A stretch of DNA of 64,000 nt, from the NCBI GenBank assembly GCA_007753915.1, contig CP036352.1, positions 3,721,306 through 3,785,305 on the forward strand. The letters run 5' to 3'. Within the stretch, counting starts at the first letter, position 1. Each line of letters starts with the position of its first letter. Under the pieces are notes generated by a model. That model did no database searches. It saw only the letters and a program-made list of their open reading frames with translations, and was not told where the DNA came from. Below, piece after piece: positions 1 to 64,000 of the stretch. Origin of the DNA: Phycisphaerae bacterium RAS2 (GTDB lineage: Bacteria; Planctomycetota; Phycisphaerae; UBA1845; UTPLA1). Made by a program: the position numbers and the translations under genes.

Positions 1-2
1 GC

Positions 3-803
3 CTGCTCCTTCTGCTTTGGGATGTGCTCGGAAAACGCCGCATCTGGCCGGGGTTGGTCGGACTCGCCGTTGCCGTCTGGAGCCGGCAGATGACCGCGCT
101 CTATGCACCCGCACTGCTCTGGGCCGCCTGGCGCCGACCATCAGTCGAGCGAGGTTTCTCGCGTAACAAGCGAGCGGCTGGGACGATCCTGGGGCTTGCG
201 GTTATCGCCGCACCGCTCCTTACGCTTAACTACCTGAAGTTCGGTAACCCCCTCCAGTTCGGCTACGGCTACATCTACGAAAACCGCTCCGCAGGCTACG
301 TCGAGGATCGCTTCCGCGCTCACGGTGTCTTCTCGCATCACTTCATCCCCGAGAACGCTTACTACCAGTTCATTGCCCCGCCGCACGTCGCCTTGGGTTG
401 GGACGGCGTGCAGGTTACCGAGTTGAACAACATCGGCACGGGAATCCTTTGGACGACTCCCATCGTGATTTGGTTGTTGATCGCATTCGGATCGTGTCTC
501 GCGCAGCCAAGTACGCGAACACTGCTCCTATGCAGCCTCGCGGTCATGCTCGGCGACATGTGCTATCACAGCCCCGGATTCCTCCAGAGCGGCTATAGCC
601 GATTCGCCCTGGACTATCTGCCAATCTGGCTGGCTCTCGCCGCGGGACGGATGTTCGACATGCCTTGCACCAAGCCCGTCAAGATCGATCAATCGCCGTG
701 GGGCTGGCGAAACTGGGTCACGGTCGCCTGTGTTGCATGGAGCCTCTTTTACTTCCAAACTATCACCCCTGACGCGTATTTCCGCACAGTGGTCGGAGGC
801 TAA
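3..803 (+). CDS. Polytopic membrane protein, possible GT-C-type glycosyltransferase, 5'-truncated
   Basis: The frame is open to the window edge. The first start-like codon (GTG at 24) is preceded by a Leu-rich in-frame stretch, so the true start is upstream and this is a partial gene. Several hydrophobic segments alternate with loops. The loop at about residues 65-120 from that GTG is rich in Tyr, Phe, His and Asn, as in planctomycete membrane proteins related to polyprenyl-phosphate sugar transferases (family 39-like). The N-terminal catalytic Asp region would lie outside the window, so the assignment rests on architecture only. Its TAA directly abuts the nuoF ATG, and the GGAGG serving nuoF lies in its last codons, so the two genes may be cotranscribed. 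Confidence 0.6.
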   Translation: MLLLLWDVLGKRRIWPGLVGLAVAVWSRQMTALYAPALLWAAWRRPSVERGFSRNKRAAGTILGLAVIAAPLLTLNYLKFGNPLQFGYGYIYENRSAGYVEDRFRAHGVFSHHFIPENAYYQFIAPPHVALGWDGVQVTELNNIGTGILWTTPIVIWLLIAFGSCLAQPSTRTLLLCSLAVMLGDMCYHSPGFLQSGYSRFALDYLPIWLALAAGRMFDMPCTKPVKIDQSPWGWRNWVTVACVAWSLFYFQTITPDAYFRTVVGG

Positions 804-2150
804 ATGGCGAAGTTTGAACCGGTCCTGCTCAGGAACGTCGGCGTACCCGACTCCCACAAGCTGGAAGTCTATCGCTCGCGCGGAGGGTATGCCGCCGCCA
901 GGAAAGTCCTCACTGAATGGACCGCGGACGCCACCGTGGAATTTATCAAGTCCAGCGGGCTGCGCGGCCGCGGCGGAGCGGGCTTCCCCACCGGCATGAA
1001 ATGGTCGTTCTTGCCGGCCGATCGCACGATCACTTATCTCTGCGTCAATGCCGACGAATCCGAACCGGGGACGTTTTGCAACCGCGTGCTCATGGAGCAG
1101 GACCCGCACCAGTTGCTCGAAGGAATCCTCATCGCCGGCTTCGCCACTCGAACCACCGTGGCCTACATTTACATGCGCGTGGAGTTCCACGAGCAGTTTC
1201 ATCGATTGCAGAAGGCCCTCGATGAGGCCTATGCCGCCGGGCTGTTCGGAAAGAAACTTTTCGGCACGGATTACAACCTCGAGTGCTACATTCACCGCGG
1301 CGCGGGGGCCTATGTCTGCGGCGAAGAAACCGGCCTGATCGAGAGCCTCGAAGGCAAGCGGGGCTGGCCGCGGATCAAGCCGCCCTTTCCCGCGATTGAG
1401 GGGCTGTTCCACCGGCCGACCGTTGTAAACAACGTGGAGACGATCTGCTGCGTGCCGCACATCGTCGAGCGAGGCGTGGACTGGTTCAAATCCCTCGGCC
1501 CGGAAGGCTCCAATGGCCCGAAGCTCTATACCCTAAGCGGACCGGTGAAACGGCCCGGCTGCTTTGAGGCTCCTCTGGGAATAACCTGCCGCGAGCTGAT
1601 CTTCGGCGAGGATTTCGGCCAGGGCATGCTCGAAGGCAAACGGGTCAAGGGGTGCATCCCCGGCGGCTTATCGGTCGGCGTCCTGACGGAGCAGGAATTA
1701 GATTGTCGCCTTGATTTCGACGACGTTCGCAAGTACGGCCTTCTGGGACTCGGCACGGCCGGAGCGATCGTCATCCCGCACGACGCCGACATCCGACAGG
1801 TCCTGGCCAACATCGCCCGGTTTTATTCGCACGAAAGCTGCGGCCAGTGCACGCAATGTCGTGAAGGAACCAACTGGCTGTACAAGATTGCCCTGCGCAT
1901 CGCCCTGGGGGCCGGGCGGATCGAGGACCTGGACCTGATCGTCGAGGTCACGAAGAACATGGGCATGATGCCGGGGCTGTCGATCTGCGGCCTGCCGGAC
2001 GGCGCGGCGTTCCCGATCCGAACGATTGTTGAGAAATTCCGGCCGGAGTTTGAAGAACACATCCGCCGACAGGATGTCGGAAGGGTGCAGCATGTCCTGA
2101 AGCGACTCAACCCCGCCGTGTACGAACTTCCCATTCTTCGCGGAAGCTGA
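804..2150 (+). CDS. nuoF: NADH-quinone oxidoreductase subunit F
   Basis: NuoF is the NADH-oxidising, FMN-binding subunit of the complex I peripheral arm, in the cytoplasm. The glycine-rich nucleotide-binding segment GRGGAGFPTGMKW lies at residues 55-67. The N3 [4Fe-4S] ligands are visible as C346-X2-C349-X2-C352, with a distal Cys near 395. At 448 residues it has normal family length. GGAGG at 795-799 supports this ATG. Its usual neighbour nuoE is not upstream: a membrane glycosyltransferase-like gene is. nuoG follows only at 10581, after an insert of about 8.4 kb, so the operon is split here. Confidence 0.97.
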   Translation: MAKFEPVLLRNVGVPDSHKLEVYRSRGGYAAARKVLTEWTADATVEFIKSSGLRGRGGAGFPTGMKWSFLPADRTITYLCVNADESEPGTFCNRVLMEQDPHQLLEGILIAGFATRTTVAYIYMRVEFHEQFHRLQKALDEAYAAGLFGKKLFGTDYNLECYIHRGAGAYVCGEETGLIESLEGKRGWPRIKPPFPAIEGLFHRPTVVNNVETICCVPHIVERGVDWFKSLGPEGSNGPKLYTLSGPVKRPGCFEAPLGITCRELIFGEDFGQGMLEGKRVKGCIPGGLSVGVLTEQELDCRLDFDDVRKYGLLGLGTAGAIVIPHDADIRQVLANIARFYSHESCGQCTQCREGTNWLYKIALRIALGAGRIEDLDLIVEVTKNMGMMPGLSICGLPDGAAFPIRTIVEKFRPEFEEHIRRQDVGRVQHVLKRLNPAVYELPILRGS

Positions 2151-2195
2151 CGCGAAGCCGTCGGCGCACGAACAAGTACGACTGCGATACCCGGA

Positions 2196-4211
2196 ATGGA
2201 ATCATTACGCCTCGCCAAGAAAGTCTTGCTGATCGGATGGGACGCCGCCGACTGGAAGGTCATCCACCCCATGCTCGACGCCGGCGAGATGCCGAATCTC
2301 AATCGCCTCGTCGACGCGGGAACAATCGGCAACATCGCGACGCTTCAGCCGTGTCTTTCGCCAATCCTGTGGAACTCCATCGCGACCGGCAAGACAGCTG
2401 ACAAGCACGGAATCACCGGATTCGTCGAACCCAATCCCGACGGCCCCGGACTTCGCCTCGTATCCAGCACATCGCGCACCACGAAGGCGATCTGGAACAT
2501 CCTCTCGCAATCCGGCCTGAACTCGCTGGTCCTGGGTTGGTTTGCATCGCATCCGGCAGAGCCGATCCGCGGCGTGTGCGTGTCGAATCGATACTCGGAA
2601 GGCCCCCCCGCCGATCCCGCGGCGCCGTGGATCTTGCCGGCGGGTTGCGTCCATCCGGCCGATCGATCCGAACGACTGGCTGACCTGCGACTGCATCCCG
2701 GCGAACTCACGTTTCCGGAAATGGCGACCTTTATTCCAAGGCTTCAGTCGATCGACCTCACCCGCGACAACCGGCCGATGCTGTTGGCGACGGCGCTGTC
2801 TCGCACGATGTCGGTTCACAACGCCGCGACGGAATTGATGGCATCCGAACCGTGGGACTTCGCCGCGGTGTATTACGACGCGCTCGACGTCGTCGGCCAC
2901 GATTTCATGCCGTATCACCCCCCGAAGTTGTCAACCGTCTCGCAGCAGGACTACGACTGTTACAACGGCGTCATTCGAGCGCTGTACACCCTGTTTGACC
3001 AAATGCTCGGGCGGCTGCTGGAGATTGCCGGCGACGACGCGACCGTCGTGCTCGTGTCGGATCACGGATTCCACAGCGACCACCTGCGACCGCACTCGGC
3101 ACATGCCGGCCAGTCGCCCGAAGCACAGGCCGCGGCATGGCATCGTCAGTTTGGCGTGCTCGCCCTTTGCGGGCCGCACATTCGCAGGGACGAACGCGTT
3201 TATGGCGCCAACCTGCTGGATGTCACGCCGACGATTCTGCGGCTCTTCGGGTTGCCCGTCGGACGCGACATGGACGGCCGCGTGCTGCCGGGCATCTTCG
3301 AGTCACCCGTACCGCCGATCGAACCGATCCCCAGCTGGGATGCCGTGCCCGGCGATGAGTTCTTGCACCCGACGGACCTGCGACAGGACCCCTATGCCTC
3401 GGCCGAAGTGGTCCAGCGCCTGGTTGAGCTGGGTTACCTCCCGGCCGGGACCGCGGATGAAAAACAGGCCGTGGAGATCGCCCACGCCGAATCGAAGTTC
3501 AACCTCGCATCCGTGCTGATGCACCATCGCAAGGCGGCCAAAGCGAAGGAGATTCTCCAATCGCTGCGCGCCGCCTATCCGGATCAGCCGCGGTACGCGT
3601 TGAAGCTGGCGCGGGTCTGTTTCGATCTCGCGCTCTATCCCGAAGCGCGTTCCGAGGTTGAAGCGATGGAATCACGCGGTTGGCGTACGGCCGACAGCGA
3701 TCTGATCTGGATCGCTCTGGAGCTGCGCGACGGAAACCGCGATCGGGCGCTGGAGCGCATCCGCGATGCACAGAATCGTTACCCGCCGTCCGCCGCCCTT
3801 CAATACCTGCTGGGTGCCACACTTGTGTCACAGCAGCAGTGGCCCGAAGCCCAAGCGGCCTTCGAACGGGGAATCGAACTCGATGGGGACTTCGCCCAAT
3901 GCCACAACGGCCTTGCCCAGGCGCTCCTGATGCAGGGTCAATTCGAGGCCGCCGGTGAAAGCGCCCTGCGCGCGATCGGGCTGCTCTACTTCTTCCCGCA
4001 GGCGCACTACAACCTCGGCCGCGCGCTGGTCGGCCTGAATGAACCACAGCGTGCCATTCGATCGTTCGAGGTCGCTGTGTCGCAATCGCCCCGATTCTTC
4101 GACGCGCATCGCGAGTTGGCCAAGCTCTATGAGCAAGCCGGCGACCCGCTGAAGGCGGTGCGCCATAAACGCCTCGGTGACGGGTACCCTGATCTGGACG
4201 AAGCCAGGTAG
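2196..4211 (+). CDS. AlkP-superfamily phosphohydrolase with C-terminal TPR repeats (paralogue 1)
   Basis: The N-terminal domain (about residues 8-390) has the type I phosphodiesterase/nucleotide pyrophosphatase fold. It shows a metal-binding GWDAAD (D16, D19), a candidate Ser nucleophile in SPILW near residue 55, an Asp/His pair in the DALDVVGHD segment and a distal SDHGFHSDH near residue 288. The C-terminal 270 residues are tetratricopeptide-like repeats. No signal peptide is evident, so it is probably cytoplasmic. Substrate is unknown; the family includes phosphodi- and monoesterases. It is closely similar in sequence and architecture to the gene at 6300-8336, and each flanks a PEP-CTERM gene. 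What it hydrolyses and what the TPR part binds cannot be read from sequence. Confidence 0.85.
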   Translation: MESLRLAKKVLLIGWDAADWKVIHPMLDAGEMPNLNRLVDAGTIGNIATLQPCLSPILWNSIATGKTADKHGITGFVEPNPDGPGLRLVSSTSRTTKAIWNILSQSGLNSLVLGWFASHPAEPIRGVCVSNRYSEGPPADPAAPWILPAGCVHPADRSERLADLRLHPGELTFPEMATFIPRLQSIDLTRDNRPMLLATALSRTMSVHNAATELMASEPWDFAAVYYDALDVVGHDFMPYHPPKLSTVSQQDYDCYNGVIRALYTLFDQMLGRLLEIAGDDATVVLVSDHGFHSDHLRPHSAHAGQSPEAQAAAWHRQFGVLALCGPHIRRDERVYGANLLDVTPTILRLFGLPVGRDMDGRVLPGIFESPVPPIEPIPSWDAVPGDEFLHPTDLRQDPYASAEVVQRLVELGYLPAGTADEKQAVEIAHAESKFNLASVLMHHRKAAKAKEILQSLRAAYPDQPRYALKLARVCFDLALYPEARSEVEAMESRGWRTADSDLIWIALELRDGNRDRALERIRDAQNRYPPSAALQYLLGATLVSQQQWPEAQAAFERGIELDGDFAQCHNGLAQALLMQGQFEAAGESALRAIGLLYFFPQAHYNLGRALVGLNEPQRAIRSFEVAVSQSPRFFDAHRELAKLYEQAGDPLKAVRHKRLGDGYPDLDEAR

Positions 4212-4248
4212 CCCTGTTTCGCCGAACCGAGCGAAACTCATTGCGAGT

Positions 4249-4290
4249 AAAAAAAGAAGCGACCCGCACCTCTTCAGATGCGGGCCGCTT
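4249..4290 (-). terminator. Rho-independent terminator of the minus-strand PEP-CTERM gene
   Basis: Arms 4257-4268 and 4279-4290 pair over 12 bp with one G-T wobble. On the minus strand the stem is followed by a U-rich run (A run 4249-4255 on the plus strand). It lies 39 bp past the stop of the gene at 4329-4997 and also separates it from the convergent AlkP/TPR gene. Confidence 0.85.
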
Positions 4291-4328
4291 GGGTATTCTC
4301 GGAGATCTTACTTACTTCAGGTCACACA

Positions 4329-4997
4329 TTACGACCGGCGTCGTCGCGAAACCAAGCCGATGGCGCCCAAGGCCAGGAGGCCCAGGCTTGTCGGCTCCGG
4401 AACGCAGGCCGAAACGGCCGTGCCGGCGACATCGTCGTACGCGTACTGGGTGATCGAGCGAACACCAGCCGAAGCACCGAAGTTGACGCGTGCCCAGCCG
4501 AAGTGCGTGCCGCCGCCGTTCTCATTCACAAACCGGAAGCCCAGACAGTTCTGGTCGCTGTTCAGGTTCATGTTCGTGGCAACGTTCGTGCCGCCACCCG
4601 GCCGGAAGAAGGCCGTGGCCGCACCGGAAATAACCGTGCCGAACGGCAGATTGTAGTTGCCGCCGATCACGCCTTGCGGGTTGTACCACGTGTTCGCCGT
4701 GGGACCCCACAAGTGCATCTGGCCAGCAACCGCCGAGTAGGGGTTGATGTCGTAGCCAGCGAAACCAGGCGCCAGCGGAGGGCTGGTCTGGCCGGTTACC
4801 ACGTTCATGTAAAGGCCGTCGAGATTGTCCGGAATCACGATCGGCGCGCCGGGCGTCACAACGACCAGCGCCGCTTCCGCCGTTTCCGCGGTTCCGACCA
4901 TGCCGACGCCGGCAGCTGCGGCCGTAGCCGCCGCCGTGGTGCCGACCACGCGGTCCAACCGGGAAAGGAAGCTTGACTTCGAAACATCACGCTTCAT
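4329..4997 (-). CDS. PEP-CTERM sorting-domain protein (paralogue 1)
   Basis: A secreted protein of 222 residues. The ATG at 4997 is chosen because GGAGGA lies just upstream; the longer frame adds only an Arg/Phe-rich tail. After a charged N-terminus (about 20 residues) comes an Ala-rich hydrophobic signal segment ending near AEAA. The C-terminus has the full PEP-CTERM signature: a VPEP motif, a hydrophobic helix and an Arg cluster. In known systems exosortase cleaves at this signal and the protein goes to the cell surface or extracellular matrix; no exosortase gene is in this window. The body carries DINPYS, LGFRF and an AYDD block, all shared in order with the divergent gene at 5523, so the two are paralogues. 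Function of the body is unknown. Confidence 0.9.
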   Translation of the reverse strand: MKRDVSKSSFLSRLDRVVGTTAAATAAAAGVGMVGTAETAEAALVVVTPGAPIVIPDNLDGLYMNVVTGQTSPPLAPGFAGYDINPYSAVAGQMHLWGPTANTWYNPQGVIGGNYNLPFGTVISGAATAFFRPGGGTNVATNMNLNSDQNCLGFRFVNENGGGTHFGWARVNFGASAGVRSITQYAYDDVAGTAVSACVPEPTSLGLLALGAIGLVSRRRRS

Positions 4998-5104
4998 AAG
5001 GGAATCCTCCTCCCAAAAAAAATACCGACGTCTCGCACAGGAGAACGTTCGTCTCACGACCTACGGACCATTCGACTGCACAATTCAGCCGACCCCGTAA
5101 TGCA

Positions 5105-5134
5105 ATCCTAAACGAAACGGGAGATGGGAATCAA
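5105..5134 (-). promoter_or_regulatory. Predicted sigma70-like promoter for PEP-CTERM paralogue 1
   Basis: On the minus strand TTGATT (5134-5129) is followed after 18 bp by TAGGAT (5110-5105). Transcription would start near 5098, giving a leader of about 100 nt. Confidence 0.5.
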
Positions 5135-5142
5135 GTAATTGC

Positions 5143-5195
5143 AAGGTTCAATGCCGGAATTGATTAAGCATTTTTCGATGGGGTTATTGAACCTT
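5143..5195. promoter_or_regulatory. Inverted repeat, candidate operator between the PEP-CTERM genes
   Basis: AAGGTTCAAT (5143-5152) and its perfect reverse complement (5186-5195) are 33 bp apart. A third GGTTCAA lies at 5204-5210. They lie just upstream of the minus-strand -35 box, where an activator or repressor would bind. Confidence 0.45.
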
Positions 5196-5423
5196 CATTT
5201 CCTGGTTCAAGCATCGTCAGAATCTGCTCGAAACCGACGGCAAGTCATGCCTTTGGAATGCGATAAAACAGATTGTGGTCACGGCGATTATGACATAACA
5301 GATTGATTATAATGTGGTTATGATTTGAACTGTCGGCGATTCCGACATGATCGCCCGATAACCAATGAGGATGTTACCCTAGATGGGTCAGCCGAAAAAA
5401 AACATTCTAAGCTTCTCGAAAGC

Positions 5424-5453
5424 TTGACTTTGCGACGTGGCTTGTGGTACATT
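5424..5453 (+). promoter_or_regulatory. Predicted sigma70 promoter for PEP-CTERM paralogue 2
   Basis: TTGACT (5424-5429), an 18-bp spacer and TACATT (5448-5453) precede a leader of about 60 nt ending in GGAGGAGAG and the ATG at 5523. Confidence 0.6.
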
Positions 5454-5522
5454 GCCCTTTGCTGTGGGGAAGAAGCACCCCCCAAACAAAGGAATCGGAC
5501 ACAATTTCTGGAGGAGAGAATA

Positions 5523-6173
5523 ATGAACAGTCTGCAAACACTCCTGTCGAAGTTCGACAAGCGCTGGCTCGGCGCTGGCGCGGCTGCGGCTGGCGCAATG
5601 GCCGCCTCGCAAGCCTCTGAAGCCGCGATCGTCTGGAGCGGCGTTGTAAACATCAATGTCCCGTCAACGACGGCGGGCGTCTATCTGAACGTCGTCACGG
5701 GTGCCACCGGGGCGACCAGCGCGCTGGCTGGCTGGGACATCAACCCGTGGAGCAGCACGTCCCTGAACTTCTTCTCGTCCACGACGAGCGGTCAGACCGT
5801 TGCGACCAACATGCGAACGCTTGCCGGCAGCACCACGACGTACGCTCGCTTGGCTCCTGGCGCGTCGATCGGCCCGGCTGATCCGTTCTCGACCAACGTC
5901 GGGACGCAAACGGTCAACGCAGGTGCCCCGATGCTGTTGAACAGCAGCGACAACTGCGTCGGTTTCCGCTTCCAGAATGAGGCGACCGGTCAAATCCACT
6001 ACGGCACTGCCCGCATCCAGATGGGTGGCACAACCGGTGGCCAGCCGCGAAACATCGTTGACTATGCTTACGAGAGCACCCCGGGCGTCGGCATTGTCGC
6101 CTGTGCACCGGAGCCCAGCTCGCTGGCTCTGCTTGCTCTCGGCGCAGTCGGCTTGATTCGCCGCCGCAAGTAA
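5523..6173 (+). CDS. PEP-CTERM sorting-domain protein (paralogue 2)
   Basis: A secreted protein of 216 residues. The ATG at 5523 is chosen over an upstream in-frame start at 5325 because of GGAGGAGAG six bases before it and because the signal sequence begins there. A basic N-region is followed by an Ala-rich hydrophobic segment ending near SEAA. The C-terminus shows an APEP motif, a hydrophobic stretch and RRRK, which is the exosortase recognition signal. Blocks DINPWSS, VGFRF and DYAYES match paralogue 1 in the same order. A strong promoter, strong ribosome site and strong terminator suggest an abundant surface protein; its role is unknown. Confidence 0.9.
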   Translation: MNSLQTLLSKFDKRWLGAGAAAAGAMAASQASEAAIVWSGVVNINVPSTTAGVYLNVVTGATGATSALAGWDINPWSSTSLNFFSSTTSGQTVATNMRTLAGSTTTYARLAPGASIGPADPFSTNVGTQTVNAGAPMLLNSSDNCVGFRFQNEATGQIHYGTARIQMGGTTGGQPRNIVDYAYESTPGVGIVACAPEPSSLALLALGAVGLIRRRK

Positions 6174-6220
6174 TCACCGTCGAAGGCTCATTGCCGTCGG
6201 CAATGTGTTCGATATCCTTT

Positions 6221-6260
6221 GCCGGTGCTGCCCCTGACGGGGCGGCACCGGCTTTTTTTT
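6221..6260 (+). terminator. Rho-independent terminator after PEP-CTERM paralogue 2
   Basis: A 14-bp stem (arms 6221-6234 and 6238-6251, one G-T pair, short loop) is followed directly by a run of eight T. It should insulate the PEP-CTERM gene from the AlkP/TPR gene starting at 6300. Confidence 0.93.
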
Positions 6261-6299
6261 GTCGCTATCTTTTTTATCGGACGCTCTTGGGATTGGTGA

Positions 6300-8336
6300 A
6301 TGGCGGCTCAACGACTTGCTAAGCGTGTGTTTCTCATTGGTTGGGATGCCGCTGACTGGAAAATCATCTCGCCGCTTGTCGATGCCGGCGAGATGCCGAC
6401 GCTCTCCGCACTCATCGATGCCGGCACCATGGGCGAAATCGCCACGCTCAACCCGCCGCTCTCACCGATCCTCTGGACTTCGATTGCCACGGGCAAACGC
6501 GCCTTCAAACACGGGATTCGCGGATTCGTCGAGCCGATCGAGGCCGCACCCGGCGTTCGCGCCGTCAGCAGCACCTCCCGTTCCTGCAAAGCGATCTGGA
6601 ACATCCTTCATCAATCCGGTCTGACTCCGCACACCGTGGGATTCTTCGCGTCGCACCCTGCCGAACCGATCCGCGGCGTTTGCATCAGCAATCAATTCGC
6701 CGAATCTCCGCCGAAAAGCCCAAAGGACAATTGGCCTCTTCCGGGCGAATCGGTACACCCCGCATCGAGCGTTGAAACTTTCGGCGAACTGCGCATCCAT
6801 CCATCTGAAATCGGCGATGAGGCGCTGCGCGAATTTATTCCGCGCCTGGACGAGATCGACCGCTCGCGCGACGACCGCCCCGCAAAACTCGCAGCCGTGC
6901 TCGCGAAAGCCGCCACCATTCAGGCGGCGACCACGACGATTCTCGAGAACGAGCCGTGGGACTTCATCGCGACGTACTTCGATGCGATCGACGTGGTCTC
7001 CCACCACTTCATGCCGTTTCACCCGCCGCGAATGCCGAACGTCAGCGAACGCGACTTCGAGCTGTATCAGCACGTCATAACGGGCATCTATAAGTTTCAC
7101 GATCTCATGCTCGCGCGACTCGTCGAACTGGCCGGCCCCGAAGCCACGATCATCGTCCTTTCGGATCACGGGTTTCACAGCGATCATCTTCGTCCCGTCG
7201 CCGATCCAACCGCGCACCATGCGAATGACCCGGCCGTTGACGCGGCGATGGATGCCGCCTGGCATCGTCCGCTGGGTGTGCTGTTCATGCGCGGCCCGCA
7301 CATTCGCCCGGACGATCGCATCTTTGGGGCCACGCTGCTGGATATCACGCCGACGATTCTCACGATGTTCGGCCTACCGGTCGGGCAGGACATGGACGGC
7401 AATGTGCTTGTGCCCGCGTTCGATTGCCAGATCGAGATTGAGCGAATTGAAAGCTGGGACGGCGTCGAAGGCGACGCCGGGATGCACCCGCCCGGCAAAC
7501 GCGAACAGCCGTTTGACCAGGCGGCCGTCATGCAGCACCTGGTTGACCTCGGCTACATCGATGCGTTGGACCAGGATGCCAAGAAGAATGCCGATGTGGC
7601 CGTTCGCGAGGGGAACTACAACCTGGCGGTCAGTTACATGGAGGCCGGCAGGCTGAACGACGCGTGCCGATTGCTCGAACCGCTGTACGCGGCGAACCCG
7701 GACGAACCGCGGTTTGCCACACCTCTGGCACGATGCCTGCACTTTCTTGGACAGCCGCAGCGGGCCTCGGACATCATCGAGCGGCTGATCGCGCGCCACC
7801 CGGACCTGCCGGATGCGGCTTTGCTCCTGGCAGCAGTCCGATTCAACCTCGGACGGCAGCAGGAAGCGATCGACCTGCTGTCGCAAGCTGCGGTGCGCAA
7901 CCCGAACGACGCCCGCATCCACCACATGCTCGGCGGGGCGATGCTCGCGACGCAGAAATGGAAGGAAGCCGTTGAAACATACGAAAAGGCCGTCGCGCTG
8001 AATGAAGCGGACCACGAATCCCTGAACGGCCAATCGTTCGCGCTACTGAAGCTGGGGCGCTTTGAAGAAGCAGCCGAGGCGGCGCTGCGGGCCGTGGGCA
8101 TCCAACACTTCTTCCCCGTCGCTCACATGCACCTGGGGATGGCGCTGACGCATTTGAAGGAGTTTCGCCGGGCGCAGGGGCCGCTGGAGTTGGCGGTGTC
8201 AATGCAACCCAATCTTCTGGACGCGCATCGCTACCTGGCGACGATCCACCGGGAAATGATGAACTGGGATCTGGCCAAGAAGCATCGCATCGCGGCGGAA
8301 GAATTGATGAAACAATTACCGCCAAAAGGAATTTGA
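6300..8336 (+). CDS. AlkP-superfamily phosphohydrolase with C-terminal TPR repeats (paralogue 2)
   Basis: A 678-residue protein with the same plan as the gene at 2196: an N-terminal phosphodiesterase/pyrophosphatase-type domain (GWDAAD with D16 and D19, SPILW candidate nucleophile loop, SDHGFHSDH metal site) and about 270 residues of TPR-like repeats. The catalytic domains are nearly collinear while the TPR halves have diverged more, suggesting retained chemistry and altered partners. No export signal is seen. The ribosome site is weak. It lies behind a strong terminator, so it probably has its own start point in 6261-6299 or depends on read-through. Substrate unknown. Confidence 0.85.
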   Translation: MAAQRLAKRVFLIGWDAADWKIISPLVDAGEMPTLSALIDAGTMGEIATLNPPLSPILWTSIATGKRAFKHGIRGFVEPIEAAPGVRAVSSTSRSCKAIWNILHQSGLTPHTVGFFASHPAEPIRGVCISNQFAESPPKSPKDNWPLPGESVHPASSVETFGELRIHPSEIGDEALREFIPRLDEIDRSRDDRPAKLAAVLAKAATIQAATTTILENEPWDFIATYFDAIDVVSHHFMPFHPPRMPNVSERDFELYQHVITGIYKFHDLMLARLVELAGPEATIIVLSDHGFHSDHLRPVADPTAHHANDPAVDAAMDAAWHRPLGVLFMRGPHIRPDDRIFGATLLDITPTILTMFGLPVGQDMDGNVLVPAFDCQIEIERIESWDGVEGDAGMHPPGKREQPFDQAAVMQHLVDLGYIDALDQDAKKNADVAVREGNYNLAVSYMEAGRLNDACRLLEPLYAANPDEPRFATPLARCLHFLGQPQRASDIIERLIARHPDLPDAALLLAAVRFNLGRQQEAIDLLSQAAVRNPNDARIHHMLGGAMLATQKWKEAVETYEKAVALNEADHESLNGQSFALLKLGRFEEAAEAALRAVGIQHFFPVAHMHLGMALTHLKEFRRAQGPLELAVSMQPNLLDAHRYLATIHREMMNWDLAKKHRIAAEELMKQLPPKGI

Positions 8337-8360
8337 ACCGCCTCTCATTTTCGCATTCGA

Positions 8361-10352
8361 TCAGTGCCGGTAGGCAGTCTTCTTTTCATACATGGCAAGA
8401 CGTTCACGGAATCGAGCGACGCGGGCGTTCGAGGCCGTGGTCGCACTCATTTTCAGTGCTTCCTGAAGAGTCTGAACAGCCCTGGGGAAGTCGCCGCCCT
8501 CGGCATGTGCCGCGGCAATCGTGTCAAGCACTTCGGGGTTCTTGTGGCCGGTTGCTTTGTCTGCGATGGCGGCGAGCCGCATCGCTTCCTGGGCATTCCG
8601 CACGCCCGCCTCCGCCGACGTGGCGCGGACCCACGCCAGCATGTTTGCAAGCGAGGCGTCATTCTCTGCAATTCTGCCGTTGTCTCGAAAGAACTGGATG
8701 CAAGCAGCAGGCGATTGAAGGTGGACATTCTGTACGACGCGCGACATGGCGTCTCGAATGACGCCCCCCTCATCGCATTGAATGCAGTGCTGGATAAGTT
8801 GAAACGACTTGGCAAAGTCGGATTTCTTGGCCCAGCGCTCAACCACTCCGGCGACCGTGCTGAGCGGGTATTGAATTCGCTCCGCGGATTGGGGGTAGTT
8901 GTTGCGCTTGAGGGTTTCCGCGAACTTGATGAACACGGTCGGATCGATCGGTGTCAAAGGGTCTTTTCTTCGCTCGCCCAAGACATAGAGCAATTTGCCG
9001 ATCAACTCGCTGTCATACTCCTCGGGCGACTCAAACGCTCGCAGCGTGTTGGGATAGGCCTTGCCGGCACTTTCAAAGTCGTTCGAAAGAAGGAAGGCCG
9101 CGACAAGTCCGACGCAGGCACCAGGGTGCTTTCGATTCCGAAGCAGGGCCTGCTGGAAGTACCTGATGGCTTCGGGATTGCCGCTCAACAATCCGACGGT
9201 ACCGATCTGGGAGAGCAATTCGAGATCATCGGGCTTGTTCTTCAGTATCAAGAGATAGTTCTTGGTAACCTCATCGTACTGCTTCAACTCCAGGAGCGCC
9301 TGGGCGTACAAGACCCGGTTTTCGTCATCGCCTCCAAATTGAGCCAGGTAGCTTTCGAAGTACTTGACGGCCAGATCGAGCTCGTGACGGAAATAGTGCA
9401 GGCGGCCCAAGAGCTTATTCGCCTGGTCCTCGTAGCGGGGATGCTTGCGCAATTGCGATACGACTGTGACAGCCAGATCAAAATCCGCCAGGTCGATCAA
9501 CTGCCCAGCCACGTCCAACAGCCACTCGGGATTCGCCCCGATGCACATGACGCGAATCACAAGCGGGTCTCGCACCACCGGCGGCTCCCGCCCTCTCTTC
9601 TCCGCATCGGCATGAAGCGCCGCGTTGACTCGATCACCGCGAGCTGTCAGCAATCTCGCCAGTGCGCCGTGAACTTTCGCGTACTTGGGAGCATATTCGA
9701 GTGCTTTCTTGTATTGCTTGATCGCCTCATCGGGCTGGTTCTTCAGTCGAGCGCATTCACCTAGTCCAAAATGAATCCGCGGATCCTTGGGTGAAAGGGT
9801 CGCCGCCTTTTGATACAACCCGAACGCCTCGTTCACGTCCTTCTCGCGGACCAGATCGGCCAGGCGCACGATTACTGCCGGATAGTTCGGGTCGAGTCGG
9901 TTTGCCGCCCGGTAGGCCTCCGTCGCACGCGAGTATTCATAGGAGTCTTCCAAGGCCAGTGCGAGGTAGTATTGCCACTTCATCTCGCCGGGAGCCAAGC
10001 GAGTGGTCAGCTCCAGGTACTCGACTGCCGAGGAGGTCTTGGCCACACGCTGGCAGAGAATGCCTAATTCTCCAACTTTTTCGGGGTTCCTGGGATCTGA
10101 TCTTGCCTTTTCGTAGGCGGCTTTGAGGTCCGCCGCGACTTCTTCCGGCAGACCAATCAAGTCGATTTCAGGCAAGGGCGAATCAGCACTGGCAACCGTG
10201 CGATCGGCCAAATCTGGCTTGGTCGGCGCAGATGTTGGCTGCGCGGACAACCCTCCGGAAAGGCCGAGGAGCAGTGAGCCGGCCCGTACCAGTACCGCAC
10301 CCGTCCTGGATCGAACCTTTCGAATTGGTGATTGAGTCGTCATGCGAAGCAT
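8361..10352 (-). CDS. Secreted or envelope TPR-repeat protein
   Basis: A 663-residue protein on the opposite strand, convergent with the AlkP/TPR gene (24 bp apart). An N-terminal basic stretch and hydrophobic segment, ending near LSAQ at about residue 37, looks like a Sec signal. A start at the second Met (10343) is equally possible. From about residue 90 most of the chain is helical TPR-type repeats with the usual Ala/Tyr/Pro spacing. No catalytic domain is visible. Such proteins usually scaffold complexes; together with the two AlkP/TPR proteins it gives this insert three TPR proteins. Confidence 0.75.
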   Translation of the reverse strand: MLRMTTQSPIRKVRSRTGAVLVRAGSLLLGLSGGLSAQPTSAPTKPDLADRTVASADSPLPEIDLIGLPEEVAADLKAAYEKARSDPRNPEKVGELGILCQRVAKTSSAVEYLELTTRLAPGEMKWQYYLALALEDSYEYSRATEAYRAANRLDPNYPAVIVRLADLVREKDVNEAFGLYQKAATLSPKDPRIHFGLGECARLKNQPDEAIKQYKKALEYAPKYAKVHGALARLLTARGDRVNAALHADAEKRGREPPVVRDPLVIRVMCIGANPEWLLDVAGQLIDLADFDLAVTVVSQLRKHPRYEDQANKLLGRLHYFRHELDLAVKYFESYLAQFGGDDENRVLYAQALLELKQYDEVTKNYLLILKNKPDDLELLSQIGTVGLLSGNPEAIRYFQQALLRNRKHPGACVGLVAAFLLSNDFESAGKAYPNTLRAFESPEEYDSELIGKLLYVLGERRKDPLTPIDPTVFIKFAETLKRNNYPQSAERIQYPLSTVAGVVERWAKKSDFAKSFQLIQHCIQCDEGGVIRDAMSRVVQNVHLQSPAACIQFFRDNGRIAENDASLANMLAWVRATSAEAGVRNAQEAMRLAAIADKATGHKNPEVLDTIAAAHAEGGDFPRAVQTLQEALKMSATTASNARVARFRERLAMYEKKTAYRH

Positions 10353-10492
10353 ACCGAGTCATCGGGCCGGCGGAGAACTCGATTTCGTGCATCCGACGTC
10401 CCGCGCCGAAGTGCCGCGATTTTACCCGATTCGCGCGTAGTATGCCAAGAACGGTCTCGCCTTGCCCCAGCCGGCCGAAGATTGTGACGTTA

Positions 10493-10521
10493 TTCACAAA
10501 CCGGCTGATCCGCATTATAAC
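10493..10521 (+). promoter_or_regulatory. Predicted sigma70 promoter of the nuoG-N operon
   Basis: TTCACA (10493-10498), exactly 17 bp and TATAAC (10516-10521): each box has five of six consensus bases. The predicted start near 10528 leaves a leader of about 50 nt before the nuoG ATG. Confidence 0.65.
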
Positions 10522-10580
10522 GGCATCAACATGGCGGCGATCCCTGGTCGCTACGGGGTCTCGCACGGGTCTGGAGTGGC

Positions 10581-12206
10581 ATGCCCAAGATCATCGTCGA
10601 TGGCAAGGAAGTCGAATGCCGGGATCGCATCCCCGTGCTGCAAGCCGTCCTCGAGGCGGGCTGGGACGTTCCCCATTACTGCTACCACCCCGGGCTTTCC
10701 ATCGTGGCGTCGTGCCGGTTGTGCCTGATGGAAATGAAGATGCCCAATCCGAAGACCAAGGCACTGGAATGGGCGCCGCGGCTGATGCCCAGTTGTCAGA
10801 CGCCGATCAAAGACGGGATGGAAGTTCGCTTTGACTCCGACAAGGTGCGAGACAATCAGAAGCACTGCATGGAATACTTCCTGCTGAATCACCCGCTGGA
10901 CTGTCCGGTGTGTGACCAGGCGGGCGAATGCTATCTGCAGGATTACAGCCTCAAGTTCGGCGAATCGACCAGTCGCATGGTCGAGGCGAAGAACAAGAAC
11001 CCCAAGAAGGATGTCGGCAGCAAGACGCTGTTGTATCAGGATCGCTGCGTGATGTGTTCGCGGTGCGTGCGATTCTGCAACGAAGTCGCCGGGACGGGCG
11101 AGCTGGCGATCGTGAACCGCGGAAGCCGCGCGGAGATCGATGTCTTCCCCGGTGTGCCGCTGGAGAATCGGCTGCAGGGCAACGTGGTGGACATCTGCCC
11201 GGTCGGCTCGCTGCTGGATAAAGACTTTTTGATGGATCAGCGTGTGTGGTTTCTGCGCGGGGGCGATTCGATCTGCCCGCTTTGTGCCACGGGCTGCGCC
11301 GTTCGCGTGGATCAGAACAACGGCACGGTTTATCGCGTCAAGCCGCGCTACAACCCCGGTGTGAACGACTGGTGGATGTGCGACGACGGGCGATTCGGCT
11401 GGAAATACGCGCACGACGAGAAACGATTGAATCGCCTGATGGTCCGGCGCGGCATGGAGGTCGATTCGCCGGACTGGAGCGCGCTGCCGGGGATCGTTCG
11501 CGTGCGGCTGGACTCGCTCGCGCGGTCGACGGACGGTGGGAAAATCGCCGTGCTGCTGTCGCCATTCATGGCGTGCGAAGAGGCGTGGATGCTTGCGTCG
11601 TTCGTGCGGTCGATCGCGCCGCAGAGCACGCTGGCGATGGGGCCGGTTCCGTATGAAGGTGAAGACGACACGTTTCCGAAGGGATCGAGCAACGGCTCGG
11701 CGGTGAAATTCCGCGTGCTGGCCGAGAAATGCCCGAACCGCCGCGGAATTGAGATGATCCTCGCGTCGCTGGGCGGCCATCGCGCGACGTTTGACGAATT
11801 CGTGAAGAAGGCGGGCGAAGGGGCGTTTGCCGGGGCATGGATCGTCGGCGGCTATCCCAAGCCTTGGGTGACGAAGGAACTGGAGAGCGCCCTCGGCAAG
11901 ATTGAGACCCTTTTCGCGCAAGACCTTTTCCCCAGCGCGCTGACTGACGCGGCCACCATCGTGATGCCGAGTTGCTCGTGGGCCGAGCGGGCGGGAACGT
12001 TCATCAACGCACAGGACAAAGTGCAGCCGTTCGAGGCGGCGATCGCGCCGATCGAAGGCTGTCAAAGCGACGGGCAGTACCTGCACGCGATCTGGGGCGG
12101 GCAGGGTTTGTATCAGGCGGCGAAGGTGCGCGAAGCCATGGCGAAGGCGATGCCGGCCTTTGCGTCGGTGCATGTCCCACCTGCGATGCCGGAGCACGCA
12201 CACTGA
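10581..12206 (+). CDS. nuoG: NADH-quinone oxidoreductase subunit G
   Basis: NuoG is the iron-sulfur electron-wire subunit of the complex I peripheral arm. In order: a [2Fe-2S] site C34/C45/C48/C72; the His-ligated cluster H104-X3-C108-X2-C111-X5-C117; [4Fe-4S] ligands C156/C159/C162 with C206; and a fourth set C232-X2-C235-X3-C239-X27-C267, corresponding to the extra N7 cluster found in some bacteria. The molybdopterin-oxidoreductase-like C-terminal part is short (541 residues in total, against about 700-900 in many bacteria). GGAG lies just before the ATG. The stop overlaps the nuoH start (TGATG). Confidence 0.96.
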   Translation: MPKIIVDGKEVECRDRIPVLQAVLEAGWDVPHYCYHPGLSIVASCRLCLMEMKMPNPKTKALEWAPRLMPSCQTPIKDGMEVRFDSDKVRDNQKHCMEYFLLNHPLDCPVCDQAGECYLQDYSLKFGESTSRMVEAKNKNPKKDVGSKTLLYQDRCVMCSRCVRFCNEVAGTGELAIVNRGSRAEIDVFPGVPLENRLQGNVVDICPVGSLLDKDFLMDQRVWFLRGGDSICPLCATGCAVRVDQNNGTVYRVKPRYNPGVNDWWMCDDGRFGWKYAHDEKRLNRLMVRRGMEVDSPDWSALPGIVRVRLDSLARSTDGGKIAVLLSPFMACEEAWMLASFVRSIAPQSTLAMGPVPYEGEDDTFPKGSSNGSAVKFRVLAEKCPNRRGIEMILASLGGHRATFDEFVKKAGEGAFAGAWIVGGYPKPWVTKELESALGKIETLFAQDLFPSALTDAATIVMPSCSWAERAGTFINAQDKVQPFEAAIAPIEGCQSDGQYLHAIWGGQGLYQAAKVREAMAKAMPAFASVHVPPAMPEHAH

Positions 12207-13423
12207 TGATCGAAGGCGTGAAGGACATCCTGGCCGACCAATTCTGGTTCAGCCTGATCCTGTCTGCTGCGGCGCTGGGCGGCATCATGACAGCCGTGGC
12301 GTACGGCATTCTGCTGGAGCGCAAGATCGCGGCGTGGATGCAGGATCGGTACGGACCGAACCGCGTGGGTCCGATGGGCCTGTTGCAACCGCTGGCCGAC
12401 GGGCTGAAGTTCCTGCTGAAAGAAGACATCATTCCGCGGAACGTGGATCGGGTGCTGTTCGTGCTGGCGCCGCTGGCGATTTTCGTGGTGGCGCTGATCG
12501 GCTTCGCGGTGATTCCGTGGGGCGGGACGTTTCGGTGGCCATGGATGGCGGCCGATGCCGCGCCGCTGAAGGTGCAGGTGGCGAGCATTGATATTGGACT
12601 GTTGTATATTCTCGCCGTCGCGTCGCTGGGGGTGTACGGCGTCGTGCTGGGCGGCTGGGCGAGCAACAACAAGTACTCGTTTTACGGCGGGATGCGCGCG
12701 GCGGCGCAAATGCTCTCGTACGAAATCCCGATGGGGCTGGCGATCCTGACGGTCGTGCTAACGGCCGGGGCCTTGCGGCTGGAGGACATGGTCGCGTATC
12801 AGGCCGCGCATTGGTGGATCGCGGCGTATCACCCTGTGGTGGCGCTGATCTTCTTCACGACGGCCCTGGCGGAGTCGAACCGCATGCCGTTCGACCTGGC
12901 CGAGAGCGAGCAGGAGCTGGTCGGCGGGTATCACACGGAATACAGCGCAATGAAGCTCGCGTTGTTTTTCCTTGCGGAATACGCGCACATGATCACGTCG
13001 AGCGCGCTGATGGTGTGCCTGTTTTTCGGCGGCTGGCGCGTGCCGGGGTGGGTTTGGCTGAATGAGGATCCGTCTGTGCTGGCGATGCTGGCGCGGGTCG
13101 GGGCGATGTCGGGCAAGATCTTCCTGCTGATCTGCGTGTACATGTTCATCCGCTGGACCATTCCGAGATTTCGATTTGACCAGTTGATGCGCCTGGCGTG
13201 GAAGAGCCTCGTGCCGATGTCGATGGCGCTGGTGGCGATTCAGGGCGCGGTGATCTACTACGGCTGGCCGCAGTGGTTCACGCTGGTCGGCAACGGGGCG
13301 ATTCTCCTGATCGGCGGTGCGGTGAGCGCGCTGGGCGGCAAGCCGATCACGGGCCGGCAACAGAGCCTGGGTCCGGTGAGCCGGACGACGGCGCCGGGTC
13401 GGGAGGCAATGAGCCATGTCTAA
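12206..13423 (+). CDS. nuoH: NADH-quinone oxidoreductase subunit H
   Basis: NuoH is the membrane subunit that forms the quinone-binding chamber next to the peripheral arm. The ATG at 12206 overlaps the nuoG stop and begins the family's N-terminal helix; the frame is open further upstream but that part is nuoG in another frame. The 405 residues carry about eight membrane helices. Conserved blocks include the RYGPNRVGP loop, the SNNKYSFYGG(M)R loop and the acidic NRMPFDLAESEQELVGGYHTEY segment region (about residues 228-250), which lines the quinone site. The last 8 bp overlap nuoI. Confidence 0.96.
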   Translation: MIEGVKDILADQFWFSLILSAAALGGIMTAVAYGILLERKIAAWMQDRYGPNRVGPMGLLQPLADGLKFLLKEDIIPRNVDRVLFVLAPLAIFVVALIGFAVIPWGGTFRWPWMAADAAPLKVQVASIDIGLLYILAVASLGVYGVVLGGWASNNKYSFYGGMRAAAQMLSYEIPMGLAILTVVLTAGALRLEDMVAYQAAHWWIAAYHPVVALIFFTTALAESNRMPFDLAESEQELVGGYHTEYSAMKLALFFLAEYAHMITSSALMVCLFFGGWRVPGWVWLNEDPSVLAMLARVGAMSGKIFLLICVYMFIRWTIPRFRFDQLMRLAWKSLVPMSMALVAIQGAVIYYGWPQWFTLVGNGAILLIGGAVSALGGKPITGRQQSLGPVSRTTAPGREAMSHV

Positions 13424-13967
13424 CGGGCAGGATTGGAAACAGACAGACGTGGTTTATGTGACGCAGCCGCCGCTGTCGATGGGCGAGCGCTTGTACCTGC
13501 CGCAGATTTTCGGCGGGATGAAGACGACATTGCGGCACATGTTCAAGAAGCGGCTGCGCGACGAGACGGTGGTGCAATATCCCGAACAGAAACGCACGCT
13601 TCGCAAGGAGATTTACCGCGGCGTGCATCGACTGAATCGCGATGAGCAGGGCCGCGTGGCGTGCGTGGCGTGTTTCATGTGCGAGACGGCCTGCCCGGCG
13701 CACTGCATTCACATCGAGGGTGCGGAGAGCCCCTGGCCCGACCGCGAGAAGTACCCGATCAAGTTCGACATCGACGAACTGCGGTGCATTTACTGCGGCA
13801 TGTGCGAAGAAGCCTGCCCGGTCGATGCAATCGAGTTGACGCCGGAGTATCATCTGGTCGGCGGCTCGCGTGAGGAGATGATCTTCGACAAGGAAAAGCT
13901 GCTGATGGTGTTCGACCGGACGAAGGACGAGAAGCCGCGGAAGGGTCCGGCGATTACGGGGTATTAG
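13416..13967 (+). CDS. nuoI: NADH-quinone oxidoreductase subunit I
   Basis: A ferredoxin-like subunit with two [4Fe-4S] clusters (N6a, N6b) that passes electrons towards quinone. Cluster ligands are C83/C86/C89 with C134, and C124/C127/C130 with C93, in the two standard CXXCXXCXXXCP repeats. The 183 residues match the family length. The ATG lies inside the end of nuoH, indicating translational coupling. In this genome it is followed by two DUF genes rather than directly by nuoJ. Confidence 0.96.
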   Translation: MSNGQDWKQTDVVYVTQPPLSMGERLYLPQIFGGMKTTLRHMFKKRLRDETVVQYPEQKRTLRKEIYRGVHRLNRDEQGRVACVACFMCETACPAHCIHIEGAESPWPDREKYPIKFDIDELRCIYCGMCEEACPVDAIELTPEYHLVGGSREEMIFDKEKLLMVFDRTKDEKPRKGPAITGY

Positions 13968-13983
13968 TGAGGCATGTGGCGAA

Positions 13984-14229
13984 ATGCCGGTAGTGCTTCG
14001 TTTTGAAGGATACAAGTTTTTCTTCTTTTCGAACGAGGGCACTCCACGTGAGCCGGTGCATGTGCACGTAAGAAAAGGCGATCGCGTCGCAAAGTTCTGG
14101 ATCGAGCCTCGCATCGAGCTGGCGGAATCGTATGGTATGGCTCCACGAGAATTGACGAGACTGATGCGAGTCGTCGCTGCCAATGAGCGTCTGATCCGAA
14201 GGGCATGGCATGGTTTCTTTGGCGAATAA
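13984..14229 (+). CDS. DUF4160-family protein
   Basis: An 81-residue cytoplasmic protein recognised as DUF4160 from its N-terminal MPVVLRFEGYKFFF-type start, the central HVHV motif and a C-terminal helix ending in a Trp-His stretch. It starts 16 bp after nuoI and overlaps the next gene by 20 bp. DUF4160 genes are commonly followed by a DUF2442 gene, as here, and such pairs are suspected to be toxin-antitoxin-like; that role is inference. It is not a complex I subunit and looks like an insertion into the nuo operon. Confidence 0.85.
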   Translation: MPVVLRFEGYKFFFFSNEGTPREPVHVHVRKGDRVAKFWIEPRIELAESYGMAPRELTRLMRVVAANERLIRRAWHGFFGE

Positions 14230-14515
14230 GCCGGCGGCAAGCCGCGTTTGGTTCGACGATTCGAACCTATGGATTGAGTTGAAGGACGGGCGACAACTGT
14301 CCGTTCCGCTCGCGTACTTCCCTCGTCTGGCGCGCGCGACCGCGAAGCAACTGGCGAAATGCGAAATGAGCGGAGGCGGCACGGGTTTGCATTGGGATGC
14401 CTTGGATGAGGACATCAGTGTGCCGGCTTTGTTGATGGGCCATGCGGATCGCACGGCGGCAGCCCAAACCCGTACAAAGGCAGCACGATCCACGAAGACG
14501 CGAAACAGGCGTTGA
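14210..14515 (+). CDS. DUF2442-family protein
   Basis: A 101-residue protein recognised as DUF2442 by the segment 'LKDGRQLSVPLAYFPRL' (about residues 24-40) and the GLHWDALDEDISVPALL block, in which an acidic DEDIS element is typical. The C-terminal 20 residues are basic and low in complexity. It overlaps the DUF4160 gene and the two are surely cotranslated. In other genomes members sit beside DUF4160 genes and have been viewed as possible antitoxin-like DNA-binding proteins; nothing here proves it. Confidence 0.85.
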   Translation: MVSLANKPAASRVWFDDSNLWIELKDGRQLSVPLAYFPRLARATAKQLAKCEMSGGGTGLHWDALDEDISVPALLMGHADRTAAAQTRTKAARSTKTRNRR

Positions 14516-14548
14516 AGCCCGTGGTGCGTCGGTAAACGGATACTCGAT

Positions 14549-15331
14549 ATGCGGTCTGAACTGGTCTATGGCATCTATGGCGTGGCGGCGCTTGGGGCGC
14601 TGGCGACGTACCTCGCGCTGCCCAAGGCGAGCGGCGGCGTGCGCCGCGGCGTGCTCTGGACGCTGATGGCCATTGCGGCCGGCGCGGGGCTGATGCTGCT
14701 TGGGCAGATTCTCGGCGAACAGGCCGGGCGCGTGTATTTCTGCATTCTCGCGGCGTTGACGCTGGCCGGCGGAATCGGGGTCGTGACCCACAAACGACCG
14801 GTTTATTCGGCGCTGTTTTTCATCGTGGTGGTCTTGAGCACGGCTGGGCTGATGTTCCTCGTCGGCGCGGAGTTTCTCGGGGCGTCGCTGGTGATCGTTT
14901 ATGCCGGCGCGATCCTGGTTACGTATGTGTTTGTCATCATGCTGGCGCAGCAGTCGGCCCCGACGACGGGCGGGCAGTTCGCGGCGGCGCTGGACTACGA
15001 TCGCTCGGCGCGCGAGCCGCTGGCGGCGATTCTCGCCGGGTTCGTGCTGGTCGGTGTCATCGGCGGCACGATTGTGAAACACGATTGGTCGAAGGCGACC
15101 GCCGGCGTGGAGAAACTGGCGACGAAGGGCGAAACCGGCAACGTGCTGGCCATCGGCGAGATGTTGATGTCGCCGCAGTTCGCCGTGAGCGTGGAACTGG
15201 CCGGCGTGCTGCTGATGGTTGCAATGATCGGCGCGATCGCGATTGCGCGGAAGAAAGTGCCGCATGCGATGGAAGACGCGGCCGAGGCGCGGCGGCCCGG
15301 CGAGATCGGGCGACACGTGAAGCCGTTCTAG
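14549..15331 (+). CDS. nuoJ: NADH-quinone oxidoreductase subunit J
   Basis: A membrane subunit of complex I beside the H/A/K group, 260 residues, with five predicted helices in the first 170 residues and one near 215-235. The family signature FLVGAEFLGASLVIVYAGA (about residues 103-121) contains the pi-bulge helix linked to coupling. It is longer than most because of a soluble loop (about residues 140-205) and a basic C-terminal tail. It resumes the nuo order 33 bp after the DUF2442 gene. Confidence 0.95.
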   Translation: MRSELVYGIYGVAALGALATYLALPKASGGVRRGVLWTLMAIAAGAGLMLLGQILGEQAGRVYFCILAALTLAGGIGVVTHKRPVYSALFFIVVVLSTAGLMFLVGAEFLGASLVIVYAGAILVTYVFVIMLAQQSAPTTGGQFAAALDYDRSAREPLAAILAGFVLVGVIGGTIVKHDWSKATAGVEKLATKGETGNVLAIGEMLMSPQFAVSVELAGVLLMVAMIGAIAIARKKVPHAMEDAAEARRPGEIGRHVKPF

Positions 15332-15412
15332 CGAGGGTGCGCAGGGCCGCCCAAGGCCGCGGCCATTTAGCAGGCGAGCTTGCTCGCTGTGGATGAAGAT
15401 GACGCAACGACC

Positions 15413-15439
15413 GCACTGCTTGAAGCAGTGGCACACAAT
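15413..15439 (+). repeat. Palindromic dispersed repeat, copy 1 (upstream of nuoK)
   Basis: CACTGCTTGAAGCAGTG (15414-15430) is a perfect 8-bp palindrome around one central G. Together with the flanking CACACAA it recurs in inverted orientation at 63183-63208. A second palindrome (GCGAGC, then GCTCGC) lies at 15374-15387. Confidence 0.6.
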
Positions 15440-15451
15440 GAGAAGAGCGCG

Positions 15452-15754
15452 ATGAGCAGTGCGACGGGATTGATGGTGCTGGGCGCGGCCCTGTTCGGAT
15501 TGGGTGTGGTGGGATTTCTCACGCGCCGCAATCTGATCGTGATGTTCCTCTGCACCGAGGTGATGTTCCAGGGCGTGCTGGTGAATCTCGTCGCGATGGG
15601 GATGGTGTGGAAGAATCTCCAGGGTCAGATGTTCGGCCTGTACGTGCTGGCCATCGCCGCGGTCGAAGCGGGGCTGGGCCTCGCCATCGTGGTGATGCTG
15701 TACCGCCGACGCGGGACACTGGACGCGGAAAGCTGGCGCGGCCTGCGCGGATAG
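15452..15754 (+). CDS. nuoK: NADH-quinone oxidoreductase subunit K
   Basis: A small membrane subunit of complex I, 100 residues with three helices. The ATG at 15452 is chosen because it begins the first helix and gives the standard length; a longer frame from 15380 would cover a palindromic repeat. Conserved intramembrane glutamates are visible in CTEVMFQGV (helix 2) and AAVEAGLGLA (helix 3), both used in proton coupling. A 120-bp gap with two palindromes separates it from nuoJ. Confidence 0.95.
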   Translation: MSSATGLMVLGAALFGLGVVGFLTRRNLIVMFLCTEVMFQGVLVNLVAMGMVWKNLQGQMFGLYVLAIAAVEAGLGLAIVVMLYRRRGTLDAESWRGLRG

Positions 15755-15823
15755 ATTGACGTCGCTCGCCGGCGCGGCGGGTGACAGGGCCGCGGATGAT
15801 CTCGCGGCAGATGAGTGGAAGCG

Positions 15824-17824
<2,001 letters not shown>

Positions 17825-17826
17825 TG

Positions 17827-17857
17827 AATGGCGAATGTCGAATAGCGAATTGCGAAA
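17827..17857 (+). repeat. Dispersed GCGAAT-type repeat, copy 1
   Basis: AATGGCGAATGTCGAATAGC followed by GAATTGCGAA fills the nuoL-nuoM gap. Related copies lie at 21191-21217, 21309-21328 (inverted) and 22712-22803. Confidence 0.7.
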
Positions 17858-17866
17858 AGGGGCGCG

Positions 17867-19609
17867 ATGTCGTTTCTGGCCAATAGTTGGATCGGCGAGC
17901 ACATCTTGACGCTCGTCATGTTCTTCCCCGTGGCGTGCGCGATGGTGCTGTACTCGCGCCGCGACTGGGAGCCGGCGGCGGTTCGGCGCTTCGCGCTAGC
18001 GTCCTCCCTCCTCACCCTGATGCTGGCGGTCGCCGCGACGATGCTCTACCTCGAGGAAAGTCTGTCCGCGCGATATCGCGGCGGCTACGGCCTCGTGGAA
18101 CGCGCCGACTGGATCATCGGACAAAGCGGTGCGGTCGCCCTTCAGATCCAGTATTACGTCGGCGTCGACGGCATCAGCCTGCCGCTCGTATTGCTCACGG
18201 CCTTCCTGACACCGCTGGCCATCTGGGGCAGCTACACGGGAATTGGTGAGCGGCATCGTGAGTATTACTCGCTCATGCTCATGCTGCTCGGCGCGATGCT
18301 CGGCGTGTTCTGTGCCCGTGATCTGCTGCTTTTCTACGTCTGCTTCGAGTTCACGCTGATCCCGCTTTACTTCCTGATCGGCATCTGGGGCGGGTCGCAA
18401 CGGGCCAAGGCCGCCAACATGTTCTTCCTCTACACGCTCGCGGGCAGCATGCTCACCTTTGCGGGCGTGCTCTACCTTGGCTGGCAGGCGTCGCAGGCGC
18501 CGCTCGCGCCGGGCGGCACGCACGCCTTCACGTTTGACATGGATGTGCTCGGCCGGCTCGCGCCCGAAGGCGTGTTGTCGCTCAATGCGCAGTGGTGGCT
18601 GTTCCTGGCGTTCTTCGCCGGCTTCGCCATCAAGGTGCCGCTGTTTCCGTTTCACACCTGGCTGCCGCTGGCGCACACCGAAGCGCCGACCGCCGGCAGC
18701 GTCCTTCTCGCCGCCGTGCTGCTGAAGCTGGGGACGTACGGCTTCCTTCGATTGAGCCTGCCGACGCTGCCCGACGCGACGCTGGCCCTGGCCCCGGCAA
18801 TGGCGACGCTGGCCGTGGTGGGGATTGTTTACGGCGCGCTGGCCGCCTGGGTACAGACGGATGTCAAGAAACTGGTTGCCTACTCGTCGGTGTCGCACCT
18901 GGGCTTCTGCCTGCTGGGCATGTTCAGCCTGAAGATGGCCGGCCTGACCGGCTCCTTGCTTTACATGATCAATCACGGGCTATCGACCGGTGCCCTGTTT
19001 CTCATCGTCGGCATGATTTACGAGCGCTACCACACGCGGGAGATGGCCGAGATCGGCGGCCTGGCGCACAAGATGCCGATCATGGCGTTCTTCCTGATCG
19101 TGTTCACGATGTCGAGCATCGGCCTGCCGGGGTTGAACGGTTTCGTCAGCGAGTTTCTCGTTCTGCTCGGCACGTTCACGTCGGCGAGCGAGTCCGGCGG
19201 CACGCCGGTCGGCCCGTTGAAGCCTGTTTATGCCGTGGTCGCCGCGAGCGGCATCCTGCTCGGCGCGATTTACATGTTGCACATGGCGGGACGGGTGCTG
19301 TTCGGCCCGCCGAAGGAGCCCGGGCATGGATTTGACGCTTCCACCGGATTGACGCAGGACCTGACGCGGCGCGAGGTGAGCATTCTCGCACCGATCGCGC
19401 TGGTGTGCCTCTTCCTCGGGGTGTATCCCAAGCCCGTCATGAACATGATCGAGCCGTCCCTCCACGAAGCCGTCCTTACGAGAGTGCTCGGGCCGGCGAA
19501 CGAAGACGCCACCGGCGACGCCGTTGTGATTCATGAGAATTCCGTTTCACGAGAATCCCAACCGCGCGTAGCAGTCACAGCTGCACCCGTAACAGGAGGC
19601 CACCCATGA
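17867..19609 (+). CDS. nuoM: NADH-quinone oxidoreductase subunit M
   Basis: An antiporter-like proton-pumping subunit of complex I, 580 residues with about 14 helices. Hallmarks are the CFEFTLIPLYFLIGIWGG helix carrying the essential Glu, the FHTWLPLAHTEAPTAGSVLLA block and the KKLVAYSSVSHLGF helix with its pump Lys. A C-terminal extension of about 50 residues after the last helix is hydrophilic. GGGGCG precedes the ATG. Its TGA overlaps the ATG of nuoN. Confidence 0.96.
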   Translation: MSFLANSWIGEHILTLVMFFPVACAMVLYSRRDWEPAAVRRFALASSLLTLMLAVAATMLYLEESLSARYRGGYGLVERADWIIGQSGAVALQIQYYVGVDGISLPLVLLTAFLTPLAIWGSYTGIGERHREYYSLMLMLLGAMLGVFCARDLLLFYVCFEFTLIPLYFLIGIWGGSQRAKAANMFFLYTLAGSMLTFAGVLYLGWQASQAPLAPGGTHAFTFDMDVLGRLAPEGVLSLNAQWWLFLAFFAGFAIKVPLFPFHTWLPLAHTEAPTAGSVLLAAVLLKLGTYGFLRLSLPTLPDATLALAPAMATLAVVGIVYGALAAWVQTDVKKLVAYSSVSHLGFCLLGMFSLKMAGLTGSLLYMINHGLSTGALFLIVGMIYERYHTREMAEIGGLAHKMPIMAFFLIVFTMSSIGLPGLNGFVSEFLVLLGTFTSASESGGTPVGPLKPVYAVVAASGILLGAIYMLHMAGRVLFGPPKEPGHGFDASTGLTQDLTRREVSILAPIALVCLFLGVYPKPVMNMIEPSLHEAVLTRVLGPANEDATGDAVVIHENSVSRESQPRVAVTAAPVTGGHP

Positions 19610-21210
19610 CCTCCATGCTCGCCATGCACCCGCTTCTGATGCACCTGATGCCCGAGGTGGTTCTTGTCTGTGGTGCGTCGGCGATTTTGCTTCTCGGGTT
19701 GGGTTCGGCCTCGCGCGGGAAGACCCGATCCGCCGAGTTGGCGTTGCTCACGCTGCTGGGCGCGCTCTGGTCGGCCTACGTGATGGAAGACAATCCCCCT
19801 GCGCCGGTCAGCGGCCTCTGGGAAAGCGGCCTCGTCTGGTACGCGCGGATGGTGTCGATCGGCGTGGGCGCGCTCATCCTCATGGTGAACCGCCATGTGC
19901 CGCGCTCCGAGGAGAGCGCCGAGTTCTTCGCGCTCACGCTGTTCTCGATCGCAGGCATCTCACTCGTGACGGTCGCGAACGATTTGATGCTCCTGTTCCT
20001 CGCGCTGGAACTTGTCAGCGTGCCGACGTATGTGCTGGTCGGCCTGTCGCGTCGTTCGATTCACTCGCAGGAAGCAACTGGCAAGTATTTCTTCCTCGGC
20101 GCGTTTGCCGCGGCGATCACGCTCTACGGCTTCTCGTTTCTGTATGGCGCAGCGGGCACGATGCAACTGTTCAGCCGCAGCGCCGGTCAGCCCTGCATCG
20201 CGGCCGTGCTGTCCGACCCGGCCGTCGCATCGAACAAACTCGTGATGCTCGGGTTGGTGCTCTCGTTGACGGGACTGGCGTTCAAGCTGGCGGCCGTGCC
20301 GCTGCACTTCTACGTGGCGGACGTGTATCAGGGGGCGGCTGCGCCGGTGAGTGGGCTGCTGGGCTTCGTACCGAAGTTCGCGGGAGTTCTGGCGATCATT
20401 CGCGTGTTGAGCCTGACCGGCTGGGTCCTCGATCAGAAGCTGTACGGTCTGCTGTGGGTCATGGCAGCCGCGACGATGCTGGTCGGCAACACGCTCGCGC
20501 TGATGCAGCACAACGTGAAGCGCATGCTGGCATACTCCAGCGTCGCGCACTCGGGCTACATGCTGGTCGGTCTCGTGGCCGGCCCGGGCGTCGGCGAGTC
20601 GGTCGTGGCGTCGCCGCTTCGGAACGGGCTGGTGGCCGTGCTGTTCTATGTCGCGATCTACGGCGTGATGAACCTCGGCGCGTTCGCGGCGCTGGCGTTC
20701 TTCCGGCGGCGCGATGAAGACGCCGACGAGGATCGCTCGGCTGAATCCATCGAAGAGCTTTCGGGGGCAGCGCGGGAGCATCCGTGGGCGAGCCTGTGCC
20801 TGGCCCTGTGCGTGCTTGGGCTGATGGGCTTCCCGCTGACGGTCGGCTTCCTCGGCAAGTTGTACATCTTCAGTTCGGCGATTTCGGCGGGCGCGGTGAC
20901 AATGCGGCACGATGCCATGCTGGGGCTGGTGATCTTCGGCGTGCTCAATTCGGCCATCGCGGCGGCGTATTACCTTCGCATCATTGCCGCGGTGTATCTC
21001 GGCAAACCGGCCGAGGGCGGTCGCGTCGCGAGTTGCCACGCGCTGAAGGGCGCGCTGGCGTTGTGCGCGATCGTGGTCGTGGGGTTGTTTGTGCGCCCGA
21101 CGATGCTGTTCGAGCAGTCGAGCCGGGCGGCGGAAGATGTACACGTAATCGCCCCGCAGGCGCAGGACGCGGTGGCGGAGCGGCCGTTGAAAATGGCAAA
21201 CAGCGAATAG
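19606..21210 (+). CDS. nuoN: NADH-quinone oxidoreductase subunit N
   Basis: The third antiporter-like subunit, 534 residues with about 14 helices. The quinone-oxidoreductase signature region (LALELVSVPTYVLVGL near 145-160; FKLAAVPLHFYVADVYQGA near 225-245; KRMLAYSSVAHSGYMLVGL near 305-325) is intact. AGGAGG eight bases upstream supports the ATG, which overlaps the nuoM stop. The last residues (MANSE) and the TAG are encoded by a dispersed GCGAAT-type repeat, so the native C-terminus may have been replaced. It is the last nuo gene and faces a convergent DUF1501 gene. Confidence 0.95.
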   Translation: MTSMLAMHPLLMHLMPEVVLVCGASAILLLGLGSASRGKTRSAELALLTLLGALWSAYVMEDNPPAPVSGLWESGLVWYARMVSIGVGALILMVNRHVPRSEESAEFFALTLFSIAGISLVTVANDLMLLFLALELVSVPTYVLVGLSRRSIHSQEATGKYFFLGAFAAAITLYGFSFLYGAAGTMQLFSRSAGQPCIAAVLSDPAVASNKLVMLGLVLSLTGLAFKLAAVPLHFYVADVYQGAAAPVSGLLGFVPKFAGVLAIIRVLSLTGWVLDQKLYGLLWVMAAATMLVGNTLALMQHNVKRMLAYSSVAHSGYMLVGLVAGPGVGESVVASPLRNGLVAVLFYVAIYGVMNLGAFAALAFFRRRDEDADEDRSAESIEELSGAAREHPWASLCLALCVLGLMGFPLTVGFLGKLYIFSSAISAGAVTMRHDAMLGLVIFGVLNSAIAAAYYLRIIAAVYLGKPAEGGRVASCHALKGALALCAIVVVGLFVRPTMLFEQSSRAAEDVHVIAPQAQDAVAERPLKMANSE

Positions 21211-21217
21211 CGAAAGC
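21191..21217 (+). repeat. Dispersed GCGAAT-type repeat, copy 2, inside the nuoN end
   Basis: AATGGCAAACAGCGAATAGC then GAAAGC overlaps the final codons and stop of nuoN. Confidence 0.65.
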
Positions 21218-21308
21218 AGACTGGTCGAAGTTCTCCAAATCGGCAACCGGGGCGGCATTGCCTTTCTGCATTCTCATTTCTACATTCTGCGTTTTTTTCT
21301 AATCGTAA

Positions 21309-21328
21309 TCCGCTATTCGCTATTTCTT
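21309..21328 (-). repeat. Dispersed GCGAAT-type repeat, copy 3, inverted
   Basis: CCGCTATTCGCTATTTCTTC is the reverse complement of the repeat core and supplies the stop codon of the DUF1501 gene. With copy 2 it forms an inverted pair around the convergent gene ends. Confidence 0.6.
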
Positions 21329-22657
21329 CAACAGCTTGATCGGCGCAAAGGTTCCGCCCAGGATTTGCTTCGCGCTCGCACCCAGCCAGTGCTGCAGCAC
21401 CGTCGCATAGACCGCCCGGAAATCGATCTGCCATTTCACATCGCCGCGGTCGAGCTTGCTGGCGTCGAGACTCGGGTGCTGGCCGACCACACCCGGCTGC
21501 ACGCCCTTGCCCACGACGAAGAGCGGCGCGGCGGCGCCGTGATCGGTGCCCTGCGAGGCGTTCTCGGCGACCCGGCGGCCGAATTCGCTGAAGGTCATGA
21601 TCAGTACGCGATCGAGCAGCCCGTCGGCCTTCAGCGACTCCACAAATTCGGACAGCGCGTCGCCGAGCTGAGTCATGAGTTGCTGATGTCGCCCAAGCTG
21701 GCCTGCGTGGGTGTCGAACCCGCCAAGCGAAACATAATAGACTCGCGTCGGCAAGTCCGCGGCGATCATGCGATGGACCATCGCCAGTTGCTGGCCCAGT
21801 TGCCCGCCATTGCGGCGCCCGTTGCCCCCGACCGGGCCGCGATCCATTCGCGCGGCGCGGCCGCCTCCACCCCCCGCAGCCTGTTGAATCTGCTTCGCGC
21901 TGGCCCGCGCGTCCATCGCCGTGCGCTGAAGAAACGCCAGCGCGCCCGCCTCGGTCAATCGATCCGCCCCTTTCGGGACTTCAACGGCCTCGTTGAGCGC
22001 CTCGAAGGCATCCTGCCCCGCGCGCGAACCATCCGGCCCGCGCCACGAGAGTTGATCGGGTTGGTCAAAGCTGACCGGGCTGAATCGCCGGCCCTGCAAG
22101 GCCAGCGGCGATTCGGTCGTCAGCGCGATGCCCAGTCGCGGGTCGCACGGGTCCTTGCCGCTGCAGGTGCAGTCGAAGAATCGACCGATCCATCCGTCGT
22201 GATGCTGCCCGTTGGGGGAAGCGGTCGACCAGATGTCGGTCGCGACGAAATGCGAGCGATCGGGATTGGGGTAGCCCACGCCCTGCACGATGGAGAGCAG
22301 GCCGTCGTCAAACAGTTGTTTCATCCCCGTTGCGGCCGGATGCAGGCCGAGTTTGTCCGTGAGTTTGAGCGCGTCCTTCTTCGCGATGGCAATGCGCGGC
22401 CGGGCGCGGTAGTAGGCGTCGTTGGTGTATGGGATGACGGTGTTGAGGCCGTCGTTGCCGCCGGCAAGCTGCACGACGACGAGGATGCGCTGGTCATCGC
22501 GGCGGGCCGGCTTCCTGCCGCGCGCCGCATCCGGCTCGGCAGCCAAGAGCGACGACGCAGTCGCATCGATGAACGCCGGGACGGTGGCCGCACCGGAGAG
22601 AAGCGTCAGCCCGCGAGCGATGAAGTCGCGGCGGGTATGGATGGTCAAATCATTCAT
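21320..22657 (-). CDS. DUF1501-family secreted protein
   Basis: A 445-residue exported protein. The N-terminus has a twin-arginine signal (TRRDFIARG, residues 8-16, then a hydrophobic stretch), so it is probably folded before export. The body has the DUF1501 layout, related to the alkaline-phosphatase/sulfatase fold: VVQLAGGNDGLNTVIPY near 55, SHFVATDIWSTA near 130, VSLGGFDTHAGQ near 310 and TFSEFGRRVAENASQGTDHG near 360. These proteins are highly amplified in planctomycetes and almost always sit beside DUF1800 genes, as here. Biochemical function is not established. GAGG precedes the ATG. Confidence 0.95.
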   Translation of the reverse strand: MNDLTIHTRRDFIARGLTLLSGAATVPAFIDATASSLLAAEPDAARGRKPARRDDQRILVVVQLAGGNDGLNTVIPYTNDAYYRARPRIAIAKKDALKLTDKLGLHPAATGMKQLFDDGLLSIVQGVGYPNPDRSHFVATDIWSTASPNGQHHDGWIGRFFDCTCSGKDPCDPRLGIALTTESPLALQGRRFSPVSFDQPDQLSWRGPDGSRAGQDAFEALNEAVEVPKGADRLTEAGALAFLQRTAMDARASAKQIQQAAGGGGGRAARMDRGPVGGNGRRNGGQLGQQLAMVHRMIAADLPTRVYYVSLGGFDTHAGQLGRHQQLMTQLGDALSEFVESLKADGLLDRVLIMTFSEFGRRVAENASQGTDHGAAAPLFVVGKGVQPGVVGQHPSLDASKLDRGDVKWQIDFRAVYATVLQHWLGASAKQILGGTFAPIKLLKK

Positions 22658-22711
22658 CTTTGAGCCTCACACACAAAACTGAATGCGGCAAAGGCCTTCT
22701 TGTACTAATCC

Positions 22712-22803
22712 GGAATGTCGAATTGCGAATAGCAGATAGCGAATGCGCCCTGCGCTCGCGCTTTCGCCAATCGTCATTCGCTGTTCGCAATTTCAGTCAT
22801 TCG
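22712..22803. repeat. Dispersed GCGAAT-type repeat, copy 4, as a long inverted repeat
   Basis: GAATTGCGAATAGC with AGATAGCGAATG (22721-22746) and its near reverse complement CATTCGCTGTTCGCAATTTC (22775-22794) flank a short GC-rich centre. Transcribed RNA could form a long imperfect hairpin between the DUF1800 and DUF1501 genes. Confidence 0.65.
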
Positions 22804-22827
22804 TCCTCACCTGATTCGAAACGGCGC

Positions 22828-24375
22828 TCAACCCAACTGATATTCCGGCATGCTGACGATCAGATGCAGCAGCAGCCGGACGGACGCGGCGTCGATTTTG
22901 CCGCCATCGGGTAGCTCGTCCTTCAAGGCGCGGATGAGAATCTGCTGCCGCCCCTGGGTGATTTCGCGCTGGAGCAGCCGGCGAACGAAGTAATCCACGA
23001 CGGCTTCTGGCGCTTCGAGCTTGTTCGCGCGGATCATCGGCATCGGATCGAACGGAGGCTGGGCCGCATCGACCAGCCCGGCGTCCATCGCCTCGCCACC
23101 GAGCGTCGCCTCCAGTTGCGGGCGCATGGCCGCCCGTCGATAGCGCTCGCGCGGGTTGTCGGTGCCATCGAGCACCATGCCGACAAGGTTGTACCGGTTG
23201 AACAGGGTGCTGGTGCTGATCCAGGTCTCTCCGCCGTCCCAGCCCTTCACGTTCGGCGGCTGCATCAGTTGCTGCCCCATCTGCCGCAGGGCGACGTTGA
23301 TGGCCAGCGTGTCGCGCGGGGCAACCTCCAGCATGCGCATCGTGCCGACGACGAGTTCGACCGGGCTTTTGATGTGCGTGAACCGTGCTTTCTCGCCGTA
23401 GAACACGTCGCTTAGGAACATCTCACGGAGCATCGGCTTCAATTCGTACTTGTTTTTCCGCAGCGTCTTCGCGAGGGCATGGACGACGTTCAGGGGCGGG
23501 TCCTCGTGCGCGAAGAACGTCCAGAACTTCGCCGCGACGAACTCGGCCGTCGCCGGCTGTGCCAGAATAATGTCAACCACGTCGGCCGGCCCCCACGGCC
23601 CGGTGCGCCCGAGAAACGTCTTCACGCCGTCGTCGTGCTGCCGGCGGTTGAACGTCGTCTCACCGGTCGCTGGATCGATCTGGATGCCGGTGAGCGCGCG
23701 GGCCGCTTCCTTGATGTCCTTCTCGGTGTAGCGCCCGCTGCCCATCGTGAACAATTCCATCAGCTCGCGGGCGTAGTTTTCGTTCGGCTTGCCCTTGCGA
23801 TTCTGCTGCGAGTTCAAATACAGCACCATCGCGCCGTCGGCTGTCACATCGAGCAGCAGATCGCGGAAGTTGCCGGCGGCGTGCTTGCGGAACAGTTCGT
23901 TCTGCTGATACAGCAGGTAGCTCGATTTCACCTCGCGATAGCCGCTGGTGAAATGGCCGTGCCAGAACAGCACGAGCTTTTCCTGCAACGGGCGCGGCGT
24001 GGCGACCATGGTCTGAATCCACCAGTCGAGCACGCGCGTAAGCTGTGCCGCTGATTCGCGCCGCAGGCGCGTCTGTTCGCGCTGGCGCTCCTGCTCCGAC
24101 ATTTCCATGCGCGCCATGCGATCGGGCCTCGACCCCCGCGAGACTTCGATCGGCAGCGTTTCGTCCGGCTCGTTCTCGTAATTCAGCAGGTAATCGACGG
24201 CCTTTCGCCGGCCCATCTGATGCAGGTAGTCAATCTGTTCGGGCGTGCCGCCGAAACCGGCGCGCCGGAGCAGATGGGCGGCGTGGTCGCGTGTCCACTC
24301 GCTGGAGGCGTAGAGCTGGCCTGTCGGCGCTGGGCCGGCCAGGGTCAGGATCATGGCAAACGTCGCGTTCAACAT
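22828..24375 (-). CDS. DUF1800-family secreted protein
   Basis: A 515-residue protein from the ATG at 24375, which has AAGGAAA upstream and begins a short Sec-like signal sequence; the frame is open 18 codons further. DUF1800 hallmarks are HLLRRAGFGGTPEQ near residue 35, LFWHGHFTSG near 130, YARELMELFTMGSGRYTEKDIKEAARALTG-type text near 200-230 and a PPNVKGWDGG block near 385. It is upstream of the DUF1501 gene in the same direction, the usual paired arrangement. The pair is probably exported together; the molecular role is unknown. Confidence 0.94.
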   Translation of the reverse strand: MLNATFAMILTLAGPAPTGQLYASSEWTRDHAAHLLRRAGFGGTPEQIDYLHQMGRRKAVDYLLNYENEPDETLPIEVSRGSRPDRMARMEMSEQERQREQTRLRRESAAQLTRVLDWWIQTMVATPRPLQEKLVLFWHGHFTSGYREVKSSYLLYQQNELFRKHAAGNFRDLLLDVTADGAMVLYLNSQQNRKGKPNENYARELMELFTMGSGRYTEKDIKEAARALTGIQIDPATGETTFNRRQHDDGVKTFLGRTGPWGPADVVDIILAQPATAEFVAAKFWTFFAHEDPPLNVVHALAKTLRKNKYELKPMLREMFLSDVFYGEKARFTHIKSPVELVVGTMRMLEVAPRDTLAINVALRQMGQQLMQPPNVKGWDGGETWISTSTLFNRYNLVGMVLDGTDNPRERYRRAAMRPQLEATLGGEAMDAGLVDAAQPPFDPMPMIRANKLEAPEAVVDYFVRRLLQREITQGRQQILIRALKDELPDGGKIDAASVRLLLHLIVSMPEYQLG

Positions 24376-24513
24376 GAGCGTTTCCTTGCGTGTCGGCCGT
24401 ACAGCATGGCCGCGAAAGGCCGCGGGCATGTCACCCCGGGCGCCTCGCCCCTATCGATGCGGGGCCAAACGATTGCCGCCAGGAATTATTTCGACCGACT
24501 CGGGCCGGACCGC

Positions 24514-25683
24514 CTACTCTTTGGGGGGCAAAACGCGATCCAGCAAGGCCATGTCGTTCTGTTTACCGGTCGGAAAAATGGTAATGCTCAAGGGGGCCGT
24601 CTTGAACTCCTGATCGGTCAGAAGCGTGCTGGCCGAGCCGGTCGTGTCCATGAGGGCGGTCACGTCGGCCACGTGATTGAGGCCGAGCAAATGGCCCATT
24701 TCGTGCGTAGCGACGTTGCCAATGGCCACGCCGATGCCGTCGGCGCTGGGCCGGGGGTTGAAGGGATCGTCGAAATTATTGGTGAAGACGAGGGCGTCGT
24801 CGCAGCGGTCGCGATTATAAGCGTCGACGTCCTGGGCCACGCCGAACTTGGTCTCACTGAATGCACCGAAGAACACGGTCGATGTGCACTCCGGGGGCGC
24901 GGGGTCGTCGGTCGTCACGATGACAACGCTCGTGTTGCGAAAGTTCTGCCGCACGGTCTCGACGATCTTCGCCTTGATCTGATCGGTCATGCCGGTGTAG
25001 GCCGCGTCGATGTCAGCGGAATCAAATGGGCCGGTGGTGTAGGTTCGATCACCGGGGATCGAAATGACACCTCCGTCAAAATCGAGCATGACAATCTGCT
25101 GCGCCGGCGTCGGGATCGTCTCGCCCTTGCGGATCTCCACGTCACCGACGTACGCCCCGGAACGATCGCCGAAATAGAACTTCGACACGGCAAGGTAGTA
25201 CGGCTCGTCGGCGACGGTGACGACCTCGTCGATGTATGACTCGACCTTTCCGGCGGCGTAGTCCAGGTCATCGTTCAGGGCGAACACTTCCTGCTGCGAA
25301 TTGAAGATGCAGATGATCGGATCGAGGTTGCTGCCCGCGGCCGGGCGCACGCTCACGATGACGCGGTCGCCGGGTTCGAGCGGGCCGAGGCTGTACACAT
25401 CGACCTTGCCGCTTGTGATGTTGCCGGAGATGACGGCCTTGCCCTGTGCATCGAGTGGCAGCAGCGCGGCGGAGTCGAAATCCTTCCCCGGCGCGACGCC
25501 GCCGGGCAACGCGGGATAGAAGAGATCGCACCCTGCGACGAGCAGCCAGGCTGACGCGAGCGCGGGCAATCGACTGCGGAAACCGCCGCGCGGACCGTTT
25601 CGTTCAGGGCGTGGAGTCGAATGGTTCAAGGCGACGCGCTCCGGATGCCGGCGAGGGATCAGGCGAGGGTGGCGACGCCCCAT
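24514..25683 (-). CDS. Predicted metzincin-type metalloprotease lipoprotein
   Basis: The chain has a lipobox (LVAGC, Cys near residue 52), then a beta-sandwich resembling bacterial pre-peptidase C-terminal domains (about 75-160) and a C-terminal zinc protease domain. The zinc motif HEMGHLLGLNH (H327, E328, H331, H337) is followed by a Met-turn-like ALMDTTG, the combination that defines metzincins. The start is uncertain: ATG 25683 is used, a TTG lies at 25698, and either leaves an unusually long basic stretch before the signal. It probably sits on the outside of a membrane. Its targets are unknown. Confidence 0.8.
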   Translation of the reverse strand: MGRRHPRLIPRRHPERVALNHSTPRPERNGPRGGFRSRLPALASAWLLVAGCDLFYPALPGGVAPGKDFDSAALLPLDAQGKAVISGNITSGKVDVYSLGPLEPGDRVIVSVRPAAGSNLDPIICIFNSQQEVFALNDDLDYAAGKVESYIDEVVTVADEPYYLAVSKFYFGDRSGAYVGDVEIRKGETIPTPAQQIVMLDFDGGVISIPGDRTYTTGPFDSADIDAAYTGMTDQIKAKIVETVRQNFRNTSVVIVTTDDPAPPECTSTVFFGAFSETKFGVAQDVDAYNRDRCDDALVFTNNFDDPFNPRPSADGIGVAIGNVATHEMGHLLGLNHVADVTALMDTTGSASTLLTDQEFKTAPLSITIFPTGKQNDMALLDRVLPPKE

Positions 25684-25725
25684 TATACGCGGTGGCAACG
25701 ATGGAGGCGAGCGATTCCGGATGCC

Positions 25726-27453
25726 CTAGGGGTTGCTATAGGTGAAATTCACGTGGTTAACGCCGTGGCAGGTCAGGGTGCAGGAACCCTGGAATCGGCC
25801 CGTGTCGATGAACCGGCGCTGCCCGCCGACGATGCGCAGGTCGAAGTTGATGAGCGCGCTGTGATTGGCCGGGCTGCCCGAGACGCCGTGCGGCGCGTGA
25901 CACGACGAGCACGGCGTGCGGCCGGTGACGACGTGCCGGTTGTGGAAGGTGAAGCTCTGGTCGCCGAGGATGCTGGTGCGATCGTGGCAGCGATAGCAGA
26001 GGGCATACGCCTGGGGCGATTCCATCGTGAAGTCGGCCGTCTCGTAGTTTTCCACGAGCAACCAATCGAAGCGTGAACCGTGCGGCCCGTTCGGCCCGCC
26101 GCCACCGAGGTTGCGCGCGTCGGGATTGTTGTGACAGCTCTGGCAACTCAACACCTGGTGCGCGAGCGGATTGATGAGACTTGGAACTTCCCCGGAGTTC
26201 CGCGCGGGGCTGACGACAGGATGCAGCGACGCGTTGGTCGGGAGGAACTGGCGGCGAACATTGCCGAAGTTGTCGCGCTGGCGCGGGATGCGATCCTGCA
26301 TGAAGACGGGATTGTCCCCGTGGCAGCGGAAGCAGACTTCGTAATAGTACCGCGCCCGGTCGGTCGGCGTGCCGGCGACGGTGACGCCCTTCACGAACTC
26401 CATCGGCGGCGGCACGAGCACGCCGCGCGGCTCGAACACAGGTACGAGCGACCCGATCGGGTTGTCGCGCACGGCGTGCGGATTGTGACAATCGACGCAT
26501 TCGCTGTGCGGCGGCATTGCGAGGTGGTTCTCCGTCGGGTCGTGAAGATCCAGCAGGCGATTGAAGCGATGCGAACTGCGCAGATTCAGCACGCCCTGGA
26601 TGTCCCGCCCGTTCAAACCGTTATGACAACTGATGCACAGTTCACTGGGCCGGTCGTTCAGAAGCCGTTCGGGGTGCTGCGCGTTGTGCGACGTGTGACA
26701 CGAATAGCAGGCGGCATCAGCCATCGTCGCGAACGGCAGCGCTTCGCCGTTGGTCACCGTGACGGGCACCGATCGCGGCGCGAGGGCGTGGGCGCTCATC
26801 TGCCAGCCGTCCATTTTGTGGCAGGTGTTGCAAAGCGCGCCCTGGCGCTGCGTGACGCGGAGAAAATCGCCGAGTTCGTTGTTGTGCGGATTGTGGCACG
26901 CCGTGCATTCCATCTCGCCGCGTTCGCCGAGTTTGACACGCTGGGAGACCAGATCAGGCGAGCGCAGCTGGTGATCGCGCGCCGCTAATTGCCGATCGAA
27001 TCGGAACCCGACGGGATGATCGTCGGAGAGATCGTTGGTGAGGTTCGAGCGGCCCGAGGTCAGGAACGGCTGATTCATCGGGATCGGATCGGTCGGCGGG
27101 CGACTCAACACCATGCCCAGCGCGACCGAGCCGTCGTGGCAGGAAAGGCACATCTTGCTTGGCCCGCCGGGTTGATCGATGCGCGCGTCGGTGGTGCTGC
27201 TCTGGTAGATTCGATAGTAGGTCGTGGGGTTGTATCGGTTCCAGAGCGGGGCCTGCGGGCTGGCGTTGTGCGGCGTGTGGCAGAAGATGCAGACCTCGCC
27301 CTCGTTCAAGGCGCGGATCGAGCCGGGGCCGGTCGCCGAAAGATTGTGCACCGAGTTGACGACGCTCTCATCAGCGCGCGCGGACTTCACCGGCGCGCCG
27401 GTCAGCAGCCCGATCGTCCAAAGCACGGCCAGAATCGTTGGTGTCGTTTTCAT
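25726..27453 (-). CDS. Periplasmic/extracellular 12-haem cytochrome c
   Basis: A 575-residue exported protein with a Sec signal (residues 1-27). It has eleven CXXCH sites from C55 onwards and a final CTLTCH (CX3CH) site near the C-terminus, so up to twelve covalent haems. Many sites are of the CXXCHXPH/CXXCHNPH doubled-motif kind. Spacing is irregular, which suggests a chain-like electron wire rather than an enzyme; no catalytic domain is seen. Its ATG overlaps the TGA of the NHL lipoprotein gene upstream, which overlaps the beta-barrel gene in turn, so all three are coupled. This is the downstream gene of a likely conduit operon. Confidence 0.9.
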   Translation of the reverse strand: MKTTPTILAVLWTIGLLTGAPVKSARADESVVNSVHNLSATGPGSIRALNEGEVCIFCHTPHNASPQAPLWNRYNPTTYYRIYQSSTTDARIDQPGGPSKMCLSCHDGSVALGMVLSRPPTDPIPMNQPFLTSGRSNLTNDLSDDHPVGFRFDRQLAARDHQLRSPDLVSQRVKLGERGEMECTACHNPHNNELGDFLRVTQRQGALCNTCHKMDGWQMSAHALAPRSVPVTVTNGEALPFATMADAACYSCHTSHNAQHPERLLNDRPSELCISCHNGLNGRDIQGVLNLRSSHRFNRLLDLHDPTENHLAMPPHSECVDCHNPHAVRDNPIGSLVPVFEPRGVLVPPPMEFVKGVTVAGTPTDRARYYYEVCFRCHGDNPVFMQDRIPRQRDNFGNVRRQFLPTNASLHPVVSPARNSGEVPSLINPLAHQVLSCQSCHNNPDARNLGGGGPNGPHGSRFDWLLVENYETADFTMESPQAYALCYRCHDRTSILGDQSFTFHNRHVVTGRTPCSSCHAPHGVSGSPANHSALINFDLRIVGGQRRFIDTGRFQGSCTLTCHGVNHVNFTYSNP

Positions 27454-28505
27454 GGCACGCTCTGCGTCGTTGGGGGGTCGCCCGCACCGAGAAACTGAAA
27501 CACCTGCACGCGTCGATTGTAGGTGTCGGCAATCCAGATGCGATCCCGTTCATCAATCGTGATGCCCGACGGCAGGTAAAACTCGCCCGGCGCGCGACCC
27601 TCCTGCCCCCAGGCCATCAGCAGTTGGCCGTCGCGCGAGAAGATCTGCACGTTTTCGAACTGGTTGTCCACGACGTACACGTGGCCATGCGAGTCCAACG
27701 CAAGGTCGCGCGGCATCGAGAAGTCCCCCGCCGCGTCGCCTTTTTGGCCGAACATGGCGAGCGGTGAGCCGGTCTCGGCCAGCACCTGTACGCGAAAGTT
27801 CATCGAGTCGGCCACGGCCAGGCCGTAACGCGGGTCGAACGCCAGGCCCGCGGGATAATTGAACTCGCCCTGCGATGCACCGCGCCGGCCGAGCGTCCGT
27901 TTCAGTGAACCATTGGCCCCCATCACATGGCACGCATGGGCCGCCGAATCCAAGACGAACAAGTCGCCGCTCGCCGGATGCACCGCGATGGCCGACGGCC
28001 GCTTCAATCCCTCGATGGCGAGCGTCCGTCGGAATTGACCACTCTCGTCAAACTCGAAAACGCCGGGGCGGGCGCTGTCCGCGACAAACAAGGAATCACC
28101 GCGCAACGCCAAGTCGATGGGGAAGCCGAACGGCGCGCCACCCGCGACTGTGATCGCCTGAAATTCTCTCGTCGCCACGTTCAACCGATAAACTGCCCCT
28201 GCCTGACCATCTGCCACGAAGACGACATCGCCGCGCGTTGCGACAGATGTCGGCGTGGAGAAGTTCGTCACAGGTGGCGGCCCCTCGAGCGCCGACTTGA
28301 CGGCGGCCCAGCCGGTCGGACGACGATCCAGCGATTCTTCCCCGATCAACTCGCCGATGTAGCGGATACGCGGGGCGTCGGGCGCCTTGGGCCAGACGAT
28401 CGCCGGCGCAACATCGGGGAAGACCGGTCGCTGCGGGCGCTGGCAACCCGCCATCGCGCCGAGCGCGACCCACGCAATCAGCAAGCATGCACGGCACATC
28501 GTCAT
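27450..28505 (-). CDS. NHL-repeat beta-propeller lipoprotein
   Basis: A 351-residue protein from the ATG at 28505, chosen because it overlaps the upstream stop (ATGA) and starts a signal peptide ending in a lipobox (AMAGC, C21). From about residue 60 to the end there are about six NHL blades, recognised by repeating D-x-x-R-V-Q/F-V-style strands and FG-x-G-x-x-x-G-x-F turns. The fold is a six-bladed propeller with no obvious catalytic residues, normally a protein- or polymer-binding scaffold. It sits between a beta-barrel gene and a 12-haem cytochrome gene with 4-bp overlaps both sides. In the locus at 51731-59817 the same kind of propeller is fused to haem domains, which argues for direct contact with cytochrome. 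Confidence 0.9.
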   Translation of the reverse strand: MTMCRACLLIAWVALGAMAGCQRPQRPVFPDVAPAIVWPKAPDAPRIRYIGELIGEESLDRRPTGWAAVKSALEGPPPVTNFSTPTSVATRGDVVFVADGQAGAVYRLNVATREFQAITVAGGAPFGFPIDLALRGDSLFVADSARPGVFEFDESGQFRRTLAIEGLKRPSAIAVHPASGDLFVLDSAAHACHVMGANGSLKRTLGRRGASQGEFNYPAGLAFDPRYGLAVADSMNFRVQVLAETGSPLAMFGQKGDAAGDFSMPRDLALDSHGHVYVVDNQFENVQIFSRDGQLLMAWGQEGRAPGEFYLPSGITIDERDRIWIADTYNRRVQVFQFLGAGDPPTTQSVP

Positions 28506-30634
28506 GATCGCGGCTTTCCGATGATCGGTATCTCGCGGCGGACCTTCACCCACAGCGCGGCGGTGTTGTCGGTGCTGGTGGGCAGGTCGAGCATATCGTA
28601 TTCGGCTTCGACCAGCAGGGTGAACAGCCCCAGCTTCCACGAGACGGATGCCGTCAGGTCCACACCGTTTGTCTCGCCGAAAATTGAATCGTTCTGGAAC
28701 CGATAGAGCGCGGTGGCGTTGGCCTCGATACTGGGCGCGAGCGTGTAGCGGTAAAACGCCCCGAGGTCCAGCAGCATCGTATCGCGCGAGTCGAAGTTCT
28801 CGTTGCCGTCGAATCGGAAATGCGAGAGCGCCCCGCGCAGCGCCGCCTGCTGCTTCAAGTCCTGCAGCACGGTGACATCGCTGGTGAAGTGCCCGGCCTG
28901 GTACGGATCAATCCCGTCGTGATTGTATTCGTATTCCGCCGACCCCGCCCATCGCGGCTTCGTGATCGCGACGCCGAGCCGGTGGCGGTTGATGTCGCGC
29001 TCCTGAAAAACGAGATAACGATCATCCGACAGATCTTCATCCTGAAGTGACAGGGCGTAATACGGTTCGATGCCGTTCTTGAATCGATGTGCGAGCCGCA
29101 GGTCAATCCGATCGCGCGTCGCGCCATAGTCATTGAACGCGCGATACGAGTACGTCACCAGCACCGTCTGCCCATCGACGATCATGCCGGTTGGATTACG
29201 CACCAGCGACGTCAATTCGCCCTGCTTCACCACTGCGTAGTCTCGCCCGGCGAGGAACAGGCGCGACCGGTCGGCTGCCATGACCATGAGCGTGACGAGG
29301 TTGACGTTGCGCTGCGCGAGGTACACCGGCAGCGGATCACGAAACGTAAGGGTTTCTTCGACGGTAATGCCGTCGCGGCGGCCGTCGGACGTGCGCGTCT
29401 GGGAGTGGTGATAGGACAGATTCGCGCTGGACCGGCCCCAATCGTTTTCCTTCGAGAAGCTCGAATTGAACATCGAGCCCCATTCGGTGGCATCGGCGTT
29501 GCCGTCGGCGCGCTGCTCGAGCGCATACAGGTTGACAGTGTTCGTCAGCGACTTGAACAGCGTGTGCGTCAGACCGGCCTCGCCGCGGAAGGTCTCGGTC
29601 GAGAGATCGAAGTAGTTCTGCTTGAGGTACTGCGTGCGAAACAATGAAAAGAGATCGTCGGTGTGCTGGAGCCGCAGTTGCGGGGCGACTTCGACGACGT
29701 CGCGCGGGAGATCGCCGCGCTCCTCTTCGACGCGCACGAACGTATCCAGCCGGCTGCGGCGGTCGTCGCCGAACTGGATCGCGTCATTCAGGGCGAGGTA
29801 ATTCCGCGTCGTGGTGAACGAGTCGCGCGTGCCGGAGTAGCGGTCGTTGCGATTCTCGTATTCATAGTTAATGTTGAGCGAGTGGTCCTCGGTGGGGTTC
29901 CAGGTCGCTTCGTAACGCAGCGTGTCCTCGGCAAGCTCCTCATCGTCCATCAGATAGCGCGAGTCGCTGGTCAGGTCGTCGTACAAGTGATCAAACGTCA
30001 GCTGCATCGGCAGCTTCGGGTCGTTGAAGATCAGCGCCGCGCCGTACTGCTCGCGCGTGCGATCGAGGCTCGGCAGGAACGGTCGTTGCAGCCGATCCCG
30101 CAGTTGCGAGGCGTTCGCCGTGGCAGAGAGCCTGCCCTGTGGGAAGGCATGAAGCCGCAGGTCGTATTCCAGCAATGTGCCGTCCGGATCGCGCGACAGG
30201 TCGAACCCCGGCCGCGATTCTTTGTAGTCCTCCTGCGAGAGACCGCCGCGGATCATGGCGTCGTACAGCAGCACCTTTTCGCTGACGATGCTGCCGCTGG
30301 AGGAAAGACCGAGGTACTCTTCAAATCGCGTGTTCCGGTTCTTCTGGTCGTAGCGCGCGAGAGGCCCGCCGATGTTGGTGCGAACGGTCCGGCGCATGGC
30401 CTCGAAGTTCGCGCCGAGTTCGGCTGTCATTTCGTCTATTTTCAGGAGCGGACGGCGCGAGGATTGCAGGCTCAAGGGACCGGGCGACTCGGCCGTGGAA
30501 TCGCCGGCCGACGCATCCGACGGCTCGGCCGTCGCATCCCCCGAATCATCTTCGGGTGTATCGGCCGTCGCGGATGCAACGCATCCGACGAGCAGCAGAA
30601 CGGCGACAAGGAACAATGCTCTGCGAATCAGCAT
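28502..30634 (-). CDS. Predicted outer-membrane beta-barrel lipoprotein
   Basis: A 710-residue protein with a lipobox (LLVGC, C18) followed by an acidic, Ser/Ala/Asp-rich linker (about 20-55). The rest alternates amphipathic strands with Tyr, Phe and Asn/Asp-rich turns, typical of a large outer-membrane barrel. A more globular stretch at about residues 420-500 may be a plug or surface domain. No CXXCH is present. It is the first gene of a coupled operon with the NHL lipoprotein and the 12-haem cytochrome. A barrel plus multihaem cytochrome is the plan of porin-cytochrome conduits (MtrAB-type, and Ext-type in Geobacter); homology to those was not shown. A terminal aromatic residue is absent. 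Confidence 0.75.
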   Translation of the reverse strand: MLIRRALFLVAVLLLVGCVASATADTPEDDSGDATAEPSDASAGDSTAESPGPLSLQSSRRPLLKIDEMTAELGANFEAMRRTVRTNIGGPLARYDQKNRNTRFEEYLGLSSSGSIVSEKVLLYDAMIRGGLSQEDYKESRPGFDLSRDPDGTLLEYDLRLHAFPQGRLSATANASQLRDRLQRPFLPSLDRTREQYGAALIFNDPKLPMQLTFDHLYDDLTSDSRYLMDDEELAEDTLRYEATWNPTEDHSLNINYEYENRNDRYSGTRDSFTTTRNYLALNDAIQFGDDRRSRLDTFVRVEEERGDLPRDVVEVAPQLRLQHTDDLFSLFRTQYLKQNYFDLSTETFRGEAGLTHTLFKSLTNTVNLYALEQRADGNADATEWGSMFNSSFSKENDWGRSSANLSYHHSQTRTSDGRRDGITVEETLTFRDPLPVYLAQRNVNLVTLMVMAADRSRLFLAGRDYAVVKQGELTSLVRNPTGMIVDGQTVLVTYSYRAFNDYGATRDRIDLRLAHRFKNGIEPYYALSLQDEDLSDDRYLVFQERDINRHRLGVAITKPRWAGSAEYEYNHDGIDPYQAGHFTSDVTVLQDLKQQAALRGALSHFRFDGNENFDSRDTMLLDLGAFYRYTLAPSIEANATALYRFQNDSIFGETNGVDLTASVSWKLGLFTLLVEAEYDMLDLPTSTDNTAALWVKVRREIPIIGKPRS

Positions 30635-30823
30635 GACCTGGAACCGGGCACGACTTGCGACGAGCCGATGCTACGTGAGTCATGAGCGTCCGGCTCGGGC
30701 ATCTCGCCTTGACGCCGTCAGGCAGGTATCCTACCGAGCCGATGGGTCTGCGTCGTCGAACTTTTCGACGGACGCGCCTCGCTTTCGGTCTGCAACCCGG
30801 CCGATGTCCTGCGAGCTGAATGC

Positions 30824-31507
30824 ATGAAACACACCGCGACAGATTGGCGACCTGCCCGACTAGGGACAATCACGCTGGGTGCGGCATTTTGCGCGGTTCT
30901 CGTCGCCTGCGCGGCACGGCCGACCATCGACAGCCCGCCCCTGAATACATCGGCCGAAATCGCCGGCGGGCCTTCTGCGATCGATGAACCGTCCGATCTG
31001 TACGCCGGGGGCCTGACCGGCAGCAAGCATGATTTCTCCTTAAGCGACGGGCGATGGAAGGACCTCTGCACACCCTGCCACACGCCGCACGAGCCGAAGC
31101 TGCCGGATGCGGCGGTGTCGGGCGCGCCGCCCGTTCGATTCGTGAGCTACTCTGCCGATCCAACTTCGCTGGACCGCTCGTCGGTGCTGTGCTTGAGCTG
31201 CCACGATGGCGTCACCGCGCAGGACGTGTTCACCGGCGCGCACGCCGTTTCATGGTCAACCCCGCTGGGGGCGAGCACCCTGCCGATCAGCGGGCGCGTC
31301 AGCCACCCGATCGGCATCCGGATGCCGTTGGGCGACTCCACGTATCGCAGCCCGGCCGAGGTTCAGGCGAGCGGGTTGGTCAAGCTGCCCGATGGGCGCG
31401 TGCAGTGCATCTCCTGCCACGATCCGCACAACACCGACCGGCACCCGGCCATGCTGGTTCAATCCAACCGCGGCAGCCGACTGTGCCTCGCATGCCATCG
31501 CATCTAA
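30824..31507 (+). CDS. Tetrahaem c-type cytochrome lipoprotein (paralogue 1)
   Basis: A 227-residue protein with a lipobox (LVAC, C29) and four CXXCH sites: CTPCH, CLSCH, CISCH and a C-terminal CLACH. It is clearly paralogous to the protein at 59110-59817: both share a GVxxxDVFTxAHA stretch after haem 2, a DGRxxLPxGRVQC-like approach to haem 3 and an HPAMLV-S-N run before haem 4. It starts 190 bp from the divergent beta-barrel gene, so the two operons may share control. Its end overlaps the next gene, an NHL lipoprotein. A small hairpin (CGTCGAA/TTCGACG, 30754-30770) lies in its leader. Confidence 0.9.
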   Translation: MKHTATDWRPARLGTITLGAAFCAVLVACAARPTIDSPPLNTSAEIAGGPSAIDEPSDLYAGGLTGSKHDFSLSDGRWKDLCTPCHTPHEPKLPDAAVSGAPPVRFVSYSADPTSLDRSSVLCLSCHDGVTAQDVFTGAHAVSWSTPLGASTLPISGRVSHPIGIRMPLGDSTYRSPAEVQASGLVKLPDGRVQCISCHDPHNTDRHPAMLVQSNRGSRLCLACHRI

Positions 31508-32661
31508 GTCGATTGCTAATCGCCCTCGGCGCGGCGCTGGCGGCAGCGCCGGCGACGCTCTGTGGTTGCGCGAATACAGGGGCAGCATCGCGCCCGACGT
31601 TCTCGTGGTATTCCGCCCAACCGGACGCGCAACAATCGCCAACGAAAGCGGCTCGGATAACCGGGCCGCGCGTGCTGGCCCTCGGCAACTTGCGATGTGG
31701 CCAAGCACCCTCCGAAGCACGGCAGGCGTTGTCGGAGTTTTTTCTCGGCGAGCGAATCGAGAGCGGCCCCGGCCTCGTCAAGCCGGGCGCGATGGCGTGG
31801 CAAAAAGACGGCTTACTTGTTTCCGATGCCGGGCTGGGCACGCTGGTTCGCTGGCCTTCCGCAGCGCACGGACTTCAACCGGCGGTGGTGTCGGACGAAT
31901 CGATTCGCGCGGCCGCGGTCGCCGCATGTGAGAATGGTGAATTCCTCGTCGCGATCCCGGCGTCGGCGGCAGTCCATCGCTATGACGCACGTGGGCGGCT
32001 TGTTCGACGCTATTTGATTTCATCCGAGTTTCGACCGATGGGCGCGGCGCAGATCGGGCGCAGCATATGGGTGACAAACGCGGCGCGACACAATATCGAG
32101 GTGTTCGATTCGGAAAGCGGTTCATCCGTGCGCGCAATCGGGCAGCGCGGGCGCGGACCGGGCGAGTTCAACCTGCCGATGGGCATCGCGGCGCTGCCGA
32201 AGGATCATCCGCTGGCCGACGGCGGTGCGGTCGTGGTGGATTCGTTCAACGCGCGAATTCAGGTGCTTGATTCGAGCGGCCGATGGGTGCGCGACCTGGG
32301 CGGGCCGGGTGATATCACGGGCCGCTTCGGGCGACCGATCGGCGTAGCGGTCGGACCGGATGGGGCGATTTTCGTGCTCGATGCGGCGTCGCAGCGCGTG
32401 CACGCGTTTGACGAACGAGGCAAGGCCCTGCTGGCGTTCGGCAGGCAGACGGCGGATTCACACTCGCTTCTGCTGCCGGGCGGAGTGTGCGTGGTCCCCG
32501 TTGTAGCAGAGGCAACCACTCTGCGGCGCGATGCGGGCGTTGAATTAAGACCAGCGTATTACGTCTTGGTGTCGGAGCAATTAAATCGCCCGGGCATTCG
32601 CGCGTATGCGTGGTTTGAAACAACGGCGGCATCAGAGAGAATCGGACTCATGACGCATTGA
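31492..32661 (+). CDS. NHL-repeat beta-propeller lipoprotein, paralogue without haem domain
   Basis: A 389-residue protein. The ATG at 31492 overlaps the tetrahaem gene by 16 bp and starts a signal peptide with a lipobox-like TLCGC (C26). The body (about 60-385) has NHL/propeller blades with GPGEFNLPMGIA and GRFGRPIGVAVGPDG-type repeats and ends in a YYVLVSEQ...PGIRAYAW element. That element and most blades match the propeller half of the 8-haem fusion at 57116-59134, but here the protein stops after the propeller. It follows a tetrahaem gene just as its paralogue does. No catalytic residues are evident; a scaffolding role for electron-transfer proteins is inferred. Confidence 0.87.
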   Translation: MPSHLSRLLIALGAALAAAPATLCGCANTGAASRPTFSWYSAQPDAQQSPTKAARITGPRVLALGNLRCGQAPSEARQALSEFFLGERIESGPGLVKPGAMAWQKDGLLVSDAGLGTLVRWPSAAHGLQPAVVSDESIRAAAVAACENGEFLVAIPASAAVHRYDARGRLVRRYLISSEFRPMGAAQIGRSIWVTNAARHNIEVFDSESGSSVRAIGQRGRGPGEFNLPMGIAALPKDHPLADGGAVVVDSFNARIQVLDSSGRWVRDLGGPGDITGRFGRPIGVAVGPDGAIFVLDAASQRVHAFDERGKALLAFGRQTADSHSLLLPGGVCVVPVVAEATTLRRDAGVELRPAYYVLVSEQLNRPGIRAYAWFETTAASERIGLMTH

Positions 32662-32695
32662 AGAATCATGCCGATTCCTGAATGTGACAAGTGGG

Positions 32696-32875
32696 CTAGT
32701 CTGAAGGTCTCTTGAGTCCCAGTTTTTCCCTTACCTCGGCGGCAACGGCCCGTGCCCGTTCAATCAAGCGTCCAATGTCGTTCCCCGCTTCGCGACTGAT
32801 CTTTTCGCGTACTCTGCGAACTTCGTCTACGGGGGTGCTTTGGTCAGTTGGACTGGCGGGCTTTGTATTACTCAT
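32696..32875 (-). CDS. Small partner of the PIN-domain toxin, candidate antitoxin
   Basis: A 59-residue gene read directly from the minus strand. Its ATG lies inside the end of the PIN gene (ATGAGTAA overlap), so translation is coupled. The protein is highly charged and largely helical, with an EVRRVREKIS segment at residues 18-27. That resembles the short proteins that follow PIN genes in many bacteria. It contains no recognisable ribbon-helix-helix or AbrB motif. An antitoxin role is inferred from position and type. Confidence 0.7.
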   Translation of the reverse strand: MSNTKPASPTDQSTPVDEVRRVREKISREAGNDIGRLIERARAVAAEVREKLGLKRPSD

Positions 32876-33347
32876 CGTCAGACTCCACCAACAGGTCAGG
32901 CGTCACAATTTCGGGCGGGAGGAACCCAAGCCGCATGCTCACAATGGCCAAGTGCTTGCGCTTGTTCGGATTCGCCATGTGCTTCACGTTCCATGTCAAA
33001 ATATAGTCCATTCGGTGAACCATTGCCGCGGCAACATGAATGGCGTCACCCGCTACGGACGGCCCGGGCATTACCTTCTCTCGCACGAGTATCTCTGCCA
33101 GACCCCGTACGCGGGCATCCGACTCAAGCAGGTTGATTCCTCGCAACATCGCCAGCGCGGCCGGACCCTGCAAGAACTCGTCGTCCGAAAGCTCGGCAAC
33201 CACTTCATCCGAAACAAACAGTTCGTGGAAGGATGCCTCACGGCGCCACCAATCCTGACTGGATTCTCGCCAGGCAATGCTTCGCGGATTCTCCCGCTGA
33301 CTAACGCAAGCACTGAAGAAACTTGTCTCCAGATAGACTCGCGCCAT
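32868..33347 (-). CDS. PIN-domain protein, VapC-like toxin
   Basis: A 159-residue cytoplasmic protein from the ATG at 33347. The N-terminal YLETSFFS strand carries the first acidic residue (Glu where many VapC have Asp). A second acidic cluster lies in DEVVAEL (about 47-53). The late GDAIHVAAA and ILTWNVKHMAN blocks are typical of this PIN subfamily. PIN toxins are metal-dependent RNases. Here the toxin comes first and the partner second, the reverse of canonical vapBC order. The pair lies alone between a multihaem operon and a minus-strand housekeeping block. Confidence 0.85.
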   Translation of the reverse strand: MARVYLETSFFSACVSQRENPRSIAWRESSQDWWRREASFHELFVSDEVVAELSDDEFLQGPAALAMLRGINLLESDARVRGLAEILVREKVMPGPSVAGDAIHVAAAMVHRMDYILTWNVKHMANPNKRKHLAIVSMRLGFLPPEIVTPDLLVESDDE

Positions 33348-33455
33348 GTCGCTTTCGCCTTCTTGCCTTGACAGTCTAAGCGGCACCACTCACTCGCAAA
33401 GGGGCCGTCGTTGGCATGCGAGGAGCCATGTCGCTACAGAGATTCGCCTCGCGCC

Positions 33456-33668
33456 TTAGTCGTCAATGCACTCGAAGAAATCATCCCACGCCTCGCCGAC
33501 TTCCTCGTTGTCGTCCGCGTCGTCGAGGTCTTCAAACAAATCATCGAGGCAGTCGCCGTCGATCACGCCGCAGCCGGCCGTTGCGGGCAGCGAAGCCCCC
33601 AGGGCCAGCAGGCAGAGCACCGACCTCATCGAACGCCGCACAAAGCATTTGAATGTTGCCTTCTGCAT
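33456..33668 (-). CDS. Small acidic lipoprotein, unknown function
   Basis: A 70-residue protein with a basic, hydrophobic signal (about 1-31) ending in ATAGC, a plausible lipobox. The mature part is about 38 residues and almost half Asp/Glu, with two further Cys. GAGAGGGG nine bases before the ATG supports translation. No known domain is seen. Short Asp-rich lipoproteins of this sort occur in planctomycetes; metal or cation binding is possible but unproven. It is the last gene of a minus-strand run after mcsB. Confidence 0.6.
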   Translation of the reverse strand: MQKATFKCFVRRSMRSVLCLLALGASLPATAGCGVIDGDCLDDLFEDLDDADDNEEVGEAWDDFFECIDD

Positions 33669-33716
33669 AATAGAGTGCCCCTCTCAAAACCTGTTCGCCC
33701 CGAACCGCGCTGTGAC

Positions 33717-34775
33717 TCAATTCATGCCGGGCGTCAGCCGTCGCCGGATCAGCTCGGCCCGGGCGATGCTGCGCTGTTCGCCCGTCAGCCGTGCGCCCTG
33801 CACTTTTTGAAGGTGCGCGGGTTGCGACATCAGGAACAAGTCGTTAATCGTCTGTATGGTCACGTCTTTGAGCCGGCCGAGATGCACGCCCAGCCGCAGG
33901 TGCGACAGGTGCAGCATGACTTCCTCGCTGCTGATGGTCCGCGCGTGTCGCAGCGTTCCCAGCGACCGCCAGACGCGATCATCCAACGAGATCGTCCGCT
34001 CCGACACCAGCGTGCGCCGCGCTTTCTGTTCGTACTCGATGATCTTCGGAATGACCGACAGGCGAAAATCGTTGATCGTGTCTTCCTCGGTGCGGCCGAG
34101 CGTGACCTGGTTGGACACCTGGAAGAAGTCGCCAGCGGCCTCGGTCCCTTCGCCGAAAAGCCCCCGGACCGCGAGGCGCATGTCGCGCGCCGCACGAAAG
34201 ACGCGCTCGATCTCGCCGGTCAGCTTCAGACCCGGCAGGTGCAGCATGACCGAGACGCGGATGCCCGTGCCGACGTTTGTCGGGCAGGCCGTCAGATAAC
34301 CGTAGCGCGGGTGGAAGGCGTATTCGATCTTGCTCTCAAGCTTGTCATCGAGGGCGTTGATGTCGCGCCAGATCTCGTCGAGTTGCAGCCCGCTGCGGAG
34401 GACTTGAATCCGAAGATGGTCCTCCTCGTTCACCATGACCGACACGTTCTCGGTCTTGCTGATGGCGACGCCGCGGCTGCCCTTGCCCTCCGCCAGATTG
34501 CGGCTGACGAGATGCCGCTCTACGAGCACCTGCTGATCGAGATCGCTGATCGCGTTCATGTCGAGGAACGCACCGGCAGCCCCCCCCGCGGCCGACACGA
34601 CATGCGGGCGGAGCATTTCCATCAGCTCGCTGCGCTGGTTTTCGCTGGTGCGGCTCAAGAAGGGATAGCCCGCGACGTTGCGCGCCAGGCGCACGCGCGA
34701 GCTGATGACGATTTCGTTCATCGGGCCGGAGCCGCGCAGCCATTCGCCGGCGTGTCGTACCATTTCATCGAGCAT
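33717..34775 (-). CDS. mcsB: Protein arginine kinase
   Basis: McsB transfers phosphate from ATP to arginine side chains and marks proteins for ClpCP degradation in Firmicutes. The ATP:guanido phosphotransferase fold is evident: SSRVRLARN near residue 25, NEEDHLRIQ near 155, TGIRVSVMLHLPGL near 205 and a C-terminal phosphagen-kinase-like helical block ending in RRRLTPG. ATG 34775 gives the family's usual distance to the first motif; a GTG at 34796 would add seven residues. It lies 30 bp downstream of mcsA, as in Bacillus, but ctsR and clpC are not adjacent. Confidence 0.92.
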   Translation of the reverse strand: MLDEMVRHAGEWLRGSGPMNEIVISSRVRLARNVAGYPFLSRTSENQRSELMEMLRPHVVSAAGGAAGAFLDMNAISDLDQQVLVERHLVSRNLAEGKGSRGVAISKTENVSVMVNEEDHLRIQVLRSGLQLDEIWRDINALDDKLESKIEYAFHPRYGYLTACPTNVGTGIRVSVMLHLPGLKLTGEIERVFRAARDMRLAVRGLFGEGTEAAGDFFQVSNQVTLGRTEEDTINDFRLSVIPKIIEYEQKARRTLVSERTISLDDRVWRSLGTLRHARTISSEEVMLHLSHLRLGVHLGRLKDVTIQTINDLFLMSQPAHLQKVQGARLTGEQRSIARAELIRRRLTPGMN

Positions 34776-34805
34776 GAAGCGATGTCCCCGGGCCACGGCC
34801 CCGAA

Positions 34806-35303
34806 TCAACTTTCCTCGAGCCGCCGGATTCGATCACGAATGCGGGCGGCTTCTTCGTACTGCTCGGAATCGACCGCGCGGGTCAGCTCGCGCCGCAGGC
34901 GCACAAGATCGTCGTCGGCCGCGCGCGGCGCATTCAGGCGGTTGGGCACCTTGCCGATGTGGTGACTCGCGCCTTCGTGGGCGCGCTCGATCAGCGGCAC
35001 GAGCGCCTTCTCAAAGGCATCGTAATCATGTGGGCAACCGAGCTGGCCCTGATTCCGAAACTCGACAAATGTAAGCTTGCAATGCGGGCAGGACAGATCG
35101 GCCAGCTGCTGGATCGCCGTCTTGTTCATCACCAGACCGGTGATCAACTCACCGAGCTGCACGTGCGCCGGCGCCTTCGGCAGGACGCCCTCCTCCTGCG
35201 CGCAGCTCTCGCACAGGTGACGCTCCTGCTTTTCCCCCTGCACGATGTCCGTCAGGTGGACCGTCGCCTGCTGCTTCTTGCAGACCTGGCAATTCATGTT
35301 CAT
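34806..35303 (-). CDS. mcsA: UvrB/UvrC-motif zinc protein, activator of McsB
   Basis: A 165-residue protein. Two pairs of CXXC at each end of the N-terminal half (CQVCKK and CESC; CPHC and a lone distal Cys) form treble-clef-like zinc sites. The C-terminal 40 residues are the UvrB/UvrC helical hairpin (LRRELTRAVDSEQYEEAARIRD region). In Firmicutes McsA binds and activates McsB arginine kinase; the adjacency here supports the same partnership. It is the first gene of the mcsA-mcsB pair. Confidence 0.9.
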   Translation of the reverse strand: MNMNCQVCKKQQATVHLTDIVQGEKQERHLCESCAQEEGVLPKAPAHVQLGELITGLVMNKTAIQQLADLSCPHCKLTFVEFRNQGQLGCPHDYDAFEKALVPLIERAHEGASHHIGKVPNRLNAPRAADDDLVRLRRELTRAVDSEQYEEAARIRDRIRRLEES

Positions 35304-35432
35304 GCGGCGAAGGCACTCCGTCGGACGCGCCGGCCCTCGCCGACCCCGTCGGCTGCCGACTCGCGCAATCCTCGCGCTCTCGATATTCTATCGTCAATTA
35401 TGGGCCGCTGCATCACTTACCCCCCGCGGGCT

Positions 35433-35804
35433 TTATGGATGGTAGCTGGCCGCACAACGCCGCGTCTCCCACACGCGGACCCACCCGACGCGCAACCCGT
35501 GCGCGATCCCCACCGATAACCGTTCCGCGATGTGCCGTGCCACGTGCTCCGTGGTCGGGTTGATGTGTGCGAAGGCCGGATGCTCGTTCAAGTGCCGGTC
35601 GTGCAGCTCCGCCACGATCGCGTCCAGTTGCGGTTGGAGCACCGTGAAATCCGCCAGCCAGCCGGATACCGCCAGCCCGCTCCCTTCGATGCACGCCTCG
35701 ACCTGCCAGTTGTGGCCGTGCAATGGCTCCATGGAGCCATCGGGCAAACGAAGCTGGTGCGCGGCGGAGAATTCGGCGAGCAGCGTCAATTCGTAGTGCG
35801 GCAC
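35433..35804 (-). CDS. 6-pyruvoyl-tetrahydropterin / 6-carboxytetrahydropterin synthase family protein
   Basis: A 123-residue PTPS/QueD-fold protein. The zinc ligands are H16 (SAAHQL), H29 and H31 (HGHNW). The catalytic Cys normally three residues before the first His of HGH is absent: the segment reads GSMEPLHGH, with Met25 there and Glu26 next to it. Variants that use Glu instead of Cys are known among PTPS-type enzymes, so substrate and product may differ from QueD (queuosine pathway). Its start overlaps the end of the upstream membrane-protein gene by 19 bp. No other que or folate gene is in the window. Confidence 0.85.
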   Translation of the reverse strand: MPHYELTLLAEFSAAHQLRLPDGSMEPLHGHNWQVEACIEGSGLAVSGWLADFTVLQPQLDAIVAELHDRHLNEHPAFAHINPTTEHVARHIAERLSVGIAHGLRVGWVRVWETRRCAASYHP

Positions 35805-37213
35805 GATCCCCTCCCGTCAGGCACGACTCCCATCCACGCAAGCATCATCGCGGGAAGCCCATGAAGAAACAATCGCGATGGGGTCTGGTCGTTCAACGCG
35901 AAGCGCGCCTCGTCGGTCAGGAGAAAGATTCCCGCGACGAACGCCAGCAAGCCCAGGGTCAACCCCATCGCCGCCCCGGCGCCGGTCACAGACTGTCGCC
36001 TCAAGAACACGCACGCCGCAGACCCCACGACCAGAGCGCCCAGCACCATGACGGACGGCCCCAGCGACAACCACACCAGCCCGTGCCGCGCGAGTGCTGC
36101 CCACGCCTCCGGGTGATAGCGGATTGTCGTCATGGCTCGGCCCTGATCGCCGAGGTCCACCATCCAAACGGTGATGACCGCCCCGGCGACCAACGCAACG
36201 ACTGCGATCAGGCGATCCTTTCGCGCCGCGCTGCGCCAGGACCCCATGCCCGCGACCCCGAACACCAGCAGCGTGAGCACTCCATAGCCGATCCCCTCGC
36301 GCTTTGTGCAAGCCGCCGCCGTTGCGAAGACGACCGCCAGGACGAAGTCCGTGACGCGCCCAAGCTGCCGCCATCGCAGCAGCGCGCCGACCGTTGCACC
36401 CACCAAGCAAGCCAACGGCAGGTCTGCGTAGCCCGGCCGATAAACGTGAATGCACGCGAGCGGAATCGAGCCGGCGAGATACGCCGCGATGATCGCCCGA
36501 CGGCGGCAACCGATGGATGCCAGCGCCCCGCCAACGACACCAATCAGACTCGCATAGAATAAGATCCACGTCAGCCCGACGAGCCCCTCGGACCACTGCC
36601 CCGCGCACATCGCAGGCCACGCTGCGATCAGCGGCACGAGCGGCGGGTAATTCGTGTACGAGCCCGCCTGGTAAAACGGCGAAACGGGGTCCAACGGCAG
36701 CGTTCCTAATCCCGCAATCACCTTCGCCTTGTAGAGCCAGATCGTGTAGGCGTCGTCGGCGCGAATCGGCACGTCCATCGCGCCGCCGGCAAACGTCACG
36801 ATCTTCGCGACAGTCAGCACGGCCATGACCGCGACGGCAATCGTGAACCACGCCGACGCGCTTTGCGAGAGGGGGACTTCGGTGCACGCCCCCACCACTG
36901 ATTCAGGGGAAACGCCGTCGCGCGGTCGGGCGCCGTCGATGATCGCGCTGCGCTCTGCCTGCCAATGCCGATGCGCTTTCACCAGTTCGCCGACGATGCT
37001 CACTCCCGCCATGCAGATGATCGTGCCAATGACATGAATCTGGCCCAGTATCGCCGATTGGCCGTAGAGCATCGCGCCGAGCAGGAATTGCCCCAGCAAC
37101 CAACCTGCCGAACCTCGCCAGACCCAGCCTCGCCGGGAGGAATCGAACAGCGCGAGCAGGCTCATCCCTGTCGTCCACGGCAAGCCCATTCCAAACACGA
37201 GCGTCAGGCTCAA
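35786..37213 (-). CDS. Polytopic membrane protein, probable GT-C/family-39-like glycosyltransferase
   Basis: A 475-residue protein with about ten to twelve membrane helices. The first large loop contains RADDAYTIWLYKAK (about 150-165), like the acidic catalytic loop of polyprenyl-phosphate sugar transferases, and a YTNYPPLVPL stretch follows. The start is a TTG at 37213: AAGGAGGG lies seven bases before it, and it overlaps the upstream stop (TTGA). An ATG at 37189 is the alternative. It is coupled to the gene before it and to the pterin synthase gene after it. Acceptor and sugar unknown. Confidence 0.7.
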   Translation of the reverse strand: MSLTLVFGMGLPWTTGMSLLALFDSSRRGWVWRGSAGWLLGQFLLGAMLYGQSAILGQIHVIGTIICMAGVSIVGELVKAHRHWQAERSAIIDGARPRDGVSPESVVGACTEVPLSQSASAWFTIAVAVMAVLTVAKIVTFAGGAMDVPIRADDAYTIWLYKAKVIAGLGTLPLDPVSPFYQAGSYTNYPPLVPLIAAWPAMCAGQWSEGLVGLTWILFYASLIGVVGGALASIGCRRRAIIAAYLAGSIPLACIHVYRPGYADLPLACLVGATVGALLRWRQLGRVTDFVLAVVFATAAACTKREGIGYGVLTLLVFGVAGMGSWRSAARKDRLIAVVALVAGAVITVWMVDLGDQGRAMTTIRYHPEAWAALARHGLVWLSLGPSVMVLGALVVGSAACVFLRRQSVTGAGAAMGLTLGLLAFVAGIFLLTDEARFALNDQTPSRLFLHGLPAMMLAWMGVVPDGRGSCRTTN

Positions 37214-38400
37214 CGCGCGACCCTCCTTCGGAGCAGGAGAATGTCGGAGTCCATGGAGGCGACGCGCTCGTAGGGCGAATTCGGTTTCAGCAGTGCTTTA
37301 ACTGGTTCACCGGTCGCGCGGATGACAGCGACGTAGTCCGCTAGCGCCGGGTCGTCGACGCGGCGATGGATCGGGGCAAGCAGGTAATCCAACCGGTGCG
37401 CGGGATAGAACGGGTCATCGGCGACAACCGCGTACGTCGCGCCGGGTTGCGCATGACGGCGCATCGCGTCGGCGCTCCACGCGATGTCTTCTCCCCAAAC
37501 ACGTGCCATCTGTTGTTCGGGAGTCAGAACCGCGAACGCCTCACGCTCGTCCCGCCCCTGTCGCGCGAGGTTCCACGTCGCCCAACCGTCCACTACGAAC
37601 CAGGCTACCAGCAACGGCGCAATGATCGCGCGACGCGTCAACGGTCGCCGCCGCGCCGCCGCCAATGCCCCGGCCGCGCCGATTCCCGTCAGCGTCAACA
37701 GGAGCAGCATCCCATTCAGCGACCGCCCGAGGATTGTCGGCCCGCGCAGGAAGTTGACCGAGTGATTGGCAATCGGCTCCGGTTCGGCAAACGTCCGCCA
37801 CGCCAGCGCGATGCGCTGCGCCGCAGACAGATCGGGCATTTCAAGTTTGACAAGCCGCACTGTGACGAGCGGTCTATTTCGACCGGCAACCTGCACACCC
37901 AGGCGATGAACGAGCACGGGGGCAATCGGCAACGGCATCTCAATCACAGTGGGCGCGACCGACAGATTCGCGGCATGTTCGGTAAAGCGATAGGCCTTGC
38001 CGGGTGATTCCTGCCAGAGCATCCGAATCACTACCGGCGTCGATTCCAGCTCCGATGAATCCGCAGGCGAAAGGGCCAAATGGACCCGCACAACCGGCGA
38101 TGTGTCGAATTCCCACGCGACCGGCGGCAGAATCACGCTGATCGGCCGATTGCCCTGCATTCGAAGCGTCAGGCCATGCTCGCTTATCGCCGCCAATTCG
38201 GCATTGACTTCCGCCCGCTCGAGGTCCGCCCTCGTCGTCGGCGCCCACGACCAGGGGGACCACGAACTTATGAACGGCCGCACGAACAGCGACGCACCAA
38301 TGAGACCAAGCAGGGCGTATGCACAGAGCCTCGTCGGCCGAGAAAGCAACGGGTTCGTGAGCGATGCAGCAAAGACGGGGCTGTTTGGATCAGTCGTCAC
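37210..38400 (-). CDS. Membrane protein of unknown function
   Basis: A 396-residue protein starting at GTG 38400. It has a helix near residues 25-45, a long soluble region with beta-type sequence (about 60-205), a helix or helix pair at about 225-280 and a C-terminal soluble domain. No motif is recognised. It is coupled by a 4-bp overlap to a glycosyltransferase-like membrane protein, so a role in glycan or lipid-linked sugar assembly is a guess. It is divergent from trpE with an 80-bp gap. Confidence 0.65.
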   Translation of the reverse strand: MTTDPNSPVFAASLTNPLLSRPTRLCAYALLGLIGASLFVRPFISSWSPWSWAPTTRADLERAEVNAELAAISEHGLTLRMQGNRPISVILPPVAWEFDTSPVVRVHLALSPADSSELESTPVVIRMLWQESPGKAYRFTEHAANLSVAPTVIEMPLPIAPVLVHRLGVQVAGRNRPLVTVRLVKLEMPDLSAAQRIALAWRTFAEPEPIANHSVNFLRGPTILGRSLNGMLLLLTLTGIGAAGALAAARRRPLTRRAIIAPLLVAWFVVDGWATWNLARQGRDEREAFAVLTPEQQMARVWGEDIAWSADAMRRHAQPGATYAVVADDPFYPAHRLDYLLAPIHRRVDDPALADYVAVIRATGEPVKALLKPNSPYERVASMDSDILLLRRRVAR

Positions 38401-38480
38401 GGTTGGCTATAGTAAGCCCCGGTGCGAGAATCGACGAATCGTGGACCGCAAACGCGCCGGGCGCGATCGCCGTGGCGAGC

Positions 38481-40046
38481 ATGCAGGGACGGCCCGTGCA
38501 CAGTTATTTTCCCAGTCTGTCGCAATTGCAGCGTCTCGTCGGGAAGGGCCGCACCGCGCCGGTTTATCGCCGCCTGCTTGGGGATCAGTTGACGCCGGTC
38601 AGCGCGTTCGCCCGATTGAGCGCGGGGGCCGCGCGAGCGTTTCTGCTGGAAAGTGTGGTCGGCGGCGAGAAGATCGCCCGGTACAGTTTCGTCGGCGCGA
38701 GCCCGCGAACCGTGTTCCTCGCGAAGGACCAGGCCGCGACTGTTTTTCGCGACGGCGCAGCGCCGCAGTCGTATCACGAGCTGGCCGATCCTCTTGGCGA
38801 ACTTGCGCGACTCGTGGATGAGCGTCGATCGGCGACCGGCGCTCCGGCTCAAGACGAAGTTGTCGCGCTGCCCCGCTTCACAGGCGGCGCAGTGGGCTTC
38901 GCCGCCTACGACGCGGTCCGTTACCACGAACAGCTCCCCGCTCCCCCGCCGGATGATCGCGGTCTGCCCGATCTGGACTTCGGTCTCTACGACGAGATGG
39001 TCGTCTTCGACCACGTGAACAAGACGCTGCTTCTCGTTGCGCACTTGCCGCTGGAAGCCCCGAATCTCGCGGACGCTTATCGAGGCGCCTGTGACCGCAT
39101 CGATGCGCTCGCGGCGAAGCTCAATGCCGGCGCCGTGCCGCTCCGCACTGACTTCCCGCTTGACGCCGCGCCCGATCTTCCATTCACAAGCAACGTCCCG
39201 CGCGCGCAGTTCGAAGCGACCGTTCGCCGCGCCATCGAGTACATCCGGGCCGGCGACATCTTCCAGGTTGTCTTGAGCCAGCGGCTGCGCGTGCCCTCGG
39301 CCGCCGATCCCTTCGACGTCTATCGTGCCCTGCGCGTTGTGAATCCCTCGCCGTTCATGTTTTTTCTTCGCACGCCCGACTGCGTGTTGATCGGGGCCAG
39401 CCCCGAGATTCTCTGTCGCGTCGAGGACGGCACGATCACCAACCGGCCGCTGGCCGGCACGCGTCGCCGCGGCCGCACCGTCGAGGAGGACGCCGCCTTG
39501 GAGCGGGAACTTCTCGCCGACGCAAAGGATCGCGCCGAGCACATCATGCTCGTGGACCTGGGACGAAACGATGTCAGCGTTGTGTCAGAGCCGGGTACGC
39601 TGCGCCTCACCGAGTGCATGACCGTCGAGCGCTACAGCCACGTCATGCACCTGTCGAGCAACATCACCGGTCGCCTCGCGCCGGACAAATCCGCGATCGA
39701 TGCCCTGAAGGCCGCCCTGCCGGTCGGAACCGTCAGCGGCGCGCCCAAGGTCCGCGCCATGCAGATCATTGACGAGCTGGAGCCGCATCGCCGCGGGCCC
39801 TACGGCGGCGCGGTCGGCTACCTGGACTTTGCCGGGAATATGGACACCTGTATCGCCCTGCGCACGATCGTCGCCCGGCCCGGTGCGGCCGGCTGGGACT
39901 ACGACGTGCAGGCCGGCGCGGGCGTCGTGGCGGACAGCAACCCGGCCGCCGAATGGGACGAAACGATGAACAAGGCGCGGGCCATGATGCGCGCCATCGC
40001 CCTCGCGACGGCTGATCCGAGCGTCCCGCGCTCCCGATCCGATTGA
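38481..40046 (+). CDS. trpE: Anthranilate synthase component I
   Basis: TrpE converts chorismate with ammonia from its partner TrpG into anthranilate, the first step to tryptophan. The 521 residues have the N-terminal regulatory domain (about 20-170; an LLES element near residue 55 resembles the tryptophan-binding site) and the chorismate-utilising domain. The latter shows an AEHIMLVDLGRND-type block near 355, a PVGTVSGAPKVRAM block near 415 and a C-terminal GGAVGYLDFAGNMDTCIALRT block. The ATG at 38481 fits the family; a GTG lies three codons before. trpG is not adjacent. Confidence 0.94.
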   Translation: MQGRPVHSYFPSLSQLQRLVGKGRTAPVYRRLLGDQLTPVSAFARLSAGAARAFLLESVVGGEKIARYSFVGASPRTVFLAKDQAATVFRDGAAPQSYHELADPLGELARLVDERRSATGAPAQDEVVALPRFTGGAVGFAAYDAVRYHEQLPAPPPDDRGLPDLDFGLYDEMVVFDHVNKTLLLVAHLPLEAPNLADAYRGACDRIDALAAKLNAGAVPLRTDFPLDAAPDLPFTSNVPRAQFEATVRRAIEYIRAGDIFQVVLSQRLRVPSAADPFDVYRALRVVNPSPFMFFLRTPDCVLIGASPEILCRVEDGTITNRPLAGTRRRGRTVEEDAALERELLADAKDRAEHIMLVDLGRNDVSVVSEPGTLRLTECMTVERYSHVMHLSSNITGRLAPDKSAIDALKAALPVGTVSGAPKVRAMQIIDELEPHRRGPYGGAVGYLDFAGNMDTCIALRTIVARPGAAGWDYDVQAGAGVVADSNPAAEWDETMNKARAMMRAIALATADPSVPRSRSD

Positions 40047-40095
40047 CAGAATCCCCCGGCCCGACTAGGCTCTTGTCCCCTCGAAGCACCCCCCA

Positions 40096-40181
40096 GCCCG
40101 GGTGGCGGAATTGGCAGACGCGCCAGGTTGAGGGCCTGGTTCCGGTTAAACGGAGTGCAGGTTCGATCCCTGTCCCGGGCA
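40096..40181 (+). tRNA. tRNA-Leu(GAG)
   Basis: A class II tRNA: acceptor GCCCGGG (40096-40102) pairs with CCCGGGC (40174-40180), discriminator A. The anticodon stem CCAGG/CCTGG encloses loop TTGAGGG with anticodon GAG. The variable arm is long, as in tRNA-Leu, and the T-loop reads GTTCGATCC. CCA is not encoded. Confidence 0.97.
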
Positions 40182-40240
40182 GTTACTTTCTACCCGACCA
40201 GATATCAACAAGCATGGAATGAGCGGCGCGACCGGGTGAC

Positions 40241-41029
40241 TTACGGTTGCGTCGCAGCCGGGGGTTGCACGCTGTCCGGCTCGGCGGGCTGGCTGGTCGC
40301 CTCACTCTGCGAGAACTTGCGGTAGTCTTCGATGGTGCTCTGCATCACGAGAATCTCGACACGGCGATTCTCGGCTTGTTGCGATTCGCTCACGGCTTCC
40401 TTCACGACCGGCTCATAAGGCCCCACGGCCACGAGCCGCAATCGCTCCGGCTCGACCCCTTTGGCGATCAGTCGATCGCGCACGGCGCGCGCCCGGTCAA
40501 ATGACAGATCAATGGCATCGTTGTGCGAACCGGCGTCTTCCGGCTCGGCGAAGGTGTGCCCGCGGATCTCCACGCGATTGCGATAGCCGCGGATCTTCTC
40601 GGCGATCTGATCGAGCAACGCCAGCGCGACCGGACCGGGCTGGGACTTGTTCGGCTCGAAGCCGATGCGGCCGCCGATGGTGACTTCCAGCCCATCGCGA
40701 ATCTTGCGTACCTTGTACTGTTTGCCAATGGACGACGCCTGATCGGAGTAACCATAATTGGCCGGCATGGGCGGCAGTTGAAGGGTTTGAAGCATGAGCA
40801 GGAGCGATTTGAAATCGACCGAATTGTCGGGCATCCAGCCGCGCTGGCCCGGCGCGCCCAGCGCCTCGCGGATCGATTCCATCGCGGTCATCATCATCTG
40901 TTCGTCGTCGTCAAAATTCGCCATCGCGGCCAGCAGCACGAAAAAACACAGCAGCAGCGACATGAGATCGCCGTAGGTGACGATCCACTCCGGTGCTCCC
41001 GACGGTGCGGCGGGCTTTTTCAGTGCCAT
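40241..41029 (-). CDS. motB: Flagellar motor stator protein MotB
   Basis: A 262-residue stator subunit. A single helix after residue 20 (TYGDLMSLLLCFFVLL) holds the proton-binding Asp (D21). A linker follows, then an OmpA-like peptidoglycan-binding domain (about 125-240; signature NDAIDLSFDRARAVRD and a GVEPERLRLVAVG segment). The C-terminus is Gln/Pro-rich. GAGGG lies upstream of the ATG. It follows motA 81 bp downstream in the same direction, forming the MotA5B2 ion channel that drives flagellar rotation. Confidence 0.93.
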   Translation of the reverse strand: MALKKPAAPSGAPEWIVTYGDLMSLLLCFFVLLAAMANFDDDEQMMMTAMESIREALGAPGQRGWMPDNSVDFKSLLLMLQTLQLPPMPANYGYSDQASSIGKQYKVRKIRDGLEVTIGGRIGFEPNKSQPGPVALALLDQIAEKIRGYRNRVEIRGHTFAEPEDAGSHNDAIDLSFDRARAVRDRLIAKGVEPERLRLVAVGPYEPVVKEAVSESQQAENRRVEILVMQSTIEDYRKFSQSEATSQPAEPDSVQPPAATQP

Positions 41030-41110
41030 GTGCGATCCCTCGCAAGACCCCGGTCACCGGGTACGCGGTGGTTGCCCTTTGAGCCGGGCTCACCGTTCAG
41101 AGCATCACGT

Positions 41111-41887
41111 TCAAGCCGCCTTGACGCCGGCTGCCCGCGCACCGGGTGACAGGAAGACCATCAGCTTCGACTCGAGCATGCGCGGGTTCTCGCCCGCCTG
41201 AAGCCCGGCGATGCCCGCCTGGGCGATCGTCAGATTCAGCATCTCGCTCGAGTGCGTGTTGTTCAGCTTGTCAGCCAGCGGGAGGCACACCATGTTTGCC
41301 ATCACGGCGCCGTACATGGTCGTCAACAAGGCGACGGCCATACCGGGGCCGATCTTCTTCGGGTCGTCCATGTTCTGAAGCATGATGACCAGACCAATGA
41401 GCGTGCCGATCATGCCGTAGGCCGGGGCATACTTGCCGAGCAGATCGAGTACCTGCTTGCCCTCGGCATGGCGTGCGTCGATCGCCATGATCTCGTATTC
41501 CATGGTCTGTTTGACGATCTCCGGGTCGGTTCCGTCGATGACGAGCTGCAGGGCGTTGGCGACGAACTTGCTCTCAATTCCCGCGACCTGGTTCTGCAGC
41601 GCCAGCACTCCCTCGCGGCGGCTGATGTCCGCGAGCTTGACAAATTGCTTGATCATCTCGTCGGCCGGGCGATTCTTGTTGAAGAGCGCATTTTTGCAGA
41701 TGCCCATCAATCCCAGGAAGCGATTCATCTTCACCGAGAGCAGCGTCGTGGCGATGCCGCCGCCGATGACCATCACGAACGACGGCGTATCCCAGAAGCC
41801 GCCGACATCGCCGCCCGAGCCTGAAATCATTGCCCAGAGAAAGATCGCGACGCCGGCGATGAATCCGATGAGTGTTGCGAAATCCAT
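41111..41887 (-). CDS. motA: Flagellar motor stator protein MotA
   Basis: A 258-residue membrane protein with four helices: two near the N-terminus (about 5-22 and 33-52), a cytoplasmic domain with charged residues that contacts FliG, and two more at about 150-170 and 185-205 containing YGMIGTLIGLVIML and GPGMAVALLTTMYGA, the proton-path helices of the MotA/ExbB family. GGGGCAGGA precedes the ATG. A sigma28-like box lies about 75 bp upstream. It is cotranscribed with motB. Confidence 0.94.
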   Translation of the reverse strand: MDFATLIGFIAGVAIFLWAMISGSGGDVGGFWDTPSFVMVIGGGIATTLLSVKMNRFLGLMGICKNALFNKNRPADEMIKQFVKLADISRREGVLALQNQVAGIESKFVANALQLVIDGTDPEIVKQTMEYEIMAIDARHAEGKQVLDLLGKYAPAYGMIGTLIGLVIMLQNMDDPKKIGPGMAVALLTTMYGAVMANMVCLPLADKLNNTHSSEMLNLTIAQAGIAGLQAGENPRMLESKLMVFLSPGARAAGVKAA

Positions 41888-41960
41888 TTCGTCCTGCCCC
41901 GTAATCCGTTACGCATGCTCCGGTTGCCCGCCAACTCGGCCGGCTCCGGAGTCCGAAACC

Positions 41961-41988
41961 TTATCGGCGCATGACCGGGGCGAGGTTA
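41961..41988 (-). promoter_or_regulatory. Predicted sigma28 (FliA) flagellar promoter of motA-motB
   Basis: On the minus strand GCCGATAA (41968-41961) matches the sigma28 -10 consensus in all eight positions. TAAC (41988-41985) lies 16 bp upstream, close to the TAAA/15-bp ideal. The start would be near 41953, leaving a leader of about 65 nt before motA. The rest of 41888-42171 shows no gene. Confidence 0.6.
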
Positions 41989-42171
41989 CTCCGGACTTTC
42001 TCCTTCGCGAAACGCTCGCCGGAAACGGGGATCGGGGATTCAACTACCGATAACTCTGCTCGCGATTCTCCGCAAACGCATCGAATCGCTCGAGCGTGAA
42101 ACCCCGCTCGCCTCGTTGCGGTCGAGGCTTCAAGACTCGTGAAGATGTTTGATGGAAGCCCAGAGAGAAAC

Positions 42172-42243
42172 AGCCGACGGTGGGATTTGAACCCACGACC
42201 TCAGCTTTACGAAAGCCGTGCTCTACCGCTGAGCTACGTCGGC
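42172..42243 (-). tRNA. tRNA-Thr(CGT)
   Basis: Acceptor GCCGACG (42243-42237) pairs with CGTCGGC (42179-42173), discriminator T. The D-arm reads GCTCAGCGGTAGAGC, the anticodon loop TTCGTAA gives CGT, and the T-arm contains GGTTCAAATCC. No CCA is encoded. The 274 bases from here to the dockerin protein gene hold nothing recognised. Confidence 0.96.
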
Positions 42244-42517
42244 GCGGTACATCGAAAGGAGGCCGGGCAGTATAGTCGCCACAGCCGAGCGATCCAAGCG
42301 GAGCATTTTCCGCAGAGCAGAACGGTGCGTCAAGGGTGTCTCGCCAAACGGCAAGCCAAAGCCGGCGCTGCTAAGCAAGCCAGGCGCCTTTTGTGTACAA
42401 GTATTCCGTTTCCTCGTTCATCGAATCATCGGCGTTGAAACGATTAGGCGTCCCGGCGTTCTGACGGTCGGCCGCATTGGCGCCCGCCGTTCAGGCGTTT
42501 CGACTTCTCGACGTTTC

Positions 42518-45500
42518 TCACGGGCAGGTGTCGCCGGCGAGCAGCTTCGAAACCAGCGCGTCGGCATCCGTCAGGTCCAGCACTTCGTCCTCGTTGACAT
42601 CGGCCACACACAACTCCAGCGAGCCGAGCGGCGGATTAGCCAGCAGGCGAATGATGAACTCGTTGATGTCCAGCCCGTTGATCGTGCCATCGCTGTTGCA
42701 GTCGCCGGGGCAGCAGATGACCGAAGCCGGGGGACACGTCGCGTAGCCCGGAAGGATCAGCGCTGTGAACACGCCGAGGTCCAGCCCGTCGACCGCGCTG
42801 TCGCCGTTGACATCGGCGCGGCAGAACTCCGGATCAGCCGGCAACGGCGGATTGAGCACGGCGTTGATCAGCGGGTCGAGATCGATCAGGTCGATGTCGC
42901 CATCGCCCTGCATGTCGCCGGGGCAACAAGACACCGGGCAGGTGACATCCTGACAGAGGATATCAGTCCCCTGGAAGTCCCCGTTGGCCAAGCTGCACGC
43001 CGCGGAGTCAAGGAACTGGCACGAGCCGTCAGGCAAACAACATGCACCGGGCGGCTGCAAGCAGGGATTCGGATCGCACACACTGCCCGGCCCCTGGAAG
43101 GTTCCGCCGTTGCCGTTGCACTCAATCTCGGTCTGGTCTTCCTGACAGATACCGCCCATCAAGCAGCACGCGCCGATCGGCTGCGGGCAGGGGTTGGGCC
43201 CGCACTTGGTACCGACGCCCTGGTACGTGCCCGAAGTAATCGCACAGTTCGTTTCCGTGATCAACTCACAGACGCCCGTAATCAGGCAGCACGCGGCTTC
43301 GCAGTTCAGGTCGTAGAAATGGACGACTCCGCTATCGATCGCGGGCGCATCCCGCAGGTAGGCGCCGACCGCGAGCTTGCTTCCGTCCAACGCGACGCTC
43401 CAGCCGAATCGATCTTGTGCGGCGGCCCCAAGCCACTGGAACGTGAACGCCCAGGTACTTCCGAGGCGTCGATAGAATCGGGCAATTCCACGATTGGGAA
43501 AGGCGGCCGAATAAGAATCCGCACCGATCACCAACGCGTTTCCGCTTAGCGAGATAAAGGGAGCCAGGGAGTCGGACGCGTTCGAAACGGGAATCGATGG
43601 ATTGATCTGTTGTTCAAGCGACCAGGTGTTGCCCGATCGCGTGTAGACATGAATGATTCGAGCGATGCCTCCGTCAGCGCCAACGGCTGCCGTGTCTCCG
43701 CTTAGCGCGGCGGCAACACCGAAGCCGGTTAGCGCGGGCGATGCATTGGCCAGGAGCGTGGCCTGTTCAACCCAGGCCCCGCCGTCGTAGAAATAGACGT
43801 AAGCAGCGCCACGACTGGTGCCCATCTGATCCGCAGCCGGCGAACCGATCAGCGCATAGTCTCCGTCGATCTCGGCGGAATAACCGAAGAAGTCCTGGTC
43901 TGGACCATCAGGATTGGTCACTGTTTGGAATTCATTCCAGACGCCGGCATCATTGTGGAAGAAGGTGGCGTGTTCGGATGCGTATGCCCCCACAAGTATC
44001 CAATCACCATCAATGGCGACGGACGCCCCAAAGAGCTGCGGGCTTGGCTGTGAGCTGACAAGTTTCTGCGACTCGGTCCACACGATTCCGGAGCGAGCGA
44101 AGACGTAGGCAGCGCCGCCGCCCGGCATGTTGTCGGCTCCGACGACAATCGTGTCGCCGTCAATGGCCACGTACTCGCCAAAACTGGCGTCGGCTACCAG
44201 ATCCGCCCCGACGATTCGCTGTTGAAGCACCCAATTGCCGGCGGAATAGACATAGACATACGCCGCACCGCTACCGGAGTCTTCGCCCGGCGCGCCGACA
44301 ACAGTCGTATTGCCGCTTATCGCCACGCTATGGCCGGAATGGGCATCGGCCGTGTTGGGCACCGGCGGAAACACGCCTTTGGGAATTGGAACACAAACGC
44401 CATGAGGGCCTTCGCAGGGATTGGGCGTGCAGGGAAGCCCCACGTTGAAGACATCTCCGACAGCGTTGCACTCCGCCTCGGTCGTCTGATCGCAAGTGCC
44501 ATTAGTATGACAACATGCTCCAAGCGGCTGGGGGCATGGATTGGGTTCGCAGGCCGTTCCGGCACCGCCGTACGCGCCAAACACCGTGCCGCAGGCCGCC
44601 TCGGATAGCACTTCACAGTGGCCATCTTCAAAGCAGCATGATCCGAACGGTGAGCAACTCAACGTGATCTCACCCGTCCCCGTCGCGCCAACGACCCCAC
44701 CGATGCGCACGAGATAGCAATTGCCCGCTTCCACGGGGAAGGTCACCGTCGGTGCGCCGCCGGGCAGGCAGCCGTCGTCATCGCAAGTGATCGGTGCGGC
44801 GCCGACCGGGCAGGCGCAACCGTCGTAAACGGCCATCGCAGCGTTGAAGCTCGCGCCGCACAGGTCAATGGTCACATTGCCGTCGCATGTGGCGACGTAG
44901 CTGTACCAGACATCGTTGGTGATCAGCGTGCAGGGTGGATTCGGCGTATCGGCCGGGCCGTCGGTGCTTGCACCGTTGGTGACGAAGGGCGTGACGCCTT
45001 CACCGAGCGTGAGCGCGCCATCGCAGGAATCGTTCTCGGGCGGCGGGCAGGTGATCGGGTTGCACGGCTCGCCGGGCGTGAAGACATCAGGCGTGATGCA
45101 GGCCGCGGCGGGAATCACTTCACAGGTATGATCGGCGTGGCAGCAGGCGCCCTGGCCCGTGGGCACGCAGTCGATCTGGAGATTGCCCGAACCGGCCGCG
45201 CCGGCGACGCCTCCGATGCGGATGAGGTAGCAGTTGCCCATCGTCACGGGCAGGCTGACACGGCTCGCGCCGCCGGGCATCATGCATCCGTCGTCGTTGC
45301 AGGCGAGCCGCGGGCCGAGCACAGGCGGACAGAAGCACGAATCGTAAACCGCCAGCGCGGAGTCGAAATCGGTGCCGTCGCAAAGGCTGACGTGCAACGT
45401 GCCGGTGCACTCGGCGGTGTAGGAATACCAGATGTCGTTGGTGATGATCGGGCAGCCGGGTCCGGCGTCGGGCGGGCCGTCGGTCGTTGCGCCGAGCGTG

Positions 45501-46870
45501 GAGAACGGCGAGAAGCCGCCGGTGATGGTCAGCTTGAATTGACAACTGTCGTTGATCGGCGGACACTGAACGGCGGCGCAGGTGCCGGCGGTCCAGACGC
45601 CGTTCATGTTTTCGCAATCGAGGATCGAGAGGTCTTCGCAAGTCCCGTCGGGCTTGCAACACGCGCCGGGCGTGGTGTCGCCGCAGGGCGGGACGAGATT
45701 CGCGCAGAGCGTGTCCGGCTCGAAGCGTTCATCCATATCCTGGCAATCGGCGATGCCGACGTTGTCGGTGCACAGGGCGGTGGTGTCGTTGCAGCAGGCG
45801 CCGACGACCGGTGCGCACGGCGGGTCGAGCAGCGAACAGATCGTGCCGATGTGAAAGACATCGAACGGCGCCATGCACTCCGATGCGTCGGAGACGGTCG
45901 TGCACATGCCGGTCTCGGCGTTGCAACACGCGCCGATGTCAGTGACGATTTTTTGCCCGTACAACTGAAACGAAAGCTCGCGTGCCTGCCCGGCGGGAGG
46001 CGTCCCCGGATCGATGCAGAACCCGAGGTTACCGGGATTGTTGGACCAACTGTTGATGCCAACGAGGGGGAAGAACACCTTCGACATCGAGACGTCGACC
46101 GGCAGATCGGCCGAGAGCATCCAGGCGCTCTGTGGCGGTGCAAAGTGCCGTGGGACGACGCTGATCCAGTAGGTGTGATTCTTCTCGACGAGCAGATCGA
46201 CGGGAATGTCTACGACGTAGGCCGGGCGGCACGCATTGACAAGCGTCTGATTCTCCAACTCGGCCATCGGAACCAGTTGCGAGGCGACGACCGTGCCGGT
46301 GTGCCCGCCCATGTTGTTGGGCTGACCGGATGGAATGTTGCCCACGGCGTTTTCGTAGATGGTGACGTAGACGCCGCCGGTCCAGGTCGTGGTCGGTGTG
46401 GCGCTCGGGGCACCGCTCTGGAAAAAATGAAACGCAACACGGACGGTGGAGATGCGCGCGACGGTGTCCGGCGAGACGGAGTCGGTAATCGAGAAGTCAT
46501 CGGCGGCCGCGGCGATGAAGTTCCACGGGGCCAAGGCCTCGCTCAACTGGCTGGCCGGGTTGCCGAAATCGTCGATTGGCTCGCCGTTGTCGAAGAGCAA
46601 TTCACCCGCGGGTGTGCTACCGCGAAAACGCATCGGCAACTCGCGCCAGACGGCCTCCGGCGAGATGCCCTTCTCGCGGGACACCGGACTGTTCTGCGGC
46701 GTGGAGAACTGCGACGGACCGGCGGCGGCTGGTTTGCCCGGGCTGTTGGGCTTGATCTGCGAGTGCGTCAGGGCAGGCGACCCGAACAGGCATGCGAAAG
46801 CAACCATGGAGGTGCGGAACATCCCCCCCACGGCGCAGCGCCGCCTGATCCCCAAGTAGCCTCTTGTCAT
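42518..46870 (-). CDS. Large secreted Cys-rich FG-GAP/dockerin mosaic protein
   Basis: A 1450-residue exported protein; the ATG at 46870 has GGCAGG upstream and begins the signal (about 1-38). In order: a beta-rich N-terminal domain (about 60-300); Cys-rich GACC-type repeats (about 300-440); two long homologous modules with NDSC...TNDIWYSY/TNDVWYSY and a final Cys-rich unit (about 440-780); about six FG-GAP-like beta-propeller blades (about 830-1170; VAIDGDTIVVGAD-type); more GACC repeats; and two dockerin-like Ca-binding segments (D-x-N-x-D loops, about 1290-1450). Dockerins attach to cohesins in cellulosomes, but in planctomycetes they often occur as C-terminal tags without known partners. 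An extracellular adhesive or surface role is inferred. Confidence 0.88.
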   Translation of the reverse strand: MTRGYLGIRRRCAVGGMFRTSMVAFACLFGSPALTHSQIKPNSPGKPAAAGPSQFSTPQNSPVSREKGISPEAVWRELPMRFRGSTPAGELLFDNGEPIDDFGNPASQLSEALAPWNFIAAAADDFSITDSVSPDTVARISTVRVAFHFFQSGAPSATPTTTWTGGVYVTIYENAVGNIPSGQPNNMGGHTGTVVASQLVPMAELENQTLVNACRPAYVVDIPVDLLVEKNHTYWISVVPRHFAPPQSAWMLSADLPVDVSMSKVFFPLVGINSWSNNPGNLGFCIDPGTPPAGQARELSFQLYGQKIVTDIGACCNAETGMCTTVSDASECMAPFDVFHIGTICSLLDPPCAPVVGACCNDTTALCTDNVGIADCQDMDERFEPDTLCANLVPPCGDTTPGACCKPDGTCEDLSILDCENMNGVWTAGTCAAVQCPPINDSCQFKLTITGGFSPFSTLGATTDGPPDAGPGCPIITNDIWYSYTAECTGTLHVSLCDGTDFDSALAVYDSCFCPPVLGPRLACNDDGCMMPGGASRVSLPVTMGNCYLIRIGGVAGAAGSGNLQIDCVPTGQGACCHADHTCEVIPAAACITPDVFTPGEPCNPITCPPPENDSCDGALTLGEGVTPFVTNGASTDGPADTPNPPCTLITNDVWYSYVATCDGNVTIDLCGASFNAAMAVYDGCACPVGAAPITCDDDGCLPGGAPTVTFPVEAGNCYLVRIGGVVGATGTGEITLSCSPFGSCCFEDGHCEVLSEAACGTVFGAYGGAGTACEPNPCPQPLGACCHTNGTCDQTTEAECNAVGDVFNVGLPCTPNPCEGPHGVCVPIPKGVFPPVPNTADAHSGHSVAISGNTTVVGAPGEDSGSGAAYVYVYSAGNWVLQQRIVGADLVADASFGEYVAIDGDTIVVGADNMPGGGAAYVFARSGIVWTESQKLVSSQPSPQLFGASVAIDGDWILVGAYASEHATFFHNDAGVWNEFQTVTNPDGPDQDFFGYSAEIDGDYALIGSPAADQMGTSRGAAYVYFYDGGAWVEQATLLANASPALTGFGVAAALSGDTAAVGADGGIARIIHVYTRSGNTWSLEQQINPSIPVSNASDSLAPFISLSGNALVIGADSYSAAFPNRGIARFYRRLGSTWAFTFQWLGAAAQDRFGWSVALDGSKLAVGAYLRDAPAIDSGVVHFYDLNCEAACCLITGVCELITETNCAITSGTYQGVGTKCGPNPCPQPIGACCLMGGICQEDQTEIECNGNGGTFQGPGSVCDPNPCLQPPGACCLPDGSCQFLDSAACSLANGDFQGTDILCQDVTCPVSCCPGDMQGDGDIDLIDLDPLINAVLNPPLPADPEFCRADVNGDSAVDGLDLGVFTALILPGYATCPPASVICCPGDCNSDGTINGLDINEFIIRLLANPPLGSLELCVADVNEDEVLDLTDADALVSKLLAGDTCP

Positions 46871-47032
46871 CGACCTGCCTTCCCAGTAACTCCTGCCATA
46901 CCAAGCGCTTGAAGTCGGCGGGCTGTTTCGGCGTGGATGCGTCCCCTCTTCGACGCTCATTTTACCCACTTCGTGATTCTAATCCTAGCCTAATTGTCCT
47001 TTTGCTTGAGTCTTATAAGTGGTTGGAGGCAA

Positions 47033-47090
47033 GTGATTAGTGGGCAGTGGTCAGTGATCTGTGGGCAGTGGCCAGTGGTCCGTTGGTGCG
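47033..47090. repeat. Degenerate tandem AGTGGNCAGTG repeat
   Basis: Units of the form GTGGGCAGTGGTCAGTGATC are repeated about three times in the 293-bp gap between the dockerin protein gene and the end of mfd. No gene or terminator is evident in the gap. Confidence 0.65.
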
Positions 47091-47163
47091 TCCGGCGTCG
47101 CGGGCGAAGTGAAACGTCGCAACGAAATGAGTGACGCGAGCAGTCCGAGATTCTGGCAACTCT

Positions 47164-50100
47164 TCATGCATCCCGTTCGCGCCGGCGGCGCTTTCGCGGG
47201 GCATCGGCCGGTAACTGATTCGGCGTCACGGGGAGCGGACCGGACCGGCTGCGCGGTGAGGCCGGCGTGGAAGGTGATGCGGTTGCGGCGACGCCTTGAG
47301 CCGCGCCGCGCGGCGAAGGCCCGGCGGCCGGCGGAGGCGATTCCAACCCGGTGCGTTCGCCGCGGAAGAGATTGCGAAGAATCGTCAGAAGGGATTCGGC
47401 GCTGAAATAGACATCGGGCACGCGCCAGTGGATCGTGCGGCCGTCGGGGATGCGCACCGACCCGCCGCGATTCGTGAAAAGAGGCTCAATCTTCCGCACT
47501 TCTCCGTCGAACGTGAAGACGATGTCCGGCTCCTTTTTGATGATCGTCTTGATTGCCCACCCGGCCGCCCGCACCTTGATCTCCGTCAGCGTCAGAAGCG
47601 TCTCGACGGACTTCGGATAGCGCCCGAATGCGTCGATGAGATCGCGCGCGAGCAGATCCACGTCGTCGGCCGTGCGGCAGGCCGCGACGCGTCGGTAGCA
47701 CTCCATGCGCTGGCGATCCGACGGGATGTAGCCGCGCGGGATGTACGCTTCGACGTCCAGCTCGACGTGCACGGCCACGCGCTGCGACGGCGCTTCGCCG
47801 CGCATGCGCTTGACCGCCTGCTCGAGCAACTGGCAATACATCTCGTATCCGACGGCCGCGATGTGGCCCGACTGCTCGGGGCCGAGCAGATTGCCCGCGC
47901 CGCGAATCTCCAGATCGCGCATCGCGATGCGAAAACCCGCGCCCAGTTCGCTGTATTCCTCGACGGCCTTGAGGCGCTTCGCCGCCGTGCTGGTCAGCGG
48001 GCGATTGGGCGAGAGCATGAGGTAGCAGTAGGCGCGGTGTTTGTACCGCCCGACGCGGCCGCGAAGCTGATGCAGATCGGCGAGCCCGAACAACTCGGCG
48101 CGATCGATAAAGATTGTGTTCGCGCTGGGAATGTCCAGTCCGGCCTCGATGATCGATGTGCTCACGAGCACGTCGGCCTCGCGATTGATGAAGCGCGTCA
48201 TGACTTGTTCCAATTCGTCGGACGGCATCTGGCCGTGGCCGACGAGGAACCGCGCCTCGGGCGCAAGCGTCATCAGCTTCGCCGCGATCGCGTGAATACT
48301 CTTGACGCGGTTGTGAACGAAGAACACCTGACCGTCACGGTTCAGCTCGCGGATGATCGACTCGCGGATGAGTTCATCGCTCCAGGGAACCACGCGCGTC
48401 GAAATCGACCGGCGATCCATCGGCGGCGTCGCGAGGCTGCTGATGTCGCGCAGCCCGATCATCGACATGTGCAGAGTGCGCGGGATCGGCGTCGCCGAGA
48501 GCGTCAGCACTTCCACCGTCGCGCGAAGATGCTTGAGCCGCTCTTTCTGCTCCACGCCGAAGCGCTGCTCCTCGTCGACGATGACCAAGCCCAGGTCGGT
48601 GAACTGCACGTCGCGCGAGAGGATGCGATGCGTGCCGATCAACACGTCCACCTGGCCCTTGCGCACCGCCGCCGTAATCTCCTTCTGTTCGGCCGTCGAA
48701 CGATAGCGATTCAGGCAGCGCACCGTGAACGGGTACTCGGCGAAGCGCTCGGTGAATGTGCGCCAGTGCTGTTCGGCCAGCACGGTCGTCGGGACGAGCA
48801 CGGCCACCTGTTTGCCGAACTCCACGGCCTTGAAGGCCGCGCGCATCGCCAGTTCCGTCTTGCCGTAGCCCACGTCGCCGCAGAGCAGGCGGTCCATCGC
48901 GCGGGGTATGGTCATATCGCGCTTGATGTCACCCAGCGCCGTCAACTGATCAGGCGTTTCGGTGTACGGAAACGATGTCTCGAACTCCTTCTGCCAGTGC
49001 GTATCGGCCGGATACGCCACGCCGCCTTCGGAATCGCGCGACGCGGCCACGCGCAGCAGATCGGCTGCCATGTCCGAAACGGCCTCTTCAACGCGGGCCT
49101 TGGTCTTCTGCCAGCGCGTGCCGCCGAGTTTGGAAAGGGTCGGCCGCGCGCCTTTCGCGCCGATGTATCTCTGCACGAGGTCGATCTGCGCCGCCGGCAC
49201 GTGCACGACGCCGTCGTCCGCGAAGCGCAGCGTAAGATACTCCTCGCTCTTGCCGGAGTCGCCCTTCGCGGCGGTTCGCATGCCGGTGAAGCGGCCGATG
49301 CCGTGCACGACGTGGACGACGTAATCGCCTTCCTCCAGATCGAGAAAACTTTCGATGGGCCGGCCGGCGGCGACCTTGCGAATGCGTCGTTTGAGCGTGT
49401 AGCGGCGAAAGAGTTCGTGATGCGGGACGACGGCGAAGGCGCGCGGTGCAGCGGCATCGGGCGCGACCCAGCGAAAACCGCGATGGATCGTGCCGAGCTG
49501 GAGAACGATGTTCGCGGCGGCGTTACCGACGGGATCGATTGCCTGCGCGATTGGCGCTTTGGGTACGACGGCTTGCGCCGCCGGCTCTTTGGGGTCGATG
49601 ACTTGGGCGATCAATTCCGCCAGGCGATCGCGCTCGCCGTCGTTGTCGCAATAGACATAGACGGGTTGCTGTTTCGCAAGTTGCAGGAGTTGCAGCACGG
49701 CGTCAGTCGATTTGCCCTCGAAGGTCGGCAACCCCTCACAGGTCAGCTCGAACGTGTCGGCGGCGGCGGCAGATTCGGATGCGAAGCGGCTCACGTGCAG
49801 CAGGCTGAACTTCGCCAGCTGCCGAAGCAACGCCTCGACGGGATAATGCCCGATCGGGTTCCCCAGTCGCTCCAGTACGGTGCGGCCGATCTCGGCGATC
49901 TCGAGGGATTCATGAAGGACGACGATCGTGTCGGGCGGGAGGTAGTGCGTAAAAGTCGTCGTTTCGCCCGGCGCGCGGCCCGGCGGCGGCGGCAGCGTGA
50001 TGCGCGCCGATTGCAACGTGCGCGTGGATCGCTGCGAGCCGACCTCAAATGGGCGGATCGACTCGATCTCGTCGCCGAAGAACTCGATGCGAAGCGGGTC

Positions 50101-50805
50101 GGCGTCGATGGTCGCAAAGATATCCAGAATGCCGCCGCGCAGAGCGAAGTCGCCGGGCTGCTCCACCTGGTCCAGCCGCGTGAAGCCGCGGGCGACAAGG
50201 TAATCGGCGATGGATTCGGGCGTGCGATCCTCGCCGACCGTAAGTGTCAACGTGTTGGCATCCAGCGCCGCCGCGGCCGGTACCGGCTGCATGAGCGCCT
50301 GGATCGGCGCGACGATGATCGGCCTTTCGCCTCGACGCAGGATTTCGCAGAGGCGCGTGCGCTCGGTGTTGATCTCTCCCGAGCCCGCACCCTCGCCGGG
50401 AAGCGTCTCCCACGCGGGAAGCAATTCGACGCCGGGTGAATCGCGCTGCGGTTCGTCGTCGCGTGCAGATTGGGGCCGTTGATCGAGTTCGCTTCGATTG
50501 CCTGCACCATCAGCGCGATGGGCGACAAGGGTTTCGAGGTCGTCGCGCGCTTCGTCGGCCTGATCGTTGTGCGCGGTGACAAAAAGGAGCGGACGATGAA
50601 GTTGTTGAGCGGTCAGTCCCGCCAGAATGGGCGCGCACGATCCCCACAACCCGTGCGCCGCGAGGGGGGGGCCTCCCGCCTTCAATCGCGCCGCCAGGGC
50701 CGCCAAACGGGCGTCCTCGGCGATGTCGTGCCAGGGCAGCACGACTTCATTATTGCATCCATCGACGGCGTTCGCAATTCGCGTCCGATCAGCGCCGACT
50801 CGCAA
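47164..50805 (-). CDS. mfd: Transcription-repair coupling factor
   Basis: Mfd removes RNA polymerase stalled at DNA lesions and recruits UvrA. The 1213 residues run: UvrB-like N-terminal domains (about 30-350); the RNA-polymerase-interacting CarD-like domain (about 495-570, EGDYVVHVVHGIGRF); RecG-type helicase domains with Walker A GDVGYGKTELAMRAAF near 665, a DEEQRF Walker B near 765 and a late GRVGRYKHRAYCY motif; and a C-terminal TRCF domain ending in a Pro/Ser/Arg-rich tail. The first codon is TTG; a GTG at 50742 is the alternative. It is divergent from a GNAT gene. Confidence 0.96.
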   Translation of the reverse strand: MRVGADRTRIANAVDGCNNEVVLPWHDIAEDARLAALAARLKAGGPPLAAHGLWGSCAPILAGLTAQQLHRPLLFVTAHNDQADEARDDLETLVAHRADGAGNRSELDQRPQSARDDEPQRDSPGVELLPAWETLPGEGAGSGEINTERTRLCEILRRGERPIIVAPIQALMQPVPAAAALDANTLTLTVGEDRTPESIADYLVARGFTRLDQVEQPGDFALRGGILDIFATIDADPLRIEFFGDEIESIRPFEVGSQRSTRTLQSARITLPPPPGRAPGETTTFTHYLPPDTIVVLHESLEIAEIGRTVLERLGNPIGHYPVEALLRQLAKFSLLHVSRFASESAAAADTFELTCEGLPTFEGKSTDAVLQLLQLAKQQPVYVYCDNDGERDRLAELIAQVIDPKEPAAQAVVPKAPIAQAIDPVGNAAANIVLQLGTIHRGFRWVAPDAAAPRAFAVVPHHELFRRYTLKRRIRKVAAGRPIESFLDLEEGDYVVHVVHGIGRFTGMRTAAKGDSGKSEEYLTLRFADDGVVHVPAAQIDLVQRYIGAKGARPTLSKLGGTRWQKTKARVEEAVSDMAADLLRVAASRDSEGGVAYPADTHWQKEFETSFPYTETPDQLTALGDIKRDMTIPRAMDRLLCGDVGYGKTELAMRAAFKAVEFGKQVAVLVPTTVLAEQHWRTFTERFAEYPFTVRCLNRYRSTAEQKEITAAVRKGQVDVLIGTHRILSRDVQFTDLGLVIVDEEQRFGVEQKERLKHLRATVEVLTLSATPIPRTLHMSMIGLRDISSLATPPMDRRSISTRVVPWSDELIRESIIRELNRDGQVFFVHNRVKSIHAIAAKLMTLAPEARFLVGHGQMPSDELEQVMTRFINREADVLVSTSIIEAGLDIPSANTIFIDRAELFGLADLHQLRGRVGRYKHRAYCYLMLSPNRPLTSTAAKRLKAVEEYSELGAGFRIAMRDLEIRGAGNLLGPEQSGHIAAVGYEMYCQLLEQAVKRMRGEAPSQRVAVHVELDVEAYIPRGYIPSDRQRMECYRRVAACRTADDVDLLARDLIDAFGRYPKSVETLLTLTEIKVRAAGWAIKTIIKKEPDIVFTFDGEVRKIEPLFTNRGGSVRIPDGRTIHWRVPDVYFSAESLLTILRNLFRGERTGLESPPPAAGPSPRGAAQGVAATASPSTPASPRSRSGPLPVTPNQLPADAPRKRRRRERDA

Positions 50806-50834
50806 TCGTGAATCACTGGCCCGAAAGCCTTATC

Positions 50835-51560
50835 ATGCACCAACCAACTTCGGGGCATGAGATTCGCGTGACGCTGACTCCGCCATTTGACCTGTCCACT
50901 GCGCCGCCTTCCCTGCGCGCGCGCCACACAAGGCCGTCCACATCAAGCGGGTGTTCGCCGCACAGAACAACGTCACCCGATCAAACGGGCCGCGGCGCGG
51001 TCGCCGCCCCGCCGTTCTATCTCACGTGCTACGAACCATCCTCCGCCGCCGCGATCTGCACATGGGTGCGAAGCTCCGTCGAGTTGACGTATCTCGCGCC
51101 CGGCACGGCCCCGCCGCTGACCGCTGAGAAAGTCGCCGCATGGGGGCGCGATCGCGCCAACCGGCTGCTGCTTTGCACGCCTGACGGGTCGCAACCAACC
51201 GGCTACGGAGAACTGAACCCGATGGCCCATCGCGCGGATCAGATGTGGATCGGGCATTTGATCGTAAACCCCGACGTTCGCGGTGCGGGGATCGGGCGGC
51301 GGTTTACCCAGGCGCTGCTGGCCCGCGCGTTTCTGCAATACGGTGCAGCCGAGGTGCTGCTGCTGGTCTTTCCAGACAATCGTCCCGCATTGGCCTGCTA
51401 CGAGGGTTGCGGCATGGTGGTCACCGGGCGCGAGCACAAATCCTTCGAAGCCACCAGGCAGCGACACCTGTTCCTTCGCATGAGCATCAAGGCGGCGCGG
51501 TTTCATCGCTGGGTCGAGCGAGGCCGCATGCCCCCGGCGCCCCTGCCCTTTCACGCGTGA
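50835..51560 (+). CDS. GNAT-family N-acetyltransferase
   Basis: A 241-residue protein from ATG 50835 (a GTG lies at 50808). The first 60 residues are Pro/Ser/Thr-rich and not domain-like. The GNAT fold begins near residue 60, with the acetyl-CoA pyrophosphate-binding motif VRGAGIGRRF (about 153-162), the preceding WIGHLIVNPD strand and the CYEGCGM loop near 195. Substrate unknown; such enzymes acetylate small molecules or protein N-termini. Its start lies within 30 bp of the divergent mfd start. Confidence 0.85.
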   Translation: MHQPTSGHEIRVTLTPPFDLSTAPPSLRARHTRPSTSSGCSPHRTTSPDQTGRGAVAAPPFYLTCYEPSSAAAICTWVRSSVELTYLAPGTAPPLTAEKVAAWGRDRANRLLLCTPDGSQPTGYGELNPMAHRADQMWIGHLIVNPDVRGAGIGRRFTQALLARAFLQYGAAEVLLLVFPDNRPALACYEGCGMVVTGREHKSFEATRQRHLFLRMSIKAARFHRWVERGRMPPAPLPFHA

Positions 51561-51730
51561 AGGGCAAAATCGAATTCGGTCGCTTGCATTGGAACGATCT
51601 TGACCGATTGGGATCGCAATGACGCGGCATCGAAACGTGTTGCGCAGGGCAGCCGATTGGGGCCCGCTCGCTTGCGCTCGGGGCTCGGATCATCCACGGC
51701 CATGTGGGTTCAACAGAACAACATGGCTAT

Positions 51731-54700
51731 CTACTTCCGGCGGCGCACCGGATCGTGGAAGAACAAGAACCGCTCAAGCGCGTCAAATCCGTGACACGTG
51801 GTGCACACATTCGGCGCGCGGAACGGGCGAAGCATCAGCCGTGCCGAGCGGAGCGCCTCGCGCGAGCGATCCGGGCCGCTGAATTCCGTATCGGGCAGAT
51901 GGCCGTGCGGCGTGTGACAGGTGCGGCAGGCGATCTGCCCCTGCGACGCGGTGCGGCCTTCGACATCGTAAAGCGGCAGGCTCTCATCCCGTGTGCCGTC
52001 AAAGATGTTCAACATGGGCACGTCAGGGTGCGATGCGATCATCGGTGGACGCGCCGTGCCGCCTTCACGATGGCAGGCCTCGCAGCGCTGATCCGACGCG
52101 TGCATGGCGGCGAAGTTGATTGCCTCGCGCGGAGCAGCCGCCTGTGGCATCGCGCGGGGGCTGGCCGATTCTTCCGCGACCGCGAGCGATCTCGGCCAGA
52201 GCAGATCGTCCTCGACGGCTGTCGGCATCGCATGCACCGAATGACAGGGCAGGCAAGCCTGGGCCGGCAGTTGTTTCGATTCGAACGTCGCCGCGGTGTG
52301 GGCCGTCATGGTGATGGCCGATGCGTCAGAGTGACAGGTGATGCAGAGACTGCTCGCGGGTGCGCCGGCTGCGGTGCGAAGGAACTTGTGCGCAGCCCCG
52401 TCGGCCGCGTGCGGATTGTGACAGGTGCGGCAGCCGACGACGGACGCCTCGGTTGAGGCGGAGCGTGCGAGCGGCAGTCCGCCGGTGGCGAAGCCGGCCG
52501 GCACGATACGCGGGTGCATGGCGGCGTGATCGGATTGCTTCAGGCCTTCGCCGTCGGCGCCGTGTCCCCAGGCCGCGCCGGGATGGCAGGCGATGCAGGC
52601 CCCGTCGGACGCGGCGTCGGCCGGTGATGCGGCGAAGGTAAACAGCCCCTTGTCGTCTTTTCCGTGCGGACGGTGACAGGCGAGGCAAGTGTCTTCGCGA
52701 AGGTCAGCAACTTGCGGCCATTGATTCCCTGTGCTGCGAAAATCGTGCGGGCCGCCGGAAAGCGCCGCGTATTCAGCGTGGCACTTGACGCACAAACCCG
52801 GCGTCGGCTCGCGCAGGAACTGCCCCAGCGCCGGGCGATTCGGCTCGTGCGGACCGTGCGGATCGTGGCATTCGACGCAAGCGGCCTTGGGATGATTGAA
52901 GCTCCCGAGGGCCTTTTCGCCGGCGCAGCGGCCCTCCTGGTGACAGGTGATGCACTTGCCGCCGCCGGGGTCGATGTCGCTGATCTCCGGCGAACGCGCG
53001 TAGCGATGAAATAAGTGACACGAACTGCACGGCCCGCCGGTCTGGGCGGTCATGCCGAGCCGGTTGCGCTCTTCGGGGTAGGTCTTCCGCAGATCGTGCG
53101 GCGTCTTAAATACGGATGTCTTTGCCGAGTGACAGCCGACGCAGAACGCGCCGTCGGTCAGTTCGGCCGCGAGCATGAAGCGCTCGCCCTTGCCGTGGTG
53201 CAGCTTGTGGCAGGACAGGCAGATCAGCTTGTCGTCGGGGCCGAGCTTGGTCCCGAGCGACTGAATCGCCGCCTTCTGCTCCGTGTTCACGATCGGGCTA
53301 AGCGGGTGCTCGGTGTGGTCGCCATCTCGAAACATGCCCGGGCGCATCTGATCGTGACACGAGAGGCACAACTGGTTGGATTCGGTTCCCATCACGAGCA
53401 GATGATCGTAGGCCGCGCCGTGCGGCGTGTGACAGACGTTGCAGGTCAGCTCGCGCGGGTTCGGGCCGACCTTCGCGCCGGCGGCAATCAGATCGTTCGG
53501 CACGGCCCAGGGCATGCCGCCGGTCGGGTGCGTGCCGCGCTGGGGTCCGCGGGTCTTGTCGGCGTGACAGGTGACGCACATTTCACCCGAGGTGTTCGGC
53601 ATTCTTAAAAAGACTGACGTCTTAAGATTGCCCGACAAGTCGCCTCCCGCGTGCGCCGAGTGACACGTTCGGCAGGCAATCTTGCCGTCAACCAGCGGCA
53701 ACTGCGGCGGGACGGTCATCTCCGGCAGCGGCGCGATGTCGGTGCGATGGCCATGCTCCAGCCAGACGCGCCGCCGCGAGTCGACGATCGATCCGTCATG
53801 ACACGACAGGCAGGTGTGCGGCTGGCTGACGTAGGGGTGAACCGGATCATCGTCGGGCGGATTGATCAATTCCGTGCCGCGTTTCTGCGCCAGCGGCTCG
53901 ACCCACTCCATGTGGCAGACCGTGCATGCCCGAGCCTGCCGACCGACAACGCTGGGCCGCTGCGTTGCAGAGCGCGACTCATCGCGTGCGGAGGCGCCCG
54001 CGTCGGCGCGGCGCACGATCCTGAAACTGCGCACGCGGTTGGCGTCAAGCTCCACGACATACAGGTCGCCCGACGCGTCGAACGCCATCCCCATCGGCGC
54101 AGCCAGCTTCAACGGCTTGCCCGACGCGTCGCGCAGCACGTCAATGAAGCGGCCCGTCGACGTGAACACCTGAACCACGCCCAGGACGCTATCGCTCACC
54201 CAAACGTTGCCGTCGGCATCCAATGCAACGCCTTTGGGCCGATACAACATCCCCGGCTCGACGCCATATTGCGCGATCGACGTCACCACGCCGCCGGTGT
54301 CGCTGAACACGCCGACGCGGCCGTTCAGCACATCCGACGCATACACATTCCCCTTCGCGTCACGAGCCAGCATGAAGGGATAATGCAACTGTCCGCGCGC
54401 TTCGCCTTGCCGGCCCGCCAGCGCATGCGTGCCCCGCTTCACGTCGTGCCGAATCAAGACGTGGCGATTGTTGTCGACCGTCCAGACCACCGCGCCATCC
54501 GGAGAAACCGCTGCATCCGTCGGATCGGCTGGGTGATCGTTCGGCCCAGCGGGCAACGGAATAATGCGAATCAACTCAATGGGGGCGTCGGCGGCGGCAG
54601 GGACGTTTGCAACGACGATCCGTGCGTTGCCGGCGTCGGCAATCCAGAGGTTTCCCGAAGCATCGACGTCGATCCCGACGGGATGAGCAAGCGATTGGTC

Positions 54701-55069
54701 TGCGACGCGGCGAATCTCGCGCGCGACATGGCCCGCCGGGTTAAAGACCACGATTCGATCATTCACTCCGTCGGCGACAAACACGCGTCCGTCGCGCGCG
54801 ACGGCGACATCCGTCGGCATGAGGAGACCGGGCGCGGCACGGTCGGCGAACTCGATCGCGGATTGTGCCAGCAGCGGAACATCCGGCGCTCCGGAAGCAG
54901 GCTGCGTCGCGGCAAAATCCGCAATCGGCGTATCCGCTTGTTGCGCAAAAATCCGCGGTGCGCAGATGACTGCCAGCAGGAAGAGCACCAAAGCGCGATT
55001 CCACGGAAAATACGAACGCTTCGCGGCAGCGCCGAACAAGAAAGAAATAGCGGAAAAAGCGTTCGCCAT
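51731..55069 (-). CDS. NHL beta-propeller fused to a 20-haem cytochrome c
   Basis: A 1112-residue exported protein. The ATG at 55069 is chosen for the GAGG eight bases upstream and because it begins a signal sequence (about 1-44, cleavage near IFA). Residues about 60-370 form an NHL propeller with MPTDVAVARDGRVFVADGVN-style blades. From C382 to the C-terminus there are twenty CXXCH sites, many in the CXXCHXPH form. No catalytic domain is seen. The fusion combines on one chain the propeller and haem wire that are separate genes at 25726-28505. Probably periplasmic or outer surface. It is divergent from the NapC-type gene (96 bp), implying a shared control region. Confidence 0.92.
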   Translation of the reverse strand: MANAFSAISFLFGAAAKRSYFPWNRALVLFLLAVICAPRIFAQQADTPIADFAATQPASGAPDVPLLAQSAIEFADRAAPGLLMPTDVAVARDGRVFVADGVNDRIVVFNPAGHVAREIRRVADQSLAHPVGIDVDASGNLWIADAGNARIVVANVPAAADAPIELIRIIPLPAGPNDHPADPTDAAVSPDGAVVWTVDNNRHVLIRHDVKRGTHALAGRQGEARGQLHYPFMLARDAKGNVYASDVLNGRVGVFSDTGGVVTSIAQYGVEPGMLYRPKGVALDADGNVWVSDSVLGVVQVFTSTGRFIDVLRDASGKPLKLAAPMGMAFDASGDLYVVELDANRVRSFRIVRRADAGASARDESRSATQRPSVVGRQARACTVCHMEWVEPLAQKRGTELINPPDDDPVHPYVSQPHTCLSCHDGSIVDSRRRVWLEHGHRTDIAPLPEMTVPPQLPLVDGKIACRTCHSAHAGGDLSGNLKTSVFLRMPNTSGEMCVTCHADKTRGPQRGTHPTGGMPWAVPNDLIAAGAKVGPNPRELTCNVCHTPHGAAYDHLLVMGTESNQLCLSCHDQMRPGMFRDGDHTEHPLSPIVNTEQKAAIQSLGTKLGPDDKLICLSCHKLHHGKGERFMLAAELTDGAFCVGCHSAKTSVFKTPHDLRKTYPEERNRLGMTAQTGGPCSSCHLFHRYARSPEISDIDPGGGKCITCHQEGRCAGEKALGSFNHPKAACVECHDPHGPHEPNRPALGQFLREPTPGLCVKCHAEYAALSGGPHDFRSTGNQWPQVADLREDTCLACHRPHGKDDKGLFTFAASPADAASDGACIACHPGAAWGHGADGEGLKQSDHAAMHPRIVPAGFATGGLPLARSASTEASVVGCRTCHNPHAADGAAHKFLRTAAGAPASSLCITCHSDASAITMTAHTAATFESKQLPAQACLPCHSVHAMPTAVEDDLLWPRSLAVAEESASPRAMPQAAAPREAINFAAMHASDQRCEACHREGGTARPPMIASHPDVPMLNIFDGTRDESLPLYDVEGRTASQGQIACRTCHTPHGHLPDTEFSGPDRSREALRSARLMLRPFRAPNVCTTCHGFDALERFLFFHDPVRRRK

Positions 55070-55164
55070 CGTGGACCTCGGCGGCCGATTCGCTGAACAT
55101 GATAGACGCGCGGGCGCGCCTTGCCTATCGACTGTTCGCCGCGCGCAGCACGAGGAGCGCACGC

Positions 55165-57015
55165 ATGTCCCAGACGCCGCCCTTCGATTCACCCAATAAC
55201 AATGTCGACTCCAATGCGACGGGTTCGATTGGTGACAACGCGACGCGCAGTCCCGGAGGAACCATGAGCCACGCGGCCTCACCGGCAAAGAAGAAACGAT
55301 CGCGGATGAAGCTGCTGATCGTCGCGGGGCTGGGGTTGATGGTCTTTGCCGCGGCGAGCATCGGCGGTGCGGAGTATTACACATCGCGGCCCAACTTCTG
55401 CGGCTCGTGTCACGTCATGGACCCTTATTTTGACTCGTGGTCGCATGACATCCACGGAAAGAAGGCCGGCGTGCTGTGCGTCGAATGCCATTACGCGCCA
55501 GGCGAGCATCACACCATCATGGCGAAGTTCCGCGGGTTGTCGCAGGCGGCGAGTTATTTCAGCGGGCGTTACGGCGCGGGCCGGCCGCGCGCCCACGTCA
55601 ACAACGGAAGCTGCCTGACGTCGGAATGCCACGGCGACGGCACGCGTCTCGCCGACGAACACATGAACAAATCGCTGATGATCGGCGAACCTCGCACCGA
55701 GACACGCCTGATCGCAGGCCTGCCGACCGAAATCGAGCGAAAGCCGACGGTGCGATTTGTTCACGCCAAGCACCAGCTCATCGATGAGCGCGTCACGCTG
55801 AACAAGCGCGACCTGGCCGTTGTCGGAGAACGACTGCGCAAGGCGCTGCCGCCCGAGGCGTTCTCCCGCGTCGAAGCTGCCGTGCGATCCGTCAAGGACG
55901 CCCCCCAACGCCAGGCCGACCTGTCGGGCCTGCTGAGGCAACTTGGGCACGACAGCCACTCCGGCGACGCGATGGAGTTCATGCGACTGGAACACATGCG
56001 CATACGGCTGGCACAACTGGCCGACCTGAACTGCGCCGCGTGCCACACCTACGACGCCGGAGGAGCCAATCACTTCCGCGTCGACACGACAACGTGTTTC
56101 ACCTGTCATTTCTCGCACCAGGAATTCAACCGCGACACGGGCGAATGCCTGAAGTGTCACGAGCCGCCGACGCGGCAGATCGTGGTGCATGCCCCGGCCG
56201 CCAGCGCGAGCACGACGGCCGCCACCGGCGCGCTCATGGACCATCAGGACATCGTCGCGCGCGGGATTGACTGCGCCAGTTGCCACGCGGACGTGATTCA
56301 GGGACAGGCGGACGTGTCGGCGCGCGACTGCACGCACTGCCACGACCAGTCAAAGTTCATTGAGGAGTTCGAATCGCGCACCACGCAGACCGTCGAAGAA
56401 TATCACCGCGTTCACGTCGGCGGCCAGCACGCACGTTGCACCGACTGCCATCGTGTCATTCATCACGCGCTGATTGAACCGGAGTTCGTCGGCAGCCGGG
56501 CGGAGTTTCTCAAGCCCGTCGTCGACGACTGTCAGCATTGTCACCCTTCGCACCATCGGGAGCAGGTCGAGTTGCTGATGGGCGTGGGCGGCGCGGGGAT
56601 TGACCGGCCGATGCCGAACGCGATGTTCGGCTCGCGTCTGAACTGCAAGGCCTGTCACAGTGAATCCGGCAGCGACTTCAAGGGCGACCCGCTGGTCAAG
56701 GCGACCGAGGACACCTGCCTCAAGTGCCACGGCGATGATTACCGCACGATTTTCCAACAATGGCGCGGCGAGATCGCCAGCCAATTGGCCGAGGCTCGGG
56801 CAGCTCTCCAGCGGGTGGACGAACGCATCAAGGCCATCGGCGTGCGGGCCCAGTCGCTTCCGCCGCGAATTCGAGACGGAATCGAGAACGCCCGCACAAA
56901 CATCCGCCTGATCGAATCCGGAAACGGCGTGCACAACCGAACGTACGCCGTCTCGCTGCTGGACCTCGCCGCGCGCGACCTGGACGCAGCCCTTGCGGAA
57001 TTGAGCAGATTGTAG
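55165..57015 (+). CDS. Membrane-anchored NapC/NirT-type 12-haem cytochrome c
   Basis: A 616-residue protein starting at ATG 55165 (AGGAG seven bases upstream; ATGs at 55099 and 55264 are alternatives). A hydrophilic N-tail is followed by one membrane helix (about 49-68) and a large outer domain. The first haem site is C79-GS-CH; eleven CXXCH and one CLTSECH (CX4CH, third in order) give up to twelve haems. The anchor and first haems look like NapC/NirT-type quinol dehydrogenases, which pass electrons from the quinol pool to periplasmic cytochromes; NapC itself has four haems. The last 90 residues are helical. It faces the 20-haem gene and could supply it with electrons. Confidence 0.9.
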   Translation: MSQTPPFDSPNNNVDSNATGSIGDNATRSPGGTMSHAASPAKKKRSRMKLLIVAGLGLMVFAAASIGGAEYYTSRPNFCGSCHVMDPYFDSWSHDIHGKKAGVLCVECHYAPGEHHTIMAKFRGLSQAASYFSGRYGAGRPRAHVNNGSCLTSECHGDGTRLADEHMNKSLMIGEPRTETRLIAGLPTEIERKPTVRFVHAKHQLIDERVTLNKRDLAVVGERLRKALPPEAFSRVEAAVRSVKDAPQRQADLSGLLRQLGHDSHSGDAMEFMRLEHMRIRLAQLADLNCAACHTYDAGGANHFRVDTTTCFTCHFSHQEFNRDTGECLKCHEPPTRQIVVHAPAASASTTAATGALMDHQDIVARGIDCASCHADVIQGQADVSARDCTHCHDQSKFIEEFESRTTQTVEEYHRVHVGGQHARCTDCHRVIHHALIEPEFVGSRAEFLKPVVDDCQHCHPSHHREQVELLMGVGGAGIDRPMPNAMFGSRLNCKACHSESGSDFKGDPLVKATEDTCLKCHGDDYRTIFQQWRGEIASQLAEARAALQRVDERIKAIGVRAQSLPPRIRDGIENARTNIRLIESGNGVHNRTYAVSLLDLAARDLDAALAELSRL

Positions 57016-57115
57016 GAAGCGCACGGAGCGGCCACCGCTTCGGAGCACGAGCTAACTGTGCGTGGCGGGCAATGCCTAACGTGCGAACGAGGCGATTGCC
57101 GCTGATACTTCCAAC

Positions 57116-59134
57116 TCATTTTTCATGGCACTCCATGCAGAGCGTCGCGCTGGGGACACGCAGCGCCGCGTGGGCATCTTCCGCTGCGGCGGACCGCTGC
57201 CCCAGGGGCGAGCCGGCCGGGAACAACTCCGGCTGGTGCGGATTATGACAGGTGTAACAGGTGACGCGGTCGTCGCCCAGCGGAAGAGGCGATGGCACCG
57301 CGCCGGCGGCGCTCTTGGAGCCGTCCGAATCGACGCGACGCGCTGTCAGCCAGTCGCGAATCTCATCCGTCATGGGGCGATCCACGTGGCCGCGCTCGGA
57401 AACATCCCAGTGTCGAACGTGACAGGCGAGGCATCCTTGCGACGTGTTCGTTCGCAACAGCGGCTGCCCGCGTCGCGCGCCGTCAGCCGTCAGATCTGGA
57501 ACATCCGTGTGGCAGAAAAGACACGTGCGTGAGTTGACCGCGCCGCCGGCATCGACCTGCCGGTGCGGGCTGAATTGCCACGACGCATCCTCCACGTGGC
57601 ACGAGCGGCAGTAGGAATCGGCCCGCGCCGAATCGTACCCGCGCAGCATCGCGGGATTGACCGCCGGGCGCCGCGCCCCCGCATCGCAATGTTGGCGAAT
57701 GTCGTGACAGGTCAGACAGGTCAGCCGGCCCGCGTCGGTCGGCCAGTCTTCCGGCGTCTTCACCGTGGCCGTCCGCGCGAGCCTGCCTGTCGGGTGCGGC
57801 TCGTCATGCGCCTTTCGGCCATCGTGGCAGGCGAGACACGTTTGATCGGCCTGCGCAATGGGAATCGCACGCGGCGCGCCGTCCTCCGGAGCGTGACACG
57901 CGTTGCATTGCGCGGGTGACCAGTGGGGGTTGATTGCCGGCTCAACCCCTTCCACCAATGGGCGCGATCGTTTGAGCGGGGCAGCGTTCAGGGCCGCCGT
58001 GGTGGTGGTGCGGCCCCATGCGTACGCGCGCAGGCCCGGCTCTGCATAGCGCTCCGCGACGATGATGTAGTAGTCGGTCTTGAATCCATCGGGCGGGGCC
58101 TCCGCCTCACCCGGCAATTGCGCGACGACCGCCAGACTGGAAGGCGAAACCAATTTCTGTGATTCGTCGCCCGCATCGCCAAAGATGGCGATCACTTCGC
58201 CGTGATCGCCAAACGCCTGCACGCGGCCCAGCTTCGCATCAACGACGAACAGCGTCCCATCCGGTCCGAAGCCTGCATCACGGGGGAGTGAAAAACACCC
58301 GGCGGCGTCTCCGGCGCGCCCGATGGTCCGCTGCCACGTTCCATCCGCCGCGAGAACTTGCACGCGATGATTCATCGTATCGACAACGCACACGCTGCCA
58401 TCGGACGACATCGCGAGATTCGTCGGATAGCGAAACTCGCCGAGGCCGTCGCCGCTTCGGCCGATTGAGCGCAGCCATTGACCGGAATGGTCAGAAAAAA
58501 CCTCAATCCGGTGCATCGCTGTATTACTGACCCAAAGCTCTTTTCCGACAAACGCCAGCCCGCCCGGTTGAAACGCGACATCCGTAGCGACCCTGCAATG
58601 GTGCTCCTGCCAGGTCCAGTCCAGAATCGTCACCTCGCCCCTGTTTCGTTCGGCAAACGCTGCCGCGATACCCCCGTCCGGGTTGATCGCACAAGCCACA
58701 ATCGGCCGCTCGCCATTCGGCTGATTGACCTGCGCAATCGATTCATCGTCTGAAGTCCAGTTAAGCAGTCTGTTCACGAAGGCGTCGACGACGAAGAGGT
58801 TGCCTCCGCGTGTCGCGCGAACATGAATCGGCTTGCCGAGCTGCTCCGCGGGCGAGTCGTCAATGCCGAACACGAGCGACGCCAGCGCATCGGTCCGCGA
58901 GCGCGGCGACCCCGGCATTCGAAGATTCCCCAGCGGCGCGGCGCTTCGAGGCGCAGCCGGCTCGCGCGGCGCGGGCCTCGCGTCGGTTACCGGCACAGAG
59001 CGGCCGGCCCTCTCGGATGACGACTCCGTTGCAATGCGTCGCTCGCAACCGGTCAGCGCGACGCCGATCACCGCAAGCACCGCGAGCGCGAACGACAGCG
59101 CGCGGCCAATCACAGGCGATGGCACGACAGGCAT
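57116..59134 (-). CDS. NHL beta-propeller fused to an 8-haem cytochrome c, lipoprotein
   Basis: A 672-residue protein. The ATG at 59134 starts a signal with a clear lipobox (ALTGC, C30) and overlaps the tetrahaem gene by 25 bp; a longer frame reads through that gene. Residues about 75-400 form the propeller, ending in a YYIIVAER...PGLRAYAW element. C410 begins eight CXXCH sites running to the C-terminal CMECH. The propeller is paralogous to the protein at 31492-32661, which lacks haems. Both follow tetrahaem lipoprotein genes, so the two loci are duplicates that gained or lost the cytochrome half. Confidence 0.92.
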   Translation of the reverse strand: MPVVPSPVIGRALSFALAVLAVIGVALTGCERRIATESSSERAGRSVPVTDARPAPREPAAPRSAAPLGNLRMPGSPRSRTDALASLVFGIDDSPAEQLGKPIHVRATRGGNLFVVDAFVNRLLNWTSDDESIAQVNQPNGERPIVACAINPDGGIAAAFAERNRGEVTILDWTWQEHHCRVATDVAFQPGGLAFVGKELWVSNTAMHRIEVFSDHSGQWLRSIGRSGDGLGEFRYPTNLAMSSDGSVCVVDTMNHRVQVLAADGTWQRTIGRAGDAAGCFSLPRDAGFGPDGTLFVVDAKLGRVQAFGDHGEVIAIFGDAGDESQKLVSPSSLAVVAQLPGEAEAPPDGFKTDYYIIVAERYAEPGLRAYAWGRTTTTAALNAAPLKRSRPLVEGVEPAINPHWSPAQCNACHAPEDGAPRAIPIAQADQTCLACHDGRKAHDEPHPTGRLARTATVKTPEDWPTDAGRLTCLTCHDIRQHCDAGARRPAVNPAMLRGYDSARADSYCRSCHVEDASWQFSPHRQVDAGGAVNSRTCLFCHTDVPDLTADGARRGQPLLRTNTSQGCLACHVRHWDVSERGHVDRPMTDEIRDWLTARRVDSDGSKSAAGAVPSPLPLGDDRVTCYTCHNPHQPELFPAGSPLGQRSAAAEDAHAALRVPSATLCMECHEK

Positions 59135-59817
59135 AGCGCGCTCCGTTCGTTGGATTTGACCAGCATGGCCGGGTGACTTCCGGCATCGTGTGGATCGTGG
59201 CACGACACGCATTGCACGCGCCCGCCCGGTAGGCGGATGCGTCCGTCGCGCGTGGCGATGCTCGCGGCCCGGTAGCGCGGGTGATCGGACGGATAACGTC
59301 CGCCGATGGGATGCCCGGCCAGCGCCGGTGAACGATCCCCGCTCGGTCCGAGGGAAGCGAGACTCGCAGCGTGCGCCGTTGTGAAGACATCCGTAGCAAT
59401 CACGCCGTCGTGGCAGCCGAGGCACACGAGGCTGTGCCGATCCAGTTCCCGGTCCGAATCCTGCGCGAGCACGGCCCTTGAACGCGGGAGTCGCTCCGCG
59501 GGCGGCCTCGCGGCGCCGTCCGTCATGCCCTCGGGCGTGTGACAGGTGAGGCACAGGCTTCGCGCGTCGCCACGGCCATCGGAGAAATCATGCGGCCCGC
59601 CGACCATGCGACTGACATGGCGTGTGCCTTGCACTGAAGTGGATGTGGTCGGTTGTGACGTCAGCTGATTTCCGGATATCGCCGGCGATTCGGATTTCCC
59701 CGGTCGCGGTGAATCAAGACAGGCTGACACGAGGGCGATGGCGATCACCGCGCACGCCAGAACGCCGGCGCTTCGGCGCGGGCGGCACCAAGCGGCAAGT
59801 CGGTTGGAAATCGTCAT
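59110..59817 (-). CDS. Tetrahaem c-type cytochrome lipoprotein (paralogue 2)
   Basis: A 235-residue protein from the ATG at 59817, where the signal peptide begins and ends in a lipobox (LVSAC, C33); a longer frame adds 27 residues. Four haem sites (CLTCH, CLGCH, CVSCH, C-terminal CLSCH) are spaced as in the protein at 30824-31507, with matching blocks GVxxTDVFTTAHA and HDPHDAGSHPAMLV. It is the first gene of a two-gene operon with the NHL/8-haem fusion. As a lipid-anchored small cytochrome it could relay electrons between membrane and partner; that is inference. Confidence 0.9.
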   Translation of the reverse strand: MTISNRLAAWCRPRRSAGVLACAVIAIALVSACLDSPRPGKSESPAISGNQLTSQPTTSTSVQGTRHVSRMVGGPHDFSDGRGDARSLCLTCHTPEGMTDGAARPPAERLPRSRAVLAQDSDRELDRHSLVCLGCHDGVIATDVFTTAHAASLASLGPSGDRSPALAGHPIGGRYPSDHPRYRAASIATRDGRIRLPGGRVQCVSCHDPHDAGSHPAMLVKSNERSALCLSCHRL

Positions 59818-59989
59818 CGCAAGCGTCAATCGTATGGAGGTGTCCGGACGGGGGCAATCGGCGACATTGAATGATCCGGATGCTGATTCCACGGGCACTG
59901 CGCAAATCCTCGCACAGCTTGCCGCGCCGGCGTTTCGCGAATAACTTGGTTATTGACCCAGACACATCAGGAAAAGGAGCCGTGTTCCC

Positions 59990-60805
59990 ATGCAGCGCCG
60001 AGTTCTGTTCTCCGCCAACGCCATTGCTTTTCATCTCAAATCGCGCGCCACGGCCTCGGCTGTCGCCCTCGGCGCCGCACTGCTGATTGCGGCCGCCGCC
60101 TGCGACAAACAGCCTGCACCGCCGCCGGCGAAGCCATCGACCCCGCAGACCGCCGACAAGGACCTCGAAGCCTTGCGCGATAAGGTCGTCGGGCAACCCG
60201 GCGGTGCCGCGCTCCCGGCGAATCACCCGCCGATCAGCGGTCAGCCGGCGGCCGCGAGTGCTCCCGCGCAGGATGGGATGCCGGCCGGCCATCCGCCGAT
60301 CAACGCCGCGCGGCCCGCCGCGCCGTTTGCCGCGATGAGTGCCGACCCGCCCAAGTACGACGTGCCCGCGGAATGGAAGGCCCAGCAGCCAAAGACTCCG
60401 ATGCGCAAGGCGCAGTACACGCTGCCGGGAGACGGCGGCGACGGGGAAATGATCCTCTTCTATTTCGGAAAAGGTGAAGGCGGCGACGTCGAGGCCAACC
60501 TCGCGCGCTGGAAGGCAATGTTCGCGACGGCCGAGGGTCAGCCCTTGCCGGAAGACGCCTGCAAAGTGGACCGCTTAACCGTCAACGAGCTTAAGGTGAC
60601 GACGCTGGATGTGTCGGGCACTTACCGCGAGCCGGCGATGATGAATCCGCAGGCGCCGCCCGCGCGGCCGGACTATCGCATGATGTGCGCGATCGTGGAG
60701 ATGCCCAACGGCAACTGGTTCTTCAAGGGGACCGGCCCGGCGGCGACCATGGCTACGCACGACGCCGCCTTTCGCAAACTCATTCAATCGCTCAAATCAA
60801 AATAG
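59990..60805 (+). CDS. Lipoprotein of unknown function with a repeated His-Pro-Pro-Ile motif
   Basis: A 271-residue lipoprotein (lipobox AAAAC, C38; AAGGAG upstream). A Pro/Ala-rich stretch (about 40-110) contains two copies of a short NHPPI/GHPPI motif. The C-terminal domain (about 115-270) is compact and mixed alpha/beta, with a GEMILFYFGKGEGG strand and a Trp-containing FFKGTGP loop near the end. No known domain name can be given. It is divergent from the tetrahaem gene at 59817, and its position suggests, without proving, a link to the multihaem locus. Confidence 0.7.
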   Translation: MQRRVLFSANAIAFHLKSRATASAVALGAALLIAAAACDKQPAPPPAKPSTPQTADKDLEALRDKVVGQPGGAALPANHPPISGQPAAASAPAQDGMPAGHPPINAARPAAPFAAMSADPPKYDVPAEWKAQQPKTPMRKAQYTLPGDGGDGEMILFYFGKGEGGDVEANLARWKAMFATAEGQPLPEDACKVDRLTVNELKVTTLDVSGTYREPAMMNPQAPPARPDYRMMCAIVEMPNGNWFFKGTGPAATMATHDAAFRKLIQSLKSK

Positions 60806-60976
60806 CGACGGCCTGACGTTCATAGCGCTATGTTAGCTGCCATTGCGCGGAATCGCGCAGCTTCCGCTCGAAGTGCGCACGAGTTCGCGCGCGAACACGG
60901 GACAGGCTCCGGCGCGTCACACGCCTGCCGGAGTTTCCTCAAGAAGACCATTGCACGAATCAACGGCAATGTATAT

Positions 60977-61324
60977 ATGTCACACCTTCTGCTGACCAGC
61001 GCGGCGATTGTCCAGTTCGCCTTCCCCCCTGCTTCGCGCGCCGCCGGGCATTTGCTCTGGGGCCGCGCGATTGATTTCTACGTATGCGCCTCCGGCGTCT
61101 GCCTCGCCGTCTTCACGCTCACGATCCTCGTGCATCTGATTCAACACTGGACGTGGGTCTGCAACTTCATCGCCGTCCGCGTCGCACGCCGGACGGGCCG
61201 CCCGTTCGCCGTTAACTCGGCCATCAATACGGTTTACGGCGTCGCCCTGTTGATCGCGGTCTTCGCGCTGGTCGGCGGCGTCCTCGTCGCGGCGAAGCTT
61301 TCCATCGTCGCGCCGGCACCGTAG
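60977..61324 (+). CDS. Small membrane protein, unknown function
   Basis: A 115-residue protein with about three hydrophobic segments (about 4-18, 34-56 and 86-108) and a short basic loop (VARRTGRPFA). ATG 60977 is chosen since it begins the hydrophobic part; an in-frame ATG at 60830 would add 49 residues of low-complexity basic sequence. Neither has a clear ribosome site. It precedes the M50-type protease gene by 18 bp and may be cotranscribed. Confidence 0.55.
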   Translation: MSHLLLTSAAIVQFAFPPASRAAGHLLWGRAIDFYVCASGVCLAVFTLTILVHLIQHWTWVCNFIAVRVARRTGRPFAVNSAINTVYGVALLIAVFALVGGVLVAAKLSIVAPAP

Positions 61325-61342
61325 GATTCGATCTCGAAGCTC

Positions 61343-62062
61343 ATGGACTCCGCCTTGCTCGCTGCCGTTGAATTCACACCGCTCATGATCGCCGCGCTCA
61401 TCGGCTGGATCATCAGCGTCTGCTTTCATGAATTCTCGCACGCCCTCGTCGCCTACTGGGGCGGCGACACATCGACTGCCGAACGCGGCTACCTCACCTT
61501 CAACCCCGCGAAGTACATCGACCCCCTCTTCAGCCTCGCCATTCCGGCGGCCGTGTTCATGCTCGGCGGCTTTCCCCTGCCCGGCGGCGCGGTGCTGATC
61601 GACTACTCACGACTTCGGTCAGACAAATGGGGTTCTTATGTCTCCGCCGCCGGTCCGGCCAGCAACTTCGTCCTCTTTCTGCTCACCGCGTTCATCTTTC
61701 ACCCGGCCTTGGGCATTGTCGATGTCACCACATACGACCAGCCGAATTGGGTGTACTTCTGCGGCGCGATGGCTGTACTCAATTTCATCGCCGTCGTCTT
61801 TAACCTCATCCCCCTGCCGCCCTTCGACGGCTTCGGCATCATCGAGCACAAATTGAGCAACGAATCACGCTGGCGGATGCGAATGCCGCAAACCTCGCTC
61901 GCCTGCATCGCCCTCGCGTTCTTCGGCTTCGGCCTCGAACCGGTGCAGCGATTCGTCTGGGGCGGGTTCGATCAATTGTGCTCGATGCTGGGCTTGCCGA
62001 CCGACCTGCTCGCCGTGTGTTTCCAGGTTGTGCTGTTCAACGAGGCGCCACCGACCGCTTAA
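61343..62062 (+). CDS. Site-2-type membrane metalloprotease (M50 family)
   Basis: A 239-residue polytopic protein. The zinc motif HEFSH (H29, E30, H33) lies in the first helix, and NLIPLPPFDGF supplies the third ligand Asp in a later helix, as in site-2 proteases. Between them an aliphatic SAAGPASNFVLF helix matches the short single-domain M50 proteins. No PDZ or CBS domain is present. Such enzymes cleave membrane-embedded substrates such as anti-sigma factors. Target unknown. Confidence 0.9.
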   Translation: MDSALLAAVEFTPLMIAALIGWIISVCFHEFSHALVAYWGGDTSTAERGYLTFNPAKYIDPLFSLAIPAAVFMLGGFPLPGGAVLIDYSRLRSDKWGSYVSAAGPASNFVLFLLTAFIFHPALGIVDVTTYDQPNWVYFCGAMAVLNFIAVVFNLIPLPPFDGFGIIEHKLSNESRWRMRMPQTSLACIALAFFGFGLEPVQRFVWGGFDQLCSMLGLPTDLLAVCFQVVLFNEAPPTA

Positions 62063-62178
62063 CCGGATCGCACTGTCGATTGCCCGTCCCCGTTGCTATC
62101 ATGTTCACTTGTGGCGGATGTTCGCCGTTGATTATTGTTGATAATGGACTTTCATAAGCACGACGGACGCGACCACCC

Positions 62179-63150
62179 ATGCGAATTCTTAGCGGCGTAC
62201 AACCTTCCGGAAAGCTGCACCTCGGCAACTATTTCGGCGCGATGAAGCAGCACATCGAGATGCAGCACGCCCATGAGTGCTACATCTTCATCGCCAACTA
62301 CCACGCGCTCACGACCATTCAAGACCCGGCGCGGCTCACCGGCCTCACGCGCGATGTCGCCATCGACTACCTCGCGCTCGGGCTGGACCCGGCCAAGGCC
62401 TGTCTCTTTCGCCAAAGCGACGTGCCGGAGGTCTGTGAGTTGGCGTGGATTCTTTCCACCGTCACCGGCAAGGGGCTGCTCGAACGGGCCGTCAGTTACA
62501 AGGACAAGACCGCACGCGGCCTCTCCGCCTCGATGGGCCTGTTCAGCTATCCGCTTCTTCAGGCGGCAGACATTCTGATTTACCGCAGCGATGCCGTGCC
62601 CGTCGGCAAGGACCAGGTGCAGCACATCGAGATGACCGCCGACATGGCGGGGTACTTTCACAATACATACAAGTGCGAGGTCTTCACACTGCCGCAGGCC
62701 AAGCTCAACGACGCCGCCATCGTGCCCGGCCTCGACGGCGAGAAGATGAGCAAAAGCTACGGCAACACGATCGATCTGTTCGAGGATGCCAGGAGCGCGA
62801 AGAAAAAGATCATGGCGATCAAGACCGACAGCACGCCGGTCGAATCGCCCAAGAACCCCGACACGTGCACCGTCTTCGCGCTGCTCAAGCTCTTCCTCGA
62901 CGCGACCGAGCTGGCCGACTGGCGCCGCAGGTATGAACAAGGCGGCATGGGCTACGGCGACGCGAAAAAACGCCTGGCCGAGGCATTCGAGGCGAAGTTC
63001 GGCCCCGCACGCGAGAAGCGCGCCGCGCTCGAGAAGGACACCGCGTACATTGAGGATGTGCTTGCTGCGGCCGGCAAGAAGGCACGCACCGTTGCGCAGG
63101 CCGTCATGGAAGACGTGCGCCGGGCGTGTGGAATCGTTGTTTCAAGATAG
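62179..63150 (+). CDS. trpS: Tryptophan-tRNA ligase
   Basis: Charges tRNA-Trp with tryptophan using ATP. The 323-residue class I synthetase has the HIGH-type HLGN near residue 14 and KMSKS at 189-193 (followed by YGN). The N-terminal VQPSGKLHLG stretch is typical. Length and motif spacing are normal. The upstream 116 bp contains a GATAAT but no convincing -35 box. There is no trp-operon gene next to it; trpE lies 22 kb away. Confidence 0.96.
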   Translation: MRILSGVQPSGKLHLGNYFGAMKQHIEMQHAHECYIFIANYHALTTIQDPARLTGLTRDVAIDYLALGLDPAKACLFRQSDVPEVCELAWILSTVTGKGLLERAVSYKDKTARGLSASMGLFSYPLLQAADILIYRSDAVPVGKDQVQHIEMTADMAGYFHNTYKCEVFTLPQAKLNDAAIVPGLDGEKMSKSYGNTIDLFEDARSAKKKIMAIKTDSTPVESPKNPDTCTVFALLKLFLDATELADWRRRYEQGGMGYGDAKKRLAEAFEAKFGPAREKRAALEKDTAYIEDVLAAAGKKARTVAQAVMEDVRRACGIVVSR

Positions 63151-63182
63151 CGAACAAGGCTGTTTGGGGAAGAGCGTATCTT

Positions 63183-63208
63183 GTTGTGTACCACTGCTTG
63201 AAGCAGTT
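63183..63208 (-). repeat. Palindromic dispersed repeat, copy 2
   Basis: TTGTGTACCACTGCTTGAAG followed by CAGT is, apart from two or three bases, the reverse complement of the element at 15413-15439. Confidence 0.55.
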
Positions 63209-63256
63209 GCACGCCCGTGACCATGCGGGTTGCACGGCTCGCAGCGCGCGGGCATC

Positions 63257-63979
63257 ATGCAGCCCATGCTTCGGGCGATCATTTTCGATTTCGACGGCGT
63301 CATCGCCGACACCGAGCCGCTGCACTTCGCCGCGTTTGAACGCGTTCTGCGTGACACGCCGCTGGCCATCACGCAAGAGGAATACTTCGCTCGCTACGTC
63401 GGCCTGTCGGATCGCGTCTTTCTCGAGCGACTGGCCGCCGACCGGCGCGCGGCCGTTACGAATGAACTGCCCCGCTATTTCGATGAGAAATACCATGTCT
63501 ATCTGGAGCTGATCGGCCGAGGCACGTCGCTCATCGCCGGGCTGCGCGAGTTTCTCGCCGACCTCCCTCCGACCCTGCCGGTCGCCATCTGCAGCGGTGC
63601 GCGGCGGCCGGAGATCGACTTGATACTGTCGCAGCACGACCTCGCTGCGCGCTTCCCGATCATCATCACTTCCGAAGACGTGCATTCCTCCAAACCCGAG
63701 CCACACGGCTACCTGATGACGCTGCACAAGCTTCGCGCCAGGCACCTCTACGGCAGCGAGAAATCGCGCGACATCGACCCGGTCGACGCAATGCCCGCCG
63801 ATTCGTGTCTCGCCATCGAAGACAGCCCGCAGGGCATCCTCGCCGCGCGCGCCGCCGGCATGCGCACGCTGGCCATGCTTCCGTCCCACATCGCCTCGGA
63901 CGTGTCAGCCGCGGATCTGCGCCGGGAGAACTTCCGCGGCCTGACGTGGGACGACCTGTGCTATCGGTTTGTTTCGTAG
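63257..63979 (+). CDS. HAD-superfamily phosphatase, beta-phosphoglucomutase-like
   Basis: A 240-residue cytoplasmic protein with all four HAD motifs: DFDGVIADTEPLH near residue 13 (nucleophile Asp and acid/base Asp), the CSGAR strand near 115, the SKPEPHGYL Lys near 152 and the IEDSPQGILAA acidic motif near 190. The cap is helical (subclass I), as in beta-phosphoglucomutase and phosphoglycolate phosphatase relatives. ATG 63257 is chosen; a further Met lies three codons on. Substrate cannot be told from sequence. Its end lies 20 bp before the window edge. Confidence 0.92.
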   Translation: MQPMLRAIIFDFDGVIADTEPLHFAAFERVLRDTPLAITQEEYFARYVGLSDRVFLERLAADRRAAVTNELPRYFDEKYHVYLELIGRGTSLIAGLREFLADLPPTLPVAICSGARRPEIDLILSQHDLAARFPIIITSEDVHSSKPEPHGYLMTLHKLRARHLYGSEKSRDIDPVDAMPADSCLAIEDSPQGILAARAAGMRTLAMLPSHIASDVSAADLRRENFRGLTWDDLCYRFVS

Positions 63980-64000
63980 GTTCCGGCGGGGCTTCGCCAA

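Follow-up and report, generated by a model that had tools for sequence, protein, structure and literature searches.

The 64,000-nt stretch of Phycisphaerae bacterium RAS2 DNA analysed here (hereafter the window) carries a locus that probably encodes a Uet-like porin-cytochrome conduit across the outer membrane, Uet standing for undecahaem electron transfer. This reading is supported by a barrel protein whose model folds as a barrel, by MtrB as the joint-best structural match of that barrel, and by a gene order that is kept across phyla. A candidate conduit, composed of a co-translated barrel, a multihaem cytochrome and an NHL protein, had already been proposed in a first-pass annotation of this DNA, and the same evidence supports this proposal. 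The novelty that had been claimed along with it is not supported, however. The published Uet set already unites a barrel with an undecahaem and a tetrahaem cytochrome and a pair of NHL proteins, which speaks against the propeller as an undescribed third component (PMC10734462). Likewise, the idea of a planctomycete type gave way to a cluster found in about ten phyla (67-row tree from the best 80 of at least 509 relatives); given this spread and the resemblance to Uet, the gene set does not count as a novelty of planctomycetes.

The genes for the cytochrome, the first NHL protein (NHL1) and the barrel lie on the minus strand (Table 1) and overlap by 4 bp at either junction, at 27450-27453 (cytochrome/NHL1) and 28502-28505 (NHL1/barrel), exactly as the first-pass annotation had reported. 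A divergent plus-strand pair, consisting of the tetrahaem gene and the gene for a second NHL protein (NHL2), adjoins this trio and is part of the same conserved cluster; it was absent from the earlier description. Besides, the window holds a cluster with an NHL-cytochrome fusion (51734..55384) that is related to the main locus.

Table 1. Genes and other features of the main locus and of the related cluster within the window.
Feature	Coordinates	Strand	Remarks
12-haem exported cytochrome, UetJ-like	25726..27453	-	11 CXXCH + 1 CX3CH; residues 24-213 form an OmcE-type tetrahaem module
NHL beta-propeller lipoprotein NHL1, UetH/I-like	27450..28505	-	ATG start, 351 aa, lipobox MAGC
Large outer-membrane beta-barrel, UetC-like	28502..30634	-	710 aa, N-terminal lipobox LVGC, soluble insert ~431-500
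Divergent intergenic region between barrel and tetrahaem genes	30635..30823	.	Presumed promoters, judged from the layout
Tetrahaem cytochrome, C4 type, UetA-like	30824..31507	+	OmcE-type haem pattern, 4 CXXCH, lipobox LVAC
Second NHL propeller protein NHL2	31504..32661	+	4-bp overlap with the tetrahaem gene
NHL propeller fused to 20-haem cytochrome	51734..55384	-	Start uncertain: upper end of the ORF overlaps the next gene
11-haem cytochrome, NapC/NrfH-type N-terminus	55099..57012	+	Candidate inner-membrane quinol link; start uncertain
NHL propeller fused to 8-haem cytochrome	57119..59116	-	Open frame to 59554; start at ~59116 inferred from relatives' layout
Second tetrahaem C4-type cytochrome	59113..59898	-	Possible lipoprotein

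The barrel protein matched no family in a Pfam search. Its AlphaFold2 model, built on an alignment with 62 relatives, is a high-confidence large outer-membrane barrel (pLDDT 89.7, pTM 0.81) with 28 strands if the long ones of the DSSP assignment are counted: 16 precede residue 419, one spans 420-430 and eleven follow from 503 onwards. One side of the barrel has short turns, and the opposite side has longer loops. A soluble insert at approximately residues 431-500, which includes several of the best-conserved positions (D465, Y466, Y495), would lie on the outer side if judged by strand count. The previous assignment as a barrel-type lipoprotein agrees with this model and with a lipobox (a pattern match), a feature that the window shares with its genus mate and with a minority of relatives (12/73).

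The structural matches of this model are large outer-membrane barrels in general. MtrB (6r2q_B) shared the first rank and gave the longest alignment among the leading matches, spanning most of the model (Z 17.8 over 447 residues, model residues 62-662; Foldseek TM 0.41/0.44), yet BtuB, a TonB-type barrel, scored equally (Z 17.9), so the MtrB match is not specific to conduits and to that extent speaks against our reading. The equal scores of TonB-dependent receptors would also fit a barrel that serves as an ordinary substrate channel or receptor, with the cytochromes and NHL proteins forming a co-transcribed periplasmic or surface reductase, and the C-terminal half of the cytochrome is indeed weakly similar to OcwA (Z 5.1) and to octahaem reductases (Z ~2). 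We nevertheless consider this alternative improbable: no plug-domain or TonB-receptor family model matched among 63 barrels of the family, and the association with a multihaem cytochrome is kept across phyla. Known barrel-cytochrome pairs are conduits.

As to the type of conduit, a barrel encoded next to a multihaem cytochrome, with MtrB among its best structural matches, could be of the MtrCAB type, and the cytochrome does show a weak profile similarity to MtrA (6r2q_A, E 8.5e-8). Membership of the MtrB and MtrA families was rejected by the family models, though. A kinship of the barrel with the MtrB family, for which the first-pass annotation had suggested a search, was not borne out, as MtrB_PioB (PF11854) found no match in this genome or among the 63 family barrels; and the cytochrome reached 55.7 bits against the DmsE/MtrA model (TIGR03508), the cut-off of which is 192.2. 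An MtrCAB-type locus is thus hardly credible, and we retain the Uet-like conduit as the preferred reading.

The cytochrome belongs to the doubled-CXXCH type (PF09699, E 5e-25). Since the C-terminal CX3CH (C558-H563) that complements its 11 CXXCH motifs is kept in 80/85 relatives, the earlier description as a 12-haem exported cytochrome is correct. An alignment of 67 rows, each picked for having CX3CH, shows no variation at any of the 12 haem sites. The N-terminal portion of the protein resembles OmcE, the nanowire subunit of Geobacter sulfurreducens (7tfs), both in sequence (residues 24-213; E 9.5e-30, profile 2.4e-44) and in its model (TMt 0.68, 34% identity; Z 12.0 over 175 residues). Within this stretch, each of the four CXXCH is retained, as are the His motif near the N-terminus and the DHPV and second-His motifs, and the fold is the tetrahaem fold of OmcE. 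For the C-terminal eight-haem half, taken within the whole-chain model, there was no clear PDB match (best Z 5.1).

The C4-type tetrahaem cytochromes match the same OmcE module as the N-terminus of the 12-haem protein. In the case of the tetrahaem encoded next to the barrel, the sequence match to OmcE is weaker (E 4e-6), with the same motif pattern. This protein was also considered as the 5-haem lipoprotein (c5) of the cluster and rejected, as it scored 124 bits to the C4 profile of the cluster versus 27 to c5. It carries a lipobox by pattern, which is present in 4/71 relatives and lacking from 67/71, and this suggests that the window encodes a membrane-tethered version.

NHL1 contains NHL repeats (PF01436, E 2e-26) and matches a '6-bladed beta-propeller' model (6e-12); together with the lipobox, again a pattern match, this upholds its previous designation as an NHL lipoprotein, and six blades are likely. 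Its PDB matches (TRIM71, pizza designs) indicate an 'NHL propeller' only, and NCBIfam matches to scytonemin ScyF and to a phage tail-tube protein fell below the cut-off and were set aside. In 11 ORFs, nine from relatives and two from the window (20 and 8 haem motifs, respectively), an NHL propeller and 8 to 20 haem motifs share a single reading frame, and the propeller is thereby physically tied to multihaem cytochromes. These fusions link the propellers to electron transfer, as does their position immediately beside the cytochrome in almost all loci. The simplest reading is that they would serve as a scaffold.

Within the phylum, a single-sequence search recovered the barrel from 10/293 other sampled genomes, and all ten encode an NHL protein and a cytochrome beside it (allowing for one genome in which the locus is split over two contigs). 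Of 61 genomes that belong to the same genus, family or order as the window, 44 encode the cytochrome. When genome_contigs was scanned with a profile of the cytochrome, at least 509 relatives were recovered, and the 67-row tree derived from the best 80 of them comprises ten phylum groups, including Planctomycetota, Pseudomonadota, Bacteroidota, Verrucomicrobiota, Nitrospirota, Thermodesulfobacteriota, Calditrichota, Zixibacteria, Acidobacteriota and Myxococcota. Labels in this tree are strongly clustered by phylum, and the window's cytochrome falls into a supported Planctomycetota clade.

The usual gene order, namely tetrahaem, NHL2, 5-haem lipoprotein, barrel, NHL1 and 11/12-haem cytochrome, is kept far beyond chance. 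In 79/84 loci, the gene directly upstream of the cytochrome encodes an NHL protein; NHL and barrel follow in order in 57/73, and a barrel is found anywhere at the locus in 71/73. As these loci were picked by cytochrome (and a few by barrel), the counts describe how frequently the partners occur with the cytochrome and carry no information on NHL proteins or barrels occurring alone. In the genus mate, and in several other members of the family, the tetrahaem-NHL2 pair is likewise divergent. Gammaproteobacterial loci, with the order tetrahaem-NHL-barrel-NHL-undecahaem, are homologous to the cluster described here. The 5-haem lipoprotein is missing both from them and from the window locus, and a genome-wide search for a c5 homologue yielded nothing beyond weak cross-matches through haem motifs (best 29 bits), which counts against the conduit reading.

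Regarding mechanism, we infer electron transfer as such, as well as the binding between barrel and cytochrome, the placement of parts inside and outside, and what the propellers do. The barrel would reside in the outer membrane and hold the exported 12-haem cytochrome within or against it, providing a chain of haems through the membrane. The periplasm would most likely be crossed on other cytochromes, with the 11-haem NapC/NrfH-type protein (Table 1) as a candidate inner-membrane partner. Outside the cell, the OmcE-type module would offer its four haems to the separately encoded tetrahaem, and surface exchange would involve both of these as well as the cytochromes linked to propellers. The NHL propellers, of which one or more are predicted to carry a lipid anchor, would act as scaffolds that dock cytochromes onto the barrel. 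Electrons could flow in either direction.

Besides, a nanowire-subunit head on a conduit cytochrome, encoded beside a related tetrahaem gene, suggests a docking joint. Tentatively, and with considerable doubt, we put forward the 12-haem cytochrome as the membrane seat of an extracellular chain: its OmcE head would protrude through or beside the barrel and be extended by tetrahaems at an interface of the OmcE-filament type, while NHL proteins would clamp the junction. In OmcE, the distal His of one haem is supplied by the neighbouring subunit (reviewed in PMC12307469). An OmcE-headed conduit cytochrome as a docking joint is not stated in the literature searched, to which key nanowire papers did not belong, and may be known already. 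Alternatively, the cluster might mainly assemble and secrete an OmcE-type filament, in which case the barrel would export the tetrahaem, and the NHL proteins and the 12-haem cytochrome would be assembly factors or the filament base. Such a function would be in line with the tetrahaem gene and its NHL partner travelling with the barrel, with the OmcE subunit fold at the start of the 12-haem cytochrome, and with the conserved barrel insert, provided that it lies outside. However, we deem it unlikely, because the tetrahaem of the window carries a lipobox that 67/71 relatives lack, which makes a free filament less likely for this lineage, and because 12 haems exceed the needs of an assembly factor.

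The route of electrons from extracellular cytochrome filaments into the cell is said to be poorly understood (PMC10553843), and a review calls the assembly and secretion of filaments a subject of ongoing research (PMC12307469). The nanowire-headed conduit cytochrome and the tetrahaem relative next door, present in about ten phyla, render the filament-to-cell question testable with defined proteins. If the 12-haem cytochrome were indeed the seat of an extracellular chain, a single machine joining a porin-cytochrome conduit to a cytochrome nanowire would be common to these phyla.

Compared with known systems, the module at residues 24-213 shares with OmcE (7tfs) the fold, the four haem sites and the distal-His motifs. 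It differs in being fused to eight further haems; besides, a lipid anchor is probable for the tetrahaem of the window. MtrCAB, MtoAB and PioAB likewise pair a large outer-membrane barrel with a multihaem cytochrome, and there is structural similarity to MtrB, whereas barrel and cytochrome of the present locus fail the family models and are accompanied by NHL propellers. The OetABI conduit of ANME-partner bacteria, likened here by description, also unites a porin with periplasmic, extracellular and putative nanowire cytochromes in one cluster, yet neither NHL proteins nor propellers are found in the paper's text (PMC10553843). By description as well, PCC3 and PCC4 resemble our locus in that a porin adjoins multihaem cytochromes (PMC5566968). 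PCC3, however, involves an inner-membrane protein and cytochromes of 20-30+ haems, both the periplasmic (median 21 haems) and the extracellular ones being very large. The present locus has 12- and 4-haem cytochromes, and a 20-haem NHL fusion lies ~20 kb away. The Verrucomicrobia clusters, again likened by description only, have a porin next to multihaem cytochromes that are octahaems (PMC5615132).

The closest counterpart is Uet, a pathway of Ca. Tenderia electrophaga and also of Gallionella and the Leptothrix group (PMC10734462, PMC13386937, PMC12575090), for which the cited papers provide genomic and expression support, not biochemistry. Besides a porin, NHL proteins and an isomerase, it comprises undecahaem, tetrahaem and three trihaem cytochromes (PMC10734462); the cluster is designated uetABCDEFGHIJ (PMC12575090), and a TPR gene adjoins the trihaem genes (PMC5371394); NHL genes adjoining outer-membrane cytochromes have also been noted in other literature. 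Matched by kind of component and not by UetC or UetJ sequence, our locus comprises a doubled-CXXCH cytochrome with 11 (or 12) haem motifs, a tetrahaem, a beta-barrel porin (by its model) and two NHL proteins as counterparts of UetH and UetI. In contrast to Uet, the peptidylprolyl isomerase (UetB) and trihaem (UetDEG) genes are missing here: PF00639 matched only at 1.89 and 2.10 Mb, remote from the locus, and no three-haem ORF was found among the window ORFs with haem motifs. This weighs against the conduit reading, and we therefore speak of a Uet-like variant rather than a member of Uet. Further differences are the tetrahaem-NHL2 pair, which is divergent instead of co-linear, and the lipobox on the tetrahaem. 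The pathway was named in proteobacteria that oxidise iron or cathodes, and its range extends, as a variant, to Planctomycetota and many other phyla.

Within the predicted outer-membrane barrel of the candidate Uet-like conduit cluster, the conserved soluble insert weakly matched a tail-tube-like profile, and it is possibly a docking domain. Besides, a conserved 5-haem lipoprotein gene adjoins the barrel gene in L031, L037, L018 and many further loci of relatives carrying a related cluster. Its product bears an FFDGVP-like motif C-terminal of the lipid-anchor cysteine. A clear homologue was not found in the RAS2 genome itself.

Features within and around the candidate conduit locus and in related loci
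Feature	Location	Remarks
Soluble insert of barrel, conserved	28502-30634, residues 431-500	GxDYxxxxxGxxTxIxR...GxIxDGxTVLVDY
DUF1501 + DUF1800 gene pair	within 21320-25698	
Matrixin-like metalloprotease	24514-25698	directly downstream of 12-haem cytochrome
1483-aa protein	42521-46969	FG-GAP repeats, dockerin type I domains
NHL fused to 20 haems	within 51734-59898	second cluster
11-haem cytochrome	within 51734-59898	second cluster; NapC/NrfH-type
NHL fused to 8 haems	within 51734-59898	second cluster
Tetrahaem cytochrome	within 51734-59898	second cluster; second in window
5-haem lipoprotein	L031 5868-6488	
5-haem lipoprotein	L037 6084-6713	
5-haem lipoprotein	L018 11848-12447	

In family and order relatives (L140, L142, L144, L146, L147 and L150), an 8-haem cytochrome is fused onto NHL2, the second NHL propeller protein, adjoining the tetrahaem gene, whereas L151 and L152 encode this 8-haem portion in a gene of its own further downstream, not joined to NHL2. 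Thus, a fusion or split event occurred inside the order.

Separate from the candidate conduit locus, the window harbors a further multihaem gene cluster. Together, the two loci hold most parts of a putative extracellular electron chain within 35 kb.

Follow-up and report, generated by a model that had tools for sequence, protein, structure and literature searches.

In the window, the 64,000-nucleotide stretch of the Phycisphaerae bacterium RAS2 genome (4.32 Mb, single contig) that was analysed here, we found a real and intact open reading frame whose product, 616 residues followed by a stop, is a multihaem membrane-anchored cytochrome (Table 1). Its start at 55165 is backed by an orthologue of 91% identity in a genome of the same genus (G001). 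The protein carries eleven CXXCH motifs and one CX4CH motif (CLTSECH, residue 150), starting at residues 79, 105, 150, 290, 311, 328, 370, 389, 425, 456, 494 and 518, and all of its 24 cysteines lie inside these motifs; 2000 shuffles of its residues gave a mean of 0.05 CXXCH and a maximum of two. This agrees with the original prediction, which had been made from the DNA letters and had counted twelve haems including one CX4CH. The AlphaFold2 model of the protein (mean pLDDT 80.9, pTM 0.76) presented a single N-terminal membrane helix (residues 42-73) and three long C-terminal helices.

The 12-haem gene is divergent from a gene encoding a cytochrome with 20 CXXCH motifs and an N-terminal NHL propeller. 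The two had been proposed to share a divergent promoter region of 96 bp; the divergent layout was confirmed, while the gap measured 95 bp and contained one promoter-like match, weak and on the minus strand, so that its function as a promoter region is plausible. Further cytochrome genes are found on both sides, including two minus-strand frames (57116-59554 and 59110-59898) that overlap as called. The cluster at 25729-32661, 25 kb away from the 12-haem gene, resembles an outer-membrane conduit of the barrel-cytochrome type. Since MtrB (6r2q_B) was just the fifth Foldseek match of the barrel, among many other barrels, the idea that it serves as a conduit porin depends on the gene context, and a TonB-type receptor or some other function would also fit the fold search. 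A DUF1800 protein is encoded near this cluster, at 22828-24429. 

Table 1. Features of the window discussed in the text (positions are those of the whole stretch).
Feature	Position	Strand	Basis
11-haem cytochrome; homologues clustered around the 12-haem gene of two relatives, L038 and L047	25729-27453	-	Gene context
NHL propeller protein of the 11-haem cytochrome cluster	27450-28640	-	ORF/family
Large outer-membrane beta-barrel, candidate porin, 710 aa	28502-30634	-	Predicted all-beta barrel (pLDDT 85); Foldseek
4-haem doubled-CXXCH cytochrome next to the barrel	30713-31504	+	ORF/family
NHL / 6-bladed propeller ORF next to the barrel	31054-32661	+	ORF/family; true start probably inside
20-haem cytochrome with N-terminal NHL propeller, divergent neighbour, likely partner	51731-55069	-	ORF, family profile, co-occurrence, adjacency
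Intergenic region between the divergent genes, 95 bp	55070-55164		Coordinates
12-haem membrane-anchored cytochrome, 616 aa	55165-57015	+	ORF, haem motifs, family profiles, predicted model/fold
Predicted transmembrane anchor helix, residues 42-73	55288-55383	+	Predicted structure
NrfH-like haems 1-3, residues 79-156, CXXCHxM at haem 1	55399-55632	+	PF03264, phmmer, alignment
CLTSECH, the CX4CH site at residues 150-156, equivalent to NrfH haem 3	55612-55632	+	Homologue conservation, NrfH alignment
OcwA/NrfA-like C-terminal part, residues 389-616, haems 8-12, three-helix bundle, invariant His590-Asn591	56329-57012	+	Profiles, model, fold
Protein with NHL propeller and 8 haems, convergent with the 12-haem gene	57116-59554	-	ORF, families; true start probably inside ORF
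Small 4-haem doubled-CXXCH cytochrome	59110-59898	-	Family profile

Elsewhere in the genome, near 597-601 kb, a b561-heptahaem gene stands together with a gene for an OcwA-like nonahaem protein with thrombospondin type 3 repeats, the 12-haem gene being located at 3.78 Mb. In relatives such as L038, L047 and L083, several genes equivalent to these two and to those of the barrel cluster are grouped around the 12-haem gene, at no more than about 10 kb from it. The nonahaem protein (L115:808-2358, contig C1 near 600 kb) is related to OcwA, cytochrome c554 and OmhA, and it is a candidate surface terminal reductase. The genome also encodes a haem-copper oxidase and three molybdopterin-family matches, so that the cell has other electron outlets, and a search of this genome for NrfD gave no match. 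At C1:694527-701431, a partial COX1-family match lies near a molybdopterin frame of 1185 aa, perhaps representing nitrate/nitric oxide genes.

The NrfH-like anchor and the haem 3 site

The NapC/NirT family profile (PF03264) matched residues 46-131 of the 12-haem protein with 43.3 bits (cut-off 24.1), and no other protein of the genome belonged to this family. With the NrfH model TIGR03153, the score was 46.9 bits over residues 52-133 only, below the full-length cut-off of 134.2. When the single sequence was used as a phmmer query, the NrfH of the crystal structures 2j7a/2vr0 was the only PDB chain with E < 0.001, and a profile of 55 homologues matched NrfH at the start of the protein with an E-value of 2.1e-11. 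We aligned 15 of these 55 homologues with four ordinary NrfH-like proteins with four haems that are found in the same order (L027-L030), each of which is encoded near a protein with five CXXCH. NrfH haems 1, 2 and 3 aligned one to one with haems 1, 2 and 3 of the 12-haem protein, and NrfH haem 4 had no counterpart before the 12-haem chain continues. The profile score, the phmmer match and this alignment bear out the NapC-type anchor that had been predicted. The likeness to NrfH, NapC and CymA thus extends to a single N-terminal membrane helix, a CXXCHxM motif at haem 1 and three aligned haems; in contrast, those proteins carry four or five haems instead of twelve, and NrfH differs further in that its haem 3 is not a CX4CH site, its haem 4 is replaced here by a nine-haem extension and its distal acid is not conserved.

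The CX4CH motif aligned with haem 3 of ordinary NrfH and is two residues longer. It was present at this place in 53 of the 55 aligned homologues, the two others (L082 and L087) displaying CXXCH, and the two cysteines and the histidine were invariant in all 55, on which grounds a chance or pseudo-haem motif was rejected. This is the conservation pattern of an occupied haem site, and the site, already counted as a haem in the original prediction, looks real.

Met85, the methionine of the CXXCHxM motif, was also kept in 55/55 homologues. In NrfH this residue (Met49) is described as a ligand of the menaquinol-facing haem, with Asp89 opposite (PMC8840924, PMC10654088). An acidic counterpart of NrfH Asp89 or CymA Glu107 was not conserved among the 55 homologues, residue 127 being Gln in 53 of them and residue 130 Ser, Lys or Thr in 53. 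Since the distal acid is not kept (Gln127, non-acidic residue 130), quinol oxidation by the 12-haem protein is what we infer; however, an aligned acid was absent from the Asp89 position of the four planctomycete NrfH compared too, so that its lack weakens, and does not remove, the reading of a quinol site.

The OcwA/NrfA-like part and the axial ligands

The profile of the 55 homologues matched OcwA (6i5b) over the C-terminal half of the protein with an E-value of 1.2e-22, and a C-terminal profile built from 33 of the 55 matched OcwA (6.7e-21), OmhA (5e-13), MccA (1.8e-5) and several NrfA (near 1e-4). As shared CXXCH motifs inflate these E-values, the structure was consulted independently. The C-terminal helices of the model span residues 526-558, 567-586 and 592-615. 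With residues 447-616, approximately, VIA-align returned MccA with a Z of 12.1 (139 residues, rmsd 3.1) and OcwA with a Z of 10.8 (133 residues, rmsd 2.7), and its best twelve rows all belonged to the OcwA/MccA/NrfA superfamily, although helical bundles can reach such Z values by chance. Foldseek matches of the 12-haem protein were weak (best E 3.2e-3, octahaem nitrite reductase), and the 17 best rows were all NrfA, octahaem nitrite reductase or MccA. OcwA is described with the same C-terminal three-helix bundle and as kin to NrfA and MccA (PMC6703420).

The proposal of an enlarged NapC has therefore to be revised: the NrfH-like part comprises haems 1-3 only, whereas haems 8-12, together with the helices of the C-terminus, fall within the OcwA/MccA/NrfA superfamily. 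The reading as an ordinary NrfH/NapC bearing additional terminal haems was rejected, the C-terminal half having a superfamily of its own. The protein has homology at both ends and all its haem sites are conserved, and its most fitting description is that of a fusion between an NrfH-type anchor and a multihaem domain of the OcwA/NrfA type. With OcwA (6I5B), OmhA (6QVM), MccA, octahaem nitrite reductase and NrfA it shares haems 8-12, the three-helix bundle and a His-Asn pair in the last helix; unlike it, these are soluble or surface enzymes or terminal reductases without an in-chain NrfH anchor, and the 12-haem protein contains no CXXCK.

In the alignment, haems 8-12 correspond to OcwA haems 5-9 and hence to NrfA haems 1-5. 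OcwA haems 5-9 are reported to superimpose on the NrfA haems, haem 5 being open under a His-His pair, and such pairs to sit over open haems (PMC6703420). Invariant candidate axial ligands outside the motifs, among the 55 homologues, were Met85 and histidines 97, 200, 203, 303, 360, 414, 417, 434, 464 and 590. Residue 487 was Met in 47 homologues and His in the other eight, an alternation as expected of an axial ligand, and the OcwA sequence has Met there; counting this residue, there are twelve candidate ligands for twelve haems. His464 aligned with an OcwA His-His motif. If it were a pocket residue, eleven ligands would remain and exactly one haem, probably haem 8, would be open; if it binds instead, twelve ligands would serve twelve haems, and the count fits either case.

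Relatives and their gene contexts

The search for the gene covered 61 genomes, comprising RAS2 itself and 60 others related to it at the level of genus, family or order. A match at E <= 0.001 was obtained in 44 of them, many to the anchor only, and one at E < 1e-70 in 20, two of these being partial. Among the 20 genomes that carry the 12-haem gene, 19 also had the 20-haem NHL gene, versus 14 of the 41 that lack it (Fisher p 3.8e-6, in a test that, like the other ones on co-occurrence, ignores shared ancestry). The two genes were adjacent in 14 of the 19 genomes, divergent in 13 and on the same strand in one, where the 20-haem match lies at a contig edge; the remaining pairs were on different contigs (three) or on one contig at distances of 4.1 kb and 448 kb. 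The divergent pairing is conserved across genera. The barrel was less specific, with presence in 18/20 genomes versus 26/41 (p 0.027). The b561-heptahaem gene was found in 19 of the 20 carriers of the 12-haem gene and in 13 of the 41 others. In the twelve genomes with the 20-haem and b561-heptahaem genes and no 12-haem gene, the two shared a contig in nine, and in seven they were about 1.2 kb apart on the same strand. The 20-haem gene thus pairs with the 12-haem or the b561-heptahaem gene, so that its product accompanies one quinol-side candidate or the other.

A scan of genome contigs yielded 457 stretches encoding some relative, of which the best 80, partly from the genomes of the 61-genome set, were kept. 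Among these 80, 39 proteins displayed eleven CXXCH and one CX4CH, seven displayed ten CXXCH, one CX3CH and one CX4CH, three displayed twelve CXXCH, one was a fragment and 30 had 13 to 28 motifs. The records of the relatives were from Planctomycetota, Nitrospirae, Deltaproteobacteria/Desulfobulbaceae, Acidobacteria, Gemmatimonadota, Bipolaricaulota, Verrucomicrobia and others, the closest named ones being Planctomycetota MAGs, mostly labelled Phycisphaerae, Phycisphaerales or Planctomycetota.

At 13 of these best 80 loci (Nitrospirae, Desulfobulbaceae and others), a molybdoenzyme was encoded within about 1.1 kb of the homologue. The comparison included 14 such proteins, that of L084 being 6.5 kb away and left out of the 13-locus count. 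Seven of the 14 formed a close group (the other six being 63-99% identical to the first), and four of them, scored singly against the ArrA model, reached 1049-1121 bits with a cut-off of 1600, so that they may be called ArrA-like and not certified ArrA. The other seven were less related, and the two that were scanned look of the Phs/Dms type. Seven 12-haem homologues (L051, L052, L053, L055, L057, L087 and L108) lie directly upstream of ArrA-like molybdoenzymes, and several of the ArrA-like loci also carry PhnD-like, histidine-kinase and response-regulator genes. The operon of L052 contains ArrB-like and TorD-like genes, with the 12-haem protein as the only membrane quinol subunit; in Shewanella, in which ArrC is absent, CymA is described as the link of Arr to the quinone pool (PMC2500031). 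These loci might serve a respiration of the arsenate type in which the quinol subunit is a multihaem protein. In a FastTree tree, the molybdoenzyme-associated group was apart from the Planctomycetota group.

Two more arrangements were seen among the relatives. At L065-L067, L069, L071, L075, L076, L091 and L109, homologues with 16-19 haem motifs are preceded by a nine-haem protein and a cytochrome b, the latter also standing upstream in the 18-haem group, and in several loci a Rieske protein is encoded upstream as well (families were checked in L067 only); they might represent a bc-type complex with giant multihaem subunits. At L044, L046, L062 and L111, the homologue converges, with a gap of 25-153 bp, with a protein of roughly 800 aa, after which comes a 14- or 18-haem gene; the protein of L046, the one scanned, is distant kin of the GSU2204 family. 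This is possibly a different conduit.

Role in electron transfer

We consider it probable, from sequence comparisons, that the 12-haem protein is a NapC/NrfH-type quinol dehydrogenase of the cytoplasmic membrane with a nine-haem periplasmic extension ending in an OcwA/NrfA module, the most likely role of which would be feeding periplasmic, perhaps extracellular, electron transfer. Quinol would be oxidised at the membrane-proximal haem 1, with Met85 as a ligand, and the electrons would pass through haems 2 and 3 and the nine further haems to the OcwA/NrfA-like periplasmic end, from there to the 20-haem NHL protein and possibly on to the outer-membrane barrel-cytochrome conduit. The 12-haem protein would stand beside, or replace, the b561-heptahaem (CbcL-like) protein of the same genomes. 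What we infer are quinol oxidation, the direction of flow, the 20-haem protein as recipient of the electrons and an acceptor outside the cell.

The molybdoenzyme context of the relatives is the best support for the quinol dehydrogenase role, although half of the 14 molybdoenzymes compared fall outside the close ArrA-like group. The role is also supported by the anchor homology, the invariant Met85, the presence of a sole PF03264 protein in the genome and the lack of an NrfD match there. Against it stand the non-conserved acid, the distance of the barrel, b561-heptahaem and nonahaem genes and the 14 genomes in which the 20-haem gene occurs without the 12-haem gene. As to the proposed path from the quinol pool through the 12-haem to the 20-haem protein, also put forward in the original prediction, co-occurrence in 19/20 genomes and adjacency in 14/19, in a pairing conserved across genera, strengthen it short of proof.

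The ligand count also allows for the protein to be a reductase in its own right, a one-chain NrfHA with haem 8 open under His464 that would reduce nitrite, hydroxylamine or a sulfur oxyanion. Haem 8 is indeed the counterpart of NrfA haem 1 and OcwA haem 5, and His464 as a pocket residue would leave one haem open; but the same count gives twelve ligands for twelve haems if His464 binds, the haem 8 motif is CTHCH and not CXXCK, and the separate molybdoenzymes, the 20-haem protein and the barrel as associates argue for a carrier, so that we hold this reading to be rather improbable. A version in which the one-chain NrfHA counterpart oxidises quinol, reduces a small substrate itself and also feeds outer-membrane conduits seems unlikely.

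Two other readings change what happens at the quinone pool. Electrons might flow inwards, from Fe(II), reduced humics or a syntrophic partner, with the 12-haem protein acting as a quinone reductase: CymA- and CbcL-type proteins have been proposed to be bidirectional (PMC6295460), and the haem-copper oxidase of the genome could receive such electrons. However, the relatives beside ArrA-like reductases suggest the reducing direction and the nonahaem protein resembles OcwA, a terminal reductase, which makes this inward flow quite improbable. Lastly, the protein might be a membrane-tethered wire without quinone contact that collects electrons from a b561-heptahaem protein, the latter being the one to oxidise quinol. 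The b561-heptahaem gene in 19/20 genomes with the 12-haem gene and the missing distal acid of the NrfH quinol site agree with such a wire, but the CXXCHxM signature is invariant and in the L052 operon no membrane electron-transfer protein other than the 12-haem one accompanies the molybdoenzyme; we regard it as very unlikely.

The favoured quinol dehydrogenase can also be set against other known quinol-side cytochromes, for which general background is found in PMC10553843, PMC10732223, PMC7829351 and PMC12307469. Geobacter ImcH, thought to oxidise menaquinol (PMC6295460, PMC12307469), similarly has a NapC-like start that continues into more haems; it is described, however, with three membrane helices, a CX3CH as first motif and 6-10 haems (PMC6295460), and the 12-haem protein, with one helix, a first motif of CXXCH type (CGSCH) and twelve haems, is set apart from ImcH by helix number, first motif and haem count, although one CX3CH does occur in seven of its 12-haem relatives among the best 80 of 457. 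One published table lists no ImcH homologue in Planctomycetes. The layout of CbcL, MtrH and MtoC, multihaem plus b-type, is that of the b561-heptahaem protein of the same genomes, an alternative quinol-side partner, whereas a b-type membrane domain is lacking in the 12-haem protein.

In the open-licence PMC literature, to which the search was confined, we found no account of such a 12-haem NrfH-OcwA (NrfH/NapC) fusion. The combination is conserved in many uncultured bacteria, and the protein appears to be a widespread and so far uncharacterised variant of the NapC/NrfH kind. For uncultured Phycisphaerae and their relatives, it represents a fourth quinol-side candidate, with a clear prediction of the proteins that it feeds, and its anchor also occurs next to ArrA-like enzymes of Nitrospirae, which suggests that the family is modular and has been plugged into different reductases by different bacteria. 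If the one-chain NrfHA were true, these proteins would form a family of their own that spans phyla and joins CymA, CbcL and ImcH among the quinol-side cytochromes.
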